From Bacteroidales bacterium (GTDB lineage: Bacteria; Bacteroidota; Bacteroidia; Bacteroidales; P3), in assembly GCA_017962445.1 (NCBI GenBank), contig JAGCVI010000017.1, forward strand, positions 1 to 58,813: 58,813 nt of DNA, read 5' to 3'. Under the pieces are notes generated by a model. The model did no database searches. It was not told the origin of the DNA and was given only the letters and a program-made list of their open reading frames with translations. Below are positions 1 through 58,813 of this stretch, in pieces. A program made the position numbers and the translations under genes. Position 1 is the stretch's first letter; every line of letters starts with the position of its first letter.

Positions 1-272
1 CAATTTTTATTCCATGCCTGCGTTAATAATATTGCAGGACTTTCGGATGCCTGCCGGCGCCGTTGGGGGCAGGGCTGCGCGGTATTTTGTTAAGTTTAAG
101 TGTTCTTCCGCGCACCCTGCCGTAGGCGCTGTCTTCCGGTCGTCGCCCTCTGCGTGTCAGCATCCGTGTCTTTCTTCACGCAAGAGCTGAATCATTTCAT
201 CGTTGTGTTTTCCTTTCTTAGATGGTTAACTGGTCTTGGATACGAATCATTCATAGATTGTTCCATAAGTGT
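1..272. other. Left-edge gap, no gene seen
   Basis: No convincing coding region. The only open frame here, on the plus strand from about 100, has an unnatural composition and runs antisense into the lipoprotein gene that ends at 273. A GC-richer patch at about 48-80 could fold weakly, but no clear terminator or tRNA was seen. Confidence 0.5.
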
Positions 273-686
273 TTATTTAGTTGCAGTGCAAACATACAAC
301 TCCAGTGTTTCATCATAATAAAATGAGACACTATAGCCATGGTGGGCCATTTTGTCGCACCAATCTGATGCATCCACCTGGCTCGGTGTATTATACGTAA
401 TGGTTTCTTTCGAAACCGATGTTGCGGAATAGGCACCGTCGTAGTACAACGACACCTGATGTCCCATCTTGGCCATTGTCAGAAGCCGATAGATGAATTC
501 GCGCAGTGAATCGTCGCCACGTAATGTCACCTGATGCGTTACACCATCGATGGAATAGACAACAGTATGTACTGCCTCATCATGGCATACATTTACAGTA
601 GAATCCATCTCGTTTTCCTTTTGGCAACTCACTATTGCCAGACTTAAAAGAGTCAGTGCGACTCCAATTGTAACATTTTTTTTCAT
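273..686 (-). CDS. Small predicted lipoprotein, function unknown
   Basis: A 137-residue protein with a type II signal peptide: KK at the N-terminus, a hydrophobic stretch, then the lipobox LAIVSC with Cys21 as the probable lipidated residue. The mature part carries two related segments, one around HQVSLYYDGAYS and one around YSVSFYYDETLE, suggesting an internal duplication of a short beta-hairpin unit. I do not recognise the family. It is the last gene of an operon that starts with an ECF sigma factor; its start overlaps the stop of the upstream gene by four bases (ATGA), so it is probably translationally coupled. Position in the operon suggests a surface or periplasmic target of that sigma factor, which is inference only. 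Confidence 0.7.
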   Translation of the reverse strand: MKKNVTIGVALTLLSLAIVSCQKENEMDSTVNVCHDEAVHTVVYSIDGVTHQVTLRGDDSLREFIYRLLTMAKMGHQVSLYYDGAYSATSVSKETITYNTPSQVDASDWCDKMAHHGYSVSFYYDETLELYVCTATK

Positions 687-1159
687 TTCTTATATTTTTT
701 GAATAATTTATTACTATATATTCCTGTTATTTTCTTAGCCTGCTCTTCCGTTTCGACTTCAAAAACATAGATGGTTTTGTCATCTGTGGAGAAGAACACC
801 AGATCGAATTCCTCATCCCATTCGTCTAAAGATACTCTTACTTCAGGGTGATTCCTTTTGCAATAGTTATAGGCCACCATGCTCCAGCCCTTTTCCATGC
901 AAATGATATGGTTTTTTATTGTAATGTCAGGGAAATCCATCTCTTTCAGAAGGCTTATCCATGCGCTCGAGTCGTTGGCATGAATAAGGACCACGTCGAC
1001 AGCCGTCACGCTGTCGACCCTGTATTTGGTGACTTGGGCCACGGTGAGTTCGTCGCGTTGGGCATAACGCCCGAACAACGGGTTCTGCGCCATGGCGAAA
1101 TGCGACATAGCAAGCAGAATGCCTAATACTATTCCATATTTTATATGTAATGTTTTCAT
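683..1159 (-). CDS. Exported protein of unknown function in sigma factor operon
   Basis: 158 residues. Residues 1-24 form a typical Sec signal peptide ending at FAMAQ, so the protein is probably periplasmic or outer-membrane associated. The mature part is mixed alpha/beta with a Lys-rich C-terminus (KLFKKYKK) and two Cys residues close together near the middle. It resembles the small DUF4252-like exported proteins that often sit behind ECF sigma factors in Bacteroidales, but I cannot confirm that family. It overlaps the gene before and the gene after it by four bases each, so the three form a tightly coupled translation unit. Confidence 0.7.
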   Translation of the reverse strand: MKTLHIKYGIVLGILLAMSHFAMAQNPLFGRYAQRDELTVAQVTKYRVDSVTAVDVVLIHANDSSAWISLLKEMDFPDITIKNHIICMEKGWSMVAYNYCKRNHPEVRVSLDEWDEEFDLVFFSTDDKTIYVFEVETEEQAKKITGIYSNKLFKKYKK

Positions 1160-1719
1160 GTGTTTTCTCCGTAAAGAAGCCGGTCTATATTATTGATTAT
1201 ATGTGCCGTGTCGCACAGATTGCTGCACAACACTCCCTCGAACGGCTTGGTATAGAAATGCACCTCCTCCTCGTCGGGAGCGCCGACAATCTCAGCGGCC
1301 TTAGCCATGGTGTCGGCCAGCGGAACAGGCAGTACGGCAGCGCGCGTGGTGCCGTGTCGGCGGGCGTGACTCTGTGCCACAATCCCCGAGTCGGGAATGG
1401 CGACGTTGTCCGGACAGACGGAAGGAGGTGTGTCGCATTGCGTCTGGGCCAGGAGAGGGGCTCCGTCGGCCGGCGCACCACCCGTGGGACTGCTGCGACC
1501 AACAAAGAGCGTCGCGCCGGCCACGACAAGCAGCACAATGACGGCACAGGCCATGGCAACCCTGCGGCGCTGCATGGAAGCCACGACACTGACACCTTCG
1601 GACGAGTTGACTATATGCCGCACTCCGTCTTCAGTCAGATGGTCGACTTCGCGGGCGATGTCGCCTTCCTGCTGCCAGATTTCTACCAAGTCGTTAATCT
1701 TCAAATCCTGTCTACTCAT
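1156..1719 (-). CDS. Probable single-pass anti-sigma factor
   Basis: 187 residues. A soluble N-terminal part of about 50 residues (SRQDLKINDLVEIWQQEG onwards) is followed by one hydrophobic segment at about 54-73 (VAMACAVIVLLVVAG) and a low-complexity Pro/Ala/Thr-rich extracytoplasmic part. A short cytoplasmic N-terminus, one membrane span and a location directly behind an ECF sigma gene are the usual arrangement of an anti-sigma factor, although no zinc-binding HxxxCxxC motif is visible. It starts 96 bases after the sigma gene and overlaps the next gene by four bases. The partner is inferred to be the sigma factor at 1816-2367. Confidence 0.6.
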   Translation of the reverse strand: MSRQDLKINDLVEIWQQEGDIAREVDHLTEDGVRHIVNSSEGVSVVASMQRRRVAMACAVIVLLVVAGATLFVGRSSPTGGAPADGAPLLAQTQCDTPPSVCPDNVAIPDSGIVAQSHARRHGTTRAAVLPVPLADTMAKAAEIVGAPDEEEVHFYTKPFEGVLCSNLCDTAHIINNIDRLLYGENT

Positions 1720-1815
1720 ATAGTTTAAAGTTTTTTTAGTTTTAAATTTTAGGGTCTCTTCACAATTGTCTCAATACATTTATTTTCAAGGTGTTTACGG
1801 CCTTCGTTACATTAA

Positions 1816-2367
1816 TCACCGTTCATAATCCATAAACTGTTTTCTAATCTTTTCCTTTACTCGTGCGACACGTGTTCCGACATCCGATTCGGTGATGCCC
1901 ATCTGCTCGGCAATCTCGGAATACGGGTGCCCGTCAAGGAAAAGAAGGGCAACAGTACGGTCGGTGGGTTTCAGATTTTCAATTGCCCTGTAGAGAATCT
2001 CTTTTTGCTCTTTGTCTATGTACTCTTTCTCCACATCACTAACAGAACTGACATTATTTCTGTCCAAAAAAGACTGAAAATTACCAATATAGACGAGCTC
2101 GGACTGGTCGTAGGTGCGTTTTATATAGTTTTTGGCCGCGTTGCTTACAATGCTGAACACCCACGAAATCTCGTTGTTTTCGGTACGCAGGCGCGAAAAC
2201 CCGTGCCGGTACAGCTCCTTCCACAATGCAATGACAGCCACACTCTTGAGCTCTTTTGTCAGGTACTCGTTGCCATCGGCATAGTGATAGCAGATGCGGT
2301 CAATCATGTCCGCATACTTGACTATTTTAGCCACTATCTTTTCCTCTTTTTTCTTGTTCCGTCTCAT
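1816..2367 (-). CDS. ECF RNA polymerase sigma factor
   Basis: 183 residues. The N-terminal half has a region 2 pattern (ALWKELYRHGFSRLRTENNEISWVFSI would fall in 2.2-2.4) with the aromatic and basic residues used in promoter melting, followed by NAAKNYIKR. The C-terminal half is a region 4 helix-turn-helix: AIENLKPTDRTVALLFLDG, then YSEIAEQMGITESDVGTRV and the basic tail RVKEKIRKQF. There is no region 1.1 or region 3, so it is of the extracytoplasmic-function type. It heads an operon with a membrane anti-sigma candidate and two exported proteins, which is the standard layout for envelope stress or surface sensing. The first Met is kept because a promoter -10-like element lies about 100 bases upstream. 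Confidence 0.88.
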   Translation of the reverse strand: MRRNKKKEEKIVAKIVKYADMIDRICYHYADGNEYLTKELKSVAVIALWKELYRHGFSRLRTENNEISWVFSIVSNAAKNYIKRTYDQSELVYIGNFQSFLDRNNVSSVSDVEKEYIDKEQKEILYRAIENLKPTDRTVALLFLDGHPYSEIAEQMGITESDVGTRVARVKEKIRKQFMDYER

Positions 2368-2463
2368 TCTATACCTATGTGCACACTATCCGTTTTCGCG
2401 CATAATAGACACAAGTTTTCGAAAAAAATCACACTTTTTTACAACTAAACGACAACTTTTTTG

Positions 2464-2471
2464 CAAAAGTA
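2464..2471 (-). promoter_or_regulatory. Bacteroidetes -7 element upstream of ECF sigma gene
   Basis: TACTTTTG on the minus strand matches TAnnTTTG. No good -33 TTG is found 19-21 bases upstream, so it may be a weak or activator/sigma-dependent promoter. It would give a leader of roughly 90 bases. Confidence 0.45.
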
Positions 2472-2589
2472 CTTATTTCAATCAGTTATAATAGTTAAAT
2501 AATGTTAAATTCGGGGTGACTATTGTGCATTTTAATTGTTAAAGGATGTTAAAGGGGGAAGGAGGAAGGGGGATGTGGGAATATAATTG

Positions 2590-2890
2590 GGAGTAAAAAA
2601 GGAAGTAAATCTTCGATGGAAGTTGCTCACTATATTATTTTTTACTTCTATGGTGCTCGCAGCCTTCGGCAAAAAAAGGAAGTTAAGTGCTGCGCACAGG
2701 ACAAAACATAAATCATTTAAAAGGAAGTTAATCTTCGATGGAAGTTAAGTGCTGCGCACAAGACAATACTAATCATTTGTCCATTTTTGCCGAAGGCTGC
2801 GTGCCGAAGGCTGCGAACACCTTAATTAAAATTTATTGTGGTGAGCAACACCGTAGAAATAAAAGAAACTACAGTGAGCAACTCCCACTT
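2590..2890 (+). repeat. Mosaic intergenic repeat, copy A
   Basis: Contains modules shared with the copies at 3430, 8013, 14141 and 53090: CTTCGATGGAAGTTAA, GTGCTGCGCACA plus GACAATACTAATCATTTGTCC-like sequence, GCCGAAGGCTGCG (twice), ACACCTTAATTAAAATTTAT with TGTGGTGAGC, and TAGAAATAAAAGAAACTACA. The 2590-2700 part is a partial, shuffled copy and 2721-2890 is a fuller one. Linkers between modules are forms of GGAAGTTAA. No long open frame runs through it. Confidence 0.8.
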
Positions 2891-2933
2891 TTCCTTCCCA
2901 TCGTTACACGTTATTATTTCATCATAACTTAGT

Positions 2934-2961
2934 GCAGGTCAGGTCACTCATCACAGGTCAC
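2934..2961. repeat. Heptamer-period array, four units
   Basis: Four consecutive seven-base units (GCAGGTC, AGGTCAC, TCATCAC, AGGTCAC), lying just before the tRNA terminator. It belongs to the same degenerate seven-base family seen at 14092, 53215 and 55384. Confidence 0.65.
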
Positions 2962-2966
2962 AATAT

Positions 2967-2995
2967 AAAAAAAACATCCGCGTTTCCGCGGATGT
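2967..2995 (-). terminator. Rho-independent terminator of tRNA-Lys operon
   Basis: A perfect nine-base stem, ACATCCGCG against CGCGGATGT, with a four-base loop, followed in the minus-strand reading by a run of eight T. It starts four bases past the encoded CCA end of the second tRNA. Confidence 0.92.
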
Positions 2996-2998
2996 CGG

Positions 2999-3074
2999 TG
3001 GTGACCACGCTGGGGCTCGAACCCAGGACCCCATCCTTAAAAGGGATGTGCTCTACCTGCTGAGCTACGTAGTC
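2999..3074 (-). tRNA. tRNA-Lys (anticodon TTT), distal copy
   Basis: 76 bases including an encoded CCA. Acceptor stem GACTACG pairs with CGTGGTC (one G-U), the discriminator is A, the D arm contains TAGCTCAG, the anticodon stem CATCC/GGATG encloses CTTTTAA giving anticodon TTT, and the T arm contains GGTTCGAGCC. It is identical over the 73 body bases to the copy at 3105-3177 and is the promoter-distal gene of the pair. Confidence 0.96.
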
Positions 3075-3104
3075 ACAAAACAAAATGAAAAAAATTTTTA
3101 CTCG

Positions 3105-3177
3105 TGACCACGCTGGGGCTCGAACCCAGGACCCCATCCTTAAAAGGGATGTGCTCTACCTGCTGAGCTACGTAGTC
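3105..3177 (-). tRNA. tRNA-Lys (anticodon TTT), proximal copy
   Basis: 73-base body identical to the downstream tRNA-Lys. Unlike that copy the bases after the discriminator read CGA rather than CCA, so the CCA end must be added by the nucleotidyltransferase. The two genes are 30 bases apart and share one promoter and one terminator. Confidence 0.95.
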
Positions 3178-3203
3178 AATGTTTTGCACTCGAATTGAGT
3201 TTG

Positions 3204-3234
3204 CAAAAGTACAACTTTTTTGTTTACTGACAAA
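3204..3234 (-). promoter_or_regulatory. Promoter of tRNA-Lys operon
   Basis: On the minus strand TTTG is followed by exactly 19 bases and TACTTTTG, a full match to the Bacteroidetes housekeeping promoter. The predicted transcript start near 3197 lies about 20 bases before the first tRNA. Confidence 0.85.
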
Positions 3235-3429
3235 AAAATTTTAAGATACCACATCAACACACATATACAACACTCTTTTATTCAACAAGATAACACATTG
3301 ACTCCAAATACAGAGCCGTCGAAAGAGAACAAAATGTTCGCCAAGAAAAACAATGCAAAACGACAAAATCAGCTTGGTTTTTTGCAGGGTTTTTCATCTA
3401 GTTTTGAAGAAGTGAAAGGGAAGTGGTAA

Positions 3430-3500
3430 AAGGGAGTTAATCTTCGATGGAAGTAAAATTGGAAGTTAAGTGCTGCGCACAGGACAATACAGATCATTTG
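3430..3500 (+). repeat. Mosaic intergenic repeat, copy B
   Basis: Shares the CTTCGATGGAAGT module and the AAGTGCTGCGCACAGGACAA module with the other copies, followed by TCATTTGTCC. The GCCGAAGGCTGCG and AATTAAAATTTATTG modules are missing, and a 12-base tandem array (3505-3564) takes their place. Confidence 0.75.
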
Positions 3501-3504
3501 TCCT

Positions 3505-3564
3505 CTTTAACTCCCACTTTAACTCCCACTTTAACTTCCACTTTTACATCCATTTTAACTCCTA
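3505..3564. repeat. 12-base tandem repeat, five units
   Basis: Units CTTTAACTCCCA, CTTTAACTCCCA, CTTTAACTTCCA, CTTTTACATCCA and TTTTAACTCCTA follow one another without gaps. The unit is the reverse complement of the GGAAGTTAA linker that joins modules of the mosaic repeat, so the array is probably an expansion of that linker. Confidence 0.8.
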
Positions 3565-3667
3565 ATTCTACTCTTTTATTACTTCCCATTGAATAAAAGG
3601 CCAACTTATTTCATAGCATCTGTTAAACATTGAATACCATTGATTTATAAGGATAATGAAATATTAT

Positions 3668-3698
3668 TTTGCCAATATGAAAAAAAGGTGTATTTTTG
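3668..3698 (+). promoter_or_regulatory. Promoter of the 3731-4782 operon
   Basis: TTTG, 19 bases, TATTTTTG: a full match to the Bacteroidetes promoter. The predicted start of transcription near 3705 lies downstream of the Met codon at 3656, which rules out that earlier start for the next gene and supports ATG at 3731. Confidence 0.85.
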
Positions 3699-3730
3699 TA
3701 ACTCATTTCACCACAAAAAAACATACCACA

Positions 3731-4144
3731 ATGAAATATGAAATCAAGATAAAAGAAGGCCTTGGCGACATCCGTTTCGGGATGCCCGTCGAAGAGGTCG
3801 TAGGCATCATGGGCGAAGCCGAAGAGGTTGAAACCATGGACAACGCCGTCGACGAGACAACAACAATACTGCATTACGACGACGGAATGCTGTCGCTGTT
3901 CTTTGAGGGCGACAACCCCACACTGCAGTGCATCGACATCTCCGACGAGGAAAGCACACTGTTCGGCGAGAACATTTTCGACTTCGGAGAGAAAGAGATT
4001 GTGCAGCTGATGGTGAAAAACAAATACTTCGAACAGGACGCCGACGAGGAGAACTGGGGCGAACGACGCATATCGTTCGGCGAAGGCAACATTGACTTCT
4101 ATCTTGACGACGACGAGCTGCTGGCCATCGTTTACGGAAAATAA
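3731..4144 (+). CDS. Small acidic protein of unknown function
   Basis: 137 residues, strongly acidic (many Asp/Glu) with no signal peptide or membrane span, so cytoplasmic. It opens with KEGLGDIRFGMPVEEVVGIM, a pattern (G-x-I-x-F-G-M-x-x-E-E-V) found in several small alpha/beta proteins of immunity-like or BamE-like fold, but I cannot name the family. The start is set by the promoter at 3668-3698. Its stop codon overlaps the start of the WbqC gene by one base (TAATG), so the two are co-translated. Function is unknown. Confidence 0.75.
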   Translation: MKYEIKIKEGLGDIRFGMPVEEVVGIMGEAEEVETMDNAVDETTTILHYDDGMLSLFFEGDNPTLQCIDISDEESTLFGENIFDFGEKEIVQLMVKNKYFEQDADEENWGERRISFGEGNIDFYLDDDELLAIVYGK

Positions 4145-4782
4145 TGCAGCCTACGACACGGATTTTCCCAACATCGTATTTTCCATCCATAGCACTCGCC
4201 GCCGCCATGGTGCAGAGCGGCGACGTACCCGTTGAGGTCAACGAAACATTTCCCAAGCAGACCCACCGCAACCGCACAGTGATAATGACCGCCGCAGGTC
4301 CCGAGACGCTGAGTGTGCCAGTGGTGCGACCCGACGGAACGCACACCCGCACGGGGGATATCAGGATAAGCTATGCCGAGAAATGGAACCTTATCCACTG
4401 GCGTGCCATCGTGTCGGCCTACAACGCATCGCCATTTTTTCTATACTACCGCGACGACTTCGAAAAAATTTTGATGCGTCGCTATGACCTGCTGACTGAA
4501 CTCAACGAGGAACTGCTCGCAATGCTATTCAAAAAAATAAAAGCCGACTGCAGTATATCGCATACCGAGACATTCATAAAACCCGGAGCGGAAGGCGTGG
4601 ATGACTACCGCGACAGGTACAATTACAAACATCCCGACAAAAACATAAACTACCCGACATACACCCAGGTGTTCTCCGACCGTATGCCTTTCAACGGCAA
4701 CGTCAGTGTGCTCGACCTGCTATTCAACCTCGGTCCAGAGACAAAAGGGTATCTCCTAAACATCATGTTCCATGGCTGTTAA
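4144..4782 (+). CDS. WbqC family protein
   Basis: 212 residues. Recognised from the early FPTSYFPSIALAAAM segment, the conserved NETFPKQTHRNRTVI block, the YAEKWNLIHWRAIVSAYNAS core and the FFLYYRDDFE segment, which are hallmarks of WbqC-like proteins in Bacteroidetes. Family members are often linked to glycan or O-antigen loci, but no reaction is established that I can state for this one. It lacks a signal peptide. It is the second gene of a two-gene operon and is convergent with mnmG. Confidence 0.85.
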   Translation: MQPTTRIFPTSYFPSIALAAAMVQSGDVPVEVNETFPKQTHRNRTVIMTAAGPETLSVPVVRPDGTHTRTGDIRISYAEKWNLIHWRAIVSAYNASPFFLYYRDDFEKILMRRYDLLTELNEELLAMLFKKIKADCSISHTETFIKPGAEGVDDYRDRYNYKHPDKNINYPTYTQVFSDRMPFNGNVSVLDLLFNLGPETKGYLLNIMFHGC

Positions 4783-4788
4783 GACCAT

Positions 4789-4804
4789 TGTTTCACGGGA
4801 AACA
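4789..4804. promoter_or_regulatory. parS-like site 1
   Basis: TGTTTCACGGGAAACA matches the chromosomal parS consensus TGTTTCACGTGAAACA at 15 of 16 positions. Confidence 0.7.
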
Positions 4805-4835
4805 GTCGAAAACAGCAAAAAACAGCAAGAATCCC

Positions 4836-4868
4836 TATGTAAATATCATGCTCCATGATATTTACATA
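4836..4868. other. Perfect 15-base inverted repeat between parS-like sites
   Basis: TATGTAAATATCATG and its exact reverse complement are separated by three bases (CTC). It lies between the convergent WbqC and mnmG genes, midway between two parS-like sites. It has no T-run, so it could be an unusual bidirectional terminator or a protein-binding palindrome. Confidence 0.75.
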
Positions 4869-4871
4869 TTA

Positions 4872-4887
4872 TGTTTCACGAGGAACA
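4872..4887. promoter_or_regulatory. parS-like site 2
   Basis: TGTTTCACGAGGAACA matches the parS consensus at 14 of 16 positions. It ends eight bases before the mnmG stop codon. Confidence 0.6.
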
Positions 4888-4895
4888 TAGCCCAA

Positions 4896-6776
4896 TCAGG
4901 AGCCTATTGCGATAAGCAGAACGGAAATATCTGCCGGCGACACGCCGCTGATGCGCGATGCCTGGCCGATGGTTTTGGGACGCATTCTGGAGAGTTTCTC
5001 GCGCGCCTCGAACGAGAGGGCGAGTAACGAATTATAGTCAAAATCGTCGCGGATGGTCAACCCCTCATACTTTAGAATCTTGTTGGCGACGTCGCGTTCC
5101 TTTTCAATATAACGGCGGTATTTTATCTCGGTCTCGGCCGAACAGCACACCTCCTGACGAATATCGGATGGGATATCGTCAACAAACTTGTGCAACGGTT
5201 CAGACATTTCAAGAAGGTTGTCAAGGCTCAGCTCCGGACGGAGAAGAAGACTGTTCAACTTTACCTTCTGCTGCAACGGTGCCGAAGCATGCTCGTCAAG
5301 ATGCCCGTTGGCATCCGACGGCAGGATAGAAGTCTCCTCGATAAATGCGGAAAGGCTCTTAGTATGGCTCATCTTAGTTTCCACGCGTCGCATACGTTCA
5401 TCGGAAGCGAGCCCAATGGCATGCGACAGCGGAGTGAGCCGCACATCGGCATTGTCCTGACGCAACAGAATCCGGTATTCGGCACGCGAAGTGAACATAC
5501 GGTAGGGCTCGTCGACACCTTTTGTGACAAGATCATCTATAAGCACACCAATGTAGGCCTCGGTGCGGCCAAGCACAAACGAAGGCTTGCCATTGAGCTT
5601 CATCACGGCGTTGATTCCCGCCATCAGCCCCTGGCAGGCGGCCTCCTCATAGCCTGTGGTACCATTGATCTGACCGGCAAAGAAAAGGTTCTCGACCAGC
5701 TTGGTCTCGAGGGAGAAATTGAGCTGTGTCGGAGGAAAGTAATCGTATTCTATGGCATATCCCGGCTTGAAAATACGTGCATTCTCGAAGCCGGCAATGG
5801 AGTGCAGAGCCTCCAGCTGAACCTCGAGCGGCAACGACGACGAGAAACCGTTGAGGTAGTATGAATTCGTCTTAAGTCCCTCAGGTTCAACAAAAAGCTG
5901 ATGCCTGTCCTTGCCTGCAAAACGCTCAATCTTGTCCTCAATCGAAGGGCAGTAGCGTGGTCCGCGACCCTGGATGCGACCCGTGAAGAGAGGCGAGCGG
6001 TCGAAGCCCTCGCGCAGAATGTCGTGCGTGCGCTCATTGGTATAGGCAAGGTAGCAGGGACGCTGCTCACGCAACGGATGCGTGGCGGGACTGAACGAGA
6101 ACTTCTGGGGATTCTCGTCGCCTGGCTGAACGGTGAGGGCGGAGAAATCGATGGTATTGCCGTCGATGCGGACCGGGGTACCCGTCTTCAGTTTCTCGAC
6201 AGCGAAACCGCGTTGCCTGAGACTGTCGGAGAGTCCGACGGCAGCCCTCTCCCCTATCCTGCCGCCAGAAAAAGAGACCTCGCCAATGAAAATGCGGCCA
6301 TTGAGAAAAGTGCCGTTGGTAAGCACAACAGCCTTGGCGGGAACAGTGATGCCCATCCGTGTCAAGACACCCGAAACGGCATTGCCGTCATAAGTCAAAT
6401 CAACCACTTCGTCCTGCCACAAAGAGAGATTGGGAATGTTTTCAAGCACCTGCCGCCAGTTCAACGAGAACATCGCTTTGTCGCACTGTGCACGGGGGCT
6501 CCACATGGCGGGGCCCTTTGACAGGTTAAGCATGCGGAACTGTATCATCGAATTGTCTGTGACAATACCCGACCAGCCACCAAGGGCATCAATCTCGCGG
6601 ACAATCTGACCCTTCGCAACGCCACCCATAGCGGGATTGCACGACATCTGGCATATCGTTTCCAGATTCTGCGTCACCAGAAGAGTCTTGGCACCGAGCC
6701 CTGCAGCGGCCGCAGCAGCCTCGGCACCGGCATGTCCGGCACCCACAACGACAATATCATATTCCTCAAAATTCAT
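4896..6776 (-). CDS. mnmG: tRNA uridine-5-carboxymethylaminomethyl modification enzyme MnmG (GidA)
   Basis: 626 residues, the usual length. With MnmE it builds the 5-carboxymethylaminomethyl group on U34 of tRNAs reading NNA/NNG codons, using FAD, NADH and methylene-tetrahydrofolate. Visible marks are the FAD-binding VVVGAGHAGAEAA at the N-terminus, the conserved SCNPAMGGVAKGQIVREIDA block, the catalytic-cysteine region around CPSIEDK, the second dinucleotide region LFFAGQINGTTGYEEAA, and the GidA C-terminal helical domain ending ISGVSPADISVLLI. The ATG at 6776 (MNFEEYD) was preferred over a GTG three codons earlier because it fits family starts. The gene is bracketed by parS-like sites, consistent with gidA being origin-proximal in many bacteria. 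Confidence 0.98.
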   Translation of the reverse strand: MNFEEYDIVVVGAGHAGAEAAAAAAGLGAKTLLVTQNLETICQMSCNPAMGGVAKGQIVREIDALGGWSGIVTDNSMIQFRMLNLSKGPAMWSPRAQCDKAMFSLNWRQVLENIPNLSLWQDEVVDLTYDGNAVSGVLTRMGITVPAKAVVLTNGTFLNGRIFIGEVSFSGGRIGERAAVGLSDSLRQRGFAVEKLKTGTPVRIDGNTIDFSALTVQPGDENPQKFSFSPATHPLREQRPCYLAYTNERTHDILREGFDRSPLFTGRIQGRGPRYCPSIEDKIERFAGKDRHQLFVEPEGLKTNSYYLNGFSSSLPLEVQLEALHSIAGFENARIFKPGYAIEYDYFPPTQLNFSLETKLVENLFFAGQINGTTGYEEAACQGLMAGINAVMKLNGKPSFVLGRTEAYIGVLIDDLVTKGVDEPYRMFTSRAEYRILLRQDNADVRLTPLSHAIGLASDERMRRVETKMSHTKSLSAFIEETSILPSDANGHLDEHASAPLQQKVKLNSLLLRPELSLDNLLEMSEPLHKFVDDIPSDIRQEVCCSAETEIKYRRYIEKERDVANKILKYEGLTIRDDFDYNSLLALSFEAREKLSRMRPKTIGQASRISGVSPADISVLLIAIGS

Positions 6777-6811
6777 AAGCAACACGCTATTTCTTAATCC
6801 AATATCATATC

Positions 6812-6827
6812 CGTTTCACGTGAAACA
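6812..6827. promoter_or_regulatory. parS-like site 3 (near-perfect)
   Basis: CGTTTCACGTGAAACA contains the perfect palindrome GTTTCACGTGAAAC and matches the 16-base parS consensus at 15 positions. It lies between ybeY and mnmG. Confidence 0.82.
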
Positions 6828-6828
6828 A

Positions 6829-7257
6829 TCATTTTTTCATGGCATCGAGCATAGCCAGCGACTCCTCCTCTTTCGCCCTCATCTGGGCAGCATCCGCGTC
6901 GCTCTTGTCCTTGAATCCGAGCAGATGCAGCACCCCGTGAATGATGACCCTGTGCAGCTCGCGGTCGAACGGCACACCGAGTTGAAGGGCGTTCTCCCCT
7001 ACCCTGTCGATGCTTATCAAAATGTCGCCCGAGACAACATTGCCCGACACATAGTCAAAAGTGATGATGTCCGTATAAGTGTCATGATTCAGGAATTTGA
7101 CATTGACATCGAAGATGAAATCGTCGGAACAGAAACGGTAGGAAATTTTGCCGAGCGTCTTTCCATGTCTTTTTATCACCTCCGAAATCCACTTTTTCAT
7201 CAACGACTCATCGTTGAGTAGAAAATCGACAGTCTCGTTTGAAAAATGAACAGCCAT
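6829..7257 (-). CDS. ybeY: Endoribonuclease YbeY (rRNA maturation factor)
   Basis: 142 residues. A zinc-dependent endoribonuclease acting in 16S rRNA 3-prime maturation and 70S quality control. The signature region reads HGVLHLLGFKDK (His107, His111); the usual third ligand in GYDH is replaced by FKD, a variation I believe is common in Bacteroidetes. The upstream NVKFLNHDTYTDIITFDY block is also typical. ATG at 7257 (MAVHFSNE) was chosen; an earlier in-frame Met at 7314 would add a poorly conserved extension. It lies 52 bases before mnmG on the same strand with a parS-like site in the gap. Confidence 0.93.
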   Translation of the reverse strand: MAVHFSNETVDFLLNDESLMKKWISEVIKRHGKTLGKISYRFCSDDFIFDVNVKFLNHDTYTDIITFDYVSGNVVSGDILISIDRVGENALQLGVPFDRELHRVIIHGVLHLLGFKDKSDADAAQMRAKEEESLAMLDAMKK

Positions 7258-7450
7258 GATGAAAACAGAGCGAAAACAGAATATTAGAGCAGGCAGGCCG
7301 CTTTGGAAAAACAATAATTAAAAGATTGATTTATAAAATATTATATTCGAGAATCGGGGATTATTCGTCAAATTCTGACGCATAAACGATGTTTGGCAGA
7401 CATGCTGGTTGGCCTGTTTGACGGAAATCGAGATATGTCCGGAAAAAATT

Positions 7451-7909
7451 TCAGGCGTTGACAGCAGTCTTGAGAGCATAGTAATTTTTCAATGTCATGA
7501 TTCGCTCCAAGGCACTGGAGGCAGCGATGCCATCTATGACATATTCCATACGGACGACGCTTCCGTTATTCTGGAAAGAAATTTTGTCGGAGAGTGCATT
7601 CATCAGATAAAGACCCATCCCCTTCCCTTCCTCGGCAGGTATGGAACCATAGTTTGCGTAATCGAAACCATTGCCCTCGTCGGCAACGGTGAAGCTGACG
7701 CCACCCTTGCAATGGTCGAAGACGATGGTCACCTGCTTCGATGCATCGGAATGGTTGCCATGAACGATGGCATTCTTCACGGCCTGAAGGAGCGACATGG
7801 AAATAGTGGCAGCGTAATTATTGATGTTGTAATTGCCGCAAACATCGTCAATAAACTGCTCAACTTCTACTAAATTATTTATATCAGACTGAATAATAAT
7901 CTTTTCCAT
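7451..7909 (-). CDS. RsbW/SpoIIAB-type ATP-binding protein (serine kinase-like)
   Basis: 152 residues of a GHKL ATPase domain only: N box SLLQAVKNAIVHGN, G1 box VADEGNGFD and G2 box EEGKGMGLYLMNALSD. No sensor or dimerisation domain is present, which is the build of anti-sigma-factor kinases such as RsbW; these phosphorylate an anti-anti-sigma (STAS) partner. Such a partner is not seen in the window. A second ATG two codons earlier (7915) is possible. It is on the same strand as ybeY, 193 bases away, so may or may not be in its operon. Confidence 0.85.
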   Translation of the reverse strand: MEKIIIQSDINNLVEVEQFIDDVCGNYNINNYAATISMSLLQAVKNAIVHGNHSDASKQVTIVFDHCKGGVSFTVADEGNGFDYANYGSIPAEEGKGMGLYLMNALSDKISFQNNGSVVRMEYVIDGIAASSALERIMTLKNYYALKTAVNA

Positions 7910-8012
7910 AGGCATTACGAATGCTATCCTGTTTACAAAAATAGGAAAATTTTTCTTAATAACAAAATTATTTGTCGTGAAAGGGAAAAAAGAAGATGAA
8001 ATGGGAGTAATA

Positions 8013-8226
8013 AAAAGGAAGTTAATCTTCGATGGAAGTTAAGTGCTGCGCACAAGACAATACTAATCATTTGTCCATTTTTGCCGAAGGCTGCGTACCG
8101 AAGGCTGCGAACACCTTAATTAAAATTTATTGTGGTGAGCAACACCTTAATTAAAAATTATTGTGGTGAGCAACACCATAGAAATAAAAGAAACTACAGC
8201 GAGCAACTTCCACTTTTACTCCCAAT
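8013..8226 (+). repeat. Mosaic intergenic repeat, copy C
   Basis: The fullest copy: GGAAGTTAATCTTCGATGG, AAGTTAAGTGCTGCGCACAA, GACAATACTAATCATTTGTC, two GCCGAAGGCTGCG-type units, two tandem ACACCTTAATTAAAA units each with TTATTGTGGTGAGCA, then TAGAAATAAAAGAAACTACA. It fills the gap of about 345 bases between the RsbW-like gene and the large coiled-coil gene; nothing else was seen there. Confidence 0.8.
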
Positions 8227-8256
8227 ATTCAAAGACCTGAGCAATCCAAGATCTTC

Positions 8257-11200
8257 TCAGAACTTGAAAAAATAGTCGTTGACTTTGTTTTTGTAGTAGT
8301 TGTTGAGGGTAGGGGGGGTGGAGTGGAATAGTTCTATATTATTCTCCTGCAGCTTTTTGTATCGCTCCATATCGGTCTGCGAAGGCTGGAAGATATCCTT
8401 GCCTTCTGTACTTTCGCGACGTTCTTCCTTCTCGCGTTCCATCTCGGCCTTCTCGTGTTGTAGCAGGCGTGTCATAATCTGCTGCTGGCGCTGAATAGTC
8501 TGGCGGGTGATGGTTTTGTTGACGAGATCGGTCTCGGTCTGCTCCATCTGCCGCATCATCTCGTCAATCTCACGTGCCAGCTTGCTGTTGCCGCCGCTCT
8601 CCTCCTTCATTTTCTGACCGTATTCCTGCATCATGCGGCGTATCTGTTCTTGCTGGGCGGCCATCTTGGCAAACTCCGAACTCATGGAGTTGTGCTCGCC
8701 AATCTTGGCACGGCCAGGCTTCTGGCCTTGTTTCTCGAGCTGGTTTTTCAAGTCGTTGAGCTGCTTGTTCAGCTGCTCCTGCATCTGCCGCATCGACTTG
8801 GGCGAGGGCTTGCCGCTGCCCGGCTTGCTGCAGCTGCCCTTCATCTTCATGCCCTGGCGTTTGCAGCTGCCCTGCTGTTTCTGCTGCTGGTTTTGGCGCA
8901 TCTGGTTCTGCATCTGGTCAAGCGATTCAGCCAGGACGAGCGACAAATTGTTGAGGGCAGTCATCGAGTATTGCATTGAGCTTGAAGCCGATGTGTTGTG
9001 ATAGTTGGCGTAGAACGACTGGTTGAACTGCACCAGGTTGTTCAGCGATCTGGCGATGCTGCTGTTGACCTCGCCAAGCTCTTTGTTAATCACTGCTGCC
9101 ACGGCTACCTGCCGCTTGGCCATGGCCCGCAAAGAATCCTCCACATTCCTGAAATCATCCTTCAACTTGTTTTGTTCCAAGATAATCTGCTGGTACTTCG
9201 GGTCTTGGACATTGACCAAGGCTACAGTGTTGATCAGCGACTCCTGGTTGAACGAAAGCTGCACAAGGTTCTTCAGCAACTGGCGCACCTGCTCTGCATC
9301 TTCGGCGAGGTCTTCCTGTTCAACGTTCATCTGGGCCTCGGCCAGCTGTTCCGACAGCTTTTGAAGGTCTTCGGCGGCGGATTTCTGCGACTTCGAAGCG
9401 TTCTTTTTCTTGCCTTTCGACAGCTCTTCCTTAGCCTGTTGCTGCTCGCTGTCTATCTTGTTCTGCAAGCCCTTGTCTATTTTGAAATCCGAAGGTTGCT
9501 CAAGGTTTTTGTAGTCTTTCTGTATCTGTTCTATGTCCTTTTTCAGCTGCTGGTACTGTTCCGACAGCGATTCCTGCTCCTTGAGATTCTGCTTTGCGTC
9601 ATCTTGGCGGTTAGACAGTTCCTCCTGCTTCTTGGCCAGCTCCTCGGCCTTGTTCACGGCCTGCTCAACTTTCTTCTCTATTTCAAGGCGTTTCAGTAGT
9701 TCAATGTTCTGGTCCAGCTGCTTTTCGATGTCCTCGTTCTTCAGTTTCAGGTTCTCGAGCTCTTCCTGCACCTTTTTCTTGTCCATCTCCTGCATCAGAC
9801 GTTCCATCTCCTTCATCATCTCCTTGATTTCATCGTTCATCACCTCGTCGAACAGGCGGTCCAGCTCCTTCTGTTTCTCCATCAGCTGTTCGCTCTGGTC
9901 GCGGTATTTCTCCTCCAGACGGTTGTTTTCCTTCATCTGCTGGCGCATCTGCTGCATCTGGTTGCGTACCTCCTCCTGGCGCTTCTTCAGCTCCCCTATC
10001 TGCTTTTTGTCCTGCCACGACAGCTCTTTCTTGTCGACCAGCTTGCGCATCATTTCGTTGATTTCCTCCTGCAGCTTCTTCAGCTCCGAAATCGACATCT
10101 CGGCCTGCTGGTGGATATCCGACGACGTGCTGTTGATCAGCTTGTCAATCTCCTCTTCGGTAGGCACTTGTATCTCAAATGTCTGCGATTTCGTCGCCTT
10201 GGCACCGTTCACGCCGTCGTTGTCCCACACCATGAAGTAGTATTTCACCTTGTCGCCGGGGTTGAGCGTAACCTGCGACAGGTCGGTGGAGTAGTAGAAC
10301 TCTTGCGACGGCTCGTGCGATACGGCTACTGGCAGGTGCTGCACTTCGTTAACGGAAGTGTCCGACACATTGGTTCTTTCGACTACGAAATCGAGTTTCG
10401 AGATGCCGTAGTCGTCCTTGATGTTGCCCTTGAAGAAGTAGCGGTCGGGCATCAGCGAGTCGCTCATCTGCATCACGGCAATCATGGGATAGGCGTCGTC
10501 AATCACCGATATGCTGTACGATAGCGTGTCGGAGACGATGAAGTTGTTCTCGACAAAGAAAGAGTATGAGAACGAACTCATTGCACGTGTCGACATTTTT
10601 GCGCTCCCCGCCGTGCCAAGCTCAGTGACCGCAAACAGGACATCGCTGACAAAATGCAGCGAGTTCGCATCCTTTGTAGTGAACAGCCAGTCGATATGCG
10701 TGCCCTTGGGCAGCGTGATGTCGCCGATATTGGCCAGCGTCTCGTTCTCCTTGCCGGTGTAGGCAGGGTAGGAGAGGACCGCCTGGAACTGCACCACAGC
10801 TGGCCGCGGCATGACGGAGAGGCAGTATTGCTGCGAGACGACACCCACAGCCTCGAACTGGAAATAATGCGAGCGCTGCAGGTTCTTGAACAGGTAGGTG
10901 AAATGCGTGTTGTCGGCCTTCTGCATGCGGTAGGTCACGCCGTCGACAACGATGGAAACCTCGTTGGGCACCTCGTCGCCATCCACGGCCACGCGCACCA
11001 TGAAGTCCTCCTGCTGCGAGGCCGACAGCTCCTTGTTCTCAAGCACGAAAGCGAAGGGTGCAGGCTTTTCATAGAATGTGGAGTGGTTGATGAGACGCTT
11101 CGAAGGCTCGGTGATGAACGACGGGGCGACGATAAGCACAACGATAATAAACAGCGCAGGGACGGCCACATACTTGACATACTTGACATTCTTGCCGAGG

Positions 11201-11640
11201 TCTATCGCCTTTAGGAACGGGATAGGGGAGAGCTGGCGTGTTTTCTGCTCGATGCCGGCGCGCAAAAGCTCGTTGTCCGAGTCGATGCCCATCTTCTGCA
11301 ACTGCAATAGGTTCAGCAGCTTATCGCTGACCTCAGGGAAATGGTCGCCGATGATGGTGGCGGCAGTCTCATAGGAGATGCGACGGCCCAGACTGAACAT
11401 CCTCAGCAGCGGCGAAACGACATAGACCGCCAGTATTGCCGCGGCGGCAGCGATGAACGACCAGAACATCACTGTGCGCACAACGGTGCCAAAATAGCCG
11501 AAATACTCCAGCACCACGACAAGGATATACAGCACCAACAGCAGGGCCGCCGAGTAAAGCAAACCCTTCAACAACCTGTTTTTATAGTATTTCCTTATAA
11601 AAAGGTCGAGTTTATCTATTATTTTACTTTCAGTTGGCAC
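8257..11640 (-). CDS. DUF4175-type large membrane coiled-coil protein
   Basis: 1127 residues. Two hydrophobic spans lie near residues 25-48 and 53-77 and a third near 170-190, giving an N-terminal membrane anchor. A beta-rich periplasmic part follows (about 195-510), then a long Glu/Gln/Lys/Leu-rich coiled coil (about 520-850), and a Gln/Met/Gly/Ser-rich C-terminal half with further helices. This matches the DUF4175 proteins of Bacteroidetes; their role is not established. The GTG at 11640 is taken as start: a -7 element at 11665-11672 lies just upstream, and the longer reading to 11853 would overlap the divergent SDR gene and has no Met between. No partner genes are adjacent. Confidence 0.82.
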   Translation of the reverse strand: MPTESKIIDKLDLFIRKYYKNRLLKGLLYSAALLLVLYILVVVLEYFGYFGTVVRTVMFWSFIAAAAAILAVYVVSPLLRMFSLGRRISYETAATIIGDHFPEVSDKLLNLLQLQKMGIDSDNELLRAGIEQKTRQLSPIPFLKAIDLGKNVKYVKYVAVPALFIIVVLIVAPSFITEPSKRLINHSTFYEKPAPFAFVLENKELSASQQEDFMVRVAVDGDEVPNEVSIVVDGVTYRMQKADNTHFTYLFKNLQRSHYFQFEAVGVVSQQYCLSVMPRPAVVQFQAVLSYPAYTGKENETLANIGDITLPKGTHIDWLFTTKDANSLHFVSDVLFAVTELGTAGSAKMSTRAMSSFSYSFFVENNFIVSDTLSYSISVIDDAYPMIAVMQMSDSLMPDRYFFKGNIKDDYGISKLDFVVERTNVSDTSVNEVQHLPVAVSHEPSQEFYYSTDLSQVTLNPGDKVKYYFMVWDNDGVNGAKATKSQTFEIQVPTEEEIDKLINSTSSDIHQQAEMSISELKKLQEEINEMMRKLVDKKELSWQDKKQIGELKKRQEEVRNQMQQMRQQMKENNRLEEKYRDQSEQLMEKQKELDRLFDEVMNDEIKEMMKEMERLMQEMDKKKVQEELENLKLKNEDIEKQLDQNIELLKRLEIEKKVEQAVNKAEELAKKQEELSNRQDDAKQNLKEQESLSEQYQQLKKDIEQIQKDYKNLEQPSDFKIDKGLQNKIDSEQQQAKEELSKGKKKNASKSQKSAAEDLQKLSEQLAEAQMNVEQEDLAEDAEQVRQLLKNLVQLSFNQESLINTVALVNVQDPKYQQIILEQNKLKDDFRNVEDSLRAMAKRQVAVAAVINKELGEVNSSIARSLNNLVQFNQSFYANYHNTSASSSMQYSMTALNNLSLVLAESLDQMQNQMRQNQQQKQQGSCKRQGMKMKGSCSKPGSGKPSPKSMRQMQEQLNKQLNDLKNQLEKQGQKPGRAKIGEHNSMSSEFAKMAAQQEQIRRMMQEYGQKMKEESGGNSKLAREIDEMMRQMEQTETDLVNKTITRQTIQRQQQIMTRLLQHEKAEMEREKEERRESTEGKDIFQPSQTDMERYKKLQENNIELFHSTPPTLNNYYKNKVNDYFFKF

Positions 11641-11664
11641 AATATGACCTAAAAAACCGAAAAG

Positions 11665-11672
11665 CAAAAATA
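11665..11672 (-). promoter_or_regulatory. -7 element for the DUF4175 gene
   Basis: TATTTTTG on the minus strand fits TAnnTTTG, 25 bases before the GTG start at 11640. No clear -33 TTG at 19-21 bases. Confidence 0.5.
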
Positions 11673-11683
11673 CGTTTTTTTTG

Positions 11684-11704
11684 TGAATTGTGATGGGTGA
11701 ATTG
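11684..11704. repeat. Heptamer-period array, three units
   Basis: TGAATTG, TGATGGG, TGAATTG in direct succession, between the divergent DUF4175 and SDR genes. Confidence 0.55.
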
Positions 11705-11792
11705 TCTTTTGCGGCGTTTTTTCGGCTTATCTGACCGAAGGGAGGACAGGACAAACGAAATATCAAAATAATCCTAAAACAAAAAAAATCCG

Positions 11793-11800
11793 TAACTTTG
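11793..11800 (+). promoter_or_regulatory. -7 element for SDR gene
   Basis: TAACTTTG fits TAnnTTTG, followed by CAAAAG; it lies 53 bases before the ATG at 11853. The -33 region lacks a clear TTG. Confidence 0.5.
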
Positions 11801-11852
11801 CAAAAGAGAAACAACTCTATTATTATATCATCTTTTTGAAAACCAAACAACA

Positions 11853-12653
11853 ATGAGCAAAATAGTATTGATTACCGGCGCATCGTCGGGTTTTGGCAAA
11901 GCCACCGCCGAGCTGCTTGCAGACAAAGGCTACACTGTTTACGGCACCAGCCGCAACGAAGTGAAACACGATAAAATACGTTTCCTTGTGATGGATGTCC
12001 GCGACCGCGCTTCGGTGCAGGCCGCCATCGACAGGATTGTTGACGAGAACGGACGTCTCGACGTGGTGGTAAACAATGCCGGCATGGGCATAGGAGGCTC
12101 GCTCGAAATGGCCACAAGCGAGGAGATCGAGCTGCAGATGGGCACCAATTTCCGCGGTTGCGTGAACGTATGCCAGGCCGTGCTGCCGGTCATGCGCCGC
12201 CAGGGTGGGGGACAGGTAGTCAATCTCAGCTCCATAGGCGGCGTGATGGGACTGCCCTACCAGGGATTCTATTCAGCCTCGAAGTTCGCCATCGAAGGCT
12301 TTACCGAAGCCCTGGCCGCCGAAGTCAAAGGGTTCGGCATCAAGGTGTCGATGGTCGAGCCGGGCGATTTCGCAACCAACTTCACCGCCCGTCGCTGCAA
12401 CTCTGAGGCAACGGCCCAAAGCGAGGCCTACGGCGACAGTTTCCGACGTTCGCTGGCCATCATCGAGAAGGAGGAGAACGGCGGTCTGAAACCTGAAATC
12501 CTGGCCAAAAAGATAGCCAAAATCATAGAGAAAAAGAACCCGCGGCTGCGCTATGTGGTGGCCAATCTCGAGCAGAAACTGTCGGTGGTGCTGAAACATA
12601 TCCTGCCCGGCAACTGGATGGTGAATATTTTAAGAAACTATTACAAGGTATAA
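11853..12653 (+). CDS. SDR family oxidoreductase (classical)
   Basis: 266 residues. A short-chain dehydrogenase/reductase with the NAD(P)-binding TGASSGFGKATAE at the N-terminus, the structural NNAGMGIGG motif, catalytic Ser near residue 126, Tyr140 and Lys144 (YSASK), and the VEPGDFATNF segment. TSRNE after the second strand, with an Arg at the cofactor-binding position, suggests NADPH preference. Substrate is unknown. It stands alone between a divergent coiled-coil gene and a palindromic repeat region. Confidence 0.9.
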   Translation: MSKIVLITGASSGFGKATAELLADKGYTVYGTSRNEVKHDKIRFLVMDVRDRASVQAAIDRIVDENGRLDVVVNNAGMGIGGSLEMATSEEIELQMGTNFRGCVNVCQAVLPVMRRQGGGQVVNLSSIGGVMGLPYQGFYSASKFAIEGFTEALAAEVKGFGIKVSMVEPGDFATNFTARRCNSEATAQSEAYGDSFRRSLAIIEKEENGGLKPEILAKKIAKIIEKKNPRLRYVVANLEQKLSVVLKHILPGNWMVNILRNYYKV

Positions 12654-12681
12654 CCTCAGAGAGATTGTTTCAAAGAAAAAT

Positions 12682-12720
12682 ATTGGCCAAATTTGGAGTT
12701 GAATTCCATATTTGGCCAAT
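12682..12720. repeat. Palindromic repeat, left copy
   Basis: A 39-base near-palindrome whose arms start ATTGGCCAAATTTGGA and end TTCCATATTTGGCCAAT, with a single arm mismatch. It lies 28 bases past the SDR stop and its core CAAATTTGGAGTTGAATTCC is repeated at 12853. It could terminate the SDR transcript or be a binding site. Confidence 0.8.
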
Positions 12721-12817
12721 ACTTATTTATATGATTGATAATCAAAAGGAATAAATAGATATTTCCATTGATTTCCATTTGATTTTGTATAAAATAGAGC
12801 TAAATAACAATATAAAA

Positions 12818-12849
12818 TTTGGTCAATAGGTAAAATAATCGTATTTTTG
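12818..12849 (+). promoter_or_regulatory. Promoter of DUF4143 ATPase gene
   Basis: TTTG, 20 bases, TATTTTTG. The predicted transcript start at about 12856 falls inside the right palindrome, so any protein bound there would block initiation. Confidence 0.75.
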
Positions 12850-12851
12850 CA

Positions 12852-12884
12852 GCCAAATTTGGAGTTGAATTCCATAATTGGCCG
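12852..12884. repeat. Palindromic repeat, right copy (operator-like)
   Basis: Shares CCAAATTTGGAGTTGAATTC with the left copy 160 bases upstream; its arms end in ATTGGCC. It begins three bases after the -7 element and ends five bases before the ATG of the ATPase gene. Confidence 0.75.
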
Positions 12885-12888
12885 AAAT

Positions 12889-14016
12889 ATGTATAAAAGA
12901 TTATTAGAAAGTAAATTGCGCGATTTGTCTCGTTCGTTTCCGATAGTGTCGGTGACAGGTCCACGTCAGTCGGGAAAGACTACGCTATGCCGGATGGCTT
13001 TCGAAGATTACGATTATGTAAATCTTGAAGACGAGGAAAGTCGTGCCATAATGCAGAAGGATATAAAAGGCTTTTTGGGTAGCCATACAAAAGGCCTAAT
13101 AATTGATGAGGCGCACTATTTACCTGAAGTGTTTTCTGCCTTACAAGTAGTCTGCGACAACGACGATAATCTACGATATATTCTTTCCGGCAGCAGTAAC
13201 TGGCTGATGTTGCAAAATATCAGTCAATCTCTGGCGGGCAGAGTGGCTCTATTACGGTTATTGCCCCTTTCGCTTGATGAATTAGGATGTGCCGATGCTG
13301 TAAATACCGACCATCTTATTTATTCCGGATTCTATCCTGCAATCTGGGGCAAGGGAAGACCTGTATTTGCGGTGTACGATAGTTATTACAGTACTTATAT
13401 ACAACGCGATGTTCGTCAACTCATGAACATACGTGACATGGATTTGTTCCGTAAATTCGTACGTTTGTGTGCAACCCGTATTGGGAATGAATTCATTGCA
13501 AGCAGTATGGCTTCCGAGGTTGGGGTATCATTAAAAACAGTACAAGGATGGCTAAGCCTACTTGAAACTTCCTATGTACTATTCCAACTCAAACCTTACT
13601 TCCGCAACATCGGCAAAAGACTTACAAAAACACCGAAAATATACTTTCACGATGTGGGATTGGCATGCTACCTGCTTGGCTACCGCAGCGAGACAGATGT
13701 CGCCAACTCTCCTATTAGAGGAGCATTGTTTGAGAATTTAGTTGTTGCCGACATGTTGAAGCGTCGCTACAATGACGGTCTAAACAACAACATGTTCTTC
13801 TATCGCGACAAGTCTCAACACGAAATAGATTTACTGATGGAAGAAGGCAACTCGCTCAAAGCATACGAAATCAAATCGTCAACGGTATTCCATAATAGTT
13901 TCTTCAGCAACCTCAACTATTTACGTACTATATTCGGCAACGATGTAAAGACAGCTAAAGTGATATATGACGGTTCTTATGAAGACGATTCAATAGTTAA
14001 TTTCCGCCACGTATAA
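12889..14016 (+). CDS. ATP-binding protein, AAA plus DUF4143 domains
   Basis: 375 residues. An N-terminal AAA-type ATPase has Walker A GPRQSGKT at 24-31 and Walker B LIIDEAH at 70-76, with the sensor segment YILSGSSN. The C-terminal half is DUF4143: YIQRDVRQLMNIRDMDLF, a winged-helix-like part, KTPKIYFHDVGLACYLLGY, and an ending EIDLLMEE...AYEIKSS that resembles a PD-(D/E)xK nuclease core. These proteins are common and mobile in Bacteroidetes; their role is unclear. ATG at 12889 is favoured over an earlier Met at 12847 because that Met lies inside the -7 element region. The gene is visibly richer in A/T than its neighbours, suggesting later acquisition. Confidence 0.88.
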   Translation: MYKRLLESKLRDLSRSFPIVSVTGPRQSGKTTLCRMAFEDYDYVNLEDEESRAIMQKDIKGFLGSHTKGLIIDEAHYLPEVFSALQVVCDNDDNLRYILSGSSNWLMLQNISQSLAGRVALLRLLPLSLDELGCADAVNTDHLIYSGFYPAIWGKGRPVFAVYDSYYSTYIQRDVRQLMNIRDMDLFRKFVRLCATRIGNEFIASSMASEVGVSLKTVQGWLSLLETSYVLFQLKPYFRNIGKRLTKTPKIYFHDVGLACYLLGYRSETDVANSPIRGALFENLVVADMLKRRYNDGLNNNMFFYRDKSQHEIDLLMEEGNSLKAYEIKSSTVFHNSFFSNLNYLRTIFGNDVKTAKVIYDGSYEDDSIVNFRHV

Positions 14017-14091
14017 AAACCTATTTAAAATTTCAACGAATAAACTACTTCCGGAACATTGTGCTTTTCATCATAAGGAAATGTGGAAGTG

Positions 14092-14119
14092 TGATGAGTG
14101 ATGTGTGACCTGTGATGAG
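14092..14119. repeat. Heptamer-period array, four units
   Basis: TGATGAG, TGATGTG, TGACCTG, TGATGAG in direct succession, between the ATPase gene and mosaic repeat copy D. Confidence 0.7.
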
Positions 14120-14140
14120 TAACGATAAAAAATAAAACTA

Positions 14141-14350
14141 TTGGGAGTTAAAATGGAAGTTGCTCACTGTAGTTTCTTTTATTTCTATGGTGTTGCTCAC
14201 CACAATAAATTTTAATTAAGGTGTTCGCAGCCTTCGGCACGCAGCCTTCGGCAAAAGTGGACAAATGATTTGTATTGTCCTGTGCGAAGCACATAACTTC
14301 CTTTTTAACTTCCATTTAAAATTCCATCGAAGATTAACTCCCTTTTTTTC
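14141..14350 (-). repeat. Mosaic intergenic repeat, copy D (reverse orientation)
   Basis: Inverted relative to copies A-C, with the same modules in order: TGTAGTTTCTTTTATTTCTA, GCTCACCACAATAAATTTTA, two GCCTTCGGC units, GGACAAATGATTTGTATTGT, GTGCGAAGCAC and TTCCATCGAAGATTAACTCC. It occupies most of the 360-base gap between convergent ATPase and glmS genes. Confidence 0.8.
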
Positions 14351-14376
14351 TTCCCATTCAAAAATCTCTCGTTTTC

Positions 14377-16245
14377 TTACTCCACGGTTACCGACTTGGC
14401 CAGGTTGCGCGGCTGGTCGACATTGCGACCTTTGGCGATTGCCACATAGTAGGAGAGGAGCTGCAGCGGCAGTATGGCCAGCAACGGCACATAGCAGTCG
14501 CGTGTGTCGGGAATCTCGAAGCAGTAGTCGCTCATGCCTTTGACGATGGTGTCGCCCTCGGTGACAACGCTGATAATTTTGCCTTTGCGCGACTTTATCT
14601 CCTGTATGTTGCTTACAATCTTGTCGTACATGCCTCGCTTGGGGGCGATGACAACCACGGGCATCTCCTCGTCGATAAGGGCGATGGGGCCGTGCTTCAT
14701 CTCGGCGGCGGGATAGCCTTCGGCATGGATGTAGCTTATCTCTTTTAGTTTCAGGGCTCCCTCCATGGCCACGGGGTAGTTGTAGCCACGTCCCAGATAG
14801 ATGAAGTTGCGGGCATAGGTGAACATCTGTGCGAATTGGTCGATGCCTTTGTTGTGGTCGAGGGTCCACTGCATCTTGTCGGGTATCTTCTGCAGCTCGT
14901 CGACGAGCATGTGGAACATGTCATCGCTGAGGGTCTTCTTCTCTTTAGCGATGGCGAGGCCAAGCATGATAAGGGTTATGACCTGTCCGGTGAATGCCTT
15001 GGTGGAGGCCACACCGATTTCGGGTCCCACATGGAGGTAGGTGCCGCTGTCGGTGGCGCGTGGTATTGACGAGCCTATCACGTTGCAGATGCCGTAGAGG
15101 AACGCTCCTTTGCTCTTGGCCAGCTGGATGGCTGCCAGGGTGTCGGCGGTCTCGCCCGACTGCGAGACGGCTATCACCACGTCGTCAGGGAAGATGACGG
15201 GGTTGCGGTAGCGGAACTCGGAGGCGTATTCCACCTCGACGGGTATCTGTGCCGCCTCTTCGATGAAGTACTTGCCTATCAGCGCCGAATGCCATGATGT
15301 GCCGCAGGCGCAGATGATGATGCGTCGTGCGTTGACGAATTTCTCTTTGTGGTCGATGATGCCGCTGAGCAGCACGTCCTTGTCGACGATGTTGAGGCGC
15401 CCTTTGGTGCAGATGCGCATGGCTGCGGGCTGCTCGTGGATTTCCTTGAGCATGAAGTGGGCGTAGCCGCCTTTCTCCAGCTCGTCGAGGTTCATCTGCA
15501 GCGTCACCAGCTGCGGGGTCTGCTTGACGTTGCTGAGGTTGGTGATCTTCAGCTCTCCCTGACGGTTCATGATGGCTATCTCCTCGTCCTGCAGATAGAT
15601 AACCTTGTTGGTGTATTCCACTATGGGTGTGGCGTCGCTGCCGAGGAAGAACTCGGCTTTGCTGCCCTCTTTGCCGTTGTCAGCGCCTACACCTATGATG
15701 AGGGGACTGCCTTTGCGAGCACAAATCAGCTGGTCGGGGTTGCGCTTGTCGAGGATGGCGATGGCGTAGGCTCCGACCACGCTCTTCAGTGCCAGCTGCA
15801 CGGCAGTGTAGAGGTCGCACTCGTGGGATATTTGCGTGTATTCCACCAGCTGCACAAGCACTTCGGTGTCGGTCTCGCTGCAGAAGGTCATGCCATGCTT
15901 CTCGAGCTCGGTGCGCAGCGACTTGTAGTTCTCGATGATGCCGTTGTGGACAAGCGACAGGTTCTTGGACTGCGAGAAGTGGGGGTGGGCATTGGTGGCG
16001 TTGGGTTCGCCGTGTGTGGCCCAGCGGGTATGGGCTATGCCTATGGTGCCGCTGACATCCTTGTCGCTGACGGATGCCTCGAGTGCCGAGACCTTGCCCT
16101 TGGCTTTGTAGACCGACAGCTCGCCGTTGCCGTTGATCATGGATACTCCCGCGCTGTCGTAGCCGCGATATTCAAGACGGTGAAGCCCTTTAATCAAGAT
16201 GGGGTAGGCTTCCTGCTCCCCGATATATCCTACAATTCCACACAT
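14377..16245 (-). CDS. glmS: Glutamine-fructose-6-phosphate aminotransferase (isomerizing) GlmS
   Basis: 622 residues, the usual length. Converts fructose-6-phosphate and glutamine to glucosamine-6-phosphate, the first step to UDP-GlcNAc for peptidoglycan and lipid A. The N-terminal glutaminase domain starts MCGIVGYIG with Cys2 as nucleophile and contains AHTRWATHGEP and NGIIENY. Two SIS sugar isomerase domains follow (ACGTSWHSALIGKYFIEE; YLGRGYNYPVAMEGALKLKE) and the C-terminus ends KSVTVE. It has its own -7 element, and no glmS ribozyme was recognised in the leader of about 90 bases. Confidence 0.98.
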   Translation of the reverse strand: MCGIVGYIGEQEAYPILIKGLHRLEYRGYDSAGVSMINGNGELSVYKAKGKVSALEASVSDKDVSGTIGIAHTRWATHGEPNATNAHPHFSQSKNLSLVHNGIIENYKSLRTELEKHGMTFCSETDTEVLVQLVEYTQISHECDLYTAVQLALKSVVGAYAIAILDKRNPDQLICARKGSPLIIGVGADNGKEGSKAEFFLGSDATPIVEYTNKVIYLQDEEIAIMNRQGELKITNLSNVKQTPQLVTLQMNLDELEKGGYAHFMLKEIHEQPAAMRICTKGRLNIVDKDVLLSGIIDHKEKFVNARRIIICACGTSWHSALIGKYFIEEAAQIPVEVEYASEFRYRNPVIFPDDVVIAVSQSGETADTLAAIQLAKSKGAFLYGICNVIGSSIPRATDSGTYLHVGPEIGVASTKAFTGQVITLIMLGLAIAKEKKTLSDDMFHMLVDELQKIPDKMQWTLDHNKGIDQFAQMFTYARNFIYLGRGYNYPVAMEGALKLKEISYIHAEGYPAAEMKHGPIALIDEEMPVVVIAPKRGMYDKIVSNIQEIKSRKGKIISVVTEGDTIVKGMSDYCFEIPDTRDCYVPLLAILPLQLLSYYVAIAKGRNVDQPRNLAKSVTVE

Positions 16246-16344
16246 TTTTTCTGATATTTGTTATAAGATATTATTATATAATTAATTGATTACGCGCAAA
16301 TTACAAGGAAAATCCTTTGTATGGATCCTTGCAATAATAATGAG

Positions 16345-16352
16345 CAAAGGTA
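16345..16352 (-). promoter_or_regulatory. -7 element for glmS
   Basis: TACCTTTG on the minus strand fits TAnnTTTG, about 100 bases before the glmS ATG. The -33 position lacks TTG; a heptamer array (16364-16391) occupies that place. Confidence 0.5.
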
Positions 16353-16363
16353 TAAAAAAAATG

Positions 16364-16391
16364 TGAATTGTGATGTGTTATTTGTGAAATC
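16364..16391. repeat. Heptamer-period array, four units
   Basis: TGAATTG, TGATGTG, TTATTTG, TGAAATC in direct succession, starting 11 bases upstream of the glmS -7 element and so lying across its -33 region. Confidence 0.55.
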
Positions 16392-16412
16392 TCTTCACTC
16401 ATAGGCTCAACA

Positions 16413-19190
16413 CTATAGTTTCTTCAGTATTTGCTCTGCCAGGCCGATGGAGTAGCCATGGCTGTGGAAGAGGATTTCGCCTCGGTTGTTGACGATGGCA
16501 ACAAGTGGATAGTCACCTTTCAGGTCTAATTTCAGGGATTCGGTTATCTGTTTTTCGAAGGTGTTCTTGACTGTGGGGTCGCTGATTATGTAGTCGGTGT
16601 TGGGCAGGTTCCACGACACTGGTTTTGCCGATGCCGGAGCGACAAGATAGGTCATGCCGCCCCATGCTTTGAATTCTTTTCCAAGGGCTTGCATCTCCTT
16701 GATCAAGTGTTTGGACGGCTCCTTGTAGTCGCCCACAAAGACGAACAGCATTCCGGTGCTTCCTGCATAGTCGGCCAGTGTGGCCATGTCGGCAATGATT
16801 TCCTGATTGGGGTCGATTACTGCCTGTATGGTCGCGCTACGTTCAACCAAAGGCCTTAGAATGATTTCCTTGGTAACCTTCTGTCCTTCCTGAATGGTGA
16901 AGTATTCTGCCCTTGCCAGCACGTCGCCTTCGGGGTAGCGGTTGCCTGTGGTGAGGCAGTAATAACCTGGTTCTAAGTCTATTGTTGCAGGGAACTTGCT
17001 CATTCGGCTGTCCTCCTCGAAGTCATAGGTTACGAAATCGCCGTCCTCGAACCTTGCCAGTGAGAAATGCGACCAATAGGTTGGTTTGGCCAGCTCTTTG
17101 GTGGGTTTATAGGTCAGCGTCAACTTGGCGGTGGGCTGCACGGCTGTTTTCTCTTCAAAGCTGATTGCTTCCCATTTGCCTTTCTTCCAGAGCTTTTCAG
17201 CATCTCCGTTGCACACATAGATGGTATTGGTGGCGTTGTCGAGATAGGCGGGAATATTCAGCGAACGGCAGGCGGCAACGAAGAATATGTCGCGGCTGTG
17301 GGCGTCGCTGTGACGCAGTTCATACACTCCGCGCGGAGATATCGGACAGTTGTAGTAGTTACCGGTATCGTCGACCAGGATGTTCTCTTTTGTCCATACT
17401 ATCAGGCTGTTGACATCTTTTATATCAGCCAGTTTCTCTTTAAGGAACTGCCGCCACGGACGCACCATCTCGTTGCTGATGCGGGCAGGCATAATACCTT
17501 TTACGTAGAATTCGTCGTAGGTCTCCATAATGGCCGGCACATTTGGTTTGCACCAGTGCGCCTCAAGCGTTTCGGCCGTAATGTCGCGCATATCCTTGTC
17601 GCTGAAGGTATGCAGATAGTCGTACAAGAAACAGGTCTTGTTTTCGCCGCCACCGACGGAATGATATTCCCCATTCTCGTCCTCTTCTAGACAGGGGCAG
17701 GTAATGGTTACCGTTTCCGTTAAATTCTCATCGGCGTGGTTGTTTATGAATTCTGCCACTTCTGCGTAGTTGCCTTCGGCTTTGTGGATGATTTCCCATG
17801 CTTGTTCGTCGGTGAGGTTTTCGGAGGGTTTGAGCAGTTGCTTGTAGTTCTCCTTTGTCGGGAATGTGGCGACGTATGCGCCCCTCAGGGAGTCTTCACA
17901 GGCTTTGCGTCGCTCGTTGAGCTGGCTTTTCTCCTCGCTAGGCGTCACCTTGGCTTCACCGGCCGCGGGGGGCACGACATCAATCATTTCAAGGTATTCG
18001 TTGCCACTTTCCCGGGTCAGGTAAATATTTGTTTTATTGTTGTTTCGTACGTCAAGTTCGACATAATTGTAGCTTTTGCCGTCGGTGGCCCAAATCTGCA
18101 GGTCGCCCAGACCTGTGGTGAGGCTGGCGTTGCCGTCATTGTCGGTCTTGACGGTGGCGAGGGTATAGAATTCGCTGTAGTTGTAGAGCTTGAACTTCAC
18201 GTCGGCACCTTTGACAGGCTTATTGTGGTTATCGAACACGGTCACAGTGACTTTGCGTGTTGGCGCATAGTGGCTCAGCAGGTTCAGCTCGCTGTACAGG
18301 GCGGTCTGTTTCACCACCTCCTCGTCGCCGTGATAGCGGCCGAAGGCTTTGCTGTGTACCATCATACATCGTGTGGAAGGCACTGCAAACCAGCCCATAT
18401 CAAGTTCTGCATCAGGTTCGCAAGCTCCAAGGAAATACCAGCGGCCACTGCCGGTCCCGTTGCCATCGGTCGCTTTGTCGGCAATCCACACCTCCACCCA
18501 CGCGTGGTTGTCGTCGCAGTGTGCCCAGCGAGGCGTATAGCATTGGCGTGCAGGGATTCCCACGCTGCGCAGGGCGGTGACGGCAAATGTCGACTCCTCT
18601 CCGCAACGACCCAGGGAGGTACGCATAGTGGCCAGTGGTGCCGAGGTGCGTCCGTCGCTGGCGCGGTATGCCACATGTTCATGGCACCAGTGGTTCACCT
18701 CGAGGGCGGCATCGTACATGCTCAGACCTTCAATTCTTGGTGCCAACTCTCTTTGCATCAGTAGTCTGGCAGTGTCGAGGTTCTCGTTGTTGACGCGGTA
18801 GACCAGCACAAAGTGGCGGAAGATGTCCTCCGGCACCGTCTTGCCCCAGCTGAACTTGTCGCGGGCGGCGAAAGCGGCTCTAATCTGCTGCAAGTAAAAG
18901 GTCTGGTCGTAATCGGCCAGGTCGCTGTAAGGCATGTAGGCGTAGAGGAATTCGAGTGCCTCGCGTGTCTCACTGTCGAGCGTGTCCATGCCTGCGAACA
19001 ATGCGTCGGCACGACCGGCGGCCAAATCCTGACGTTTCAGGAAATCGTTGTGGACTTGTGTCCGATAGGCTTCATCGGTAATGAAATGTTTCCCATCGTC
19101 TTTGCCATTCTTTGCAAAAAGGGCGATAAGCAGAATCACGACGGCTGTCGCAATCAGGATTAGCAGGATGTCAAAAGCGTTTTTTCTCAT
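16413..19190 (-). CDS. Transglutaminase-like domain protein with thioredoxin-like C-terminus
   Basis: 925 residues. A single N-terminal hydrophobic anchor (7-26) places it in the periplasm or inner membrane. Residues about 140-270 form a transglutaminase/protease-like domain with a complete triad: Cys196 in GRCGEES, His229 in DNHAWVEVW and Asp260 in GACEPDAELD. A beta-sandwich follows (VTVTVFDNHNKPVKGADV, a surface-protein Ig-like fold), then a second transglutaminase-like region (ILVDDTGNYYNCPISPRGVY) and a C-terminal part around MLFVFVGDYKEPSKHL that looks thioredoxin-like without a CxxC. It is the last gene after U32 and cutC, nine bases behind cutC. Substrate unknown. Confidence 0.85.
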   Translation of the reverse strand: MRKNAFDILLILIATAVVILLIALFAKNGKDDGKHFITDEAYRTQVHNDFLKRQDLAAGRADALFAGMDTLDSETREALEFLYAYMPYSDLADYDQTFYLQQIRAAFAARDKFSWGKTVPEDIFRHFVLVYRVNNENLDTARLLMQRELAPRIEGLSMYDAALEVNHWCHEHVAYRASDGRTSAPLATMRTSLGRCGEESTFAVTALRSVGIPARQCYTPRWAHCDDNHAWVEVWIADKATDGNGTGSGRWYFLGACEPDAELDMGWFAVPSTRCMMVHSKAFGRYHGDEEVVKQTALYSELNLLSHYAPTRKVTVTVFDNHNKPVKGADVKFKLYNYSEFYTLATVKTDNDGNASLTTGLGDLQIWATDGKSYNYVELDVRNNNKTNIYLTRESGNEYLEMIDVVPPAAGEAKVTPSEEKSQLNERRKACEDSLRGAYVATFPTKENYKQLLKPSENLTDEQAWEIIHKAEGNYAEVAEFINNHADENLTETVTITCPCLEEDENGEYHSVGGGENKTCFLYDYLHTFSDKDMRDITAETLEAHWCKPNVPAIMETYDEFYVKGIMPARISNEMVRPWRQFLKEKLADIKDVNSLIVWTKENILVDDTGNYYNCPISPRGVYELRHSDAHSRDIFFVAACRSLNIPAYLDNATNTIYVCNGDAEKLWKKGKWEAISFEEKTAVQPTAKLTLTYKPTKELAKPTYWSHFSLARFEDGDFVTYDFEEDSRMSKFPATIDLEPGYYCLTTGNRYPEGDVLARAEYFTIQEGQKVTKEIILRPLVERSATIQAVIDPNQEIIADMATLADYAGSTGMLFVFVGDYKEPSKHLIKEMQALGKEFKAWGGMTYLVAPASAKPVSWNLPNTDYIISDPTVKNTFEKQITESLKLDLKGDYPLVAIVNNRGEILFHSHGYSIGLAEQILKKL

Positions 19191-19199
19191 GTGGCGGGC

Positions 19200-19925
19200 T
19201 TATGGGTTCAATGGTTTGGTATTCTTTGTTATTCTCAGCAGCTCCTTCACTTGTCCGGTGTCGGTGTAAGTCAGTCCGTTGACGGTGTGCTTGAGCGAGG
19301 CGTGCACTTCGTAAAGTCCTGTATCCATGATTAATGACTCTACATTCGAGGTGGTTATTCCTGATGCACCGATGATGTCGATACGCCGGTTGGCCTGTCT
19401 CACCAGTTGTTTCAGTGTCGCTGCACCTTCAATAGCCGTGGGCATGCAACCCGATGTCAGCAGTTTTTGGCATCCGCAGTCAATAATCCTCTCGAGTGCG
19501 TCGCTCGGATTGCGGCATTCATCAAAGGCCCGGTGAAAGGTAACTCCCATGCCTTCAGCGGCTTTGACAGCCTCTTTTGTTTTGGCAGTGTCGATGTCAC
19601 CATCGGGGGTCAGAAATCCGACGACCACAGCATCTGCACACAGTCGGTGCGCCAGCTCGATGTCGCGAAGGATGACGCGCATCTCTTCGTTGTCGTAGCA
19701 GAAGTTCCCGCCACGGGGACGAATCAAAACACGTGTATGCAGGTTCAACTCCTTGACACAGTATTCGATGGCTGCCGCCGATGGTGTGGTTCCACCCTCG
19801 CCCAAGGCTTGGCAGAGCTCTATCCTGTAGGCTCCCCCGGACTTGGCGTTGCGAGCTGAAAGTACTGAGTTGCAACAGATTTCTACTTGTACGATAGGTT
19901 TTGAATTCATTTCCATTTCAGCCAT
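19200..19925 (-). CDS. cutC: Copper homeostasis protein CutC family (TIM barrel)
   Basis: 241 residues, usual length. Recognised from VEICCNSVLSARNAKSGGA, the YRIELCQALGEGGTTPS block, VLIRPRGGNFCYDNEEM and GVTFHRAFDECRNP, then LTSGCMPTA. CutC was linked to copper tolerance, but its biochemical activity is not settled. It sits two bases behind the U32 gene and nine bases ahead of the transglutaminase gene, so the three are an operon. Confidence 0.95.
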   Translation of the reverse strand: MAEMEMNSKPIVQVEICCNSVLSARNAKSGGAYRIELCQALGEGGTTPSAAAIEYCVKELNLHTRVLIRPRGGNFCYDNEEMRVILRDIELAHRLCADAVVVGFLTPDGDIDTAKTKEAVKAAEGMGVTFHRAFDECRNPSDALERIIDCGCQKLLTSGCMPTAIEGAATLKQLVRQANRRIDIIGASGITTSNVESLIMDTGLYEVHASLKHTVNGLTYTDTGQVKELLRITKNTKPLNP

Positions 19926-19927
19926 TT

Positions 19928-21760
19928 TTAATCAACAATTATTTGCATTTCACACTCTTTGCAATTGAATTGCAGTCTGAAGCGACGCCCGTTGTTGACA
20001 AGGAAGAGGTCGCCTTGATAGTCGGCTGCCACCTGTTTGTTGATCTTGTTCATCAGACACTGTCCCAGCTCATAGCGCAAACAGTACTTGCATGTCATCA
20101 GTGCTTTGCCGCTGTAGTCCCCCGTTGCCTCAAGTCCGCGCTCGGAACAGGCGGCATGGTGGCGAAGGTAGAAAGCCTCGGCCTTGTCGTTGATGATGTT
20201 GGCACGGTAGTCGAGACACTTTTCGTGGTATGGAATATCGTTGGGTGTCAATGGTTTGTCTTTGGGGTGGAAATGGTTGACTCTTTCCTGTTGATGCTGT
20301 TCGGCGGCGTTGCGTCGCAGCTCGTTGAGAATTGACGCCTGCACGAAGGGTATCTTGTCGATGTTAATCGTCAAATCCTTGATTTCAAATATTGTTGAGC
20401 CTAGTTTTGACAGCTGTTTCGTTATCGTTTCTTTTGCTTTGTCGGGGTCGCGGGCCTCGTTTTTCTCGCATTCGATGGTCGTGGTCGATGTGAAACCGTC
20501 GTCGTCGCTCAACGACAGAGCGATACCTCTTTCTGTCTCTGCAACTCTCATGGACACTGCCACTTTGCGTTCGGCAGTGTTGCCTTGCAGTGTTTTCTCG
20601 AAAGCATAGTCGTTGTTGCGCCATATAACGGTTTCTGGTCTGATTTCAAGTGTTTTGTTTGCCGAGATGCGGTTGCCGTCGACATGATTGACAAGGAACC
20701 CTTCAAGTTTGTTGTCCTGGTTGAGATAGCATAGTCCGTCGCCGGCCGTAAGCGTTTCTTTTGTGTTCAATGTCAGTTGGTTGCCATGAGACGACAGGAC
20801 GGTGCCGATTTTCTTGCCGAGTGACTTTTGTGTCGCGTGCGACGCCATGGACTGTCGCTTGACAAGGAAATAGTCGGTGAAGCTGCGGTTGAAGGTGCGT
20901 TCCAGATCAGGGGTGAAGAATATTCTTGTTTTGCCCGACGAGCTGGCTTGCAATCCTCCGTGGCTTCGGTTTATTATTCCGTCCAGCAGTTGACGGTAGT
21001 ATGCCGTGACATTCTTGACGTAAGAGATGTCTTTAAGCCGTCCCTCGATTTTGAACGATGTTATTCCAGCAGCAATCATGCTTTCAATGTGTTGCACAGC
21101 CGAGAAGTCTTTGAGCGAGAGCAGATGCTCGTTGTGGTGTAGCATCTTCCCTGCGGCGTTGACCAGGTCGTATGCTGAGCGGCAGGACTGCGAACAGGCA
21201 CCGCGGTTTCCGCTCCGGCGGTTGAGGTACTGGCTCATATAGCATTGGCCGCTGTAGCAGACACATAGCGCGCCCTGAACGAATGCCTCGAGGTCGGCAT
21301 CTGTTTGTTGGCGTAGTGTTTTCATCTGCTCGAGTGATGTCTCGCGTGCCAGTATGATACGCTTGAATCCCACTTGCTCCAAGAATTTTACACGTCTCGG
21401 GTCGATATTGTGGGTCTGTGTGGAGGCATGTAGCTCGATGGGAGGCAAGTTCATTTCGAGAAGGCCCATGTCCTGCACTATAAGTGCGTCGACACCAGCA
21501 TTGTAGAGCGACCATATCATCTTCTCCGCCTCTTCGAGCTCATTGTCGAAGAGCAGTGTGTTCACGGTTGCAAAAACTTTGGAACCAAAGAGATGAGCAT
21601 ATCTTACCAGATTGTCGATATCTTCGATGCTGTTGCCGACGGCAGCGCGTGCACCAAAAGAGGGAGCACCGATATAAACGGCATCGGCACCATGGTTTAT
21701 TGCCGCCTTGCCTTGTTCGGCGTTCTTCGCCGGAGCCAACAGTTCGAGGGAGGTATGCAT
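19928..21760 (-). CDS. Peptidase U32 family protein, RlhA/TrhP-type RNA hydroxylase candidate
   Basis: 610 residues. The N-terminal TIM barrel begins ELLAPAKNAEQGKAAINHGADAVYIG and carries the U32 signature EAFVQGALCVCYSGQCYMS (Cys166, 168, 173) with further Cys189 and Cys193, a cluster likely to bind iron-sulfur. The C-terminal extension (about 370-610) corresponds to the long members such as E. coli RlhA, which hydroxylates 23S rRNA, rather than the shorter TrhP. True protease activity is doubtful for this family. It is the first gene of an operon with cutC and the transglutaminase protein. Confidence 0.88.
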   Translation of the reverse strand: MHTSLELLAPAKNAEQGKAAINHGADAVYIGAPSFGARAAVGNSIEDIDNLVRYAHLFGSKVFATVNTLLFDNELEEAEKMIWSLYNAGVDALIVQDMGLLEMNLPPIELHASTQTHNIDPRRVKFLEQVGFKRIILARETSLEQMKTLRQQTDADLEAFVQGALCVCYSGQCYMSQYLNRRSGNRGACSQSCRSAYDLVNAAGKMLHHNEHLLSLKDFSAVQHIESMIAAGITSFKIEGRLKDISYVKNVTAYYRQLLDGIINRSHGGLQASSSGKTRIFFTPDLERTFNRSFTDYFLVKRQSMASHATQKSLGKKIGTVLSSHGNQLTLNTKETLTAGDGLCYLNQDNKLEGFLVNHVDGNRISANKTLEIRPETVIWRNNDYAFEKTLQGNTAERKVAVSMRVAETERGIALSLSDDDGFTSTTTIECEKNEARDPDKAKETITKQLSKLGSTIFEIKDLTINIDKIPFVQASILNELRRNAAEQHQQERVNHFHPKDKPLTPNDIPYHEKCLDYRANIINDKAEAFYLRHHAACSERGLEATGDYSGKALMTCKYCLRYELGQCLMNKINKQVAADYQGDLFLVNNGRRFRLQFNCKECEMQIIVD

Positions 21761-21792
21761 GGTTTCAAAACGCGATATTATTGTAATTATTG

Positions 21793-21800
21793 TATATTTG
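21793..21800 (+). promoter_or_regulatory. -7 element for aroB
   Basis: TATATTTG fits TAnnTTTG. It lies 56 bases before the ATG at 21856 and downstream of the in-frame Met at 21790, supporting the later start. Confidence 0.5.
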
Positions 21801-21855
21801 TATTGTTTTTGTCGTATTACTATTATCTGTAACTATTTCAATTCATGCTTTTTAT

Positions 21856-22926
21856 ATGAAACCGAAAACTATTCTTCCCTCACGGATTTCGTCACTGGCC
21901 AAGTTGAATCGTATGCTTCGCCAAGAGAATTACGCAGATGCGAAATTCTTCATTATTGTTGACGAGAACACGTTTACGCATTGTTTGCCAGTTTTGGTGG
22001 GTTCAGTGTCGGCATTGGAGCAGGCGGAGTTCTTCGAGGTGCCTGTCGGCGAAGAGGCCAAGTCGTTGGAGGTAGCAGCACAGTTGTGGGGTGCCCTGCT
22101 CGAGAGCGGTGCCGACCGCAACAGTGTCATTGTCAACCTTGGAGGCGGTTGTGTCAGCGACCTTGGAGGCTTTGTGGCAGCTGGTTTCAAGAGGGGAATA
22201 CGATACATAAACGTGCCTACAACGCTTATTGGCATGGTAGACGCAGCCATCGGTGGCAAAACAGCCGTGAATCTTGGAAATGCCAAGAACCAGGTGGGCT
22301 TCTTTCATCAGCCGGAAGCGGTCTGTATATGTCCCGATTTCCTTGACACACTGCACGATGTGGATCTGGAATCAGGTTTTTTTGAAATGGCCAAGACGTT
22401 GTTGCTGAGCGACGACAAGGCTTTTGACGAGCTGATCACCGCCGTTGAGGGATGTAAATCGCTACCACTTGACGTGGTTAAGCGTTTTGTTCCGCAATGT
22501 GTTGATTTCAAGAATTGTGTTGTCGGTGCCGACTTAATGGAAAAGTCCGTCCGCAAGATACTGAATCTCGGCCACACCTTCGGTCACGCCATCGAGAGTT
22601 TCCTGATGGATTGCGGACAGCCGTTGCCGCATGGGGCAGCCGTCGGCATCGGTCTGAAATGTGAGCTTTATCTATCGGTTAAAAAGATTGGAATGAGTGA
22701 GAAAGTGTACGATAGCCTGTGCCGGATACTGCAAACGTTTGTCACCGTCCCGAAGTTCTCGCTGCGCGACACGGAGAAAATAATCTCTTACATGCATCAG
22801 GACAAAAAGAACAGAGAAGGGCTGATTCTATGTGTCTTGCTTCAGGAGATAGGAGTGCCTGTCATTGATGTAGCCCTCGACGAGAACGAGGTGCGCGATG
22901 CTCTGTTAAAGGCCTCCAAGTTCTAA
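21856..22926 (+). CDS. aroB: 3-dehydroquinate synthase
   Basis: 356 residues. Makes 3-dehydroquinate from DAHP in the shikimate pathway, using NAD and a divalent metal. Visible marks: NLGGGCVSDLGGFVA with the NAD-binding Gly-rich loop, the YINVPTTLIGMVDAAIGGKTAVN block, and the metal-ligand region NLGHTFGHAIES. ATG at 21856 (MKPKTILPS) is favoured; a reading from 21790 would add a hydrophobic N-terminus that starts before the likely promoter. Its last 21 bases overlap the convergent nuclease gene, an unusual tail-to-tail overlap. Confidence 0.97.
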   Translation: MKPKTILPSRISSLAKLNRMLRQENYADAKFFIIVDENTFTHCLPVLVGSVSALEQAEFFEVPVGEEAKSLEVAAQLWGALLESGADRNSVIVNLGGGCVSDLGGFVAAGFKRGIRYINVPTTLIGMVDAAIGGKTAVNLGNAKNQVGFFHQPEAVCICPDFLDTLHDVDLESGFFEMAKTLLLSDDKAFDELITAVEGCKSLPLDVVKRFVPQCVDFKNCVVGADLMEKSVRKILNLGHTFGHAIESFLMDCGQPLPHGAAVGIGLKCELYLSVKKIGMSEKVYDSLCRILQTFVTVPKFSLRDTEKIISYMHQDKKNREGLILCVLLQEIGVPVIDVALDENEVRDALLKASKF

Positions 22927-23580
22927 CTGTTTTGTAATCTTGCCCGAACAATACCTTGAGTAGGGGCATTCGTATGGCGACAGGCAGTGTTCGCCTGTTT
23001 CTATTTGTGGCTCTGTGCCCTGCAGTACCTCTTTGAAACGCTCTACATGCTTTGCTATCAGTGGTTCGGCCCCTCGTGCCTCGGGCAGAAGCTCTTCGTA
23101 TAGAGGGTTGTCGTTGCCGTCGTTGTATATTATCGAGAAGGAGACAATACTCTTCAAGCAATGGTTGATGACATAGTGCTGTATGCTGACATCGCGACGG
23201 AAAACATCCTTCACTGACAACGAGTTCTTTATCTCATATATCGAGACATTGCCGTCAGCGTCCTTGTGCAGCACATCGGCAAGTACAAGCACCTCGTTAT
23301 AGACAAATCCAGCCTCGCAGATGTTTACTTCTCCCGGTTGCTCAAGCAGTTGAGCGGTCATTTCCGGATATTTCTGGATATTCCTGCCGCAGTGCTGACT
23401 GACATCTATTGCATTTGGAAACAGGCTCTTGACCATAGCCTCGAAGTCGCGCCCCTTGCGGAAACGCATAAGTGTCTCGGGTGGGAAATAGGCCATTTGG
23501 GGTTTGTATACGTCAAGATACAATGCTTTTTCGCATTGCAGGCCTAAAATGAACTTGCTCTTTGTCAGGCGGTAAAGCAT
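22906..23580 (-). CDS. Cas4/AddB-like PD-(D/E)xK nuclease with probable 4Fe-4S cluster
   Basis: 224 residues. Starts LTKSKFILGLQCEKALYLD with Cys16, a segment typical of Fe-S nucleases of the Cas4/AddB/DUF2779 group. The catalytic core shows Asp102 (VLADVL), Glu116-x-Lys118 (YEIKNS) and the Gln134 motif (SIQHYV). Three more Cys near the end (199, 205, 211 in CLSPYECPYSRYC) complete a four-Cys set that would tie the N- and C-termini round a 4Fe-4S cluster. No CRISPR array or other cas gene is present. It lies three bases from the aspartate kinase gene downstream of it in the operon order (kinase first) and overlaps the aroB tail. Role unknown; DNA repair or processing is likely. Confidence 0.8.
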   Translation of the reverse strand: MLYRLTKSKFILGLQCEKALYLDVYKPQMAYFPPETLMRFRKGRDFEAMVKSLFPNAIDVSQHCGRNIQKYPEMTAQLLEQPGEVNICEAGFVYNEVLVLADVLHKDADGNVSIYEIKNSLSVKDVFRRDVSIQHYVINHCLKSIVSFSIIYNDGNDNPLYEELLPEARGAEPLIAKHVERFKEVLQGTEPQIETGEHCLSPYECPYSRYCSGKITKQLELGGL

Positions 23581-23583
23581 GGT

Positions 23584-24849
23584 TTAGTTCTCAACAAGCA
23601 GCTGGGTTGTGGTGCGGGCACGTTGTTGAAGCAGGATGTTACGTCCAGCCACTATCTGATCTATAATCGCTTGATTATAATAGCGTATGGTTATCAGCTG
23701 AAGGCCTGTGTTGTAAACCACCCTGAAATCGTTTTCAAGACGTTCACGCAGTCGCTTCAGCAGTATTTCGTTGTAATCGATACAGAACGAGAAACTTAAG
23801 GCTGAATTCTGCATAAGGTTTACGCGGATATTGAGTTCGGCGAGCACCGCGAAGATGGTCTGCAGGTTGTCTTCAGCAATAAAGGAGAAGTCCTTGGGCT
23901 GGATAGATATCAGTAACTGGTTGTTTTTAAAGATATATAGAGGTGTAAGGGGTTCGATGCTGTCGAAAGGTCCAATGATTGAACCTTCTGCGGTGGGGTC
24001 TATGAACGACTTGATATTGAGGCGGATGCCTTTGTTTTGAATAGGTTTCACCGTCTTGGGGTGTATGACGGAGGCTCCGTAGTATGCGAGTTCAATGGCT
24101 TCGTTAAAAGGTATCTTGTTGATTTTTATTGTCTCGTGGAAGAATTTCGGGTCTGCATTGAGGAATCCCGGGACATCTTTCCATATCGTCATGCTTTCGG
24201 CGTCGAGGCTGTAAGAGAGTATCGATGCGCTGTAGTCGGAACCCTCACGTCCGAGCGTGGTGGTTGTCCCCGCCGCTGTCCCTGCAATAAAGCCCTGGGT
24301 GATTATTAATTTTGAATTTTTAATTTTGAATTTTGAATTGATGACATCTTGAGCTTGGTGTCGTGTCGTCTCGAAGTCGACGATGCCCTCGCGGTAGTTC
24401 TCGTTTGTACGTATGACGTTGCGGATGTCAATCCATATATTGCTGATACCAATACTGTTAAGATAGCCTGAGATAAGTGTTGTAGAAATGATTTCGCCAA
24501 AAGAAACGGTTTGGTCGTAGTCAAAGTTGTAAGTCGTAGGTTTTTGGGACGATGTCTTGTTGAGTTGGTCAAAAAGTTCATGAAGTCTTTCCAAAGTCGG
24601 ATCGTCATTTGGCAGAAGTTGTCGGGCAATTCCAAGATGATACTCTTTTGACTGCTCGATCAGCTGTTTGCGCTCCTCGTCTGATTTCGGCACACCAGGG
24701 ATAATCTTTTCGAGAAGATTGGTTGTCTTGCCCATAGCGGAGACCACCACTACAAGAGGTTGGTCAAGGTGCTGGGAAACAATGCTTGCCATGTTTTTTA
24801 TGGCGTCCACGCTGTTGACGGATGCCCCGCCGAATTTGAAGACTTGCAT
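23584..24849 (-). CDS. Aspartate kinase
   Basis: 421 residues, of monofunctional type. Phosphorylates aspartate at the entry to Lys/Thr/Met synthesis. Marks: VFKFGGASV at the N-terminus, VVVVSAMGKTTNLLE, the TTTLGREGSDYSA catalytic loop, and KDVPGFLNADPKF; the C-terminal third holds two ACT-like regulatory segments (LISIQPKDFSFIAEDNL; LQLITIRYYN). Odd feature: residues 171-182 read NSKFKIKNSKLI, encoded by an AT-rich seven-base repeat array (24305-24339) inserted in frame between the substrate domain helices and the QGFIAG strand. smpB precedes it by 63 bases and the nuclease gene follows after three. Confidence 0.94.
   Translation of the reverse strand: MQVFKFGGASVNSVDAIKNMASIVSQHLDQPLVVVVSAMGKTTNLLEKIIPGVPKSDEERKQLIEQSKEYHLGIARQLLPNDDPTLERLHELFDQLNKTSSQKPTTYNFDYDQTVSFGEIISTTLISGYLNSIGISNIWIDIRNVIRTNENYREGIVDFETTRHQAQDVINSKFKIKNSKLIITQGFIAGTAAGTTTTLGREGSDYSASILSYSLDAESMTIWKDVPGFLNADPKFFHETIKINKIPFNEAIELAYYGASVIHPKTVKPIQNKGIRLNIKSFIDPTAEGSIIGPFDSIEPLTPLYIFKNNQLLISIQPKDFSFIAEDNLQTIFAVLAELNIRVNLMQNSALSFSFCIDYNEILLKRLRERLENDFRVVYNTGLQLITIRYYNQAIIDQIVAGRNILLQQRARTTTQLLVEN
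24305..24339. repeat. AT-rich heptamer array inside aspartate kinase gene
   Basis: Five units ATTAATT, TTGAATT, TTTAATT, TTGAATT, TTGAATT in direct succession within the coding region. It makes the peptide NSKFKIKNSKL on the minus strand without breaking the frame. Confidence 0.8.
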
Positions 24850-24912
24850 AATGAATGTCGATATGTTTGGTGTTGATACGTTGATAGGGCCGGCTTTAAA
24901 AACACTTAACGG

Positions 24913-25365
24913 TTACCGCAGCTGCCGTTCCATGTCGCGGCGGGTGTCCTTTTCTTTTATCGACTCCCGTTTGTCGAAGAATTTCTTGCCTCGCGCCAAT
25001 GAGATGTCCAGTTTAGCGTACCCTTCGGGGTTGACATAGAGCAGTGTAGGTATGATGGTGAAGCCGCGTTCCTTGATTTTGATTTGCAGTTTGCGGAGTT
25101 CCTTGCGGTTCAGCAGCAATTTTCGGTCGCGCTTGGCGGCGTGGTTGAGCCATGAACCGAAACGATATTCGGCGATGTGCATCTGTCTCACAAACAATTC
25201 GTCACCGATGAATACGCAGTAGGCATCGGTCAGGTTGGCACGTCCCTCGCGGATGCTCTTTATCTCTGTGCCTGTCAGCACCAGTCCAGCCGTGTACGAA
25301 TCCATCAGGAAGTACTGGTATTCAGCCTTCTTGTTTTTTATCTCGATGATATTTTTGGCTTCCAT
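24913..25365 (-). CDS. smpB: SsrA-binding protein SmpB
   Basis: 150 residues. Binds tmRNA and brings it to stalled ribosomes for trans-translation. Marks: [20 protein letters not shown] with the [20 protein letters not shown] block, the [18 protein letters not shown] region, and the basic tail [15 protein letters not shown] ending RQL. ATG at 25365 (MEAKNIIEI) is clear; the open frame upstream of it is Arg/His-rich and not protein-like. The tmRNA gene itself was not found in the window. It follows the GH78 gene by 56 bases. Confidence 0.97.
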
Positions 25366-25421
25366 GCAAACAATTACGTCAAAACGATGAAAATGTTGTG
25401 TGAATGGAGAATTTAAGTGGT

Positions 25422-27644
25422 TTATAGGTTTACCGTCCATTTGCCGGCTGACGCGGTGCGTTCTCTGCTTGTTCCGGGAAAGAGTGTGGCTGTGGTGCCT
25501 TGCGGAACGGTGAGTTGCATAATGCCGTCCTTGATGTCGACGATAACGGTGCCGTAGACGGTGGGTTTGGTGGCGTGCAGCCATGTGATGCCGCTACAGG
25601 GCTGAGGGTCTATGAAGAAATGCTTATAGCCAGGAGCCTCTGGATCAGGACGTATGCCGGCCAAAGCCTGATAGAACCAGACGCCGATGCCATTGTAGCA
25701 GTTGTGAACACGGCTGCGTTTGCCGTCCCATGACTCCCATGTCGTTGTGGCTCCGTGATTAATCATGTAGAGATAACCCGGATAGTCGGGTTGCCGTAGA
25801 ATGGTAGCCATAAGCTCTGTCTGCCGCTCGCGGATTGCCCACTCGGTGAATATGGGCAGGCCCATGAGTCCCACGGCAATATGGTCGTTGTATTTTTCGT
25901 GGCAGTCTGTCAGCAGACGTTCCTTTACGGCCTGACGTGTACTGCTGTCGGGAGGAATGCCGGCGAGCAGAGCGTAGGAAAGGTCAAGCGGTATGCCGTT
26001 GGCATAAGTTTGGTTCTCAGGATTATAAAACTCTTGATGTATCTTTTCAACCAGCTGCCTGCGACGTTCTGCAAAATAATGTGCGTCGTTTTGTTTGTTG
26101 ATGAGACGAGCCATAAGCTCCATGTCGGCAAAACATTCGCTTATAAAGCAGTTGCTTACAAATAATTGGGATGCACCGCCCACGTCGACACCCTTGGGTG
26201 CAAGCCAGTCGCCAAGGAACCACATGCGTCCTTCGTCAGGCCAAGGCTGCAACAGTCCGTCGGGGCTGTAGCTATCCACATAATTCAGCCAGCGTTTCAT
26301 CTTGTCGTACAATCTGTAAACGATGGCAGTGTCACCATAGTTCAGGTAGGTGCGCCATGGAGCTTTTACTATGAAGCCGCTCCAGTAGGGTCCGCCGCCG
26401 GTGGGGAAGGCAGGAGCCACGTATGGCAGCGAGCCGTTGCTATCCATTGCATCAAGCCAGCTGTCGAGCCAGTTAGTGTATGTGTCGTGTACATCGTAGA
26501 TGGTCTGTAGCGTCATTGTCGACGAGTTGCCGTCGCCGCCATAGCCCATGCGTTCCAGGTGAGGGCAGTCGACCATATAGCCACTGAAGGTGAGACAGCT
26601 GAGAGTATGCTTAATCATGTCGTGGATGGCGTTAAGACGAGGGTCTGAACACTCGAATGTAGCTCCTTCACTAGGGTTCAGAGCGCTGATCTGCAATGCA
26701 CGGGCATTGAAAGAGGCGACTCCCTTTATGCGGACATAACGGAAAGCATGGAGATGGAAGCGGTTGGTGAAATACTCGTTTCCATTGCCGTCGGCGATAT
26801 AAATATCCGTTTCGCTGTATGACTCGGGATTGTGGACTACTATAGGATACACACTGCGTAACTCATAGTCGTCGAAGTACTCGATGGTCACCTCGTGTCC
26901 GCTGGGCAAAACATCGAAATCAGCTTGGAACCAACCTGTTATCACGCGTCCAAAGTCAATTATTATAGAGCTGTCGGCTTTATATTTATGTATGATAAGA
27001 TGTGGATACAGTGTGTCAACAATGCGGTTGCCTTCAAACTTTTGCGTCGTGACCTGCATGTTTGTCATTTCCAGTTTTGTCGCGGGTCCCCACACAGGTT
27101 TTACCCTTGCGTCGTAGCGTTCGCCGCCAAACTGCAGGGGTTGCCAGCTGCCGGTGTAGCTGTAGGGGCTTGCCGATGCCTGCCAAGTGCTGTCGGTAGT
27201 GACCAGTGTCCATTCAGTGTTGCAATAGCCGTCGGATTCAGCCCTGTAGATTTCGGCGTGCACGGCCGCCGGTGTGTTGTAGACTCGGCCCCAACCTTGT
27301 CCAAGCCAAAGCATTATCTCGTTGCTGCCCTTGTGAAGGAAGGCGGTGATGTTGTAGGTTACTTTCAGTGAATGCTTGTCGAGCTGCGACACGGCAGGCT
27401 GCAGCACAGGACTTGCCAAATGGCCGTTGACATAGACTTCGTGATATCCGAGAGAATTGACATCAATGAATATTTTTCCGGTTTTCAGGTCGGACTTCGA
27501 CAGGGTGAAGGTCTTCCTCAGCATCGGAGTCTCAGCCCATCCGTTTTCAGTACGCAGACCTATGTACTGAGCCTCTGCCGGCATGAAGAAGGCCAGCGTC
27601 AAGAGGATGAGAGCTATGTTTTTTATCTTCGAAGTCTTGGACAT
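25422..27644 (-). CDS. GH78 family alpha-L-rhamnosidase, exported
   Basis: 740 residues with a Sec signal peptide ending near Ala25 (MPAEAQ). The N-terminal half is beta-sandwich: [25 protein letters not shown]-like [13 protein letters not shown], and [17 protein letters not shown]. The (alpha/alpha)6 barrel starts near 340, with the family 78 acidic signature [17 protein letters not shown] at 359-375 supplying the catalytic carboxylates, and ends in a small C-terminal beta domain. It releases terminal rhamnose from plant or microbial glycans. ATG at 27644 fits the signal peptide and the -7 element at 27664; the longer reading to 27695 does not. No SusCD pair or other glycosidase is nearby, so it is not in a visible polysaccharide utilisation locus. 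Confidence 0.92.
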
Positions 27645-27663
27645 TTTTCTGAAAACTGAATTG

Positions 27664-27671
27664 CAAAAATA
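27664..27671 (-). promoter_or_regulatory. -7 element for GH78 gene
   Basis: TATTTTTG on the minus strand fits TAnnTTTG, 20 bases before the ATG at 27644. No clear -33. Confidence 0.5.
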
Positions 27672-27747
27672 CATTTTTTCTGTCGAACAGAGCACTTTTT
27701 TTCAGATGGGAATGAAAAAAAAGATTCTACAATTTAAGAATTATTAG

Positions 27748-27755
27748 TAATTTTG
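27748..27755 (+). promoter_or_regulatory. -7 element for the probable sulfonolipid operon
   Basis: TAATTTTG fits TAnnTTTG. With TTC rather than TTG at the -33 position, it may be a moderate promoter. It gives a leader of about 85 bases before the ATG at 27849. Confidence 0.5.
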
Positions 27756-27848
27756 CTTTTTCTCTTTGGGCATTTGTGCCAAGATAAAAGATTGACTTTG
27801 GATTGTAAAACAATAAATTAAGAATAAGAAACAAATAATTATAGTAAT

Positions 27849-29114
27849 ATGAAAGATATTTTTGAACGTATTAAAGAGTCGACCGGCGGTCCGTTGGGAC
27901 AGTATCGCAAATTGGCCGATGGTTATTTTTATTTTCCGAAGCTTGAAGGCGAACTGGGGCCTGAGATGACATTCAACGGCAAGAAGGTCCTGAACTGGAG
28001 CCTTAACAACTATCTGGGTCTCGCCAACAATCCCGAGGTTCGCGCCGCCGACGAGGAGGGTGCACGCCGCTGGGGTCTGGCATACCCGATGGGAGCCCGC
28101 ATGATGAGCGGCCACACCTCGCTGCATGAGGAGGTCGAGTCGATGCTGTGCGAGTATACGCACAAGAAATACGGCTACCTGCTCAACTTCGGTTACCAAG
28201 GACAGATAAGCATTCTCGACACTATCGTCAGCCTGCGCGACGTCATCGTTTACGACAGCGAGGCTCATGCTTGCCTTATCGACGGTTTCCGTGTGACCGG
28301 TGCCAAGCGTTTCAAATATCAGCATAACGACATCGAGAGTCTGCGCAAGCAGCTGACCCAGGCCACGGCACTTGCCGAGAAGCAGGGCGGCGGCATCCTT
28401 GTGGCTACCGAAGGTGTCTATGGCATGGAGGGCGACCTCGGTGCGCTGGACAAAATCGTTGCCTTGAAGAAAGAATTCAATTTCCGCATACTTATCGACG
28501 ATGCTCACGGTATGGGCGTTATGGGTCCTGAAGGCCGCGGCACGCACACCCACTTCAACTGCGCCGACGACATCGACCTCTACTTCTGCGCCTTTGCCAA
28601 GACCATGGCCATCATCGGCGGCTTCATCGGCTGCAACGACGAGGACATCATCACTTATCTGCGCTTTAACATGCGTTCGCAGATCTACGCCAAGAGCCTG
28701 CCGATGCCTATCGTATGGGGCGTGAAACGTCGTCTGGAAATCATCAACCAGCATCCCGAATACCGCGAGAAACTATGGGAACTTTCGACCTATCTCCAGA
28801 AGTCGCTCCAGGCCGAGGGTCTCAACACAGGTGTTACTGAGTCGCCCATCACGCCGGTCTTCTTCCCGGGCGATGTGAACCAAGGCACCAACGTTGTTGT
28901 CGACCTGCGCGAGAACTACGGAATTTTCTGCTCCATCGTGGTTTATCCCGTTGTACCGAAGGGCCAGATCATGCTGCGCATTATACCCACGGCGGTACAC
29001 ACCATGGAACACGCCAACCGCACCATCGAGGTGTTCCGCGAGGTGAAGAAACGTCTCGACGAAGGCGTGTACAACAAGCCCATGCCGGATATGCATATCA
29101 TTAAGAAAAGCTGA
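27849..29114 (+). CDS. Alpha-oxoamine synthase; probable cysteate-fatty acyl transferase (CapB/SulA-like)
   Basis: 421 residues, PLP fold type I. Marks of the alpha-oxoamine synthase family (serine palmitoyltransferase, KBL, BioF): NWSLNNYLGLANNPEV, the HTSLHEEVE block, cofactor-stacking His140 in DSEAHACLIDG, Asp217 and His220 in LIDDAHGMGVMG, and the Schiff-base Lys251 in FAKTMAIIGGF. Family members condense an amino acid with an acyl thioester with loss of CO2. The next genes are a threonine/cysteate-synthase-like enzyme and an SDR, which together match the known three-step route to the sulfonolipid capnine; this gene would then join cysteate to a fatty acyl group. Serine palmitoyltransferase or KBL remain possible. 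The substrate assignment is from context, not from residues. Confidence 0.8.
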   Translation: MKDIFERIKESTGGPLGQYRKLADGYFYFPKLEGELGPEMTFNGKKVLNWSLNNYLGLANNPEVRAADEEGARRWGLAYPMGARMMSGHTSLHEEVESMLCEYTHKKYGYLLNFGYQGQISILDTIVSLRDVIVYDSEAHACLIDGFRVTGAKRFKYQHNDIESLRKQLTQATALAEKQGGGILVATEGVYGMEGDLGALDKIVALKKEFNFRILIDDAHGMGVMGPEGRGTHTHFNCADDIDLYFCAFAKTMAIIGGFIGCNDEDIITYLRFNMRSQIYAKSLPMPIVWGVKRRLEIINQHPEYREKLWELSTYLQKSLQAEGLNTGVTESPITPVFFPGDVNQGTNVVVDLRENYGIFCSIVVYPVVPKGQIMLRIIPTAVHTMEHANRTIEVFREVKKRLDEGVYNKPMPDMHIIKKS

Positions 29115-29123
29115 ATCCATTTT

Positions 29124-29211
29124 TGTTGATATGTTGATATGGAGAACGTTGAAAGGGATATATCTTTATCGTCGTCCCCCATTAACATATCAACATATCA
29201 ACATATCAACA
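29124..29211. repeat. Inverted repeat and 8-base tandem units between capB-like and capA-like genes
   Basis: TGTTGATATGTTGATATG at 29124-29141 is the exact reverse complement of the right arm at 29194-29211, which is part of three tandem CATATCAA units (29186-29209) ending eight bases before the next ATG. The transcript could form an 18-base stem with a loop of about 52 bases that holds back the start of the next gene. Confidence 0.8.
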
Positions 29212-29218
29212 GAAACAA

Positions 29219-30427
29219 ATGAAATACCAACTCAGATGCAAGAAATGTGGCAAAGTCATAACTGACTTTGCCACTTGGTTTAAGCAAAACCAGCAGTGTG
29301 AATGCGGCAGCGGATATGCCGAGGTGGAATACGCCGTTGCTAAGCCGTTCAGTTTTCAGGAGCCTGCGACAAACTCATACCAGGATTATTATTTTGACCT
29401 TCTGCCCATTGAGAAGCGCGAGAATATCGTCAGTTTCGGAGAGGGCCTGATTTCTATGGAGCGCTGGAACAATCTGGAGTCCTACGCCAAAGGGAAAGGC
29501 ATAGACTGCAAGGTGTATGTCTATCGTAATGACCAGAACCAAGGCAGCGGCTCGTTCAAGGATATCAGTGCCGCACTTGCCTCGACGGTGCTTAAAGAGC
29601 ATGGAATCAAGGAGTACTGCCTGGCTTCGACAGGCAATGCAGGAGTGGCTTTTGCCACCTATCTGGCCAAGGCCGGTATCAGGTTCACCGAGTTCGCACC
29701 CAACTGCATCGACCCCGCCACTGTCGAGGCCATTCGCAAGGCCGGTCAGCCGATAGTTATTTCAAAAGGCGGTTACGGCGACGCAAAGAAAGAGGCCGCC
29801 GACTACCACAAAGATAACAATGTCCTTATCAGTGGTGGCAATACCGACCCGCTGCGAATCGAATCCAAGCGCTTGCTAGCCTACGAGTGTCTGCGTCAGA
29901 TAGGGCAGATGCCTACGGTTTATATGCAGGCCGTCGCCGGCGGCACTTCGCCGTTGGCTCTTGAGAAGGGCATTCGCGACCTGGTCGCGGCTGGCGAGAA
30001 GGTGACCTTGCCCAAGATGCTGTTGGTGCAGCAGGACGAGTGCGACCCTATGGTCACCGCCTGGGAGAAGGCCACTGCTGCAGGCTTTCCTGAGGGTTGG
30101 GAACAGCAGTACGAGGCAAAGAAAGATATCAAGACGCGCATAGGTATTCTTACCGCCGCCAATCCAGGCAATTATCCTCTTGTCGCTCCACTGGTTAAAC
30201 GCAGCGGCGGCACATTCATCCGCGTCAAGGAGGCCGAACTGCCGCAGTATGGCAAGGAGATGAAAGCCGCCACGGGCACCCTGCTAGGTCCTGCCTCCAT
30301 GGTTTGCTATGCAGGATTCTTCCAAGCTGTGGATAGAGGCTTGATAAAGAATGGCGACATTGTGCTTTTGAACACTGGCGAAGGCTGCGACCGTGCTCAG
30401 TGGTTCAAGGATCTGGTGGACGAATAA
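29219..30427 (+). CDS. Threonine synthase-family PLP enzyme, probable cysteate synthase (CapA-like)
   Basis: 402 residues, PLP fold type II. An N-terminal zinc ribbon (Cys7, Cys10, Cys27, Cys29) is followed by the PLP-Lys motif GSGSFKD (Lys114), the phosphate-binding STGNAGVAFATYLA and the C-terminal LLNTGEGCDR. This is the threonine-synthase fold, but the archaeal and bacterial cysteate synthases, which make cysteate from phosphoserine and sulfite, belong to the same family. The position between an alpha-oxoamine synthase and an SDR favours cysteate synthase over threonine synthase. Threonine synthase remains the main alternative; an aspartate kinase gene is nearby but on the other strand. 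It starts 104 bases after the first gene and ends 17 before the third. Confidence 0.82.
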   Translation: MKYQLRCKKCGKVITDFATWFKQNQQCECGSGYAEVEYAVAKPFSFQEPATNSYQDYYFDLLPIEKRENIVSFGEGLISMERWNNLESYAKGKGIDCKVYVYRNDQNQGSGSFKDISAALASTVLKEHGIKEYCLASTGNAGVAFATYLAKAGIRFTEFAPNCIDPATVEAIRKAGQPIVISKGGYGDAKKEAADYHKDNNVLISGGNTDPLRIESKRLLAYECLRQIGQMPTVYMQAVAGGTSPLALEKGIRDLVAAGEKVTLPKMLLVQQDECDPMVTAWEKATAAGFPEGWEQQYEAKKDIKTRIGILTAANPGNYPLVAPLVKRSGGTFIRVKEAELPQYGKEMKAATGTLLGPASMVCYAGFFQAVDRGLIKNGDIVLLNTGEGCDRAQWFKDLVDE

Positions 30428-30444
30428 AAATATTGATTCCGCCC

Positions 30445-31248
30445 ATGAAACAAAGATTTCAAAATAAAGTTGTTTGGATTACAGGAGCCTCGTCGGGTAT
30501 CGGCGAGGCTACGGCATACCGTTTTGCCCAAGAGGGTGCCAAGGTCATTGTCACAGCTCTAGAGGTCGACTTGCTGGAGAATGTTGTAAACAAATGCAAG
30601 GAATTGGGAGCTCCCGATGCGGCGTCGTTACCGTTCGACTTGTCGAAAACAGACGAGCTCGACGGTCTGGCAGAAGCAGCGTGGAATACCTTCGGACATA
30701 TAGACATCTTCTATAACAATGCCGGCATCAGCCAGCGCGGCACAACCGTCGAGACCGAGATGCATGTCATTCGCAAAGTGATGGACATAGACTATTTTGC
30801 ACCTGTCGTTATGACCAAGAATATCTTGCCACGCATGATAGAGCAGGGGGGTGGACAGCTCGTCGTCACCACCAGCATTGCCGGACGTTTCGGTTTCCCG
30901 CTCCGTTGCGCCTACAGCTCTGCCAAGCATGCACTCTATGGATTCTTTGAAACGGTGCAGGCTGAGACATACGACCAGAACATCCGCGTCACTATCGTCT
31001 GTCCGGGACGTGTGCAGACCAATATCTCCAAGTATGCCCTCGAGAAAGACGGAAAACAGCATGGCAAGATGGATGCCGGACAGGCAGGAGGCGTGACACC
31101 ACAGCAGGCCGCCGACAAGATTGTGAAGGCCGTGTATAGAAAAAGACGCGAAGTCCTCGTTGGCCGCTATGAACTCCTAATGGCTTACATCAAGCAGTTC
31201 TGTCCTGGTCTGGCCGCACGATTGGCCCGCAAAATCAAGCCTATGTAA
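30445..31248 (+). CDS. SDR oxidoreductase, probable 3-keto-sphingoid/sulfonolipid reductase (CapC-like)
   Basis: 267 residues. Classical SDR with TGASSGIG (13-20), NNAG at 91-94, and catalytic Ser144, Tyr157 and Lys161 (YSSAK). The sequence FGFPLRCAYSSAKHALYGFFE and the VCPGRVQTN segment resemble 3-ketosphinganine reductase and DHRS7-type enzymes that act on long-chain ketones. As third gene of the operon it would reduce the 3-keto product of the alpha-oxoamine synthase. ATG at 30445 is chosen; an in-frame Met at 30400 lies inside the upstream gene. A strong bidirectional terminator follows two bases after the stop. Confidence 0.85.
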   Translation: MKQRFQNKVVWITGASSGIGEATAYRFAQEGAKVIVTALEVDLLENVVNKCKELGAPDAASLPFDLSKTDELDGLAEAAWNTFGHIDIFYNNAGISQRGTTVETEMHVIRKVMDIDYFAPVVMTKNILPRMIEQGGGQLVVTTSIAGRFGFPLRCAYSSAKHALYGFFETVQAETYDQNIRVTIVCPGRVQTNISKYALEKDGKQHGKMDAGQAGGVTPQQAADKIVKAVYRKRREVLVGRYELLMAYIKQFCPGLAARLARKIKPM

Positions 31249-31250
31249 AT

Positions 31251-31282
31251 AAAAATATCTGCGACATCGCAGATATTTTTTT
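31251..31282. terminator. Bidirectional terminator
   Basis: AAAAATATCTGCG, loop ACAT, CGCAGATATTTTT, then more T: a 13-base stem with A-tract on the left and T-tract on the right, serving both the plus-strand operon and the convergent gene ending at 31301. Confidence 0.9.
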
Positions 31283-31300
31283 GCTGTAAGAAACGGATTC

Positions 31301-31813
31301 TTATAATCTTTTGTCTAATTTTGCCAGCATATTGCGACGGGTGCATAGCATGCCGGGCGAGAGGGAGTGTGGTTCCATCATTTCGAATATCGTGCGTAGT
31401 TCCTGCAGCAGCTCGGGGTAGTCTTTGCATTGTGTGAAGGCCAGTTTAGCCATCAGTGCCCTTAATCCGGAGGGATTGGCAGGGTTTGCCAGGCCTTCAA
31501 GACAGAAGTCGAGAAAATCGGTCCGTACCTCGACATCGTCCATAGGCTGCATTACCAGAAGGTCAAGTATCAAGCGGCATTTTGTAATGCTTGTCGTTTT
31601 CATCGCTTCGTCCATCATCTCTTCGATATGCGGTGTCAGCCACTTACGGTCGGCGGCGGCGAGGTGTGTCAGAACCCATGCGGCGTTGTCCGACACACGC
31701 TTGTCGGGGTCGTACAACAGACTGTATAGTTCATCGAACCTTTGGTCGTCAAGGTTCCTGACAATACTTCGTATATCGCTCATCGACAGTCTGTTTTGCA
31801 GTATGGTTTTCAT
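31301..31813 (-). CDS. Helical-repeat (HEAT-like) protein of unknown function
   Basis: 170 residues, no signal peptide. It is made of regular amphipathic helices (FDELYSLLYDPDKRVSDNAAWVLTHLA resembles a HEAT unit), suggesting a protein-binding solenoid. Its start codon overlaps the dusB stop by four bases (ATGA), so it is translated with dusB, and the pairing suggests, without proof, a role linked to tRNA modification or translation. Met11 is an alternative start but the overlap favours the first. Confidence 0.75.
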   Translation of the reverse strand: MKTILQNRLSMSDIRSIVRNLDDQRFDELYSLLYDPDKRVSDNAAWVLTHLAAADRKWLTPHIEEMMDEAMKTTSITKCRLILDLLVMQPMDDVEVRTDFLDFCLEGLANPANPSGLRALMAKLAFTQCKDYPELLQELRTIFEMMEPHSLSPGMLCTRRNMLAKLDKRL

Positions 31814-32808
31814 AATGGACGAGAGTGTGTTTCCGATTCATAGTGTTTTGCGATGCTGTCGAGCACGGCGAGCACCTCCTCGAGCGTGGTGACGGTGACC
31901 AGCGGAATGCGGAAACGCTTGAAGTCGAAGAGTCCGCGGAAGTAGGCACCGTAATGTTTTCGCATCTCGAAGATGGCCTGTCGCTCGCCTTTGAAATCCA
32001 CCTCGGCAAGCAGATGCTCGCGACAGACCTCAACACGTTCAGCAACAGTGATGACAGCTGTCTCATCTCCGCGCATCAATGACTTTGTTTGTTCGAAAAT
32101 CCAGGGATTGCCTATGGCGGCACGACCTATCAGGATGCCGTCGACACCATAGCGTCGGCGTGCTTCGACCGCCTGCTGCGGTGTGGCGATGTCGCCGTTG
32201 CCGAAGACGGGTATGTGCAGGCGTGGGTTGGCCTTGGTCTCGCCGATGAGGGTCCAGTCGGCCTCGCCACGGTACATCTGGCTTTTGGTGCGGCCATGGA
32301 TGCTGATGGCTGCGACACCAACGTCCTGCAGCTGTTCGGCGAGGGTCACGATGGGTTTGTCGCTTTCATCGTATCCCAGACGCGTCTTGACAGTGACGGG
32401 CAGGGGAGAGTGTTTGACCAATGCAGCTGTGATTTTCAATAGTTTGGGAATGTCCTTGAGCATGCCCGAGCCGCTTCCTTTGCCCGCCACTTTGCGCACC
32501 GGGCAGCCCCAGTTGATGTCGATAAAGTCGGGCTTGGCATCCACAACTACATCTATGCAGCGGAGCATCGACTCTTCGTCGTTGCCAAACACCTGTATGC
32601 CTATTGGACGTTCAAAGCCATCGAAGAGCATCTTGCGAAAGCTCTTTTCGGCATCGCGTATCAGAGCTTCCGACGCGATGAACTCGCTGATAAGCACGTC
32701 GGCGCCATGTCGTTTGCACAACTGGCGGAACGGCTTGTCGGTCACGTCATCCATAGGCGACAGAAAGAGCGGGAATTCGCCCAATTCGATGTCCTTTATC
32801 TTAACCAT
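31810..32808 (-). CDS. dusB: tRNA-dihydrouridine synthase (DusB-like)
   Basis: 332 residues. FMN- and NADPH-dependent reduction of uridine to dihydrouridine in the D-loop of tRNA. Marks: LFLSPMDDVTDKPFRQLC at the N-terminus, INWGCPVRKVAGKGSGSGML with catalytic Cys in NWGCP, VKTRLGYD, SIHGRTKSQMYRGEADW and the FMN-phosphate loop VFGNGDIATP plus DGILIGRAAIGNPWIF. The C-terminal helical tRNA-recognition domain is complete. It is divergent from the cytidine deaminase gene with 58 bases between. Confidence 0.95.
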   Translation of the reverse strand: MVKIKDIELGEFPLFLSPMDDVTDKPFRQLCKRHGADVLISEFIASEALIRDAEKSFRKMLFDGFERPIGIQVFGNDEESMLRCIDVVVDAKPDFIDINWGCPVRKVAGKGSGSGMLKDIPKLLKITAALVKHSPLPVTVKTRLGYDESDKPIVTLAEQLQDVGVAAISIHGRTKSQMYRGEADWTLIGETKANPRLHIPVFGNGDIATPQQAVEARRRYGVDGILIGRAAIGNPWIFEQTKSLMRGDETAVITVAERVEVCREHLLAEVDFKGERQAIFEMRKHYGAYFRGLFDFKRFRIPLVTVTTLEEVLAVLDSIAKHYESETHSRPL

Positions 32809-32850
32809 TTACAATAATTTGACGCTGTCTGCGTTTTCAAAACCGAAATG

Positions 32851-32858
32851 CAAAGATA
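32851..32858 (-). promoter_or_regulatory. -7 element for dusB
   Basis: TATCTTTG on the minus strand fits TAnnTTTG, about 43 bases before the dusB ATG. No clear -33. Confidence 0.45.
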
Positions 32859-32866
32859 ATAAAACA

Positions 32867-33331
32867 ATGGAAAAGACGCAAACCATACGTTATCAGGAAT
32901 GTTCCATGACGGAGCTCGGCGAGGCAGACCGCAGACTAATGAAATCGGCCATTGAAGCTACCGAATCTGCATACGCCCCTTATTCCAATTTTCATGTCGG
33001 TGCCGCTGTTCTGCTTGGCAGTGGCGAGGTGGTGACGGGTAGCAACCAGGAGAATATGGCCTATCCCAGCGGCCTGTGTGCTGAGCGTACTGCGCTCTTT
33101 GCCGCCTCGGCGCAGCATCCAGGCATGGTCATAAAGGCGTTGGCGGTTGTGGGTCGCAATCCCGAGGGACGGCTGGTTGCTGCAAGCCCTTGCGGTGCAT
33201 GTAGGCAGGTGATGTCGGAATACGAACAGCGACAAGGCGAAAAGATACGTGTTTTGACCTATTTTTCAGACGACAAAATACTGATATTCGATGGTGTTGA
33301 TTCGCTTTTGCCTTTTGTTTTCACAATGTAA
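32867..33331 (+). CDS. cdd: Cytidine deaminase
   Basis: 154 residues, homotetrameric small form. Deaminates cytidine and deoxycytidine to uridine forms in pyrimidine salvage. Marks: AYAPYSNFHVGAAVLL, then the catalytic CAE triplet (Cys71, Glu73 in LCAERTALF) and PCGACRQV (Cys109, Cys112), which supply the three zinc cysteines and the proton-shuttling Glu. ATG at 32867 is set by homology; the much longer open frame that begins at 32183 is antisense to dusB. A weak terminator-like hairpin follows at 33377. Confidence 0.95.
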   Translation: MEKTQTIRYQECSMTELGEADRRLMKSAIEATESAYAPYSNFHVGAAVLLGSGEVVTGSNQENMAYPSGLCAERTALFAASAQHPGMVIKALAVVGRNPEGRLVAASPCGACRQVMSEYEQRQGEKIRVLTYFSDDKILIFDGVDSLLPFVFTM

Positions 33332-33376
33332 ACAATATATTTTTGAATCAATCAATAATCTGAATTATAATAAATT

Positions 33377-33398
33377 GGGCTGATAAAGCCCTTTTTTT
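33377..33398 (+). terminator. Weak terminator after cdd
   Basis: GGGC, seven-base loop, GCCC, then seven T. The stem is only four to five pairs, so efficiency is uncertain. Confidence 0.55.
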
Positions 33399-33410
33399 GG
33401 CACAAAAAAA

Positions 33411-33441
33411 TTTGTCAGACAGATTTTTCTTTGTACTTTTG
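33411..33441 (+). promoter_or_regulatory. Promoter of PpiD-like gene
   Basis: TTTG, exactly 19 bases, TACTTTTG: a full Bacteroidetes promoter match. The predicted start near 33448 gives a leader of about 58 bases. Confidence 0.87.
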
Positions 33442-33505
33442 CAAACTTGTTTGAGGCATTTTGCCCCTATCATTTTATTGAAAAAATATAAAAAAATAAT
33501 ATCAA

Positions 33506-35716
33506 ATGGGAATTATTGGAAGTATCAGAAAACATTCATGGTTGGCAGTGCTGGTTGTCGGTATTGCCATTGTGCTTTTTATTCTTCAGGACTGCTCAAA
33601 AAACAGGACCCAAGACAGAACGGTAGCCAAGATTGGTAGTGATGCCATCGACATCGACGAGTTCTCAAGCAAGAAGGACAAACTCGCCTATCTTTACGGT
33701 ATCAGCGACAATAACGGTTACGAAATCAAGAACATTACTTGGCAGACCATCCTTCAGGAGCGTCTTATCGGCAAAGAGGCCAAGGCTCTTGGTATCGATG
33801 TCAGCAATGACGAGTTGAGCGACATGTTCTTTGGTCTTTTCCCCGACGAGGAAGTCGCAAGATTTGTTTACGGCATCACCGGCACATATTCTTCGGATGT
33901 TGCAAAGAGTGTTGAGAACATGATGATGAGCGATGACAGTAATGTCCCCGACTCGTTGAGAATCAAGTGGGCTCTCCTCAAGGAGCGTGTCCGCGAGAAC
34001 CGTATCCAGCAGAAATATGCTGCCATGGTTTTGCAGGGTTTCTATATGCCGACACCTCTCGTCGACAAGATTGCTGAAATCAAGAGCAAGAGCTATGATG
34101 CCCGTGTCGCCTTCCTGCCGTACAGCGATGCAAATGTTGAGATGACCGAGGCTGACTACAGAAACTACTACAACAACAACAGAAAGAAACTCAACTACTA
34201 TGCTTTCCTTAAGAATCCTGATGGCTGGCGTGATGTTTCTTATGTTGTTTTCACCGCCAAGCCGTCGCAAAGCGATATGACAGAGATTTCGAAAACCGTC
34301 AATGAGTGGTATGGCCATATCAAGACTCTCGAGGGTGACAGACTGATAAAATATGTCAACTCTCTCCAAGGCAAGGCTAAACCTTCCACCTATGTCTACG
34401 ATTCGACTTACTTGAAGATCTCCGATTTCAGCATGTCGTTGGCACAGGCTATCGAGAATGTTGAGGAAGGTGGTGTCATCCCGCCGACGATGCTCTCCAT
34501 GAGCGGTGTTTACAATAACAGCATAGACAAGGAGGTTTACATCAATGGCAACTACGTCACTGGTCGTGTGCTCTCAACCGAGATGCGTCCCGACAGCGTG
34601 CAGTTCTCCGCCATGATTATCCCCACTAATAAATATCCCGTCCAAAATGGTGCTCCTGCCGTTTCCACCACTCCCGAAGAGGCAAAGAAGATGCGTGACA
34701 ACGCTTTCGACTCCATCAAGAGCGGTTTGATTTCCTTCGAGGATGCCGTCAGACGCTATTCCAAGGCCGACACCAGCAAGGGCGGCGACCAGGGATGGAA
34801 TCTGGACAACTCGAGTGAGATGATGAACGAAATCGTCCATCATTCCGTTGGAGAAATCTTCGCCTATGAGTATCCTTCAGAGATGGGCTACCTGCTTATC
34901 AAGGTCACTGACAAGACCGAGCCTATTATGAAATACAGAGTTGCTTTGGCTGTCAAGACCGTCGAACCCAGCAACGCCACACGTGATGCTGCCAACGAAT
35001 TGGCTAACGAGTTCCTTGGCAAATACACCAATTGCAAAGACATGATTGCCGGTGCACAGGAAGACAACAGGGAATACAATACGGTCTCTGTTACAATTCT
35101 GTCTGACCAGTTTGATTCCAAAATAAAGAATGTCCGCGAACTGGTTCGTTGGGCTTACAACGAGGACACCAAAATCGGTGATGTCTATGGCGGTGTTGTG
35201 AATATCGACGACTACTACGTTGTTGCCGCTTTGAAAGATGTCTATAAACCCGGCCATCTCTCGTACAATCAGGCAAAAGAGCTGAATACCGAGTATTTCC
35301 AGCCTCTTGAGATAGCTGCCCGTATAGAGAAATGCGGTGAGCAGTTGGCCTCCAAGGCTACTGAAGCCATGAGTGGCGGCAAGAGCATTGATGCTGTTGC
35401 TTCTGCACTTGGTGTCCAGGTTGAGAATGCCAACGGTATTGTCTTCGGCGACAACAAGCTCGGCAGCACTGGCAGAAACCTTGAGTTCAAGGTCAATGGT
35501 ACCGTCGCCGCCAAGGGCAAGGGCCTTGTAGGTCCTGTTATTGGCAACAACGGTGTCTATGTCGTCAATGTGGACGCTGCCAACCAGATAGACAAACCCG
35601 TAGTTGAAACCCTCCGTAAGCAGTACGAGGATCAGGGTCGTTCCGGTATTCAAAATCTAATACAGATTCTCAAGAAACATACAAAAGTCGACGACAGCAA
35701 CCTTATCAATCAGTAA
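33506..35716 (+). CDS. PpiD/SurA-like periplasmic peptidyl-prolyl isomerase
   Basis: 736 residues. One N-terminal membrane span (about 11-28) anchors it in the inner membrane with the rest in the periplasm. Residues 40-240 form a SurA-N/PpiD chaperone region; a parvulin-type rotamase domain lies near 365-475, with ADTSKGGDQGWN matching the parvulin SKGGDLGW motif; and a C-terminal alpha/beta part follows. Residues VNEWYGHIKT to about 350 fill the space between. It probably helps outer-membrane and secreted proteins to fold. It has its own promoter and terminator, so it is a single-gene unit. Confidence 0.93.
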   Translation: MGIIGSIRKHSWLAVLVVGIAIVLFILQDCSKNRTQDRTVAKIGSDAIDIDEFSSKKDKLAYLYGISDNNGYEIKNITWQTILQERLIGKEAKALGIDVSNDELSDMFFGLFPDEEVARFVYGITGTYSSDVAKSVENMMMSDDSNVPDSLRIKWALLKERVRENRIQQKYAAMVLQGFYMPTPLVDKIAEIKSKSYDARVAFLPYSDANVEMTEADYRNYYNNNRKKLNYYAFLKNPDGWRDVSYVVFTAKPSQSDMTEISKTVNEWYGHIKTLEGDRLIKYVNSLQGKAKPSTYVYDSTYLKISDFSMSLAQAIENVEEGGVIPPTMLSMSGVYNNSIDKEVYINGNYVTGRVLSTEMRPDSVQFSAMIIPTNKYPVQNGAPAVSTTPEEAKKMRDNAFDSIKSGLISFEDAVRRYSKADTSKGGDQGWNLDNSSEMMNEIVHHSVGEIFAYEYPSEMGYLLIKVTDKTEPIMKYRVALAVKTVEPSNATRDAANELANEFLGKYTNCKDMIAGAQEDNREYNTVSVTILSDQFDSKIKNVRELVRWAYNEDTKIGDVYGGVVNIDDYYVVAALKDVYKPGHLSYNQAKELNTEYFQPLEIAARIEKCGEQLASKATEAMSGGKSIDAVASALGVQVENANGIVFGDNKLGSTGRNLEFKVNGTVAAKGKGLVGPVIGNNGVYVVNVDAANQIDKPVVETLRKQYEDQGRSGIQNLIQILKKHTKVDDSNLINQ

Positions 35717-35737
35717 GGTTCAGGTCGATTGATAAAG

Positions 35738-35779
35738 AAAAGGCGGTGCGAAAGAGTATTATTCAAGCACCGCCTTTTT
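35738..35779 (+). terminator. Strong terminator after PpiD-like gene
   Basis: AAAAGGCGGTGC and GCACCGCCTTTT form a perfect 12-base stem around a 17-base loop, ending in a T-run. Confidence 0.92.
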
Positions 35780-35802
35780 AAATTTAGCAAATAAGCAGTC
35801 AG

Positions 35803-36681
35803 TTGAGCAAAAGCGAGAAAATAGGATTCTTTGGCCGTATACGCCGTTTCTTCCGCCGCTTGTGGCGAGGCCGTCATACGATAGGCGACCTGGTCAAACA
35901 TCGGCATCGCTTCATCGTGCTCGACACCGATACTTTCAAGGAAAAAATATCATTCCAGCTTTCGGGAATGAATCTGTTCATCTTTTTTGGAATCACGTCA
36001 CTGGTGCTTATGTTTATCACTGCACTGCTGCTTGCATTGACTCCATTGCGTGAATTGATTCCAGGCTATTCCAATGCCGATGTGTCGGAACTTGCCTATT
36101 CCAATGCCAAGGTCGTCGATTCCCTTGAGGTGCAGCTTCACGCGCAGGAAGAGCTTCTTGCCGACATCCAGGATATCATGATGGGCCGCGACCCGTCGCA
36201 ACGTCACGCCTTGACAGAGCGGTCGCATGGCGACAGTTCGACGGTGGAGATGACTCCTTATCTGCATTCGCCGGAGGACAGCCTGTTGCGCGATGAGATG
36301 AGGCAACGCGGTGGCGACAGGAACTACGCTTGTCCGCTGCAGGGCAAAATAATAAGCAAGTTCAACGGCAACAGCGATGTCAACGGAATCACCATCGAAG
36401 GCAATCCTGGCGACAAGGTGTTGTCGATACAGAGCGGCATTGTGCTGATGACCGACAAAGGAACAGACAATGTCTATACTATTGTCATCCAGCATTCGGG
36501 TGTCGATTTGAGTATATACAAGGCTGCCGGTTCGTTGACGGTGTCGAGCGGCATGATGGTACAGGCTGGCGAAACCATCATGCAGCTCAAGGGTTCCGGT
36601 GGCAACAAGAAGCCGACGCTGTATTTCGAGATGTTGAAATCCGGCGAGGCGGTCAACCCTTCGCAATGGATTGTGTTTTAA
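35803..36681 (+). CDS. Membrane-anchored M23/LytM-domain protein with degenerate metal site
   Basis: 292 residues from a TTG start (MSKSEKIGFF); the next Met would cut into the membrane span. A basic N-terminus (GRIRRFFRRLWRGRH) precedes one span at about 58-80, a short coil, then a C-terminal LytM fold at about 185-290. The fold is recognisable (GDKVLSIQSGIVLMTDKG, QHSGVDLSIYKAAGSL, VQAGETIMQL, LYFEMLKSGEAVNPSQWI), but the HxxxD motif is absent (FNGNSDVNG) and the HxH ligand is replaced by LYFE. It is therefore probably non-catalytic, like EnvC/NlpD regulators of amidases. It starts 24 bases before dxr and may share that operon. Confidence 0.85.
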   Translation: MSKSEKIGFFGRIRRFFRRLWRGRHTIGDLVKHRHRFIVLDTDTFKEKISFQLSGMNLFIFFGITSLVLMFITALLLALTPLRELIPGYSNADVSELAYSNAKVVDSLEVQLHAQEELLADIQDIMMGRDPSQRHALTERSHGDSSTVEMTPYLHSPEDSLLRDEMRQRGGDRNYACPLQGKIISKFNGNSDVNGITIEGNPGDKVLSIQSGIVLMTDKGTDNVYTIVIQHSGVDLSIYKAAGSLTVSSGMMVQAGETIMQLKGSGGNKKPTLYFEMLKSGEAVNPSQWIVF

Positions 36682-36705
36682 CCCCGTAATCAATCTACAA
36701 TAATA

Positions 36706-37875
36706 ATGAACAAGAAACGCTTAGCCATTCTGGGTTCTACAGGCTCGATAGGAACACAGACGCTCAATGTGGTGAGGCGTCATAGCGACCTTTTAGAGGT
36801 CGAGGCTCTCGTGGCTGGCAGCAATGCCGACTTGTTGATAGAGCAGGCTTTGGAGTTCAACCCCAATATGATTGTCATTGCCGACAAAAGCCAGTATTCC
36901 AAAGTCAACGAGGCGATGAAAGCCACCGATGTCAAGGTCTTCGCAGGTGCCGAGTCTATAGGTCCTGTTGTGGAGATGGACAGCGTTGACCTAGTCATGG
37001 CCGCCATTGTTGGTTTCGCAGGCCTGCAGCCTACCTTGCGTGCTGTGCAGGCTGGCAAGACTGTGGCGTTGGCCAACAAGGAGACGATGGTCGTGGCGGG
37101 CGACATAGTGACTGCCGAGGCCCGCAGGCACGGTGTGGCCATCCTGCCTGTCGACTCAGAGCATTCGGCTATCTTCCAGACCTTGCAGGGCGAGTCGGGC
37201 ATGCAGGCCGACGGCCTTTTCATCAACAAGATAGACAAGATATTGCTCACTGCGTCGGGTGGACCTCTGTTTGGACGCAGTCGTGACGAGATACAGTCGG
37301 TGACTCTCGACGAGGTGCTGAAACACCCCAACTGGAAGATGGGCCGCAAAGTGACCATCGACTCTGCAAGCCTGATGAACAAGGGTCTTGAGGTTATCGA
37401 GGCCAAATGGCTGTTCGGCGTTGAGGCCGACAGGATAGAGGTGCTGGTGCATCCGCAAAGCATCGTCCACTCGATGGTGCAGTTTGAGGATGGTTCCATC
37501 AAAGCCCAGCTGGGCACTCCCACCATGGAGACACCGATACAGTATGCACTCAGCTATCCAAGGCGTATCGAGAGCCATATCCCCCGTTTCAGTTTCTACG
37601 ACCATCCGGAGCTCACCTTTTTCCGTCCCGACACCGACACGTTCCGCTGTCTGCCGCTGGCATACGAAGCCATTGGCCGTGGCGGCAACATACCGTGTGT
37701 CATGAATGCCGCCAACGAAGTTGCGGTGCAACGCTTCATAGAGGGTCGCATACCGTTTCTGGCAATTGCCGATTTCGTCGCCGAGGCCATGGCCAAGGCT
37801 CCATATATAGCAAAGCCCACCATCGATGATTTGCTTGAATCGGACAAAATGACGCGGCAGCAATACAATAATTAG
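36706..37875 (+). CDS. dxr: 1-deoxy-D-xylulose-5-phosphate reductoisomerase
   Basis: 389 residues, usual length. Second step of the MEP isoprenoid pathway, forming MEP from DXP with NADPH. Marks: LAILGSTGSIGTQTL (NADPH loop 10-16), ALANKETMVVAG, the metal-binding LPVDSEHSAIFQ, TASGGPLFGR, the HPNWKMGRKVTIDSASLMNKGLEVIEA block split across 205-232, and the PQSIVHSMVQF loop. It sits between the LytM-like gene and rseP, a common order in Bacteroidetes. Confidence 0.98.
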   Translation: MNKKRLAILGSTGSIGTQTLNVVRRHSDLLEVEALVAGSNADLLIEQALEFNPNMIVIADKSQYSKVNEAMKATDVKVFAGAESIGPVVEMDSVDLVMAAIVGFAGLQPTLRAVQAGKTVALANKETMVVAGDIVTAEARRHGVAILPVDSEHSAIFQTLQGESGMQADGLFINKIDKILLTASGGPLFGRSRDEIQSVTLDEVLKHPNWKMGRKVTIDSASLMNKGLEVIEAKWLFGVEADRIEVLVHPQSIVHSMVQFEDGSIKAQLGTPTMETPIQYALSYPRRIESHIPRFSFYDHPELTFFRPDTDTFRCLPLAYEAIGRGGNIPCVMNAANEVAVQRFIEGRIPFLAIADFVAEAMAKAPYIAKPTIDDLLESDKMTRQQYNN

Positions 37876-37923
37876 CGTTTCAAGTCGTTATCCATTTCCT
37901 TAAACAGATAAAAAAGATAAGTT

Positions 37924-39396
37924 TTGAAAATAATAGCTTTACTACTCAGTCTCTCGTTACTTGTGTTCACACACGAGCTGGGACATTTCTTCTTTGCACG
38001 CCTGTTCAAAACGCGTGTACGCCGATTCTACCTGTTTTTCAACTGGAAGTTCTCAATCCTGAAAGCCAAGAAATTTGGCGGTAAATGGCATTTCCTTTTC
38101 TTCAACGCCAAGACTCCCGACGAATGGGACGAGAAAAACCTTGCCCCTGAGGACCAGGACAACACCCTGTGGGGCATCGGCTGGATTCCGCTGGGCGGAT
38201 ATTGCGACATCGCTGGCATGATTGACGAAACCAAGAGTGCCGACGACCTTGAAAGCGAACCGCAGCCGTGGGAATACCGCTCAAAGAAGGCTTGGCAGCG
38301 TCTCTGCATCATCAGTGGTGGCGTGCTTGTCAATTTCATATCGGCATTGCTGATATACAGCTGTATGTTTGCACATTGGGGCAAGAACGAACTGCCTTTG
38401 CGCAACGCCAAGCTGGGATATGACTACCATGAAAAGTTGCTTGCCGAGGGCTTTCAGAACGGCGATATCATCTATGCCCTCGATGGCGAAGAGATGATAG
38501 AGGACGATAAAACCTATGAAAAGCTCCTGCTTGACAATCCGAATACAGTCTCGGTGCTTCGTAATTTCCATTTTTCAGACACTGCCTATTCGTACAATGA
38601 AGACAGCAGCTTGGTTACCATGAGCATTACGGAACGCGACACCACGATGCTATGCGACATTGAGTTGAAGCACAAGATAACCGAAATCGTTGACCCGCAA
38701 GACAGCAAGCCCCTATTCGCTTACCGCAGGCCTTTCGTTGCCAAGGACTTTGCCCCCGGGTCGGCAGCCAAGAAGGCGGGCATGCAGCCTGGCGACAGCG
38801 TGGTTCGTGTCAACGGCAAGCCGATGGCATGCTATACTGAGATTTCCGGCGAACTGGCCAACAGCAAGGACAAGACCATCGTAATCGGATTCATCCGCAA
38901 TGGAGCGTACGACTCGGTTGCTGTCGATGTCGACGGCAGCGGCAAGATAGGTGTCTATTTGATGGATCCTGTCGAAGATGGCCTTTTCGAGGTGACACAC
39001 ATCGACTACAACTTCTTCCAGGCCATACCGGTAGGAATATCCTATGGTTGGAATCAGCTTGTAACATACACAAAATCGCTCAAGATACTTTTTACCAAGG
39101 ATGGCTACAAAGGCCTTGGCGGCTTTGGCACCCTTGGCGGACTCTTCCCTTCGAAATGGAACTGGTATGCCTTCTGGTCTATAACCGCATTCCTCGCCAT
39201 CATCCTGGCCTTTATGAACGTCATACCTATCCCTGGTCTTGACGGTGGACATATACTCTTCACGTTATGGGAGATAATCACCCGTCGCAAACCGAGTGAG
39301 AAATTCCTTGAGATTTCGCAGACCATCGGAATGCTGCTCCTGTTGGCGCTGCTCATCCTCGCCAACGGCAACGACATTCTGCGGTTTTTCAAATAA
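37924..39396 (+). CDS. rseP: Site-2 protease RseP (M50)
   Basis: 490 residues from a TTG start. An intramembrane zinc protease that releases anti-sigma factors and clears signal peptides. The zinc motif HELGH is at 17-21 in the first membrane span; a PDZ-like domain (VAKDFAPGSAAKKAGMQPGDSVVRVNG) lies near 275-345; the last spans hold MNVIPIPGLDGGHILFTL with the third metal ligand. The anti-sigma protein at 1156-1719 is a possible, unproven substrate type. It follows dxr by 48 bases and is six bases ahead of the LptF/G-like gene. Confidence 0.95.
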   Translation: MKIIALLLSLSLLVFTHELGHFFFARLFKTRVRRFYLFFNWKFSILKAKKFGGKWHFLFFNAKTPDEWDEKNLAPEDQDNTLWGIGWIPLGGYCDIAGMIDETKSADDLESEPQPWEYRSKKAWQRLCIISGGVLVNFISALLIYSCMFAHWGKNELPLRNAKLGYDYHEKLLAEGFQNGDIIYALDGEEMIEDDKTYEKLLLDNPNTVSVLRNFHFSDTAYSYNEDSSLVTMSITERDTTMLCDIELKHKITEIVDPQDSKPLFAYRRPFVAKDFAPGSAAKKAGMQPGDSVVRVNGKPMACYTEISGELANSKDKTIVIGFIRNGAYDSVAVDVDGSGKIGVYLMDPVEDGLFEVTHIDYNFFQAIPVGISYGWNQLVTYTKSLKILFTKDGYKGLGGFGTLGGLFPSKWNWYAFWSITAFLAIILAFMNVIPIPGLDGGHILFTLWEIITRRKPSEKFLEISQTIGMLLLLALLILANGNDILRFFK

Positions 39397-39402
39397 AAGG
39401 TC

Positions 39403-40740
39403 ATGAAAAAGCTGGACAAGCTCATAGTGAAGTCATTCGTTGGCCCGTTGCTGCTGACGTTTGTCATTGCTGTGTTTGTCCTTCTTATGCAGTTCATTTG
39501 GAAATATGTCGACGATATTGCCGGCAAAGGCCTATCGGTAGGTGTCATCCTTGAGCTGCTTCTCGATGCCTCGGCCACCTTTGTGCCTATGGCCATGCCG
39601 ATTGCAGTGCTCTTCGCCTCAATCATGACCATGGGCAACCTCGGAGAACGCTACGAGCTGGTGGCAATAAAAAGCGGTGGCATCCCCCTGTGGCGTGCTT
39701 TCGTTCCGATGGGGATAATAGTGTTGCTGCTGACAGGCGTTGCCTATGTCTTTGCCGATTACGTCATGCCATCGGCAGTGCTCAAGTACCGCACCACTCT
39801 TTACGACATCACGCGCAAGAAGCCGGCACTCAACATCCGTCCGGGCGAATACTATTCCGACATCGACGACTTCGTTATTCGTGTCGACGAGAAGGACAAG
39901 GACGGCAAGACGCTGCACGGCATTACAATCTACGACAAGCGCAACAACGCCGGACAGCCCGATGTGGTGGTGGCGCGCAACGGCATGATGCAGACCACTC
40001 CCGACGAGCGTTACCTTATCTTCACACTGTATGACGGCTGCTCATACAGCGAATCGAGCAACAAGGAAAACGCCAAGTCGAATCCCTTTACACGCATCAA
40101 GTTTTCGAAGAACGTGATGTCGTTCGACATGTCGCAGTTCGCGTTCGACAAGTCCGAAGACAGGACTCTGAAGGGCGGGTACCAGATGATGAACATCGCT
40201 CAGCTTGACTCGAACATCAACAATCTTGAGGCCAAGCTGGCAAAGGATCTGCACTCCCATGTGTTAGGCATCAAGGTGCGTAAGCAATTGCCCGACGTGG
40301 GCAGCGGGGGAGGGGAGAAGAGAGCTCCGATTGACCTGGTCAACACCCTCGACAAGCAGCATCAGTTCCGCGCTGTCAGCTCAGCGGCTACCAAGGCTGA
40401 ACGGTACCTTGGCATTGCGAGGATGAATACCCAGACTTATATCTCGCAGAACGAATACATCCGTAGACACTATATCGAATGGCACCGCAAATTCACACTG
40501 TCGGTTGCCTGCATCGTTCTTTTCCTTGTAGGGGCACCGTTCGGTTCTGTTGTACGCAAAGGCGGTCTCGGCCTGCCGCTCGTGGCGTCGCTGTTGTTTT
40601 TCGTGCTCTACTATGTCGTTGGAATGATAGCCGAAAAAGCGGTTCGCGAGTCGGCCATAGGCACCTATGGAATGTGGATTTCCACATTTGTTATGTTACC
40701 TATAGGTATTTATCTAATATACAGGGCTGTACGCAACTAA
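39403..40740 (+). CDS. LptF/LptG family (YjgP/YjgQ) permease
   Basis: 445 residues. An inner-membrane subunit of the LPS export ABC transporter, working with LptB and LptC. Three spans at the N-terminus (about 13-35, 55-78, 103-122) include the GERYELVAIKSGGIPLWRAF coupling region; a periplasmic beta-jellyroll part follows (about 140-360); three more spans close the protein, with VACIVLFLVGAPFGSVVRKGG typical of the family. The family name is clear but F versus G cannot be told by eye. Last gene of the dxr-rseP group. Confidence 0.93.
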   Translation: MKKLDKLIVKSFVGPLLLTFVIAVFVLLMQFIWKYVDDIAGKGLSVGVILELLLDASATFVPMAMPIAVLFASIMTMGNLGERYELVAIKSGGIPLWRAFVPMGIIVLLLTGVAYVFADYVMPSAVLKYRTTLYDITRKKPALNIRPGEYYSDIDDFVIRVDEKDKDGKTLHGITIYDKRNNAGQPDVVVARNGMMQTTPDERYLIFTLYDGCSYSESSNKENAKSNPFTRIKFSKNVMSFDMSQFAFDKSEDRTLKGGYQMMNIAQLDSNINNLEAKLAKDLHSHVLGIKVRKQLPDVGSGGGEKRAPIDLVNTLDKQHQFRAVSSAATKAERYLGIARMNTQTYISQNEYIRRHYIEWHRKFTLSVACIVLFLVGAPFGSVVRKGGLGLPLVASLLFFVLYYVVGMIAEKAVRESAIGTYGMWISTFVMLPIGIYLIYRAVRN

Positions 40741-40863
40741 AAAGTTAAAAAAAATAAGTTAAATACTAATTATGCAATTATTTAGTTAAAACTAAGGCGA
40801 AAGTGTTTCACGTTTTAGGTGGAATACTGAATTAAAGCGAGTTAAACTAAATTTTTTAGCATA

Positions 40864-41943
40864 ATGAACGATTTTTTTGTTTCCGGAATCCAGCAAGTAG
40901 GAGTGGGGTGTGTCAATTTTGAAGAGGCATGGCGTTGGTATATCGACATGTTCCAGATGAATGTGCGTATCCTTGAAGACGACACCGTCGCAGAGCGTAT
41001 GCTTCCCTATACTGGTGGCAAGGCTCAGAAGCGTCACGCATGCATAGCTGTCAACCTGCAGGGCGGCGGCGGATTCGAGATATGGCAATACAGCGAGCGC
41101 AAGCCCCAGCCGATTGATTTTGAAATCCAGGTTGCCGATCTCGGCATATTTGCAGCCAGAATAAAAAGCCGTGATGTCAATGCTTTCCATGACGAGCTTA
41201 TATCAAAATATCCAAAAGTAGGTCCCGTTTCGTCGATGCCCGACGGACAGCGTTGTTTTGTGGTCGAGGACCCCTGGGGCAACTATTTCCAGGTCGTTGA
41301 AGATGCCTCGATATTCATTGAGCAGAAAACCCTCAGTGGCGGTATTGTAGGTGCCATGACTGGCTGTTCGGACATTGACCGCACCATACCTCTCTATCGC
41401 GATGTGCTTGGCTATGATCGTGTTGTGTACGACGAGACTGGCGTTTTCGACGATTTTGCATTCATGAGGGGAGGCTCGCAGCGTTACCGTCGCGTTCGTC
41501 TGGCATCGAGTTCTCCTCGCAAGGGTGCCTTCGTCCCCCTCTTTGGCGACAGCACCATCGAGTTGGCGCAGGCTCTTGACCGCACCCCTCGCAAGATTTA
41601 CGAAGGCCGCTATTGGGGTGATCCTGGATTCATTCAGATCTGTTTCGATGTCACCAACATGCGTGCGCTCGAGCAGCACTGCAACGCCCTTGGATTCCCA
41701 TTCACGGTCGACAGCTGCAAGGACAACGCCCATTTCGACATGGGCGAGGCCAGCGGCCACTTCACCTATATTGAAGATCCCGACGGCACTTTGATAGAGT
41801 TGGTCGAGGCGCATAAGCTGACCATCCTGAAACGTCCGCACATTTACATAAATATGCTGAAACGCAAGCGCGAAAAGCCGTTCCCGAAGGTCTTTTTCAG
41901 GCTGATGGGAATGAACAAGGTGGATTTCAGCAAGAAGAAATAA
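40864..41943 (+). CDS. Two-domain VOC (glyoxalase/dioxygenase-fold) protein leading the Hdr-like operon
   Basis: 359 residues. Two VOC modules: residues about 6-150 (ending DPWGNYFQVVED) and about 158-318 (ending DPDGTLIELVEAH). Each module keeps the Glu of the last strand, but the first-strand His usually used for metal is Gln (IQQVGVGC) in module 1 and absent in module 2 (VGAMTGCSD), so metal binding is likely altered. A basic C-terminal tail follows. The family includes methylmalonyl-CoA epimerase, glyoxalase and ring-cleaving dioxygenases; none can be assigned here. It lies 17 bases before the first Hdr-like gene and is probably co-transcribed, so its substrate may be linked to that complex. 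Confidence 0.8.
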   Translation: MNDFFVSGIQQVGVGCVNFEEAWRWYIDMFQMNVRILEDDTVAERMLPYTGGKAQKRHACIAVNLQGGGGFEIWQYSERKPQPIDFEIQVADLGIFAARIKSRDVNAFHDELISKYPKVGPVSSMPDGQRCFVVEDPWGNYFQVVEDASIFIEQKTLSGGIVGAMTGCSDIDRTIPLYRDVLGYDRVVYDETGVFDDFAFMRGGSQRYRRVRLASSSPRKGAFVPLFGDSTIELAQALDRTPRKIYEGRYWGDPGFIQICFDVTNMRALEQHCNALGFPFTVDSCKDNAHFDMGEASGHFTYIEDPDGTLIELVEAHKLTILKRPHIYINMLKRKREKPFPKVFFRLMGMNKVDFSKKK

Positions 41944-41960
41944 TTGACAGTATAGAACCT

Positions 41961-42566
41961 ATGAGTAACATTGTTGACTATATAAAGCAGGATGTTCGTG
42001 CCGACGAGGCTCTCAAAGCCTGCATGAACTGCGGCATGTGTACCGCTGTCTGCCCGGCAGCCGAGTTCTACGATTACGACCCGCGTCGCATCTGTGACAT
42101 TGTGCAGCGTGGCAACGAGGTTGAAATCGAACATCTTCTGAAAAGCGAGACGATATGGTATTGCGGCCAGTGCATGTCGTGCAAGACCCGTTGTCCGCGA
42201 GGCAATGTGCCTGGCGAGCTGATCTCGGTTCTGCGCCGCGCATCCCAGGAGCTGGGCTACTTCACTGAAAGCGAGAAAGGGCTTCAGCAGAAACAACTGA
42301 TGAACACCATCGAGAGCAATATCCTCGAGATTGGTTACTGCGTGCATCCCGACAGGGTCGACCCTGACTATCACCCCGAGCAGGGACCTATCTGGGAATG
42401 GTATCGCGAGAATATTGAGGAGATTGCCCCCAAGCTTGGTGCCAACTACCATGGCGAGGGTCCGGGAGCTCTGCGCAACATACCACAGGAGGATTTGGAC
42501 GAGGTGCGTTGCATCTTTGAGGTCACGGGTGGCATGAAATTGCGCGACAAAGTGATGGATGCATAA
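41961..42566 (+). CDS. hdrC: HdrC-like 4Fe-4S protein
   Basis: 201 residues. Two [4Fe-4S] motifs: Cys21-24-27-31 (CMNCGMCTAVCP) and Cys68-71-74-78 (CGQCMSCKTRCP), spaced as in heterodisulfide reductase subunit C, whose role is to pass electrons between HdrA and HdrB. The C-terminal half is longer than in simple ferredoxins (HPDRVDPDYHPEQGPIWEWY onwards) and lacks Cys motifs. No signal or membrane segment, so cytoplasmic. Second gene of the operon. Confidence 0.9.
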   Translation: MSNIVDYIKQDVRADEALKACMNCGMCTAVCPAAEFYDYDPRRICDIVQRGNEVEIEHLLKSETIWYCGQCMSCKTRCPRGNVPGELISVLRRASQELGYFTESEKGLQQKQLMNTIESNILEIGYCVHPDRVDPDYHPEQGPIWEWYRENIEEIAPKLGANYHGEGPGALRNIPQEDLDEVRCIFEVTGGMKLRDKVMDA

Positions 42567-42593
42567 ATGATGGATAATAGATAGTTAATATAT

Positions 42594-42962
42594 ATGAAAG
42601 ATTTTGGATTCACCATATCTAAGGGACGCTCCCTCGATCTTGACAATCTGCAGCAGGACAGGGTTGACAAGCTCCTTGAGTTGGTGCCCTCCTACAAGTT
42701 GTGCATAGGCTGCGGTGGCTGCACAGCCTCCTGTTCGGCCGCTGGCTTCACCGACTTCAACATAAGGCGCATACACACCTCTTTTTTACGTGCAAGGTAT
42801 GATGATCTCGACAAGCAGCTCCAGAAGTGTATGCTCTGTGGCAAGTGCACATTGGTATGTCCTCGTGGTGTCAATACCCGTGCGCTGATTATCAACATGC
42901 GGCGTATCCTTGCCGGTGTCGACAGCGTCACTGTCAACGAGGAGAAAGGAGTGGTTCTATGA
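42594..42962 (+). CDS. Second, short HdrC-like 4Fe-4S protein
   Basis: 122 residues. Two [4Fe-4S] motifs: Cys37-40-43-47 (CIGCGGCTASCS) and Cys79-82-85-89 (CMLCGKCTLVCP). Its spacing and length are those of a minimal HdrC-type electron carrier, distinct in sequence from the 41961 gene, so two HdrC-like carriers are encoded side by side. Its stop overlaps the start of the next gene (ATGA), implying equal synthesis of this carrier and the membrane subunit. Confidence 0.88.
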   Translation: MKDFGFTISKGRSLDLDNLQQDRVDKLLELVPSYKLCIGCGGCTASCSAAGFTDFNIRRIHTSFLRARYDDLDKQLQKCMLCGKCTLVCPRGVNTRALIINMRRILAGVDSVTVNEEKGVVL

Positions 42963-44761
42963 GCAAATTCTCTATTTTTATAATTCCATTCTGTATCGGA
43001 GTGCTTTTCCTGCTGGTCATTTCCGTTTGGAAGTACTGGCGTTGGATTAAAGGTTTCGACAAGCTGCAGCGGGCCATCATACGCAAAAACATCTTCACAT
43101 GGCGCTTCCTGCCGGCCATCTGGGAGGCTTTCCGCGAGGGTCTGCTCCATTGGCGCATAACCAAAAAGAACCTGCTGCTGGGCTACATGCACCGCAGTCT
43201 GGCTTTCGGATGGTTTCTGCTTATCGTGGTCGGTGCCGTCCAGGCATCGTTGGGCTATCCCGACGGCCATCCGCTATGGATTGCTATTTTCTATAATTAT
43301 TTTGAGATAGAGGCCAGCCCTGTCGATTTCCGTCATGCCGTTTTCTTTGCCAACTTGATGGACGGCCTGTTGCTCTATGTGCTCAGCGGCCTTTTCCTGG
43401 CCATGTTCAAGAAGGTGTGGTCGCGTCCGTTGGGCATGAAGCGCACCACACGCCACACCCTCACCGACCGCGTCGCCAAACTCTCGCTATGGTGCATCTT
43501 TCCCTTCCGTCTTCTCTCGGAGGCTGTCACGTCGGCCATCCATGGTAACGGCGGTTTCCTGGTGAAGTGGCTTGGCGGTGTTTTCGAAAGCATAGGCCTT
43601 GCCGATCCTGCCCTTGAATATACATGCTGGATGCTCTACTCCATAGCCCTCGGCACCTTCTTCTGCATCATGCCGTTCTCGCGCTACATGCACATCTTCA
43701 CCGAGGTGTTCCTCATCTATTTCCGTCAGCTTGGAGTGCACGACAGCGACAAGAAAACAGGCTATACCATGTTCGAGCTCAGTGCATGCTCGCGTTGCGG
43801 TATCTGCATCGACGGCTGTCCTCTCAACCGCCAGCTGGCCATAACCAATGTGCAGGGCGTCTATATGTTGCAGTCCATACGCAACCTCGAGTTGCAGCGC
43901 AATGCCGAGCCTATTGCCGAGAACTGCCTTATGTGCGACCGCTGTGTGGCTGACTGCCCCGTCAATCTCGACCTCTCGATAATCCGCCGCCAGGTGCGCA
44001 TCAAAAACAAGGTGGCCATCGACAACAAGGGCGGTTATGAATATTTGCGCAACATCCATCCCTTCAACTCTATCGGCCGTGTGGCATATTTCGGAGGCTG
44101 CATGTCGCATCTCACGCCTGGCATCACCCGTTCCATGGAGGCCATCTTCAACGCCGTTGGCCAGAAATACTGGTTCATGGACAAGGACGAGACCATCTGC
44201 TGCGGTCGTCCGCTGCTGCAGCAAGGCTTTGAACACCAGGCTTTCGAACTGCGCCGCAAGAATACCGAGATGATTGTCAACAGCAAGGCGACAATGCTTA
44301 TAACCTCGTGCCCCATCTGCTATCAGTCGTTTAAGAAAGAATACAAGCTGTCGATACCGGTGATGCACCACACAGAGTATATCAACATGTTGATAAGCAA
44401 TGGACAGCTGAAGCTTCGCAAGGACGACCGCAAGGTGACATACCACGATCCCTGCGAGCTGGGACGCGGATGCGGCATCTACGACGAGCCGCGCAATGTG
44501 CTGAGTGCCACTACCACATTGCTCAAGACCAAGGAAGAGCGCGAAAAGAGTCTCTGCTGCGGTTTCAATCTGGGCAACCCATTGCTCGACATTGAACAGC
44601 AGACCAAGATACGCGATGCTGCACGCGACAACTTGCTGGCTCCCAATCCAGACACCATCGTCACCGCCTGCCCCATGTGCAAGAAGGCCTTCACACGTGC
44701 CGAAGACATACCTGTCAAGGATATTGCCGAGATTGTGGCCGGAAACATTATTAACCCTTAA
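42959..44761 (+). CDS. Membrane heme-b, 4Fe-4S and double CCG-domain fusion (HdrDE/DsrMK-like)
   Basis: 600 residues. About five membrane spans in residues 1-255 hold several His (MHRSLAFG, FRHAVFF, RYMHIFTEVF) suited to bind heme b, as in the HdrE/DsrM/NarI type. Then come two [4Fe-4S] motifs (Cys277-280-283-287; Cys323-326-329-333) and two cysteine-rich CCG domains (GGCMSH...ICCGRPLLQQG...SCPICYQ and HDPCELGRGCGI...LCCGFN...ACPMCKKAF), the module that carries the disulfide-active cluster in HdrB/HdrD. So one chain joins a quinone/heme membrane arm to a heterodisulfide-reductase-type catalytic arm. ATG at 42959 is set by the four-base overlap. This would link the complex to the menaquinone pool. 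Confidence 0.88.
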   Translation: MSKFSIFIIPFCIGVLFLLVISVWKYWRWIKGFDKLQRAIIRKNIFTWRFLPAIWEAFREGLLHWRITKKNLLLGYMHRSLAFGWFLLIVVGAVQASLGYPDGHPLWIAIFYNYFEIEASPVDFRHAVFFANLMDGLLLYVLSGLFLAMFKKVWSRPLGMKRTTRHTLTDRVAKLSLWCIFPFRLLSEAVTSAIHGNGGFLVKWLGGVFESIGLADPALEYTCWMLYSIALGTFFCIMPFSRYMHIFTEVFLIYFRQLGVHDSDKKTGYTMFELSACSRCGICIDGCPLNRQLAITNVQGVYMLQSIRNLELQRNAEPIAENCLMCDRCVADCPVNLDLSIIRRQVRIKNKVAIDNKGGYEYLRNIHPFNSIGRVAYFGGCMSHLTPGITRSMEAIFNAVGQKYWFMDKDETICCGRPLLQQGFEHQAFELRRKNTEMIVNSKATMLITSCPICYQSFKKEYKLSIPVMHHTEYINMLISNGQLKLRKDDRKVTYHDPCELGRGCGIYDEPRNVLSATTTLLKTKEEREKSLCCGFNLGNPLLDIEQQTKIRDAARDNLLAPNPDTIVTACPMCKKAFTRAEDIPVKDIAEIVAGNIINP

Positions 44762-44773
44762 GCAGACCAGAAA

Positions 44774-45835
44774 ATGCAAAAACGATTTTGGAATGAATAT
44801 CAGAAAGAGATAGCCGACGACCATTTCTTCTATGAGCGCAGCTGCATACGCCAGACCTTCTTCCCTGGGTCGGAAGCGGCGTTCCTGCGTATTGTTCGCG
44901 ACGAGCTCGGCAAGGACATCTGCGACAACCCCCATCAGCATACCTGCACGGGCATCGGCTACCACAGCGACGTGGTGCCTTTCGAGACCACGATGACCGT
45001 CGTGGCACGCCTCTTCTCGCTCATGACGGAGTGCGGCTACGAGAACTACGTACCGTCGTGTGTCACCTCGTTCGGAGTGTTTTCCGAGGTCATCGAGAAA
45101 TGGGAGAACGACCCCAAGCTCATGGAACAGGCCCGTCAGTTCCTGTGGGAGGCAACAAAGCGCGAGTTCAAGATACCCAAAAATATTGCTCACCCTTCCG
45201 ATGTGATCTATAAATTCCGTTTCGACCTCAAGCCGAAAATGAAGTACCAGCTGGTGAACCGCTTCACCGGCAAGCCGCTACGCGTGGTGGAACACATAGG
45301 TTGCCACTACGCCAAGATTTTCCCCGAGCGTGGCATCGGCAAGGCCGAGTTCCCATATGTGCTCGCAGGCATGATAGAGGCTTGGGGCGGCACGGTGGTC
45401 GACTACCCTGAGCGCCGTCACTGCTGCGGCTTCGGTTTCCGGCAGTATCTTGTTCAGGAAAACCGCGGCTATTCCATTGCCAATACCAAGAAAAAATTCC
45501 AGTCGATGGAGCCCTACGAGCCCGATTTCATACTCACCAACTGTCCTGGCTGCAACATGTTCCTCGACAAATGGCAGTACACCATTTCCGAAATGGAACA
45601 CAAAACCTACGACAAGGAAGGCTTCGGCATACCGGTGTTGACCTATGAGGAACTGACAGGCCTCCTGCTGGGATATGACCCATGGCAGCTCGGCCTGCAG
45701 CTTCACCAGGTACAGTCGGAGCCGCTGCTCAACAAGATAGGCATTGCCTACAATCCTGACGAGAAATACAAAGGCATATCCGGACGCTTGCTGCAGCGTC
45801 CCGAACGCCCAAGTTGTCTCAGGGTCTTCAATTGA
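44774..45835 (+). CDS. hdrB: HdrB-like CCG-domain protein
   Basis: 353 residues, cytoplasmic. Two cysteine-rich halves: SCIRQTFFPG and PSCVTSFGVF in the first, and IGCHYAKIFPERG, RHCCGFGF and NCPGCNMFLDKW in the second. The second half has the CX(n)CCGX(n)CXXC pattern that binds the noncubane 4Fe-4S cluster of HdrB, where disulfides are reduced. The first half appears less complete (no CCG). It lies 12 bases behind the membrane fusion gene, which also has CCG domains, so the operon encodes two possible disulfide-reducing sites. Confidence 0.88.
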   Translation: MQKRFWNEYQKEIADDHFFYERSCIRQTFFPGSEAAFLRIVRDELGKDICDNPHQHTCTGIGYHSDVVPFETTMTVVARLFSLMTECGYENYVPSCVTSFGVFSEVIEKWENDPKLMEQARQFLWEATKREFKIPKNIAHPSDVIYKFRFDLKPKMKYQLVNRFTGKPLRVVEHIGCHYAKIFPERGIGKAEFPYVLAGMIEAWGGTVVDYPERRHCCGFGFRQYLVQENRGYSIANTKKKFQSMEPYEPDFILTNCPGCNMFLDKWQYTISEMEHKTYDKEGFGIPVLTYEELTGLLLGYDPWQLGLQLHQVQSEPLLNKIGIAYNPDEKYKGISGRLLQRPERPSCLRVFN

Positions 45836-45906
45836 TGCACTCCTGCCGACCCATACCATATTTTAAATATTAATTCTCAATCGAATCAACGAAAAACAAA
45901 GATAAA

Positions 45907-46917
45907 ATGAAGTCCATTTCCATCATAGGCGCAGGCCCTTCAGGCATTGAGGCCGCTTCTGTTCTGGCCAGGCTTGGCTATACCGTGACCCTTTTCGAGA
46001 AATCGTCATCGCCGCTCAAGAATATTGCCGACAAGGCTTTCTTGTTCCCTAATTTCGCCGCTGCCGGCGACATTGTGGAGCTGATGAATAAAAAACTGCT
46101 CAATTCGAACATTGTGCAGCGGCTCGACACTGACATTGTGGGTCTTGTCCGTGAAGGCGACAGCGGCTGGAAACTGACCGATGCCAAGGGCGCAAGCTAT
46201 TACAGCGACCTCGTTCTGCTGGCCACAGGCTACACTCCTTTCGACGCCCATCGCAAGGAGGAACTGGGCTATGGCATCTACGAAGGTGTCGTCACTTCGC
46301 TCGAGATGGAGAAGATGATACGTTACGACAATATTGTCACCTCGCTTGGCGAAAAGCCGCGTCGTGTGGTATTCCTGCAGTGTGTCGGTTCGCGCGACGA
46401 GAAGTCGGGCAACCACTATTGCTCCAAGCTGTGCTGCGTCACCGCCGTCAAGCAGGCCATCGAACTGAAGAAACAGGTGCCTGATGCCGAGGCCTATATC
46501 TTCTATATGGACTTGCGCATGTGGGGTCAACATTTTGAGGAACTATACCGCCAGTCACAGCAGGACTACGGTGTACGCTACATTCGTGGCCGCATCTCTG
46601 AGGCCTCCGGTACCTTTGATGGACGTGTGCAGATCAAGGCCGAGGACACCCTTATGGGTCTGCCTCTCAAAATGACCACCGACCTGCTGGTTCTGATGGT
46701 AGGTATGGAGGCTTCCGAGGGCACCCGTTGTCTCGCCAAGGCAGCCGGCATCTGTGGCGACTATGGCTTCGCCCAGTCTGTCGACCCCCATATCAACGAT
46801 TGCTGCACTTTGCATGACGGCCTCTTTGTCTGTGGCTCATGCAAGCGTCCTATGACCATCAACGATGTCATCAACGACGGACGCGCCGCAGCCGTGGCTA
46901 TCGCCAGTCGACAGTAG
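45907..46917 (+). CDS. hdrA: HdrA-like FAD oxidoreductase, short form
   Basis: 336 residues against about 650 for classical HdrA. FAD-binding IIGAGPSGIEAASVLARLGY opens the protein, LVLLATGYTPFDA closes the first half, and the HdrA-specific cysteine block FLQCVGSRD...YCSKLCCVTAVKQA (Cys159, 172, 176, 177) follows, as does a C-terminal flavin region VGMEASEGT and GLFVCGSCKRP. The N-terminal domain and the C-terminal ferredoxin inserts of methanogen HdrA are missing, so it may not bifurcate electrons by itself. It is the last gene of the operon and ends directly against the convergent mazG. Confidence 0.88.
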   Translation: MKSISIIGAGPSGIEAASVLARLGYTVTLFEKSSSPLKNIADKAFLFPNFAAAGDIVELMNKKLLNSNIVQRLDTDIVGLVREGDSGWKLTDAKGASYYSDLVLLATGYTPFDAHRKEELGYGIYEGVVTSLEMEKMIRYDNIVTSLGEKPRRVVFLQCVGSRDEKSGNHYCSKLCCVTAVKQAIELKKQVPDAEAYIFYMDLRMWGQHFEELYRQSQQDYGVRYIRGRISEASGTFDGRVQIKAEDTLMGLPLKMTTDLLVLMVGMEASEGTRCLAKAAGICGDYGFAQSVDPHINDCCTLHDGLFVCGSCKRPMTINDVINDGRAAAVAIASRQ

Positions 46918-47724
46918 TCACTCGCTTTTTGCTTCGTTCCAGTATTGAATCATCTCTTCGGTCGACAGCTCGTAGACTGAGCGTCCCGCGTCGTGTGCAC
47001 GTTGCTCGACGTGCGAAAAACGTTTGTAGAATTTGTTGTTTGCCCGCATCAACGCTGTGTCGGCGTTCAGCCCTTCAAAGCGGGCCCATTTGATTATTGC
47101 GAACAGGAGGTCGCCCAGTTCTTCCTCAGCATCCCTTTCCGTGTCGCTGTTTTTGTTGCTGTGCATAGTCCGGAGGGCTTCGCAGAATTCGTTGTATTCC
47201 TCGTCGACCTTGGCATGCGCTGCCGTGCTGTCGGCAAATTCGAAGCCCACGCCAGCGGCTTTCTCCTGTATCCTGATGGCTTTGACAAGTGGTGGCAGGC
47301 TTTGCGGCACCCCTTCAAGCGTCGAGCGGCGCCCCTCTTTCATCTTCACCTCCTCCCATTTCGGCGTCGACGCTGTGACGGCAGGATGTATCGTTCCGTC
47401 GCGGTCGGGCAGGCTGATGTGAGGGTGACGGCTGATAAGTTTCCTGCAAATGCCGTCAATGACGTCGGCGGTGGTGAAACAGCCTTCGTCGTCGGCTATC
47501 TTCGAATAGAACATCAGGTGCAGGAACAGGTCGCCCAACTCCTTGCGCATCTCGTCGCGGTTGCCGTTCACAATGGATTCCGACAGCTCATAGACCTCTT
47601 CAATGGTCAGGTAGCGCAGCGAATCGATGGTCTGCACTCTGTCCCAGGGGCACTCCTTGCGCAGTATGTCAAGGATGGTGCTAAGCCATTGCAGTGATTT
47701 CTGTTCTTCGGTCATGGTTGTCAA
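46918..47724 (-). CDS. mazG: Nucleoside triphosphate pyrophosphohydrolase MazG
   Basis: 268 residues, two MazG domains. First: LRKECPWDRVQTIDSLRYLTIEE with the ECPWD and EExxE-type metal motif, then MRKELGDLFLHLMFY. Second: KVDEEYNEFCEAL and EEELGDLLFAIIKWA. It hydrolyses NTPs/dNTPs to NMP and pyrophosphate and in E. coli lowers ppGpp. Its start overlaps the stop of the Rel gene by four bases, so the ppGpp enzyme and MazG are co-translated; in E. coli relA and mazG are likewise in one operon, with mazEF between, which are absent here. Confidence 0.96.
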   Translation of the reverse strand: MTTMTEEQKSLQWLSTILDILRKECPWDRVQTIDSLRYLTIEEVYELSESIVNGNRDEMRKELGDLFLHLMFYSKIADDEGCFTTADVIDGICRKLISRHPHISLPDRDGTIHPAVTASTPKWEEVKMKEGRRSTLEGVPQSLPPLVKAIRIQEKAAGVGFEFADSTAAHAKVDEEYNEFCEALRTMHSNKNSDTERDAEEELGDLLFAIIKWARFEGLNADTALMRANNKFYKRFSHVEQRAHDAGRSVYELSTEEMIQYWNEAKSE

Positions 47725-50024
47725 ACTCTTTGTACCTGTTCAACACCTTCGAGTGAGCGTATCCTCTCTATCAGTTGGTCGAGGTCTTTCAGGTTGTGGA
47801 CGTAAAGCATTATCAGTCCGCGGCCTACGCCTTCAGAGGCTTCGAGGGTTATGGCTCGCATATTCAAATCCATCTCCTCGCTGATTATGCGTGTAAGCTC
47901 CTGCAGAAGGCCTTTGCGGTCGATGGCGGTGATGGTCACACCGGTCAGGAAGGCTATCTTCTCGCCCTGACGCCACCGTGTGCGTACGATGCGGTCCTCG
48001 TGTGTCGACATCTCGTGGATGGCGTTGGGGCAGTTGGTGCGGTGAACCATTATCTTGCCGTCGGTCACGATGCCGATTACTCTGTCGCCCTGTACGGGCT
48101 TGCAGCATGGAGCAGGCTGTGTCTCAAGTTTTTCGTGGTCGGTATCGGTCAGGAACGGCGATAGCGACGAAGTGCCAGCAGCAGTGTTGAAGAGGGGGTT
48201 GCCTTTGTCTTCGTTATTGTCGAACAGGCTCTGGTACGGCTTGAGGAACAGCAGTTGGGGCGATGTCTTGCCCATGTGGAAGCACTGCTTCATGTTTTCG
48301 TCGGTGATGACACCTGTAGCTATGCGGTAGAAGAGTTCTATGTCGCTGTCCAAGTTGAAGTATCGTTTCAGCCGTGCTATGCGTTCGGGGGTTTCCTGCA
48401 TATCGATCTTGTCGAAGAATTGGCGCAGCAGTTTTTCGCCTTCCCTGCGGTAGCTTTTTTTCTGGTTGCGCAGGAAGTCTTTGATGTGTTCCTTGGCACG
48501 TGGTGTGTGTGCTTCGTCCAGCCATTCTTCGGTGGGTGTTGTCTTCATCGATGTCAGCACCTGCACCTGGTCGCCGCTGTGCAGCCTGTAGCCTATGGGC
48601 ACCACATGGGCGTTGACTTTGGCGCCTATGCAGTGTTCGCCAAGTTGCGAGTGGATGGTGTAGGCAAAGTCGAGCACCGTCGAGCGCGAGGGCATCTTGA
48701 TGGTGTCGCCCTTAGGGGTGAAGATGTATATCTCCTTGGTATAAAGTGTCTCCTTGAATTCCTCTACCAGGTCGAGGGCACTCTTGTTGGGGTCTTCGAG
48801 AGATGTCCTTATCTGCTGCAGCCATTCCTCCACAGGTGTTTGCTGCACAACCTCGTCGGGGTGTGCCTCCTTGTAGAGGAAGTGTGCCGCCATGCCCTTT
48901 TCGGCTATCTGGTCCATGCGTGTGGTGCGTATCTGCACCTCCACCCAGCGGCCTATTGGGCTCATTACGGTGGTATGCAGCGACTCGTAGCCGTTGTTCT
49001 TGGGTGTGGTTATCCAGTCGCGGAAGCGCGACGGCTGCGGTCGGAACAGGCCGGTCACCAGAGCGTAAATCTTGAAGCATTCCTCTTTCTCAATCTTGCG
49101 TGCCTCGTCGGCGCTCATATCTTTGATTTCCGGTATGTCGAGGATTATGCGCATGGCGTAGAGGTCGAAGATCTCGTCGAACTGCACGCCTTTGTTCTGC
49201 ATCTTCTTCCAGCACGAGTAGACCGATTTCACGCGGGTCTTGATAGTGTATTTGAAATGGTTCTCGTCGAGCAGTTTGCGTATCGGGGCTGTGAAGCACT
49301 CCTTCAGTTTCAGCTCGGTGCCAACAGTCTGGTTGATTTTCTCGGCAATCTCGGCATATTTGTCGGGGTTGGTGTATTGCATCACAAGCTCTTCCAGCTC
49401 GGTCTTGATGCTGTACAGTCCCAGCCTGTGGGCCATGGGGATATACAGGTACTGGGTCTCTGACGAGATGGCCAGTTTCTTGGTGTCCTTCATCGACTGG
49501 AGCGTGCGCATGTTGTGCAGGCGGTCGCAGAGTTTCAGGAAGATGACGTAGGCGTCGTCGCACATGGCCAGCAGAATCTTCTTGTAGTTCTCGGCCTGTG
49601 AGGAGAAGTTGTCGTTCTGTTCGGCGATCATCGAAGCCTTGTCAATCTTGGTCACGCCGTCAACGATGCGTGCAGCACGGTCGCCGAAGATTATCCTGAT
49701 GTTTTCCAGCGTGATGTCGGTGTCCTCAACCACGTCGTGCAGCAGGGCGCATACCACGGCGATGGGGCCGAGCCCCACCTCCTTCACGGCAATTAGCGCC
49801 ACTGCCAATGGATGGAAAATGTAGAGTTCGCCCGATTTGCGACGGGTGTCGGCATGGGCGTTCCTGGCAATGGTGAAAGCCCTGAAGATGTTGTTTTCAT
49901 CCTCGCGAGTAAGCTTTTGGCTGGCCCTGCAGGCCTCTATCAGTTCTTCGTATTTTTGCTGTACCGCAATGTCTTCAGACAGTTCTTCCATACTCTTCCG
50001 GAAAAAAGCGTCAAGCCCTACCAT
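47721..50024 (-). CDS. Bifunctional (p)ppGpp synthetase/hydrolase (RelA/SpoT family)
   Basis: 767 residues. N-terminal HD hydrolase domain with intact HDVVED (His96-Asp101) and FHPLAVALIAVK; synthetase domain with NNGYESLHTTVMSPIG and the preceding YAMRIILDIPE; TGS domain (IYIFTPKGDTIKMPSRST); a conserved-Cys segment (PAPCCKPVQGDRVIGIV) and a C-terminal ACT domain. Both active sites look intact, so it can make and break the alarmone. ATG at 50024 (MVGLDAFFRK) overlaps the upstream gene by seven bases; the longer reading to 50123 would overlap it heavily. Confidence 0.96.
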   Translation of the reverse strand: MVGLDAFFRKSMEELSEDIAVQQKYEELIEACRASQKLTREDENNIFRAFTIARNAHADTRRKSGELYIFHPLAVALIAVKEVGLGPIAVVCALLHDVVEDTDITLENIRIIFGDRAARIVDGVTKIDKASMIAEQNDNFSSQAENYKKILLAMCDDAYVIFLKLCDRLHNMRTLQSMKDTKKLAISSETQYLYIPMAHRLGLYSIKTELEELVMQYTNPDKYAEIAEKINQTVGTELKLKECFTAPIRKLLDENHFKYTIKTRVKSVYSCWKKMQNKGVQFDEIFDLYAMRIILDIPEIKDMSADEARKIEKEECFKIYALVTGLFRPQPSRFRDWITTPKNNGYESLHTTVMSPIGRWVEVQIRTTRMDQIAEKGMAAHFLYKEAHPDEVVQQTPVEEWLQQIRTSLEDPNKSALDLVEEFKETLYTKEIYIFTPKGDTIKMPSRSTVLDFAYTIHSQLGEHCIGAKVNAHVVPIGYRLHSGDQVQVLTSMKTTPTEEWLDEAHTPRAKEHIKDFLRNQKKSYRREGEKLLRQFFDKIDMQETPERIARLKRYFNLDSDIELFYRIATGVITDENMKQCFHMGKTSPQLLFLKPYQSLFDNNEDKGNPLFNTAAGTSSLSPFLTDTDHEKLETQPAPCCKPVQGDRVIGIVTDGKIMVHRTNCPNAIHEMSTHEDRIVRTRWRQGEKIAFLTGVTITAIDRKGLLQELTRIISEEMDLNMRAITLEASEGVGRGLIMLYVHNLKDLDQLIERIRSLEGVEQVQRV

Positions 50025-50584
50025 AGTACCCACATCAGCATGGTAGCCAGGTCGATACTTAGGCCGACGGTGTGATATATGTTTCTGTTCACGTAGATGC
50101 GTCCTATCGAGCCGCTCCACCACGACAGTGCGCCCCTGTTGGCTCGCGATGTCGCGCTCAGGCGCATGCCGAATTCAAAGCCCGGCACGTCGCAGAATGC
50201 CGCTCCGACGTATACCTGCCAGTCGAGGAAATGCGCATGCAGACGTGGCCGCAAGGCTACGCCACAGCTGGCGATAGTGCTGTGTTCCAAAAAATTGAGC
50301 GATCCGTATCCTCCCCAGTGCTTGGGCAGGTATGTGATATTGAACCCCAAGCCGGCATCGTTGCGCGAGTAAATGACATTGCCTTCAATAAAGAGACGGC
50401 AACATTCGTCCTGATAGGTCATGGGCCAGCGCGGGACATAGTTCACGCCGCTGTTTTGCATCACAGGCACTTCACTTTCGAATTGCAGGTCGGTACTGCT
50501 GCCGGCCACTGCGTCGTCGTTTTGCGACAGCAGTGCTGACAGCGGTGCCAGGGCCATGAGGAGGATAAAGACAGTCTTTTTCAT
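50018..50584 (-). CDS. Small exported protein, beta-rich, unknown function
   Basis: 188 residues with a Sec signal peptide ending near LLSQ (residue 21). The mature part has alternating hydrophobic residues (LFIEGNVIYSRNDAGLGFNITYLPKHWG; LHAHFLDWQVYVGAAFC) that suggest an eight-strand outer-membrane beta barrel or similar, but there is no recognised motif. It lies between recA and Rel on the same strand, 15 bases after recA and overlapping Rel by seven bases. Confidence 0.72.
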   Translation of the reverse strand: MKKTVFILLMALAPLSALLSQNDDAVAGSSTDLQFESEVPVMQNSGVNYVPRWPMTYQDECCRLFIEGNVIYSRNDAGLGFNITYLPKHWGGYGSLNFLEHSTIASCGVALRPRLHAHFLDWQVYVGAAFCDVPGFEFGMRLSATSRANRGALSWWSGSIGRIYVNRNIYHTVGLSIDLATMLMWVLW

Positions 50585-50599
50585 TTTTGAAACGGTTTC

Positions 50600-51631
50600 T
50601 TATTCTTCGGCGTTCTTTTCGTGGAGGGCGAGGCGGATTTGCGACTCAAGCTCTTCACTCAGCTCGGGATTGTCGCGCAGCAGGTTTTTCACGCCCTCGC
50701 GGCCCTGTGCAAGCTTGGTCTCGCCATAGCTGAACCATGAGCCGCTTTTCTTTATCACTCCGCATTCCACGCCGAGGTCGACGATTTCGCCCTGTTTCGA
50801 TATTCCTTCGCCGAACATGAGGTCGAACTCGCAGGTGCGGAACGGAGGGGCCACCTTGTTTTTCACCACCTTCACCTTCACGCGGTTGCCGATGTTCTGG
50901 TCGCCCTCTTTGATGGCTTGGACGCGGCGTATGTCGAGGCGTACCGAGGCGTAGAACTTCAAGGCGTTGCCGCCAGTGGTGGTCTCGGGGTTGCCGAACA
51001 TGACACCGATTTTTTCGCGCAGCTGGTTGATGAAGATGCAGCAGCAGCCGGTCTTGCTGATAGTCGAGGTCATCTTGCGCAATGCCTGCGACATCAGGCG
51101 GGCATGCAGACCCACTTTCGACTCGCCCATCTCGCCGTCAATCTCGGCTTTGGGAGTCAGTGCAGCCACCGAGTCGATAACTATGATGTCGATGGCACCC
51201 GAGCGTATCAGGTTGTCGGCAATCTCAAGGGCCTGTTCGCCGTTGTCGGGTTGCGACACCAGCAGGTTGTCAGTGTCCACGCCCAGTTTCTTGGCATAGA
51301 CAGGGTCGAAGGCGTGCTCGGCGTCGATAAACGCGGCGATGCCGCCTTTTCTCTGCGACTCGGCGATGGCGTGGATGGCCAGCGTTGTCTTGCCCGACGA
51401 CTCGGGACCGTAAATTTCAATGATTCTGCCTTTTGGGAAGCCCCCGATGCCAAGAGCAGTGTCGAGGCTGATGGAGCCTGTCGAGATGGCTTCGTAGGTC
51501 TCGTCGGGTCTGTCACCCAGTTTCATAATCGAGCCTTTACCGTAGTTCTTTTCAATCTTGTCAAGCGTACTTTGCAGAATTTTCAGTTTCTCTAATTTCG
51601 ACGCATCGTTTTCGTTTACTTCTTTTGCCAT
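50600..51631 (-). CDS. recA: Recombinase RecA
   Basis: 343 residues, usual length. Forms filaments on single-stranded DNA, promotes strand exchange and activates the SOS response. Walker A GPESSGKT at 75-82; [17 protein letters not shown] with Walker B; the [19 protein letters not shown] block; loop 2 around [24 protein letters not shown] at 51631 (MAKEVNE) is favoured over one three codons earlier. First gene of the group recA, exported protein, Rel, mazG, divergent from the aminotransferase gene. Confidence 0.98.
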
Positions 51632-51688
51632 GATATTCAATTGTTTATTAATTAATTATTATTTATTGTCTGTTTGGTAATGAAGTTA

Positions 51689-51696
51689 CAAATATA
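51689..51696 (-). promoter_or_regulatory. -7 element for recA
   Basis: TATATTTG on the minus strand fits TAnnTTTG, 57 bases before the recA ATG. No LexA-box was recognised. Confidence 0.5.
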
Positions 51697-51748
51697 CGTT
51701 TAATTTTTTATTTTTCCGCATTTTGCCGACTGATTAAAAAAAAATTCG

Positions 51749-51756
51749 TACTTTTG
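51749..51756 (+). promoter_or_regulatory. -7 element for aspartate aminotransferase gene
   Basis: TACTTTTG fits TAnnTTTG, 33 bases before the ATG at 51790. The nearest TTG is 23 bases upstream, wider than the usual spacing. Confidence 0.5.
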
Positions 51757-51789
51757 CACTTTCTTTTTCACCTATTTAAAACTAAAACC

Positions 51790-52992
51790 ATGGAAATCTT
51801 ATCGAATAGAATACTCAACATGGCCGAGTCCGAAACACTGGCCATGACCGCCAAGGCCCGCGAGCTCAAAGCCCAGGGCAAGGATGTTATCAGTCTCAGC
51901 ATCGGCGAGCCTGATTTCAACACCCCTGAGGTTGTCAAGGATGCCGCCAAAAAAGCCATCGACGACAACTTCACCCACTATCCCCCTGTGCCGGGCTATC
52001 CCGACTTGCGCGAGGCCATCTGCACGAAGTTCAAACGCGACAACAACCTTGATTTCAAGCCTGAGCAGATTGTTGTCTCAACAGGTGCCAAGCAAAGCAT
52101 CTATCAGGTGGTGCAGTGCCTTGTCAATCCTGGCGACGAGGTGATTATCCCCACCCCCTTCTGGGTCAGCTATAAGGAGATTGTACGCGTTGCAGAGGGC
52201 AAGTGCGTCTACGTAAAAACCAAGCTTGAGAATGACTTCAAGGTCACTCCACAGCAATTGGAAGAGGCTATAACTCCTCGCACCAAGCTTATTATGTTTA
52301 GCAGCCCCTCCAATCCCACAGGCATGCTCTACACCAAGGACGAGTTGCGCGCCATTGCTGATGTCGTAGCAAAGCACGACAACGTTTTTGTTATGGCCGA
52401 CGAAATATACGAACATATCAATTTTGTTGGCGGCCACGAAAGTATTGCGCAGTTCGAGAATGTCCGCGACCGTGTCATCACTGTCAACGGTGTTGCCAAG
52501 GGTTTTGCCATGACAGGCTGGCGTATCGGTTTCATCGCTGCCCCGACGGTCATCGCCAAGGCTTGCAACAAGTTGCAGGGCCAGGTTACCTCGGCCACCT
52601 GCTCCATAGCCCAAAAAGCCACGGTATGTGCCATGCTTTTAGATCCTAAGAGCAGCAAAGACATCATTGACATGCGCAACATCTTCATGCAGCGTCGCGA
52701 CATGGTCTACAAGCTGTTGTGCGACATCCCCGGACTAAAAGTACGTCTGCCGCAGGGAGCATTCTATTTCTTCCCCGATGTTAGTTCCTACTATGGCAAG
52801 AGCCATGGCGAGTACAAGATCAACAACAGCACCGACCTTGCCATGTATCTGCTCAACGAGGCTAATGTGGCCACCGTCATGGGTTCTGCCTTCGGCGACG
52901 ACAGCTGCATCCGCCTCAGCTACGCAACCAGCGAGGACCTTCTTCGCGAGGCCCTGCGCCGCATAAAGGAAGCTTTGCTGAGGCTGAACTAA
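51790..52992 (+). CDS. Aspartate aminotransferase-type PLP enzyme (class I)
   Basis: 400 residues. Marks: ISLSIGEPDFNTPEVVKDAA, FTHYPPVPGYPDLREAI, STGAKQSIYQV, SSPSNPTGMLYTK with the conserved Asn, DEIYEHINF with the pyridine-binding Asp, and Schiff-base Lys in NGVAKGFAMTGWRIGF; the carboxylate-binding Arg lies in SCIRLSYATS. This is the subgroup Igamma type that uses aspartate or prephenate. ATG at 51790 (MEILSNRI) was chosen over the Met at 51754, which lies close to the -7 element. It is followed by a terminator. Confidence 0.94.
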   Translation: MEILSNRILNMAESETLAMTAKARELKAQGKDVISLSIGEPDFNTPEVVKDAAKKAIDDNFTHYPPVPGYPDLREAICTKFKRDNNLDFKPEQIVVSTGAKQSIYQVVQCLVNPGDEVIIPTPFWVSYKEIVRVAEGKCVYVKTKLENDFKVTPQQLEEAITPRTKLIMFSSPSNPTGMLYTKDELRAIADVVAKHDNVFVMADEIYEHINFVGGHESIAQFENVRDRVITVNGVAKGFAMTGWRIGFIAAPTVIAKACNKLQGQVTSATCSIAQKATVCAMLLDPKSSKDIIDMRNIFMQRRDMVYKLLCDIPGLKVRLPQGAFYFFPDVSSYYGKSHGEYKINNSTDLAMYLLNEANVATVMGSAFGDDSCIRLSYATSEDLLREALRRIKEALLRLN

Positions 52993-53012
52993 TACAAAGA
53001 AAGATAACTAAT

Positions 53013-53052
53013 CAAAAAAAACGAGAAGAGTTTTGCTCTTCTCGTTTTTTTG
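53013..53052. terminator. Terminator after aminotransferase gene
   Basis: ACGAGAAGAG, loop TTTTG, CTCTTCTCGT, flanked by an A-run and a T-run; works in both directions. Confidence 0.92.
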
Positions 53053-53079
53053 TTATGAAATGATAAGGGATTTAATATG

Positions 53080-53093
53080 TGATGTGTGATCTG
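53080..53093. repeat. Heptamer-period repeat, short
   Basis: TGATGTG and TGATCTG in succession, joined to mosaic repeat copy E. Confidence 0.45.
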
Positions 53094-53175
53094 TATTGTC
53101 CTGAGCGAAGCACTTAACTTCCATCGAAGATTAACTTCCCTTTTAACTTCCATCGAAGATTAACTCCCTTTTATT
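53090..53175 (-). repeat. Mosaic intergenic repeat, copy E (partial, reverse orientation)
   Basis: Contains TGTATTGTCCTGAGCGAAGC, then TTCCATCGAAGATTAACTTC and, 30 bases later, TTCCATCGAAGATTAACTCC. The TTCGGC and AATTAAAA modules are absent. Confidence 0.75.
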
Positions 53176-53214
53176 ACTTTTTTTTGAGCAAACCCTGCCG
53201 TAAGCGCTTTTCCC

Positions 53215-53228
53215 AGGTCACAGGTCAC
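53215..53228. repeat. Heptamer-period repeat, two units
   Basis: AGGTCAC twice in succession, ten bases before the end of the next gene. Confidence 0.45.
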
Positions 53229-53237
53229 ACCTCCCAT

Positions 53238-55148
53238 TTAAAAAAGTTTTACATGCTTATTGCCGTTCTGTATGTAGACACCGCGGAATTCAGAGGGGAC
53301 TTCTGTGCCGAGGTAGCGGCCGTCGATGGTGAAGACGCGCGGGTCATTGATATGCTGTTCAGCTTCTATGACTTCAATCCCTGTGGTGCCGCCGTTGCCG
53401 CTAACATAGCAGTTGCCGTCAAAATGAGCGATACCGTCGGTGATGCTGTTGCCATTGGAGAGCGTTGGGCTGCTGGGGGCAGAGATGACCAGTCTGCTTG
53501 AATTACCGCCGCCGGGACCACCGCCGGGACCGCCGGTGCTGATGGTGGGAGTAAGGAAAGCCACGGCATTGTCGCCGTAGGTTACAGTGTACCAAGTGTT
53601 GCTACTGACGGATGAAGACTGGATATAGGGTTGGTTGATGGAGCTGCCGTTTTCGATGCCTCCGACAGCAATGATGACACCGCCGTTGATGTAGACTTTC
53701 TTACCCTCCTCGCTGTTGGCATCGATGGCCAGCTCGGGAGTGCGTGAGCCTATGGCGTAAACCAGGCCTCCGTTGATGTAGAGGTTGCCGTTGGCGTCGA
53801 TGCCGTCGTTATTGTTGGAGCGTGAATAGATGTAGCCATCGGTGATGGTCATGTCCTGTGCCGAGTTGATGCCGTCGTCGTAGGTGTTGACATATATCTC
53901 GCCGCCATCAATATTGAGGTAGTTCTTGCTTTCGATACCCTCGCCATTGCGTCCGCTGGTAGTCACCTTGATATTGCCGCCGCTGATAACGATGCCGCCG
54001 CTGTAGGTGTAGCTGTTGCCGTTCTCTGTCTTGAGGCCGGCCTTGATGCCCTTGGGCGATGAGTAGTATTTGCTGTCGACGTGGTCGGTGTTGCCGGTAT
54101 AGTTGGTGTTTTCGGTCGTGCCGTTGTTGTAGTAGAGGTTGCCGCTGGTGGATACGGTGATGTCGCCATCGGTGATGGTGAGCACGCTGTCGCACTTCAT
54201 GCCCTTGCCACCCGAGCCCGTGCTGGTCAGGATTAGCGTGCCGCCGCAGATGTTCATGTTCCTGTCGGCGTTGAGGCCGCAGGCAGCCTTGGTCTCCAGG
54301 TCGTCAGTATCCCACATGCCTTTGCCGGTGGTGGTTACTGTGATGTCGCCGCCAGTGATGTTTATGTCGCCGGCACTCTTGATGCCTTTGGCGGCGATGG
54401 CGGCGCAGTTGACGGTGATGGTGCCGCCTTCGATGTAGATGTTTCCGCTGTCCTCGTCCTCATGGTCGGCGGTTTCGCCAGTCGACTCAGTGCCGTCGAG
54501 GTCGCACTGGATGCCGTCGTCGCCCGTGCCGCTGATATTGATGGTGCCGCTCTCCATCAGGAAATACTGGTTGCACGAGATGCCGTCGCCCACCGCCGAT
54601 GTCACGTTGATGGTGGCGTTCTTAAGGCTGATGTATTCGCCCGCTTTGATGGCATGTTTCACATTGCCTACGATGTTTAGAGTGCCTTGCTGTTTGAACT
54701 CGGCGTGTCCCTTCACGTAGAGGCAGCCCTTTTGCGAGCCGCTGGTGGCATCGACGATGGTGTTGGTAGTGCCGGTGATGACCTTCACATTGATGCGCTT
54801 GCCGTTCTGGATGTGTACGGCAGCGCCGCTGTAGACGGGTGTGGTGTTGGTCAGCGTGAGGCCGTTCAGTTCCACGGTGGTCTTGTATGAGCCCGACATA
54901 TAGAATTCGCCGTCGGAAGAGGTGCCGGTGAGGTTGTAGGTGATTTCAGTGGCAAGTTCGCTGCTCTGCGCAATGGAGACGTGTGCTCCCTGCCGGGTGA
55001 CGGTGATATACTGCGTGATGTTGTCGGCGACACTTACCGTCGCGGTAGTGTCGTTATATACCACTTCTACGGTGTTGTTGCTCTGTGCCTGTGCGATGGA
55101 TACCATTGAAGCGGCAAAAATCATGAAAAGGATACTTTTTTTCAGCAT
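53238..55148 (-). CDS. Exported beta-helical protein with DUF4353 (carbohydrate-binding-like) repeats
   Basis: 636 residues with a Sec signal peptide ending near AQAQ (residue 22). Residues about 90-500 are a regular series of short repeats of the type x-I-x-G-G-x-I-x-V-x-x-x-G (INISGTGDDGI, IYIEGGTITVNC, INITGGDITVTT, IVISGGNIKVTT, LNIDGGEIYVNT, LYINGGLVYAIG), which would fold as a right-handed beta helix, as in the family called carbohydrate-binding domain-containing DUF4353. A Gly/Pro linker (GGPGGGPGGGN) and a C-terminal region FTIDGRYLGTEVP ... GVYIQNG follow; the latter resembles a type IX sorting domain of the shorter form. Likely surface-exposed; ligand unknown. Confidence 0.85.
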   Translation of the reverse strand: MLKKSILFMIFAASMVSIAQAQSNNTVEVVYNDTTATVSVADNITQYITVTRQGAHVSIAQSSELATEITYNLTGTSSDGEFYMSGSYKTTVELNGLTLTNTTPVYSGAAVHIQNGKRINVKVITGTTNTIVDATSGSQKGCLYVKGHAEFKQQGTLNIVGNVKHAIKAGEYISLKNATINVTSAVGDGISCNQYFLMESGTINISGTGDDGIQCDLDGTESTGETADHEDEDSGNIYIEGGTITVNCAAIAAKGIKSAGDINITGGDITVTTTGKGMWDTDDLETKAACGLNADRNMNICGGTLILTSTGSGGKGMKCDSVLTITDGDITVSTSGNLYYNNGTTENTNYTGNTDHVDSKYYSSPKGIKAGLKTENGNSYTYSGGIVISGGNIKVTTSGRNGEGIESKNYLNIDGGEIYVNTYDDGINSAQDMTITDGYIYSRSNNNDGIDANGNLYINGGLVYAIGSRTPELAIDANSEEGKKVYINGGVIIAVGGIENGSSINQPYIQSSSVSSNTWYTVTYGDNAVAFLTPTISTGGPGGGPGGGNSSRLVISAPSSPTLSNGNSITDGIAHFDGNCYVSGNGGTTGIEVIEAEQHINDPRVFTIDGRYLGTEVPSEFRGVYIQNGNKHVKLF

Positions 55149-55383
55149 AATAGATTATTGTCCTAGGTTAATGTTTTCATAACGTGGAATATTGGATTTT
55201 ATTGTTGAATGGCGATGGGAAAATAAGGGGAATGGGAGATGAAAATGTGAAGGGAGCAGCCGGTGGCTGCTCCCGATAGCGAAGCGGAGAAAGCGACCCT
55301 TGCGGTCGCTGCGGCCTGCAGGGCCGCTCCGCCGATCCGAACACGGCGGGATTTACATAGTGTAACAGCAGTGTAGATGTAAA
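55149..55383. other. Structured intergenic region with tandem hairpins
   Basis: Four GC-rich hairpins in a row: GGGAGCAGCC/GGCTGCTCCC (55252-55274), AGCGACC/GGTCGCT (55292-55310), GCGGCC/GGCCGC (55311-55327) and CCGCCG/CGGCGG (55329-55349), then an imperfect pair GGGATTTACAT/ATGTAAAATCCC. It lies in the gap between two exported-protein genes and has no convincing open frame. It may be a structured RNA or a palindromic dispersed element. Confidence 0.7.
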
Positions 55384-55446
55384 ATCCCACATCCCTCATC
55401 ACCCATCACCCATCACTCATCCCACATCATACATCATACATCACTC
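55384..55446. repeat. Heptamer-period array, nine units
   Basis: ATCCCAC, ATCCCTC, ATCACCC, ATCACCC, ATCACTC, ATCCCAC, ATCATAC, ATCATAC, ATCACTC without gaps. The last unit runs over the stop codon of the minus-strand gene ending at 55441. Confidence 0.82.
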
Positions 55447-56991
55447 CACCACCAGTTTCTTCACTGCAGTGCCGTGGTTGGTGGCGATGCGGACGAGGTA
55501 GGTGCCAGGGTTGCAGTTTCCGATTCCGATTGTCGCAGTATCGCTGTTGGGATGCAGCTCTGTTATTGTGCGGCCCTGCATGTCTGTCAGCGTGAGCAGC
55601 AGGATGGGCTCGTCGGACGCCACCGTCACACTCTCCTTGGCGGGGTTGGGGGTGACTGTCAGCGAGGGATTGCCGTCGGGGCCGTCGATGGCGAGGACCT
55701 GTGCGAACATGGCCGTAAATGAGGTGTCTTGCGTCAGCGTGACGGTGCGCGGGTTGTTCCAGTCGCCGTCGTTCCACTGCTCGAAGGCGTAGGTGTCGCT
55801 GGAGGGTGTGGCCGATATGGACACGACAGAGTTCACAGGGTACGCCCCGTCGCCGCTGACGGTGCCCCAGTCGGGGTTGTTGGCTGCCAGCTGCACGCTG
55901 TACAGCTGGTCGCTGGATATAAAGTAAGCGATGAATGTGGTGTCGCGTGTCGACTGCACCACACGCGGGTTCTGGGTGCTGCCGTCGCTCCAGTGGCTGA
56001 ACAGGAATCCCGGGTTGGGCAGAGCCTGTATGGTGTCGAACCAGCCGTCGGGCAGCAGGCCGCCGCCACTGACGCCGCCCATCAAGAGGCTGTCGGAGAG
56101 CACGTCGATGTTGTACTTGTCAACTATGGCGAGGTAGTAGCCGAATGGATTTTCTGGATATGGGGAATGCCACACCTCAAAAGGAATGCCTTCAGGACAG
56201 AAACCTGTGTCAGTCATAAATACCGATCCACTATAGAACATTCTGAGCCATCCCTCTGAAGTATTGAAACATGTGGACCTGCTGCTTGGCACAATATCTG
56301 CATATATTGTGGGATAATATTCGTAGAAATGTGGAACTTGGGGATAAGTCGAACTATGCACATTGCTATTGTTCGTACCCATAAGGAAGAACACGGAGTC
56401 CACTAATACTGGTTTTTCGAAATAAGCCTCATAGACGTAGCAGTACTGGTAGTTTACAGTGTCGGTTAGGCCTTGGGAAATGGCCATGACGCGAGGTTCC
56501 AGATTGTCCCATCTGGCAGAATCGACAAGTACCAAGCTGTCGTCGAAATGATACATCCAATCTGCACCTTGAGTAAGCATCAGTATAGAATCAATGTGGG
56601 TTCTTTTGACCAACTGGTGTACACTGACATATTCCGGAAGTTTATTATTGCTGTGCCAGTAATATCCCGGGGCATCCATCATTACCAAAGCCGCTATACC
56701 TTTTATTTTGAGAGGCTGCCAGGCACGCTCGAATTTATAAATCTCATTGGCCACAGCCGGACAAATGTCAACATCAAAATCCTCATGGCGGGTGTGGTTT
56801 CCTACTTGGTAGTATCCATTAGTGGCGTATGTAGGGCATTCGTCATACCAATGTGTGTAATAATAATTTTTGTAACGGCCAGGAATGGTGTCCCCACTGG
56901 CTTGAGCAGTGTTGGAGAATACCGCCAGGAAACAAATGGACAAAAAAACGGGAACCTGTTTTTTCATAAACAATAATCTTTCTTTTTTCAT
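55441..56991 (-). CDS. Exported protein with InlB-like repeats and type IX sorting tail
   Basis: 516 residues. A Sec signal peptide ends near NTAQA. Residues about 20-320 are an unrecognised Tyr/Trp/His-rich domain; two divergent InlB B-repeat-like modules follow (SHWSDGSTQNPRVVQSTRDT and FEQWNDGDWNNPRTVTLTQD, each ending in a TxxFxAxF strand); and the last about 75 residues are a type A T9SS sorting domain (LTVTPNPAKESVTV, TLTDMQGRTI, YLVRIATNHGTAVKKLVVE). So it is probably carried across the outer membrane and anchored on the surface. ATG at 56991 overlaps the stop of the upstream gene by four bases; Met at 56967 is an alternative. Confidence 0.87.
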   Translation of the reverse strand: MKKERLLFMKKQVPVFLSICFLAVFSNTAQASGDTIPGRYKNYYYTHWYDECPTYATNGYYQVGNHTRHEDFDVDICPAVANEIYKFERAWQPLKIKGIAALVMMDAPGYYWHSNNKLPEYVSVHQLVKRTHIDSILMLTQGADWMYHFDDSLVLVDSARWDNLEPRVMAISQGLTDTVNYQYCYVYEAYFEKPVLVDSVFFLMGTNNSNVHSSTYPQVPHFYEYYPTIYADIVPSSRSTCFNTSEGWLRMFYSGSVFMTDTGFCPEGIPFEVWHSPYPENPFGYYLAIVDKYNIDVLSDSLLMGGVSGGGLLPDGWFDTIQALPNPGFLFSHWSDGSTQNPRVVQSTRDTTFIAYFISSDQLYSVQLAANNPDWGTVSGDGAYPVNSVVSISATPSSDTYAFEQWNDGDWNNPRTVTLTQDTSFTAMFAQVLAIDGPDGNPSLTVTPNPAKESVTVASDEPILLLTLTDMQGRTITELHPNSDTATIGIGNCNPGTYLVRIATNHGTAVKKLVVE

Positions 56992-58526
56992 TTTTCGCAT
57001 TGATTTGAAGGTTGGACAACGTATGTATTGAAAAAGAAATAATACATAGGGTAACTTACAAGATCGTTTGGAAATCTTTCCTTAATAAGATATTCACTTT
57101 CGTCGTTGTGGTGATCTATAGTGTTTTTGTCTAAATCATATTCCTCAACACCCAAACAGGTGTTATCGGAACCATATGTCGGCAGGATTCTTTGCTTAAG
57201 AATGAACGATGGGTTGGAGATGTTTTTTGTAACCCCGCTCCAAAAAAGATCCTCACTTCTGTACAATTCTCTTTTGCATGACGACTGTAGGATGATATTG
57301 GATGTGGAAAAAACATCAGTAGTATAGTTCTGCCCCCAGAATGTAACGTATGCCTTCATGGTCGAGTCGCCCAATTCTCCCATTATAGATGATGTTCTGT
57401 TGGAAAGAGGCAAAAACATTATATCACGAATGACATTATTCTTCTCGAGAAATGCACCGTCCAATAGGAACATGCTGGATGTGCTGCCAAAAGAAAATTT
57501 GAATGTGCTGATTCCCTTAACTTCATCGTTGATCGTACGGAACGATATGAATGCATTGTCGGAATTTGGTATACTGCACAACCTGATTGGAGACTCAAAA
57601 ACAGTCGTCGACGGATCTCCGTTTATTGTTATTGTGTTCATTTCAAGTTTGTATACCGTGGAGTTCAGCTGTCTTCCGCCAGGGTATAGGAATGTCTCTT
57701 TTTCACTGTTTCGAAGTATTACTTCGTTGTCGTTAGGAATGTACGAGGCAGTCACGGTATATGAATCCGTGCCGATAATATCTTCCATGATTTCAGTGTC
57801 GTTGAATCTTATATTGTTGTCCCATCGCACAGATCCTTGGAAGTCTGGGTAGAACTTTACCCTTGTGACGCATGATGGAGCGGGATTTCCTCTCGGTATC
57901 TTGGGCTCTCCGATTATGTCAAGCACGGCATTGTCATCAAAGGCTGACTGATTTGGATAATACGCTCCATGATATTCAGCATAGCATGTCATTTTGAAAA
58001 GCCTTTCGGTCTCTTCAACGTAACGAACTTTGGCTGACATCGTGTTGTTTGGGTTGAGAGCGTCGGACATGGAGAAAAAGCCTGCAAAACCGTTCAAAGT
58101 GTCGTCTATGATAAATATAGGAGGCTCATCTGGCAACGCATGTCCCTGTATTATCCCGAGAATGGTTCTCTTTGTCCCGCAGAAACAGCAGAAGTCTTCA
58201 CTTCCCATATTGTTCTGTTTTCTCAATGTTACGAATTGTATATCGTTCACCCTGTATCCGCCAGACATGTTGAAGAGATGCGTCATCGTGCCTGTGTTGA
58301 TGTTGTGCAGATAGAAATCGCAGCTTTGGGGAACGACGGTGTCAAGATAGAAAAGCAAAGTGTCGTATCCATAGGTCATCACTATGTTGTAGTTTTCATT
58401 GTAGTTCCTGATTATTGTAAATTCAGCCTTGTAATTGCTTTGCTGCATAAGGTTAATGTATGAATTCTGTGCTGACAATATAGAGGGAATCAATAACAAC
58501 AGCAATATTAATACTTTTAATTTCAT
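56988..58526 (-). CDS. Exported protein of unknown function
   Basis: 512 residues with a signal peptide (MKLKVLILLLLLIPSILSAQ). The mature protein is beta-rich with many Asn/Thr and a DFCCFCGTKR motif near residue 112. It has no T9SS tail, but is translated together with the following sorting-tail protein (four-base overlap), so the two may act as a pair at the cell surface. Family not recognised. Confidence 0.8.
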   Translation of the reverse strand: MKLKVLILLLLLIPSILSAQNSYINLMQQSNYKAEFTIIRNYNENYNIVMTYGYDTLLFYLDTVVPQSCDFYLHNINTGTMTHLFNMSGGYRVNDIQFVTLRKQNNMGSEDFCCFCGTKRTILGIIQGHALPDEPPIFIIDDTLNGFAGFFSMSDALNPNNTMSAKVRYVEETERLFKMTCYAEYHGAYYPNQSAFDDNAVLDIIGEPKIPRGNPAPSCVTRVKFYPDFQGSVRWDNNIRFNDTEIMEDIIGTDSYTVTASYIPNDNEVILRNSEKETFLYPGGRQLNSTVYKLEMNTITINGDPSTTVFESPIRLCSIPNSDNAFISFRTINDEVKGISTFKFSFGSTSSMFLLDGAFLEKNNVIRDIMFLPLSNRTSSIMGELGDSTMKAYVTFWGQNYTTDVFSTSNIILQSSCKRELYRSEDLFWSGVTKNISNPSFILKQRILPTYGSDNTCLGVEEYDLDKNTIDHHNDESEYLIKERFPNDLVSYPMYYFFFNTYVVQPSNQCEK

Positions 58527-58590
58527 TTTTTTTATTTTTTTGTTATTTTAAGTGTTTACAGGTTTTTGAAAACCCGTGTACATATAAGTC

Positions 58591-58813
58591 TTATTCTATC
58601 ACCAGTTTCTTGACGGCGGTGCCGTGGTTAGTGGCGATGCGGACGAGGTAGGTTGCGGAGGGCAGGGAGCGGGTGTCGAGGGTGGCGGAGATGCCGTCGG
58701 CCTTGACGCGGCTGACAAGCTGACCGGAGAGGGAGTAGACCTCAACCGTGCTGATGCGGAACGACGAGGCCACCTGCACCTGGTCGCTGGCGGGGTTGGG
58801 GAAGAGGAAGGTG
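58591..58813 (-). CDS. C-terminal part of a type IX secreted protein, cut by window edge
   Basis: Only the last 73 residues are visible. They form a type A T9SS sorting domain: FPNPASDQVQV, VEVYSLSGQLVSRV, LPSATYLVRIATNHGTAVKK, ending LVIE. The last 20 residues differ from those of the protein ending at 55441 at only one position (VVE/VIE). The frame runs on past the right edge without a start; a reading beginning with GTG at 58779 would be a false start. Confidence 0.88.
   Translation of the reverse strand, partial: TFLFPNPASDQVQVASSFRISTVEVYSLSGQLVSRVKADGISATLDTRSLPSATYLVRIATNHGTAVKKLVIE

What the first reader, a model, noticed from the sequence alone, without database searches (positions are those of the whole stretch)
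40864..46917. Six-gene heterodisulfide-reductase-like operon with a membrane heme-b/CCG fusion and a leading VOC protein
Seen: VOC protein, two different HdrC-like 4Fe-4S carriers, a 600-residue fusion of heme-b spans with two 4Fe-4S motifs and two CCG domains, an HdrB-like protein and a short HdrA-like flavoprotein, all on one strand with 17, 27, overlap, 12 and 71 base gaps. Known: HdrABC and HdrDE reduce the CoM-CoB disulfide in methanogens; DsrMK and related complexes link such chemistry to quinones. Inference: this bacterium has a soluble HdrABC-type arm joined to a quinone-linked HdrDE-type arm with two sets of CCG sites. The natural electron pair (disulfide, thiol, NADH, ferredoxin) is not known from the sequence, and the VOC protein suggests a specific metabolite.
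Basis: partly seen in the sequence, partly recalled or inferred. Interest (0 to 1): 0.82.

Follow-up and report, generated by a model that had tools for sequence, protein, structure and literature searches.

The report
Sulfite-making operon for bacterial sulfonolipids
A gut-type anaerobic bacterium carries a six-gene electron-transfer operon that most likely oxidises reduced sulfur to sulfite and passes the electrons to the membrane quinone, to supply the sulfonate group of sulfur-containing membrane lipids whose genes lie a few kilobases away.

Summary
The six genes exist exactly as described, and the Fe-S cysteines of C1, C2, A and the fusion are invariant in 77-98 distinct relatives. C1, B and A are closest not to canonical HdrABC but to the sulfur-oxidising sHdr type. 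The order usual in other Bacteroidales families, C1-B-A-C2-DE, mirrors sHdr C1-B1-A-H-C2-B2, with H missing and B2 replaced by an EtfD/EMO-like membrane haem-b/CCG fusion. In 393 Bacteroidales genomes 117 of 125 with HdrB have CFAT, against 161 of 268 without; in one genome per family 36 of 37 against 53 of 82. The two gene sets adjoin in several families, and in one a bona fide cysteate synthase follows DE. Cysteate synthase consumes sulfite (recalled). Best reading: an anaerobic, menaquinone-linked third form of sHdr, without LbpA, that makes sulfite for cysteate. Sulfur donor, direction and electron acceptor are inferred. VOC follows the sulfonolipid genes rather than Hdr alone; its role is unknown.

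The parts
40864..41943 (+). VOC: tandem vicinal-oxygen-chelate protein; fold like GLOD4 and plant glyoxalase I; conserved Q11, E72, Q/H258, E312 as possible metal ligands (ligand assignment inferred from motif spacing)
   Evidence: (pLDDT 87.7); distribution
41961..42566 (+). HdrC1 (sHdrC1-like): two [4Fe-4S] motifs
   Evidence: 48% identity (4e-67) to cyanobacterial C1; 8 of 8 cluster Cys invariant, n=77
42594..42962 (+). HdrC2: second two-cluster ferredoxin-like carrier; not clearly an ortholog of cyanobacterial C2 (29%, 1.5e-8)
   Evidence: n=87
42959..44761 (+). DE: membrane haem-b domain + two [4Fe-4S] + two complete CCG sites; EtfD/EMO-like quinone arm
   Evidence: n=88; top fold match M. 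smegmatis EtfD 9ojn, E 1.5e-18 (model pLDDT 72.3, ferredoxin part below 50)
44774..45835 (+). HdrB (sHdrB1-like): complete C-terminal CCG site, three-Cys N-terminal site
   Evidence: 43% (9e-93) to cyanobacterial B1; n=103
45907..46917 (+). Short HdrA (sHdrA-like) FAD protein with the C-x12-C-x3-CC cluster motif
   Evidence: full-length match to PDB 6tjr 9.8e-52; tree; n=98
27849..29114 (+). CFAT: cysteate-C-fatty acyltransferase (first committed lipid step of sulfonolipids)
   Evidence: PDB 28eh 2e-154 and 7u7h 6.6e-174, serine palmitoyltransferase only 1.1e-70
29219..30427 (+). CYS: PLP enzyme of the cysteate/threonine synthase superfamily; probable cysteate synthase by context
   Evidence: TIGR03844 99.5 bits and threonine synthase NF006050 146 bits, both below cut-off; in genus g1 present in exactly the CFAT-bearing genomes; beside CysH-CysD-CysN in G058
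30445..31248 (+). SDR: probable 3-ketocapnine reductase (by context)
   Evidence: adh_short, SDR family NF004825 234.9 bits (both scanned from 30442)

Best explanation
The operon encodes a membrane-anchored, sHdr-like sulfur-oxidising complex whose job is biosynthetic. C1-B-A (the core shared by known sHdr types) oxidises a sulfane or thiol sulfur, presented by an unknown carrier, to sulfite at the CCG sites of B and possibly DE. Electrons pass over FAD and the clusters of A, C1 and C2 to the DE fusion, cross its clusters and b haems, and reduce menaquinone, which the cell could reoxidise with fumarate. Sulfite is consumed at once by cysteate synthase (O-phosphoserine + sulfite to cysteate), and CFAT and the SDR turn cysteate into capnine, the base of sulfonolipids. 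Shown here: gene content, invariant ligands, relation to sHdr, physical linkage and co-occurrence with sulfonolipid genes. Inferred: direction, sulfite as product, menaquinone as acceptor, and assembly into one complex.
For: (1) sHdr relation: C1, B, A match a cyanobacterial C1-B1-A-C2-B2 operon (48/43/38% identity, 4e-67/9e-93/6e-71), far above canonical HdrB and HdrC of other Bacteroidales (5e-16, 7e-16 or weaker); that operon ends in a gene resembling sulfide:quinone reductase (83 bits, cut-off 525). A falls with 6tjr and the cyanobacterial A (90/89) apart from canonical HdrA. Types I and II sHdr share A, C1 and B1 (passage, PMC11582611). (2) Sulfonolipid genes in the window. (3) Linkage: 18 of 80 named loci hold CFAT and CYS within the fetched stretch, 14 also the SDR; whole clusters in L213-L217 and L093; 7 of 72 genomes with both places printed have them within 10 kb, 0.55 expected. 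(4) In G044 a cysteate synthase (TIGR03844 442.6 bits, cut-off 324.9; PDB 9k3c 1.9e-169) follows DE. (5) Co-occurrence: genus g1, Hdr in 8 of 10 CFAT+ and 0 of 27 CFAT- genomes; 393 genomes OR 9.7, p 2.4e-13; one per family OR 19.7, p 6e-5. (6) Sulfite source: of 26 CFAT+ genomes in the 61-genome set, 24 have Hdr or CysH/CysD-type matches, against 3 of 35 without CFAT.
Against: No carrier, rhodanese or TusA was identified in the clusters looked at, and there is no LbpA-like surplus. 8 of 125 HdrB+ genomes lack CFAT. Sulfate assimilation and Hdr are not clean alternatives: within 278 CFAT+ genomes 68 have both Hdr and at least two PF01507 matches, 46 have neither (OR 0.56, p 0.03); by the looser count 15 have neither. 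In g1, G020 has CFAT, CYS and VOC but neither Hdr nor CysH/CysD. The window CYS scores below the cysteate-synthase cut-off and nearer to threonine synthase. C2 and the CCG part of DE are not close to cyanobacterial C2 and B2. The A tree has moderate support and 6tjr is on a long branch. Species relatedness was handled only by one-per-family thinning, and the g1 pattern could be one event.
Confidence: 0.63

Rival explanations
1. Same pathway, opposite direction: the complex uses menaquinol to reduce excess sulfite or a sulfur intermediate and so protects a sulfonolipid producer from its own sulfite.
For: Linkage and co-occurrence alone do not fix the direction. 68 of 278 CFAT+ genomes have both Hdr and at least two PF01507 matches and so might make sulfite already.
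Against: 49 of 117 Hdr+ CFAT+ genomes have fewer than two PF01507 matches and 42 have none, so they would lack a sulfite source; the relatives of the core are sulfur-oxidising.
Confidence: 0.13
2. The complex oxidises thiol sulfur to another product (cysteine sulfinate, thiosulfate or a bound sulfonate) that the CYS-type enzyme or a further enzyme uses, so sulfite is not a free intermediate.
For: The window CYS is not clearly a sulfite-using cysteate synthase; six HdrB+ CFAT+ genomes of the 61 lack the window-type CYS (040, 042, 044, 048, 054, 060).
Against: G044 has a bona fide cysteate synthase right after DE; in G058 the window-type CYS follows CysH-CysD-CysN, the sulfite-forming route.
Confidence: 0.1
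3. A general Hdr-type disulfide or flavin electron-transfer complex, unrelated to lipids; linkage is incidental.
For: Hdr domains and EtfD-like fusion; the split of the operon and its absence from the sulfonolipid locus in many genomes.
Against: Co-occurrence in one genome per family and adjacency in five families beyond g1 in different arrangements.
Confidence: 0.14

Closest known systems
sHdr type I (shdrC1B1AHC2B2 with LbpA), e.g. Hyphomicrobium denitrificans
   Same: C1, B1, A core; same gene order in the commonest Bacteroidales arrangement; A aligns full length with 6tjr (named in the PDB as a flavoprotein domain protein; that it is H. denitrificans sHdrA is recalled)
   Different: no H gene, no B2, no LbpA surplus; membrane haem-b/CCG fusion instead; found beside lipid synthesis rather than sulfur respiration genes
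sHdr type II (shdrC1B1AHB3 + etfAB)
   Same: shares A, C1, B1 (PMC11582611, passage); a quinone-linked exit is plausible in both (inference)
   Different: C2 and DE are separate genes, no B3 fusion, no etfAB seen in the clusters examined
EtfD / EMO (membrane ETF:quinone oxidoreductases)
   Same: haem-b domain, two [4Fe-4S], CCG-type C-terminal half (top fold match EtfD)
   Different: encoded with Hdr subunits, not with an ETF
Methanogen HdrABC / HdrDE, DsrMK, QmoABC
   Same: domain vocabulary
   Different: all curated cut-offs missed by far: HdrA2 210 of 1100, HdrB 143.8 of 450, HdrC 90.6 of 350, DsrK 57 of 400, QmoC 54.9 of 300 bits
Sulfonolipid (capnine) pathway of Capnocytophaga, Chryseobacterium and Alistipes (CapA/Cys, CapB/CFAT/SulA, CapC/KCR)
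   Same: CFAT clear; CYS-family and SDR genes in the same run
   Different: no redox complex is mentioned in the passages seen (PMC9304779, PMC11211663, PMC10191378)

Membership tests
sHdr (sulfur-oxidising Hdr-like), any type | core C1, B1, A | tested here: met
sHdr type I | syntenic C1-B1-A-H-C2-B2 | tested here: not met
   C1-B-A-C2 present in that order in other families, no H and no B2; definition from PMC11582611
sHdr type II | B3 fusion with etfAB in one cluster | tested here: not met
   DE is not B3; no ETF gene in the window clusters; ETF genes elsewhere in the genome not searched
sHdr | lipoate-binding protein LbpA (GcvH-like) | tested here: not met
   PF01597: 13 of 16 HdrB+ genomes have one match (G006's weak), G040 and G054 none, G058 four; HdrB- genomes alike
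sHdr | sulfite formation from sulfane sulfur | not testable with these tools
   needs enzymology
HdrABC (methanogen type) | curated subunit scores; long HdrA with ferredoxin domain | tested here: not met
   336 aa against 643-671 aa chains
EtfD / EMO | haem-b domain + 2 [4Fe-4S] + two CCG | tested here: met
EtfD / EMO | ETF as electron donor | not tested
   no ETF gene seen beside it; genome not searched for ETF
Sulfonolipid pathway | cysteate-C-fatty acyltransferase | tested here: met
Sulfonolipid pathway | cysteate synthase | tested here: inconclusive
   window CYS below cut-off; bona fide in G044

The most novel reading that the evidence does not exclude
A third, strictly anaerobic form of sHdr (C1-B1-A + C2 + membrane haem-b/CCG fusion, no H, no LbpA) works anabolically: it burns reduced sulfur to sulfite with menaquinone so that fermentative Bacteroidales, many without detectable sulfate assimilation, can make cysteate and sulfonolipids.
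Probability: 0.57. Interest if true: 0.8.

Novelty: new variant of a known kind. Interest (0 to 1): 0.72.

Why it matters
Sulfonolipids (sulfobacins, capnines) are bioactive lipids of gut and rumen Bacteroidota, and the papers whose passages I saw do not say where their sulfite comes from in anaerobes. If right, this gives sHdr a biosynthetic role, a quinone-linked exit that would make sulfite formation feasible without oxygen, a form without LbpA, and a genetic handle on sulfonolipid supply in the gut.

Tried and rejected
Rejected: methanogen-type HdrABC, Qmo and Dsr assignments (cut-offs missed). Rejected: VOC as an Hdr-specific enzyme: it occurs in 19 of 26 CFAT+ genomes, among them 6 of 11 that are CFAT+ without HdrB, and in 2 of 35 CFAT- genomes. 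Tried without profit: PDB match of VOC by sequence (none); recurrent new neighbours of the Hdr cluster in 28 loci (only a NarL-type two-component pair in 4 loci and one sensor-like family in 3); sHdr operons on plasmids (2 matching records of 72,556); type II sHdr terms in PMC10332631 (none found). Considered and left open: methionine gamma-lyase-like gene after DE in G060 and a CysP-like permease (220 of 400 bits) before C1 in G040 as sulfur suppliers. The phylum sample (0 of 197 other genomes with HdrB, 73 of 197 with CFAT) fits a Bacteroidales-only device, but sulfate assimilation was not searched there.

Rows dropped: one search left out sequences covering under 80% of the window protein, exact duplicates and loci L166-L192; one search left out L166-L192. 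Some G-handle loci are the same contigs as named loci (equal contig lengths, e.g. G117 and L103), so locus counts from the two sources are not added together. G048's HdrB is cut at a contig end and counts as HdrB-. The sets and the places were transcribed by hand; set sizes agree with the tallies (125, 278, 276).
Full report
Observation. In distinct relatives the cluster ligands are invariant: C1 8 of 8 (n=77), C2 8 of 8 (n=87), A C159/C172/C176/C177 (n=98), the fusion DE 18 cysteines and His 64, 78, 245 (n=88). HdrB (n=103) has one full CCG site and a three-Cys N-terminal site (C24 0.98, C58, C96) also seen in a cyanobacterial B1. The genome is a 2.04 Mb Bacteroidales MAG-type assembly in 38 contigs, 80% complete; its nearest named relatives are mostly rumen and gut MAGs.

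Gene order. Of 80 named loci returned (of 434 that encode a relative), 39 keep VOC-C1-C2-DE-B-A, 1 lacks A, 3 lack VOC, 4 show DE-B-A, 4 show C1-B-A-C2-DE (2 of them with VOC after), 28 show B-A alone and 1 B alone. For 28 of these last 29 genomes (L108 was not asked) the fusion was sought: 26 have it elsewhere. In 20 such stretches fetched, 9 read VOC-C1-C2-DE and 11 C2-DE. In other families the usual order is C1-B-A-C2-DE (L027-L032; L213, L214, L216-L221, L223, L224, L226, L231, L232).

Relation to sHdr. A matches 6tjr over its whole length (9.8e-52), whereas methanogen HdrA chains match over residues 103-333. A plasmid of Picosynechococcus sp. PCC 7003 has C1-B1-A-C2-B2 followed by a gene resembling sulfide:quinone reductase (83 bits, cut-off 525). 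Window C1, B and A match its C1, B1 and A at 48, 43 and 38% (4e-67, 9e-93, 6e-71). Canonical Hdr proteins of two other Bacteroidales genomes and of Ilyobacter match far worse for B (5e-16 to 3e-10) and C1 (6e-16 to 1e-12), less so for A (4e-44 to 3e-37). C2 is only weakly similar to the cyanobacterial C1 or C2, and the CCG part of DE gave no match to B2 at 1e-3. In a 28-row tree A groups with the cyanobacterial A and 6tjr (90/89) apart from five canonical HdrA (94/91); neither fork is starred, 6tjr is a long branch, and one long-branched HdrA-like row of G060 lies outside both. sHdr types I and II share A, C1 and B1; type I adds H, C2, B2, type II a B3 fusion with etfAB (PMC11582611, passages; gene order also in PMC6067878, passages). 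DE's best fold match is M. smegmatis EtfD (9ojn, E 1.5e-18) from a model with mean pLDDT 72.3 and a poor ferredoxin region. So the system has the sHdr core but misses defining parts of both known types; it works like sHdr and is best called a new variant.

Sulfonolipid link. At 27849-31248, on the same strand and 9.6 kb before VOC, the window has CFAT (PDB 28eh 2e-154; serine palmitoyltransferase 1.1e-70), a PLP enzyme CYS and an SDR. CYS scores 99.5 bits to cysteate synthase (cut-off 324.9) and 146 to a threonine synthase model (cut-off 303), so its name rests on context: within 37 genomes of genus g1 it occurs in exactly the 10 that have CFAT, and in G058 it follows CysH-CysD-CysN. In G044, whose CYS is of the other type, the gene after DE is a cysteate synthase above the curated cut-off (442.6 bits; PDB 9k3c 1.9e-169). 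Full or near-full clusters: CFAT-CYS-C1-B-A-C2-DE-SDR-VOC (L214; also L093), CFAT-CYS-SDR-VOC-C1-C2-DE-B-A (L215), CFAT-CYS-C1-B-A-C2-DE (L213), C1-B-A-C2-DE-CFAT-CYS (L216), C1-B-A-C2-DE-CFAT (L217). In 80 named loci 18 hold CFAT and CYS and 14 all three. Of 72 genomes with both places printed, 7 have HdrB and CFAT within 10 kb against 0.55 expected; 5 after collapsing one genus.

Co-occurrence. Genus g1: Hdr+CFAT+ 8, Hdr+CFAT- 0, CFAT only 2 (G020, G033), neither 27. Order sample of 393: [[117, 8],[161, 107]], OR 9.7, p 2.4e-13. One genome per family (119): [[36, 1],[53, 29]], OR 19.7, p 6e-5. Outside the order 0 of 197 have HdrB and 73 of 197 have CFAT.

Sulfite supply. In the 61-genome set, strong PF01507 matches (CysH/CysD type) occur in 14 of 26 CFAT+ genomes, Hdr in 15, both in 5, neither in 2 (G020, G039); of 35 CFAT- genomes 3 have either. 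In the 393 sample 263 of 278 CFAT+ genomes have Hdr or a PF01507 match at 1e-36; demanding two matches, 232 of 278 against 24 of 115 CFAT- genomes (OR 19, p 4e-32). The two sources are not exclusive: among CFAT+ genomes 68 have both, 49 Hdr only, 115 sulfate only, 46 neither (OR 0.56, p 0.03). PF01507 counts do not separate CysH from CysD. Read plainly: genomes that make sulfonolipids usually have at least one plausible sulfite source, and for 49 of 117 Hdr+CFAT+ genomes Hdr is the only one seen.

Mechanism (inferred). Cysteate synthase joins O-phosphoserine and sulfite (recalled; one review says only that CapA makes cysteate by sulfonation of phosphoserine, PMC10191378, passage). Sulfite is the only strongly oxidised precursor in the pathway. 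From memory the sulfite/sulfide couple is near -0.12 V, menaquinone near -0.07 V and fumarate near +0.03 V, so oxidation to sulfite with menaquinone is feasible when sulfite is drawn off, whereas NAD+ is not a good acceptor. A membrane arm of EtfD type fits this. The carrier of the sulfur is unknown: GcvH/LbpA-type genes are no more numerous in HdrB+ genomes (13 of 16 have one, 2 none, G058 four). VOC is a glyoxalase-I-like protein with conserved Q11, E72, Q/H258, E312 but occurs in 6 of 11 CFAT+ genomes without HdrB, so it belongs to the lipid pathway at large.

Literature. In the open-access library no paper holds sulfonolipid with heterodisulfide reductase or sulfonolipid with cysteate synthase and sulfite; a broader search gave one review. 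One study of Black Sea isolates, seen in passages, reports a heterodisulfide reductase system read as sulfide detoxification in a list of strains that includes Labilibaculum and Ancylomarina, and capnine lipids in these two, without linking them (PMC11129491). Subscription papers, among them the original capnine pathway paper, were not seen.

Verdict. Link to cysteate/sulfonolipid synthesis: likely (about 0.85). Sulfite formation by sulfur oxidation to menaquinone: best explanation (0.63).

Noticed in passing
window 29130-29218: The gap between CFAT and CYS carries repeated ATATCAAC/GTTGATAT motifs in both orientations (seen).
   Followed up: no
window 43487-45193 (-): A 568-aa antisense ORF overlaps DE and HdrB; probably a shadow of codon usage.
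   Followed up: no
L233 (Picosynechococcus sp. PCC 7003 plasmid): A C1-B1-A-C2-B2 operon plus a gene resembling sulfide:quinone reductase lies on a cyanobacterial plasmid.
   Followed up: partly
L029 (G060) 1811-6979: Long HdrA-type proteins (one scores 499.7 bits to HdrA2, below its cut-off) and an HdrC-like protein lie just upstream of the C1-B-A-C2-DE set.
   Followed up: partly
L219 (G337) 7920-11226: A trans-4-hydroxyproline dehydratase and activase-like pair follows DE in a HdrB+ genome without CFAT.
   Followed up: no
L030, L032, L216, L231: A NarL-type response regulator and histidine kinase pair lies beside the Hdr cluster or its CFAT-CYS neighbours in four loci of three families.
   Followed up: no
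G026:C61:3-404: A partial VOC ortholog at a contig end in a g1 genome without HdrB or CFAT; may be a missing neighbourhood or contamination.
   Followed up: no
window 2999-3177 (-): Two adjacent tRNA-Lys(TTT) genes.
   Followed up: no
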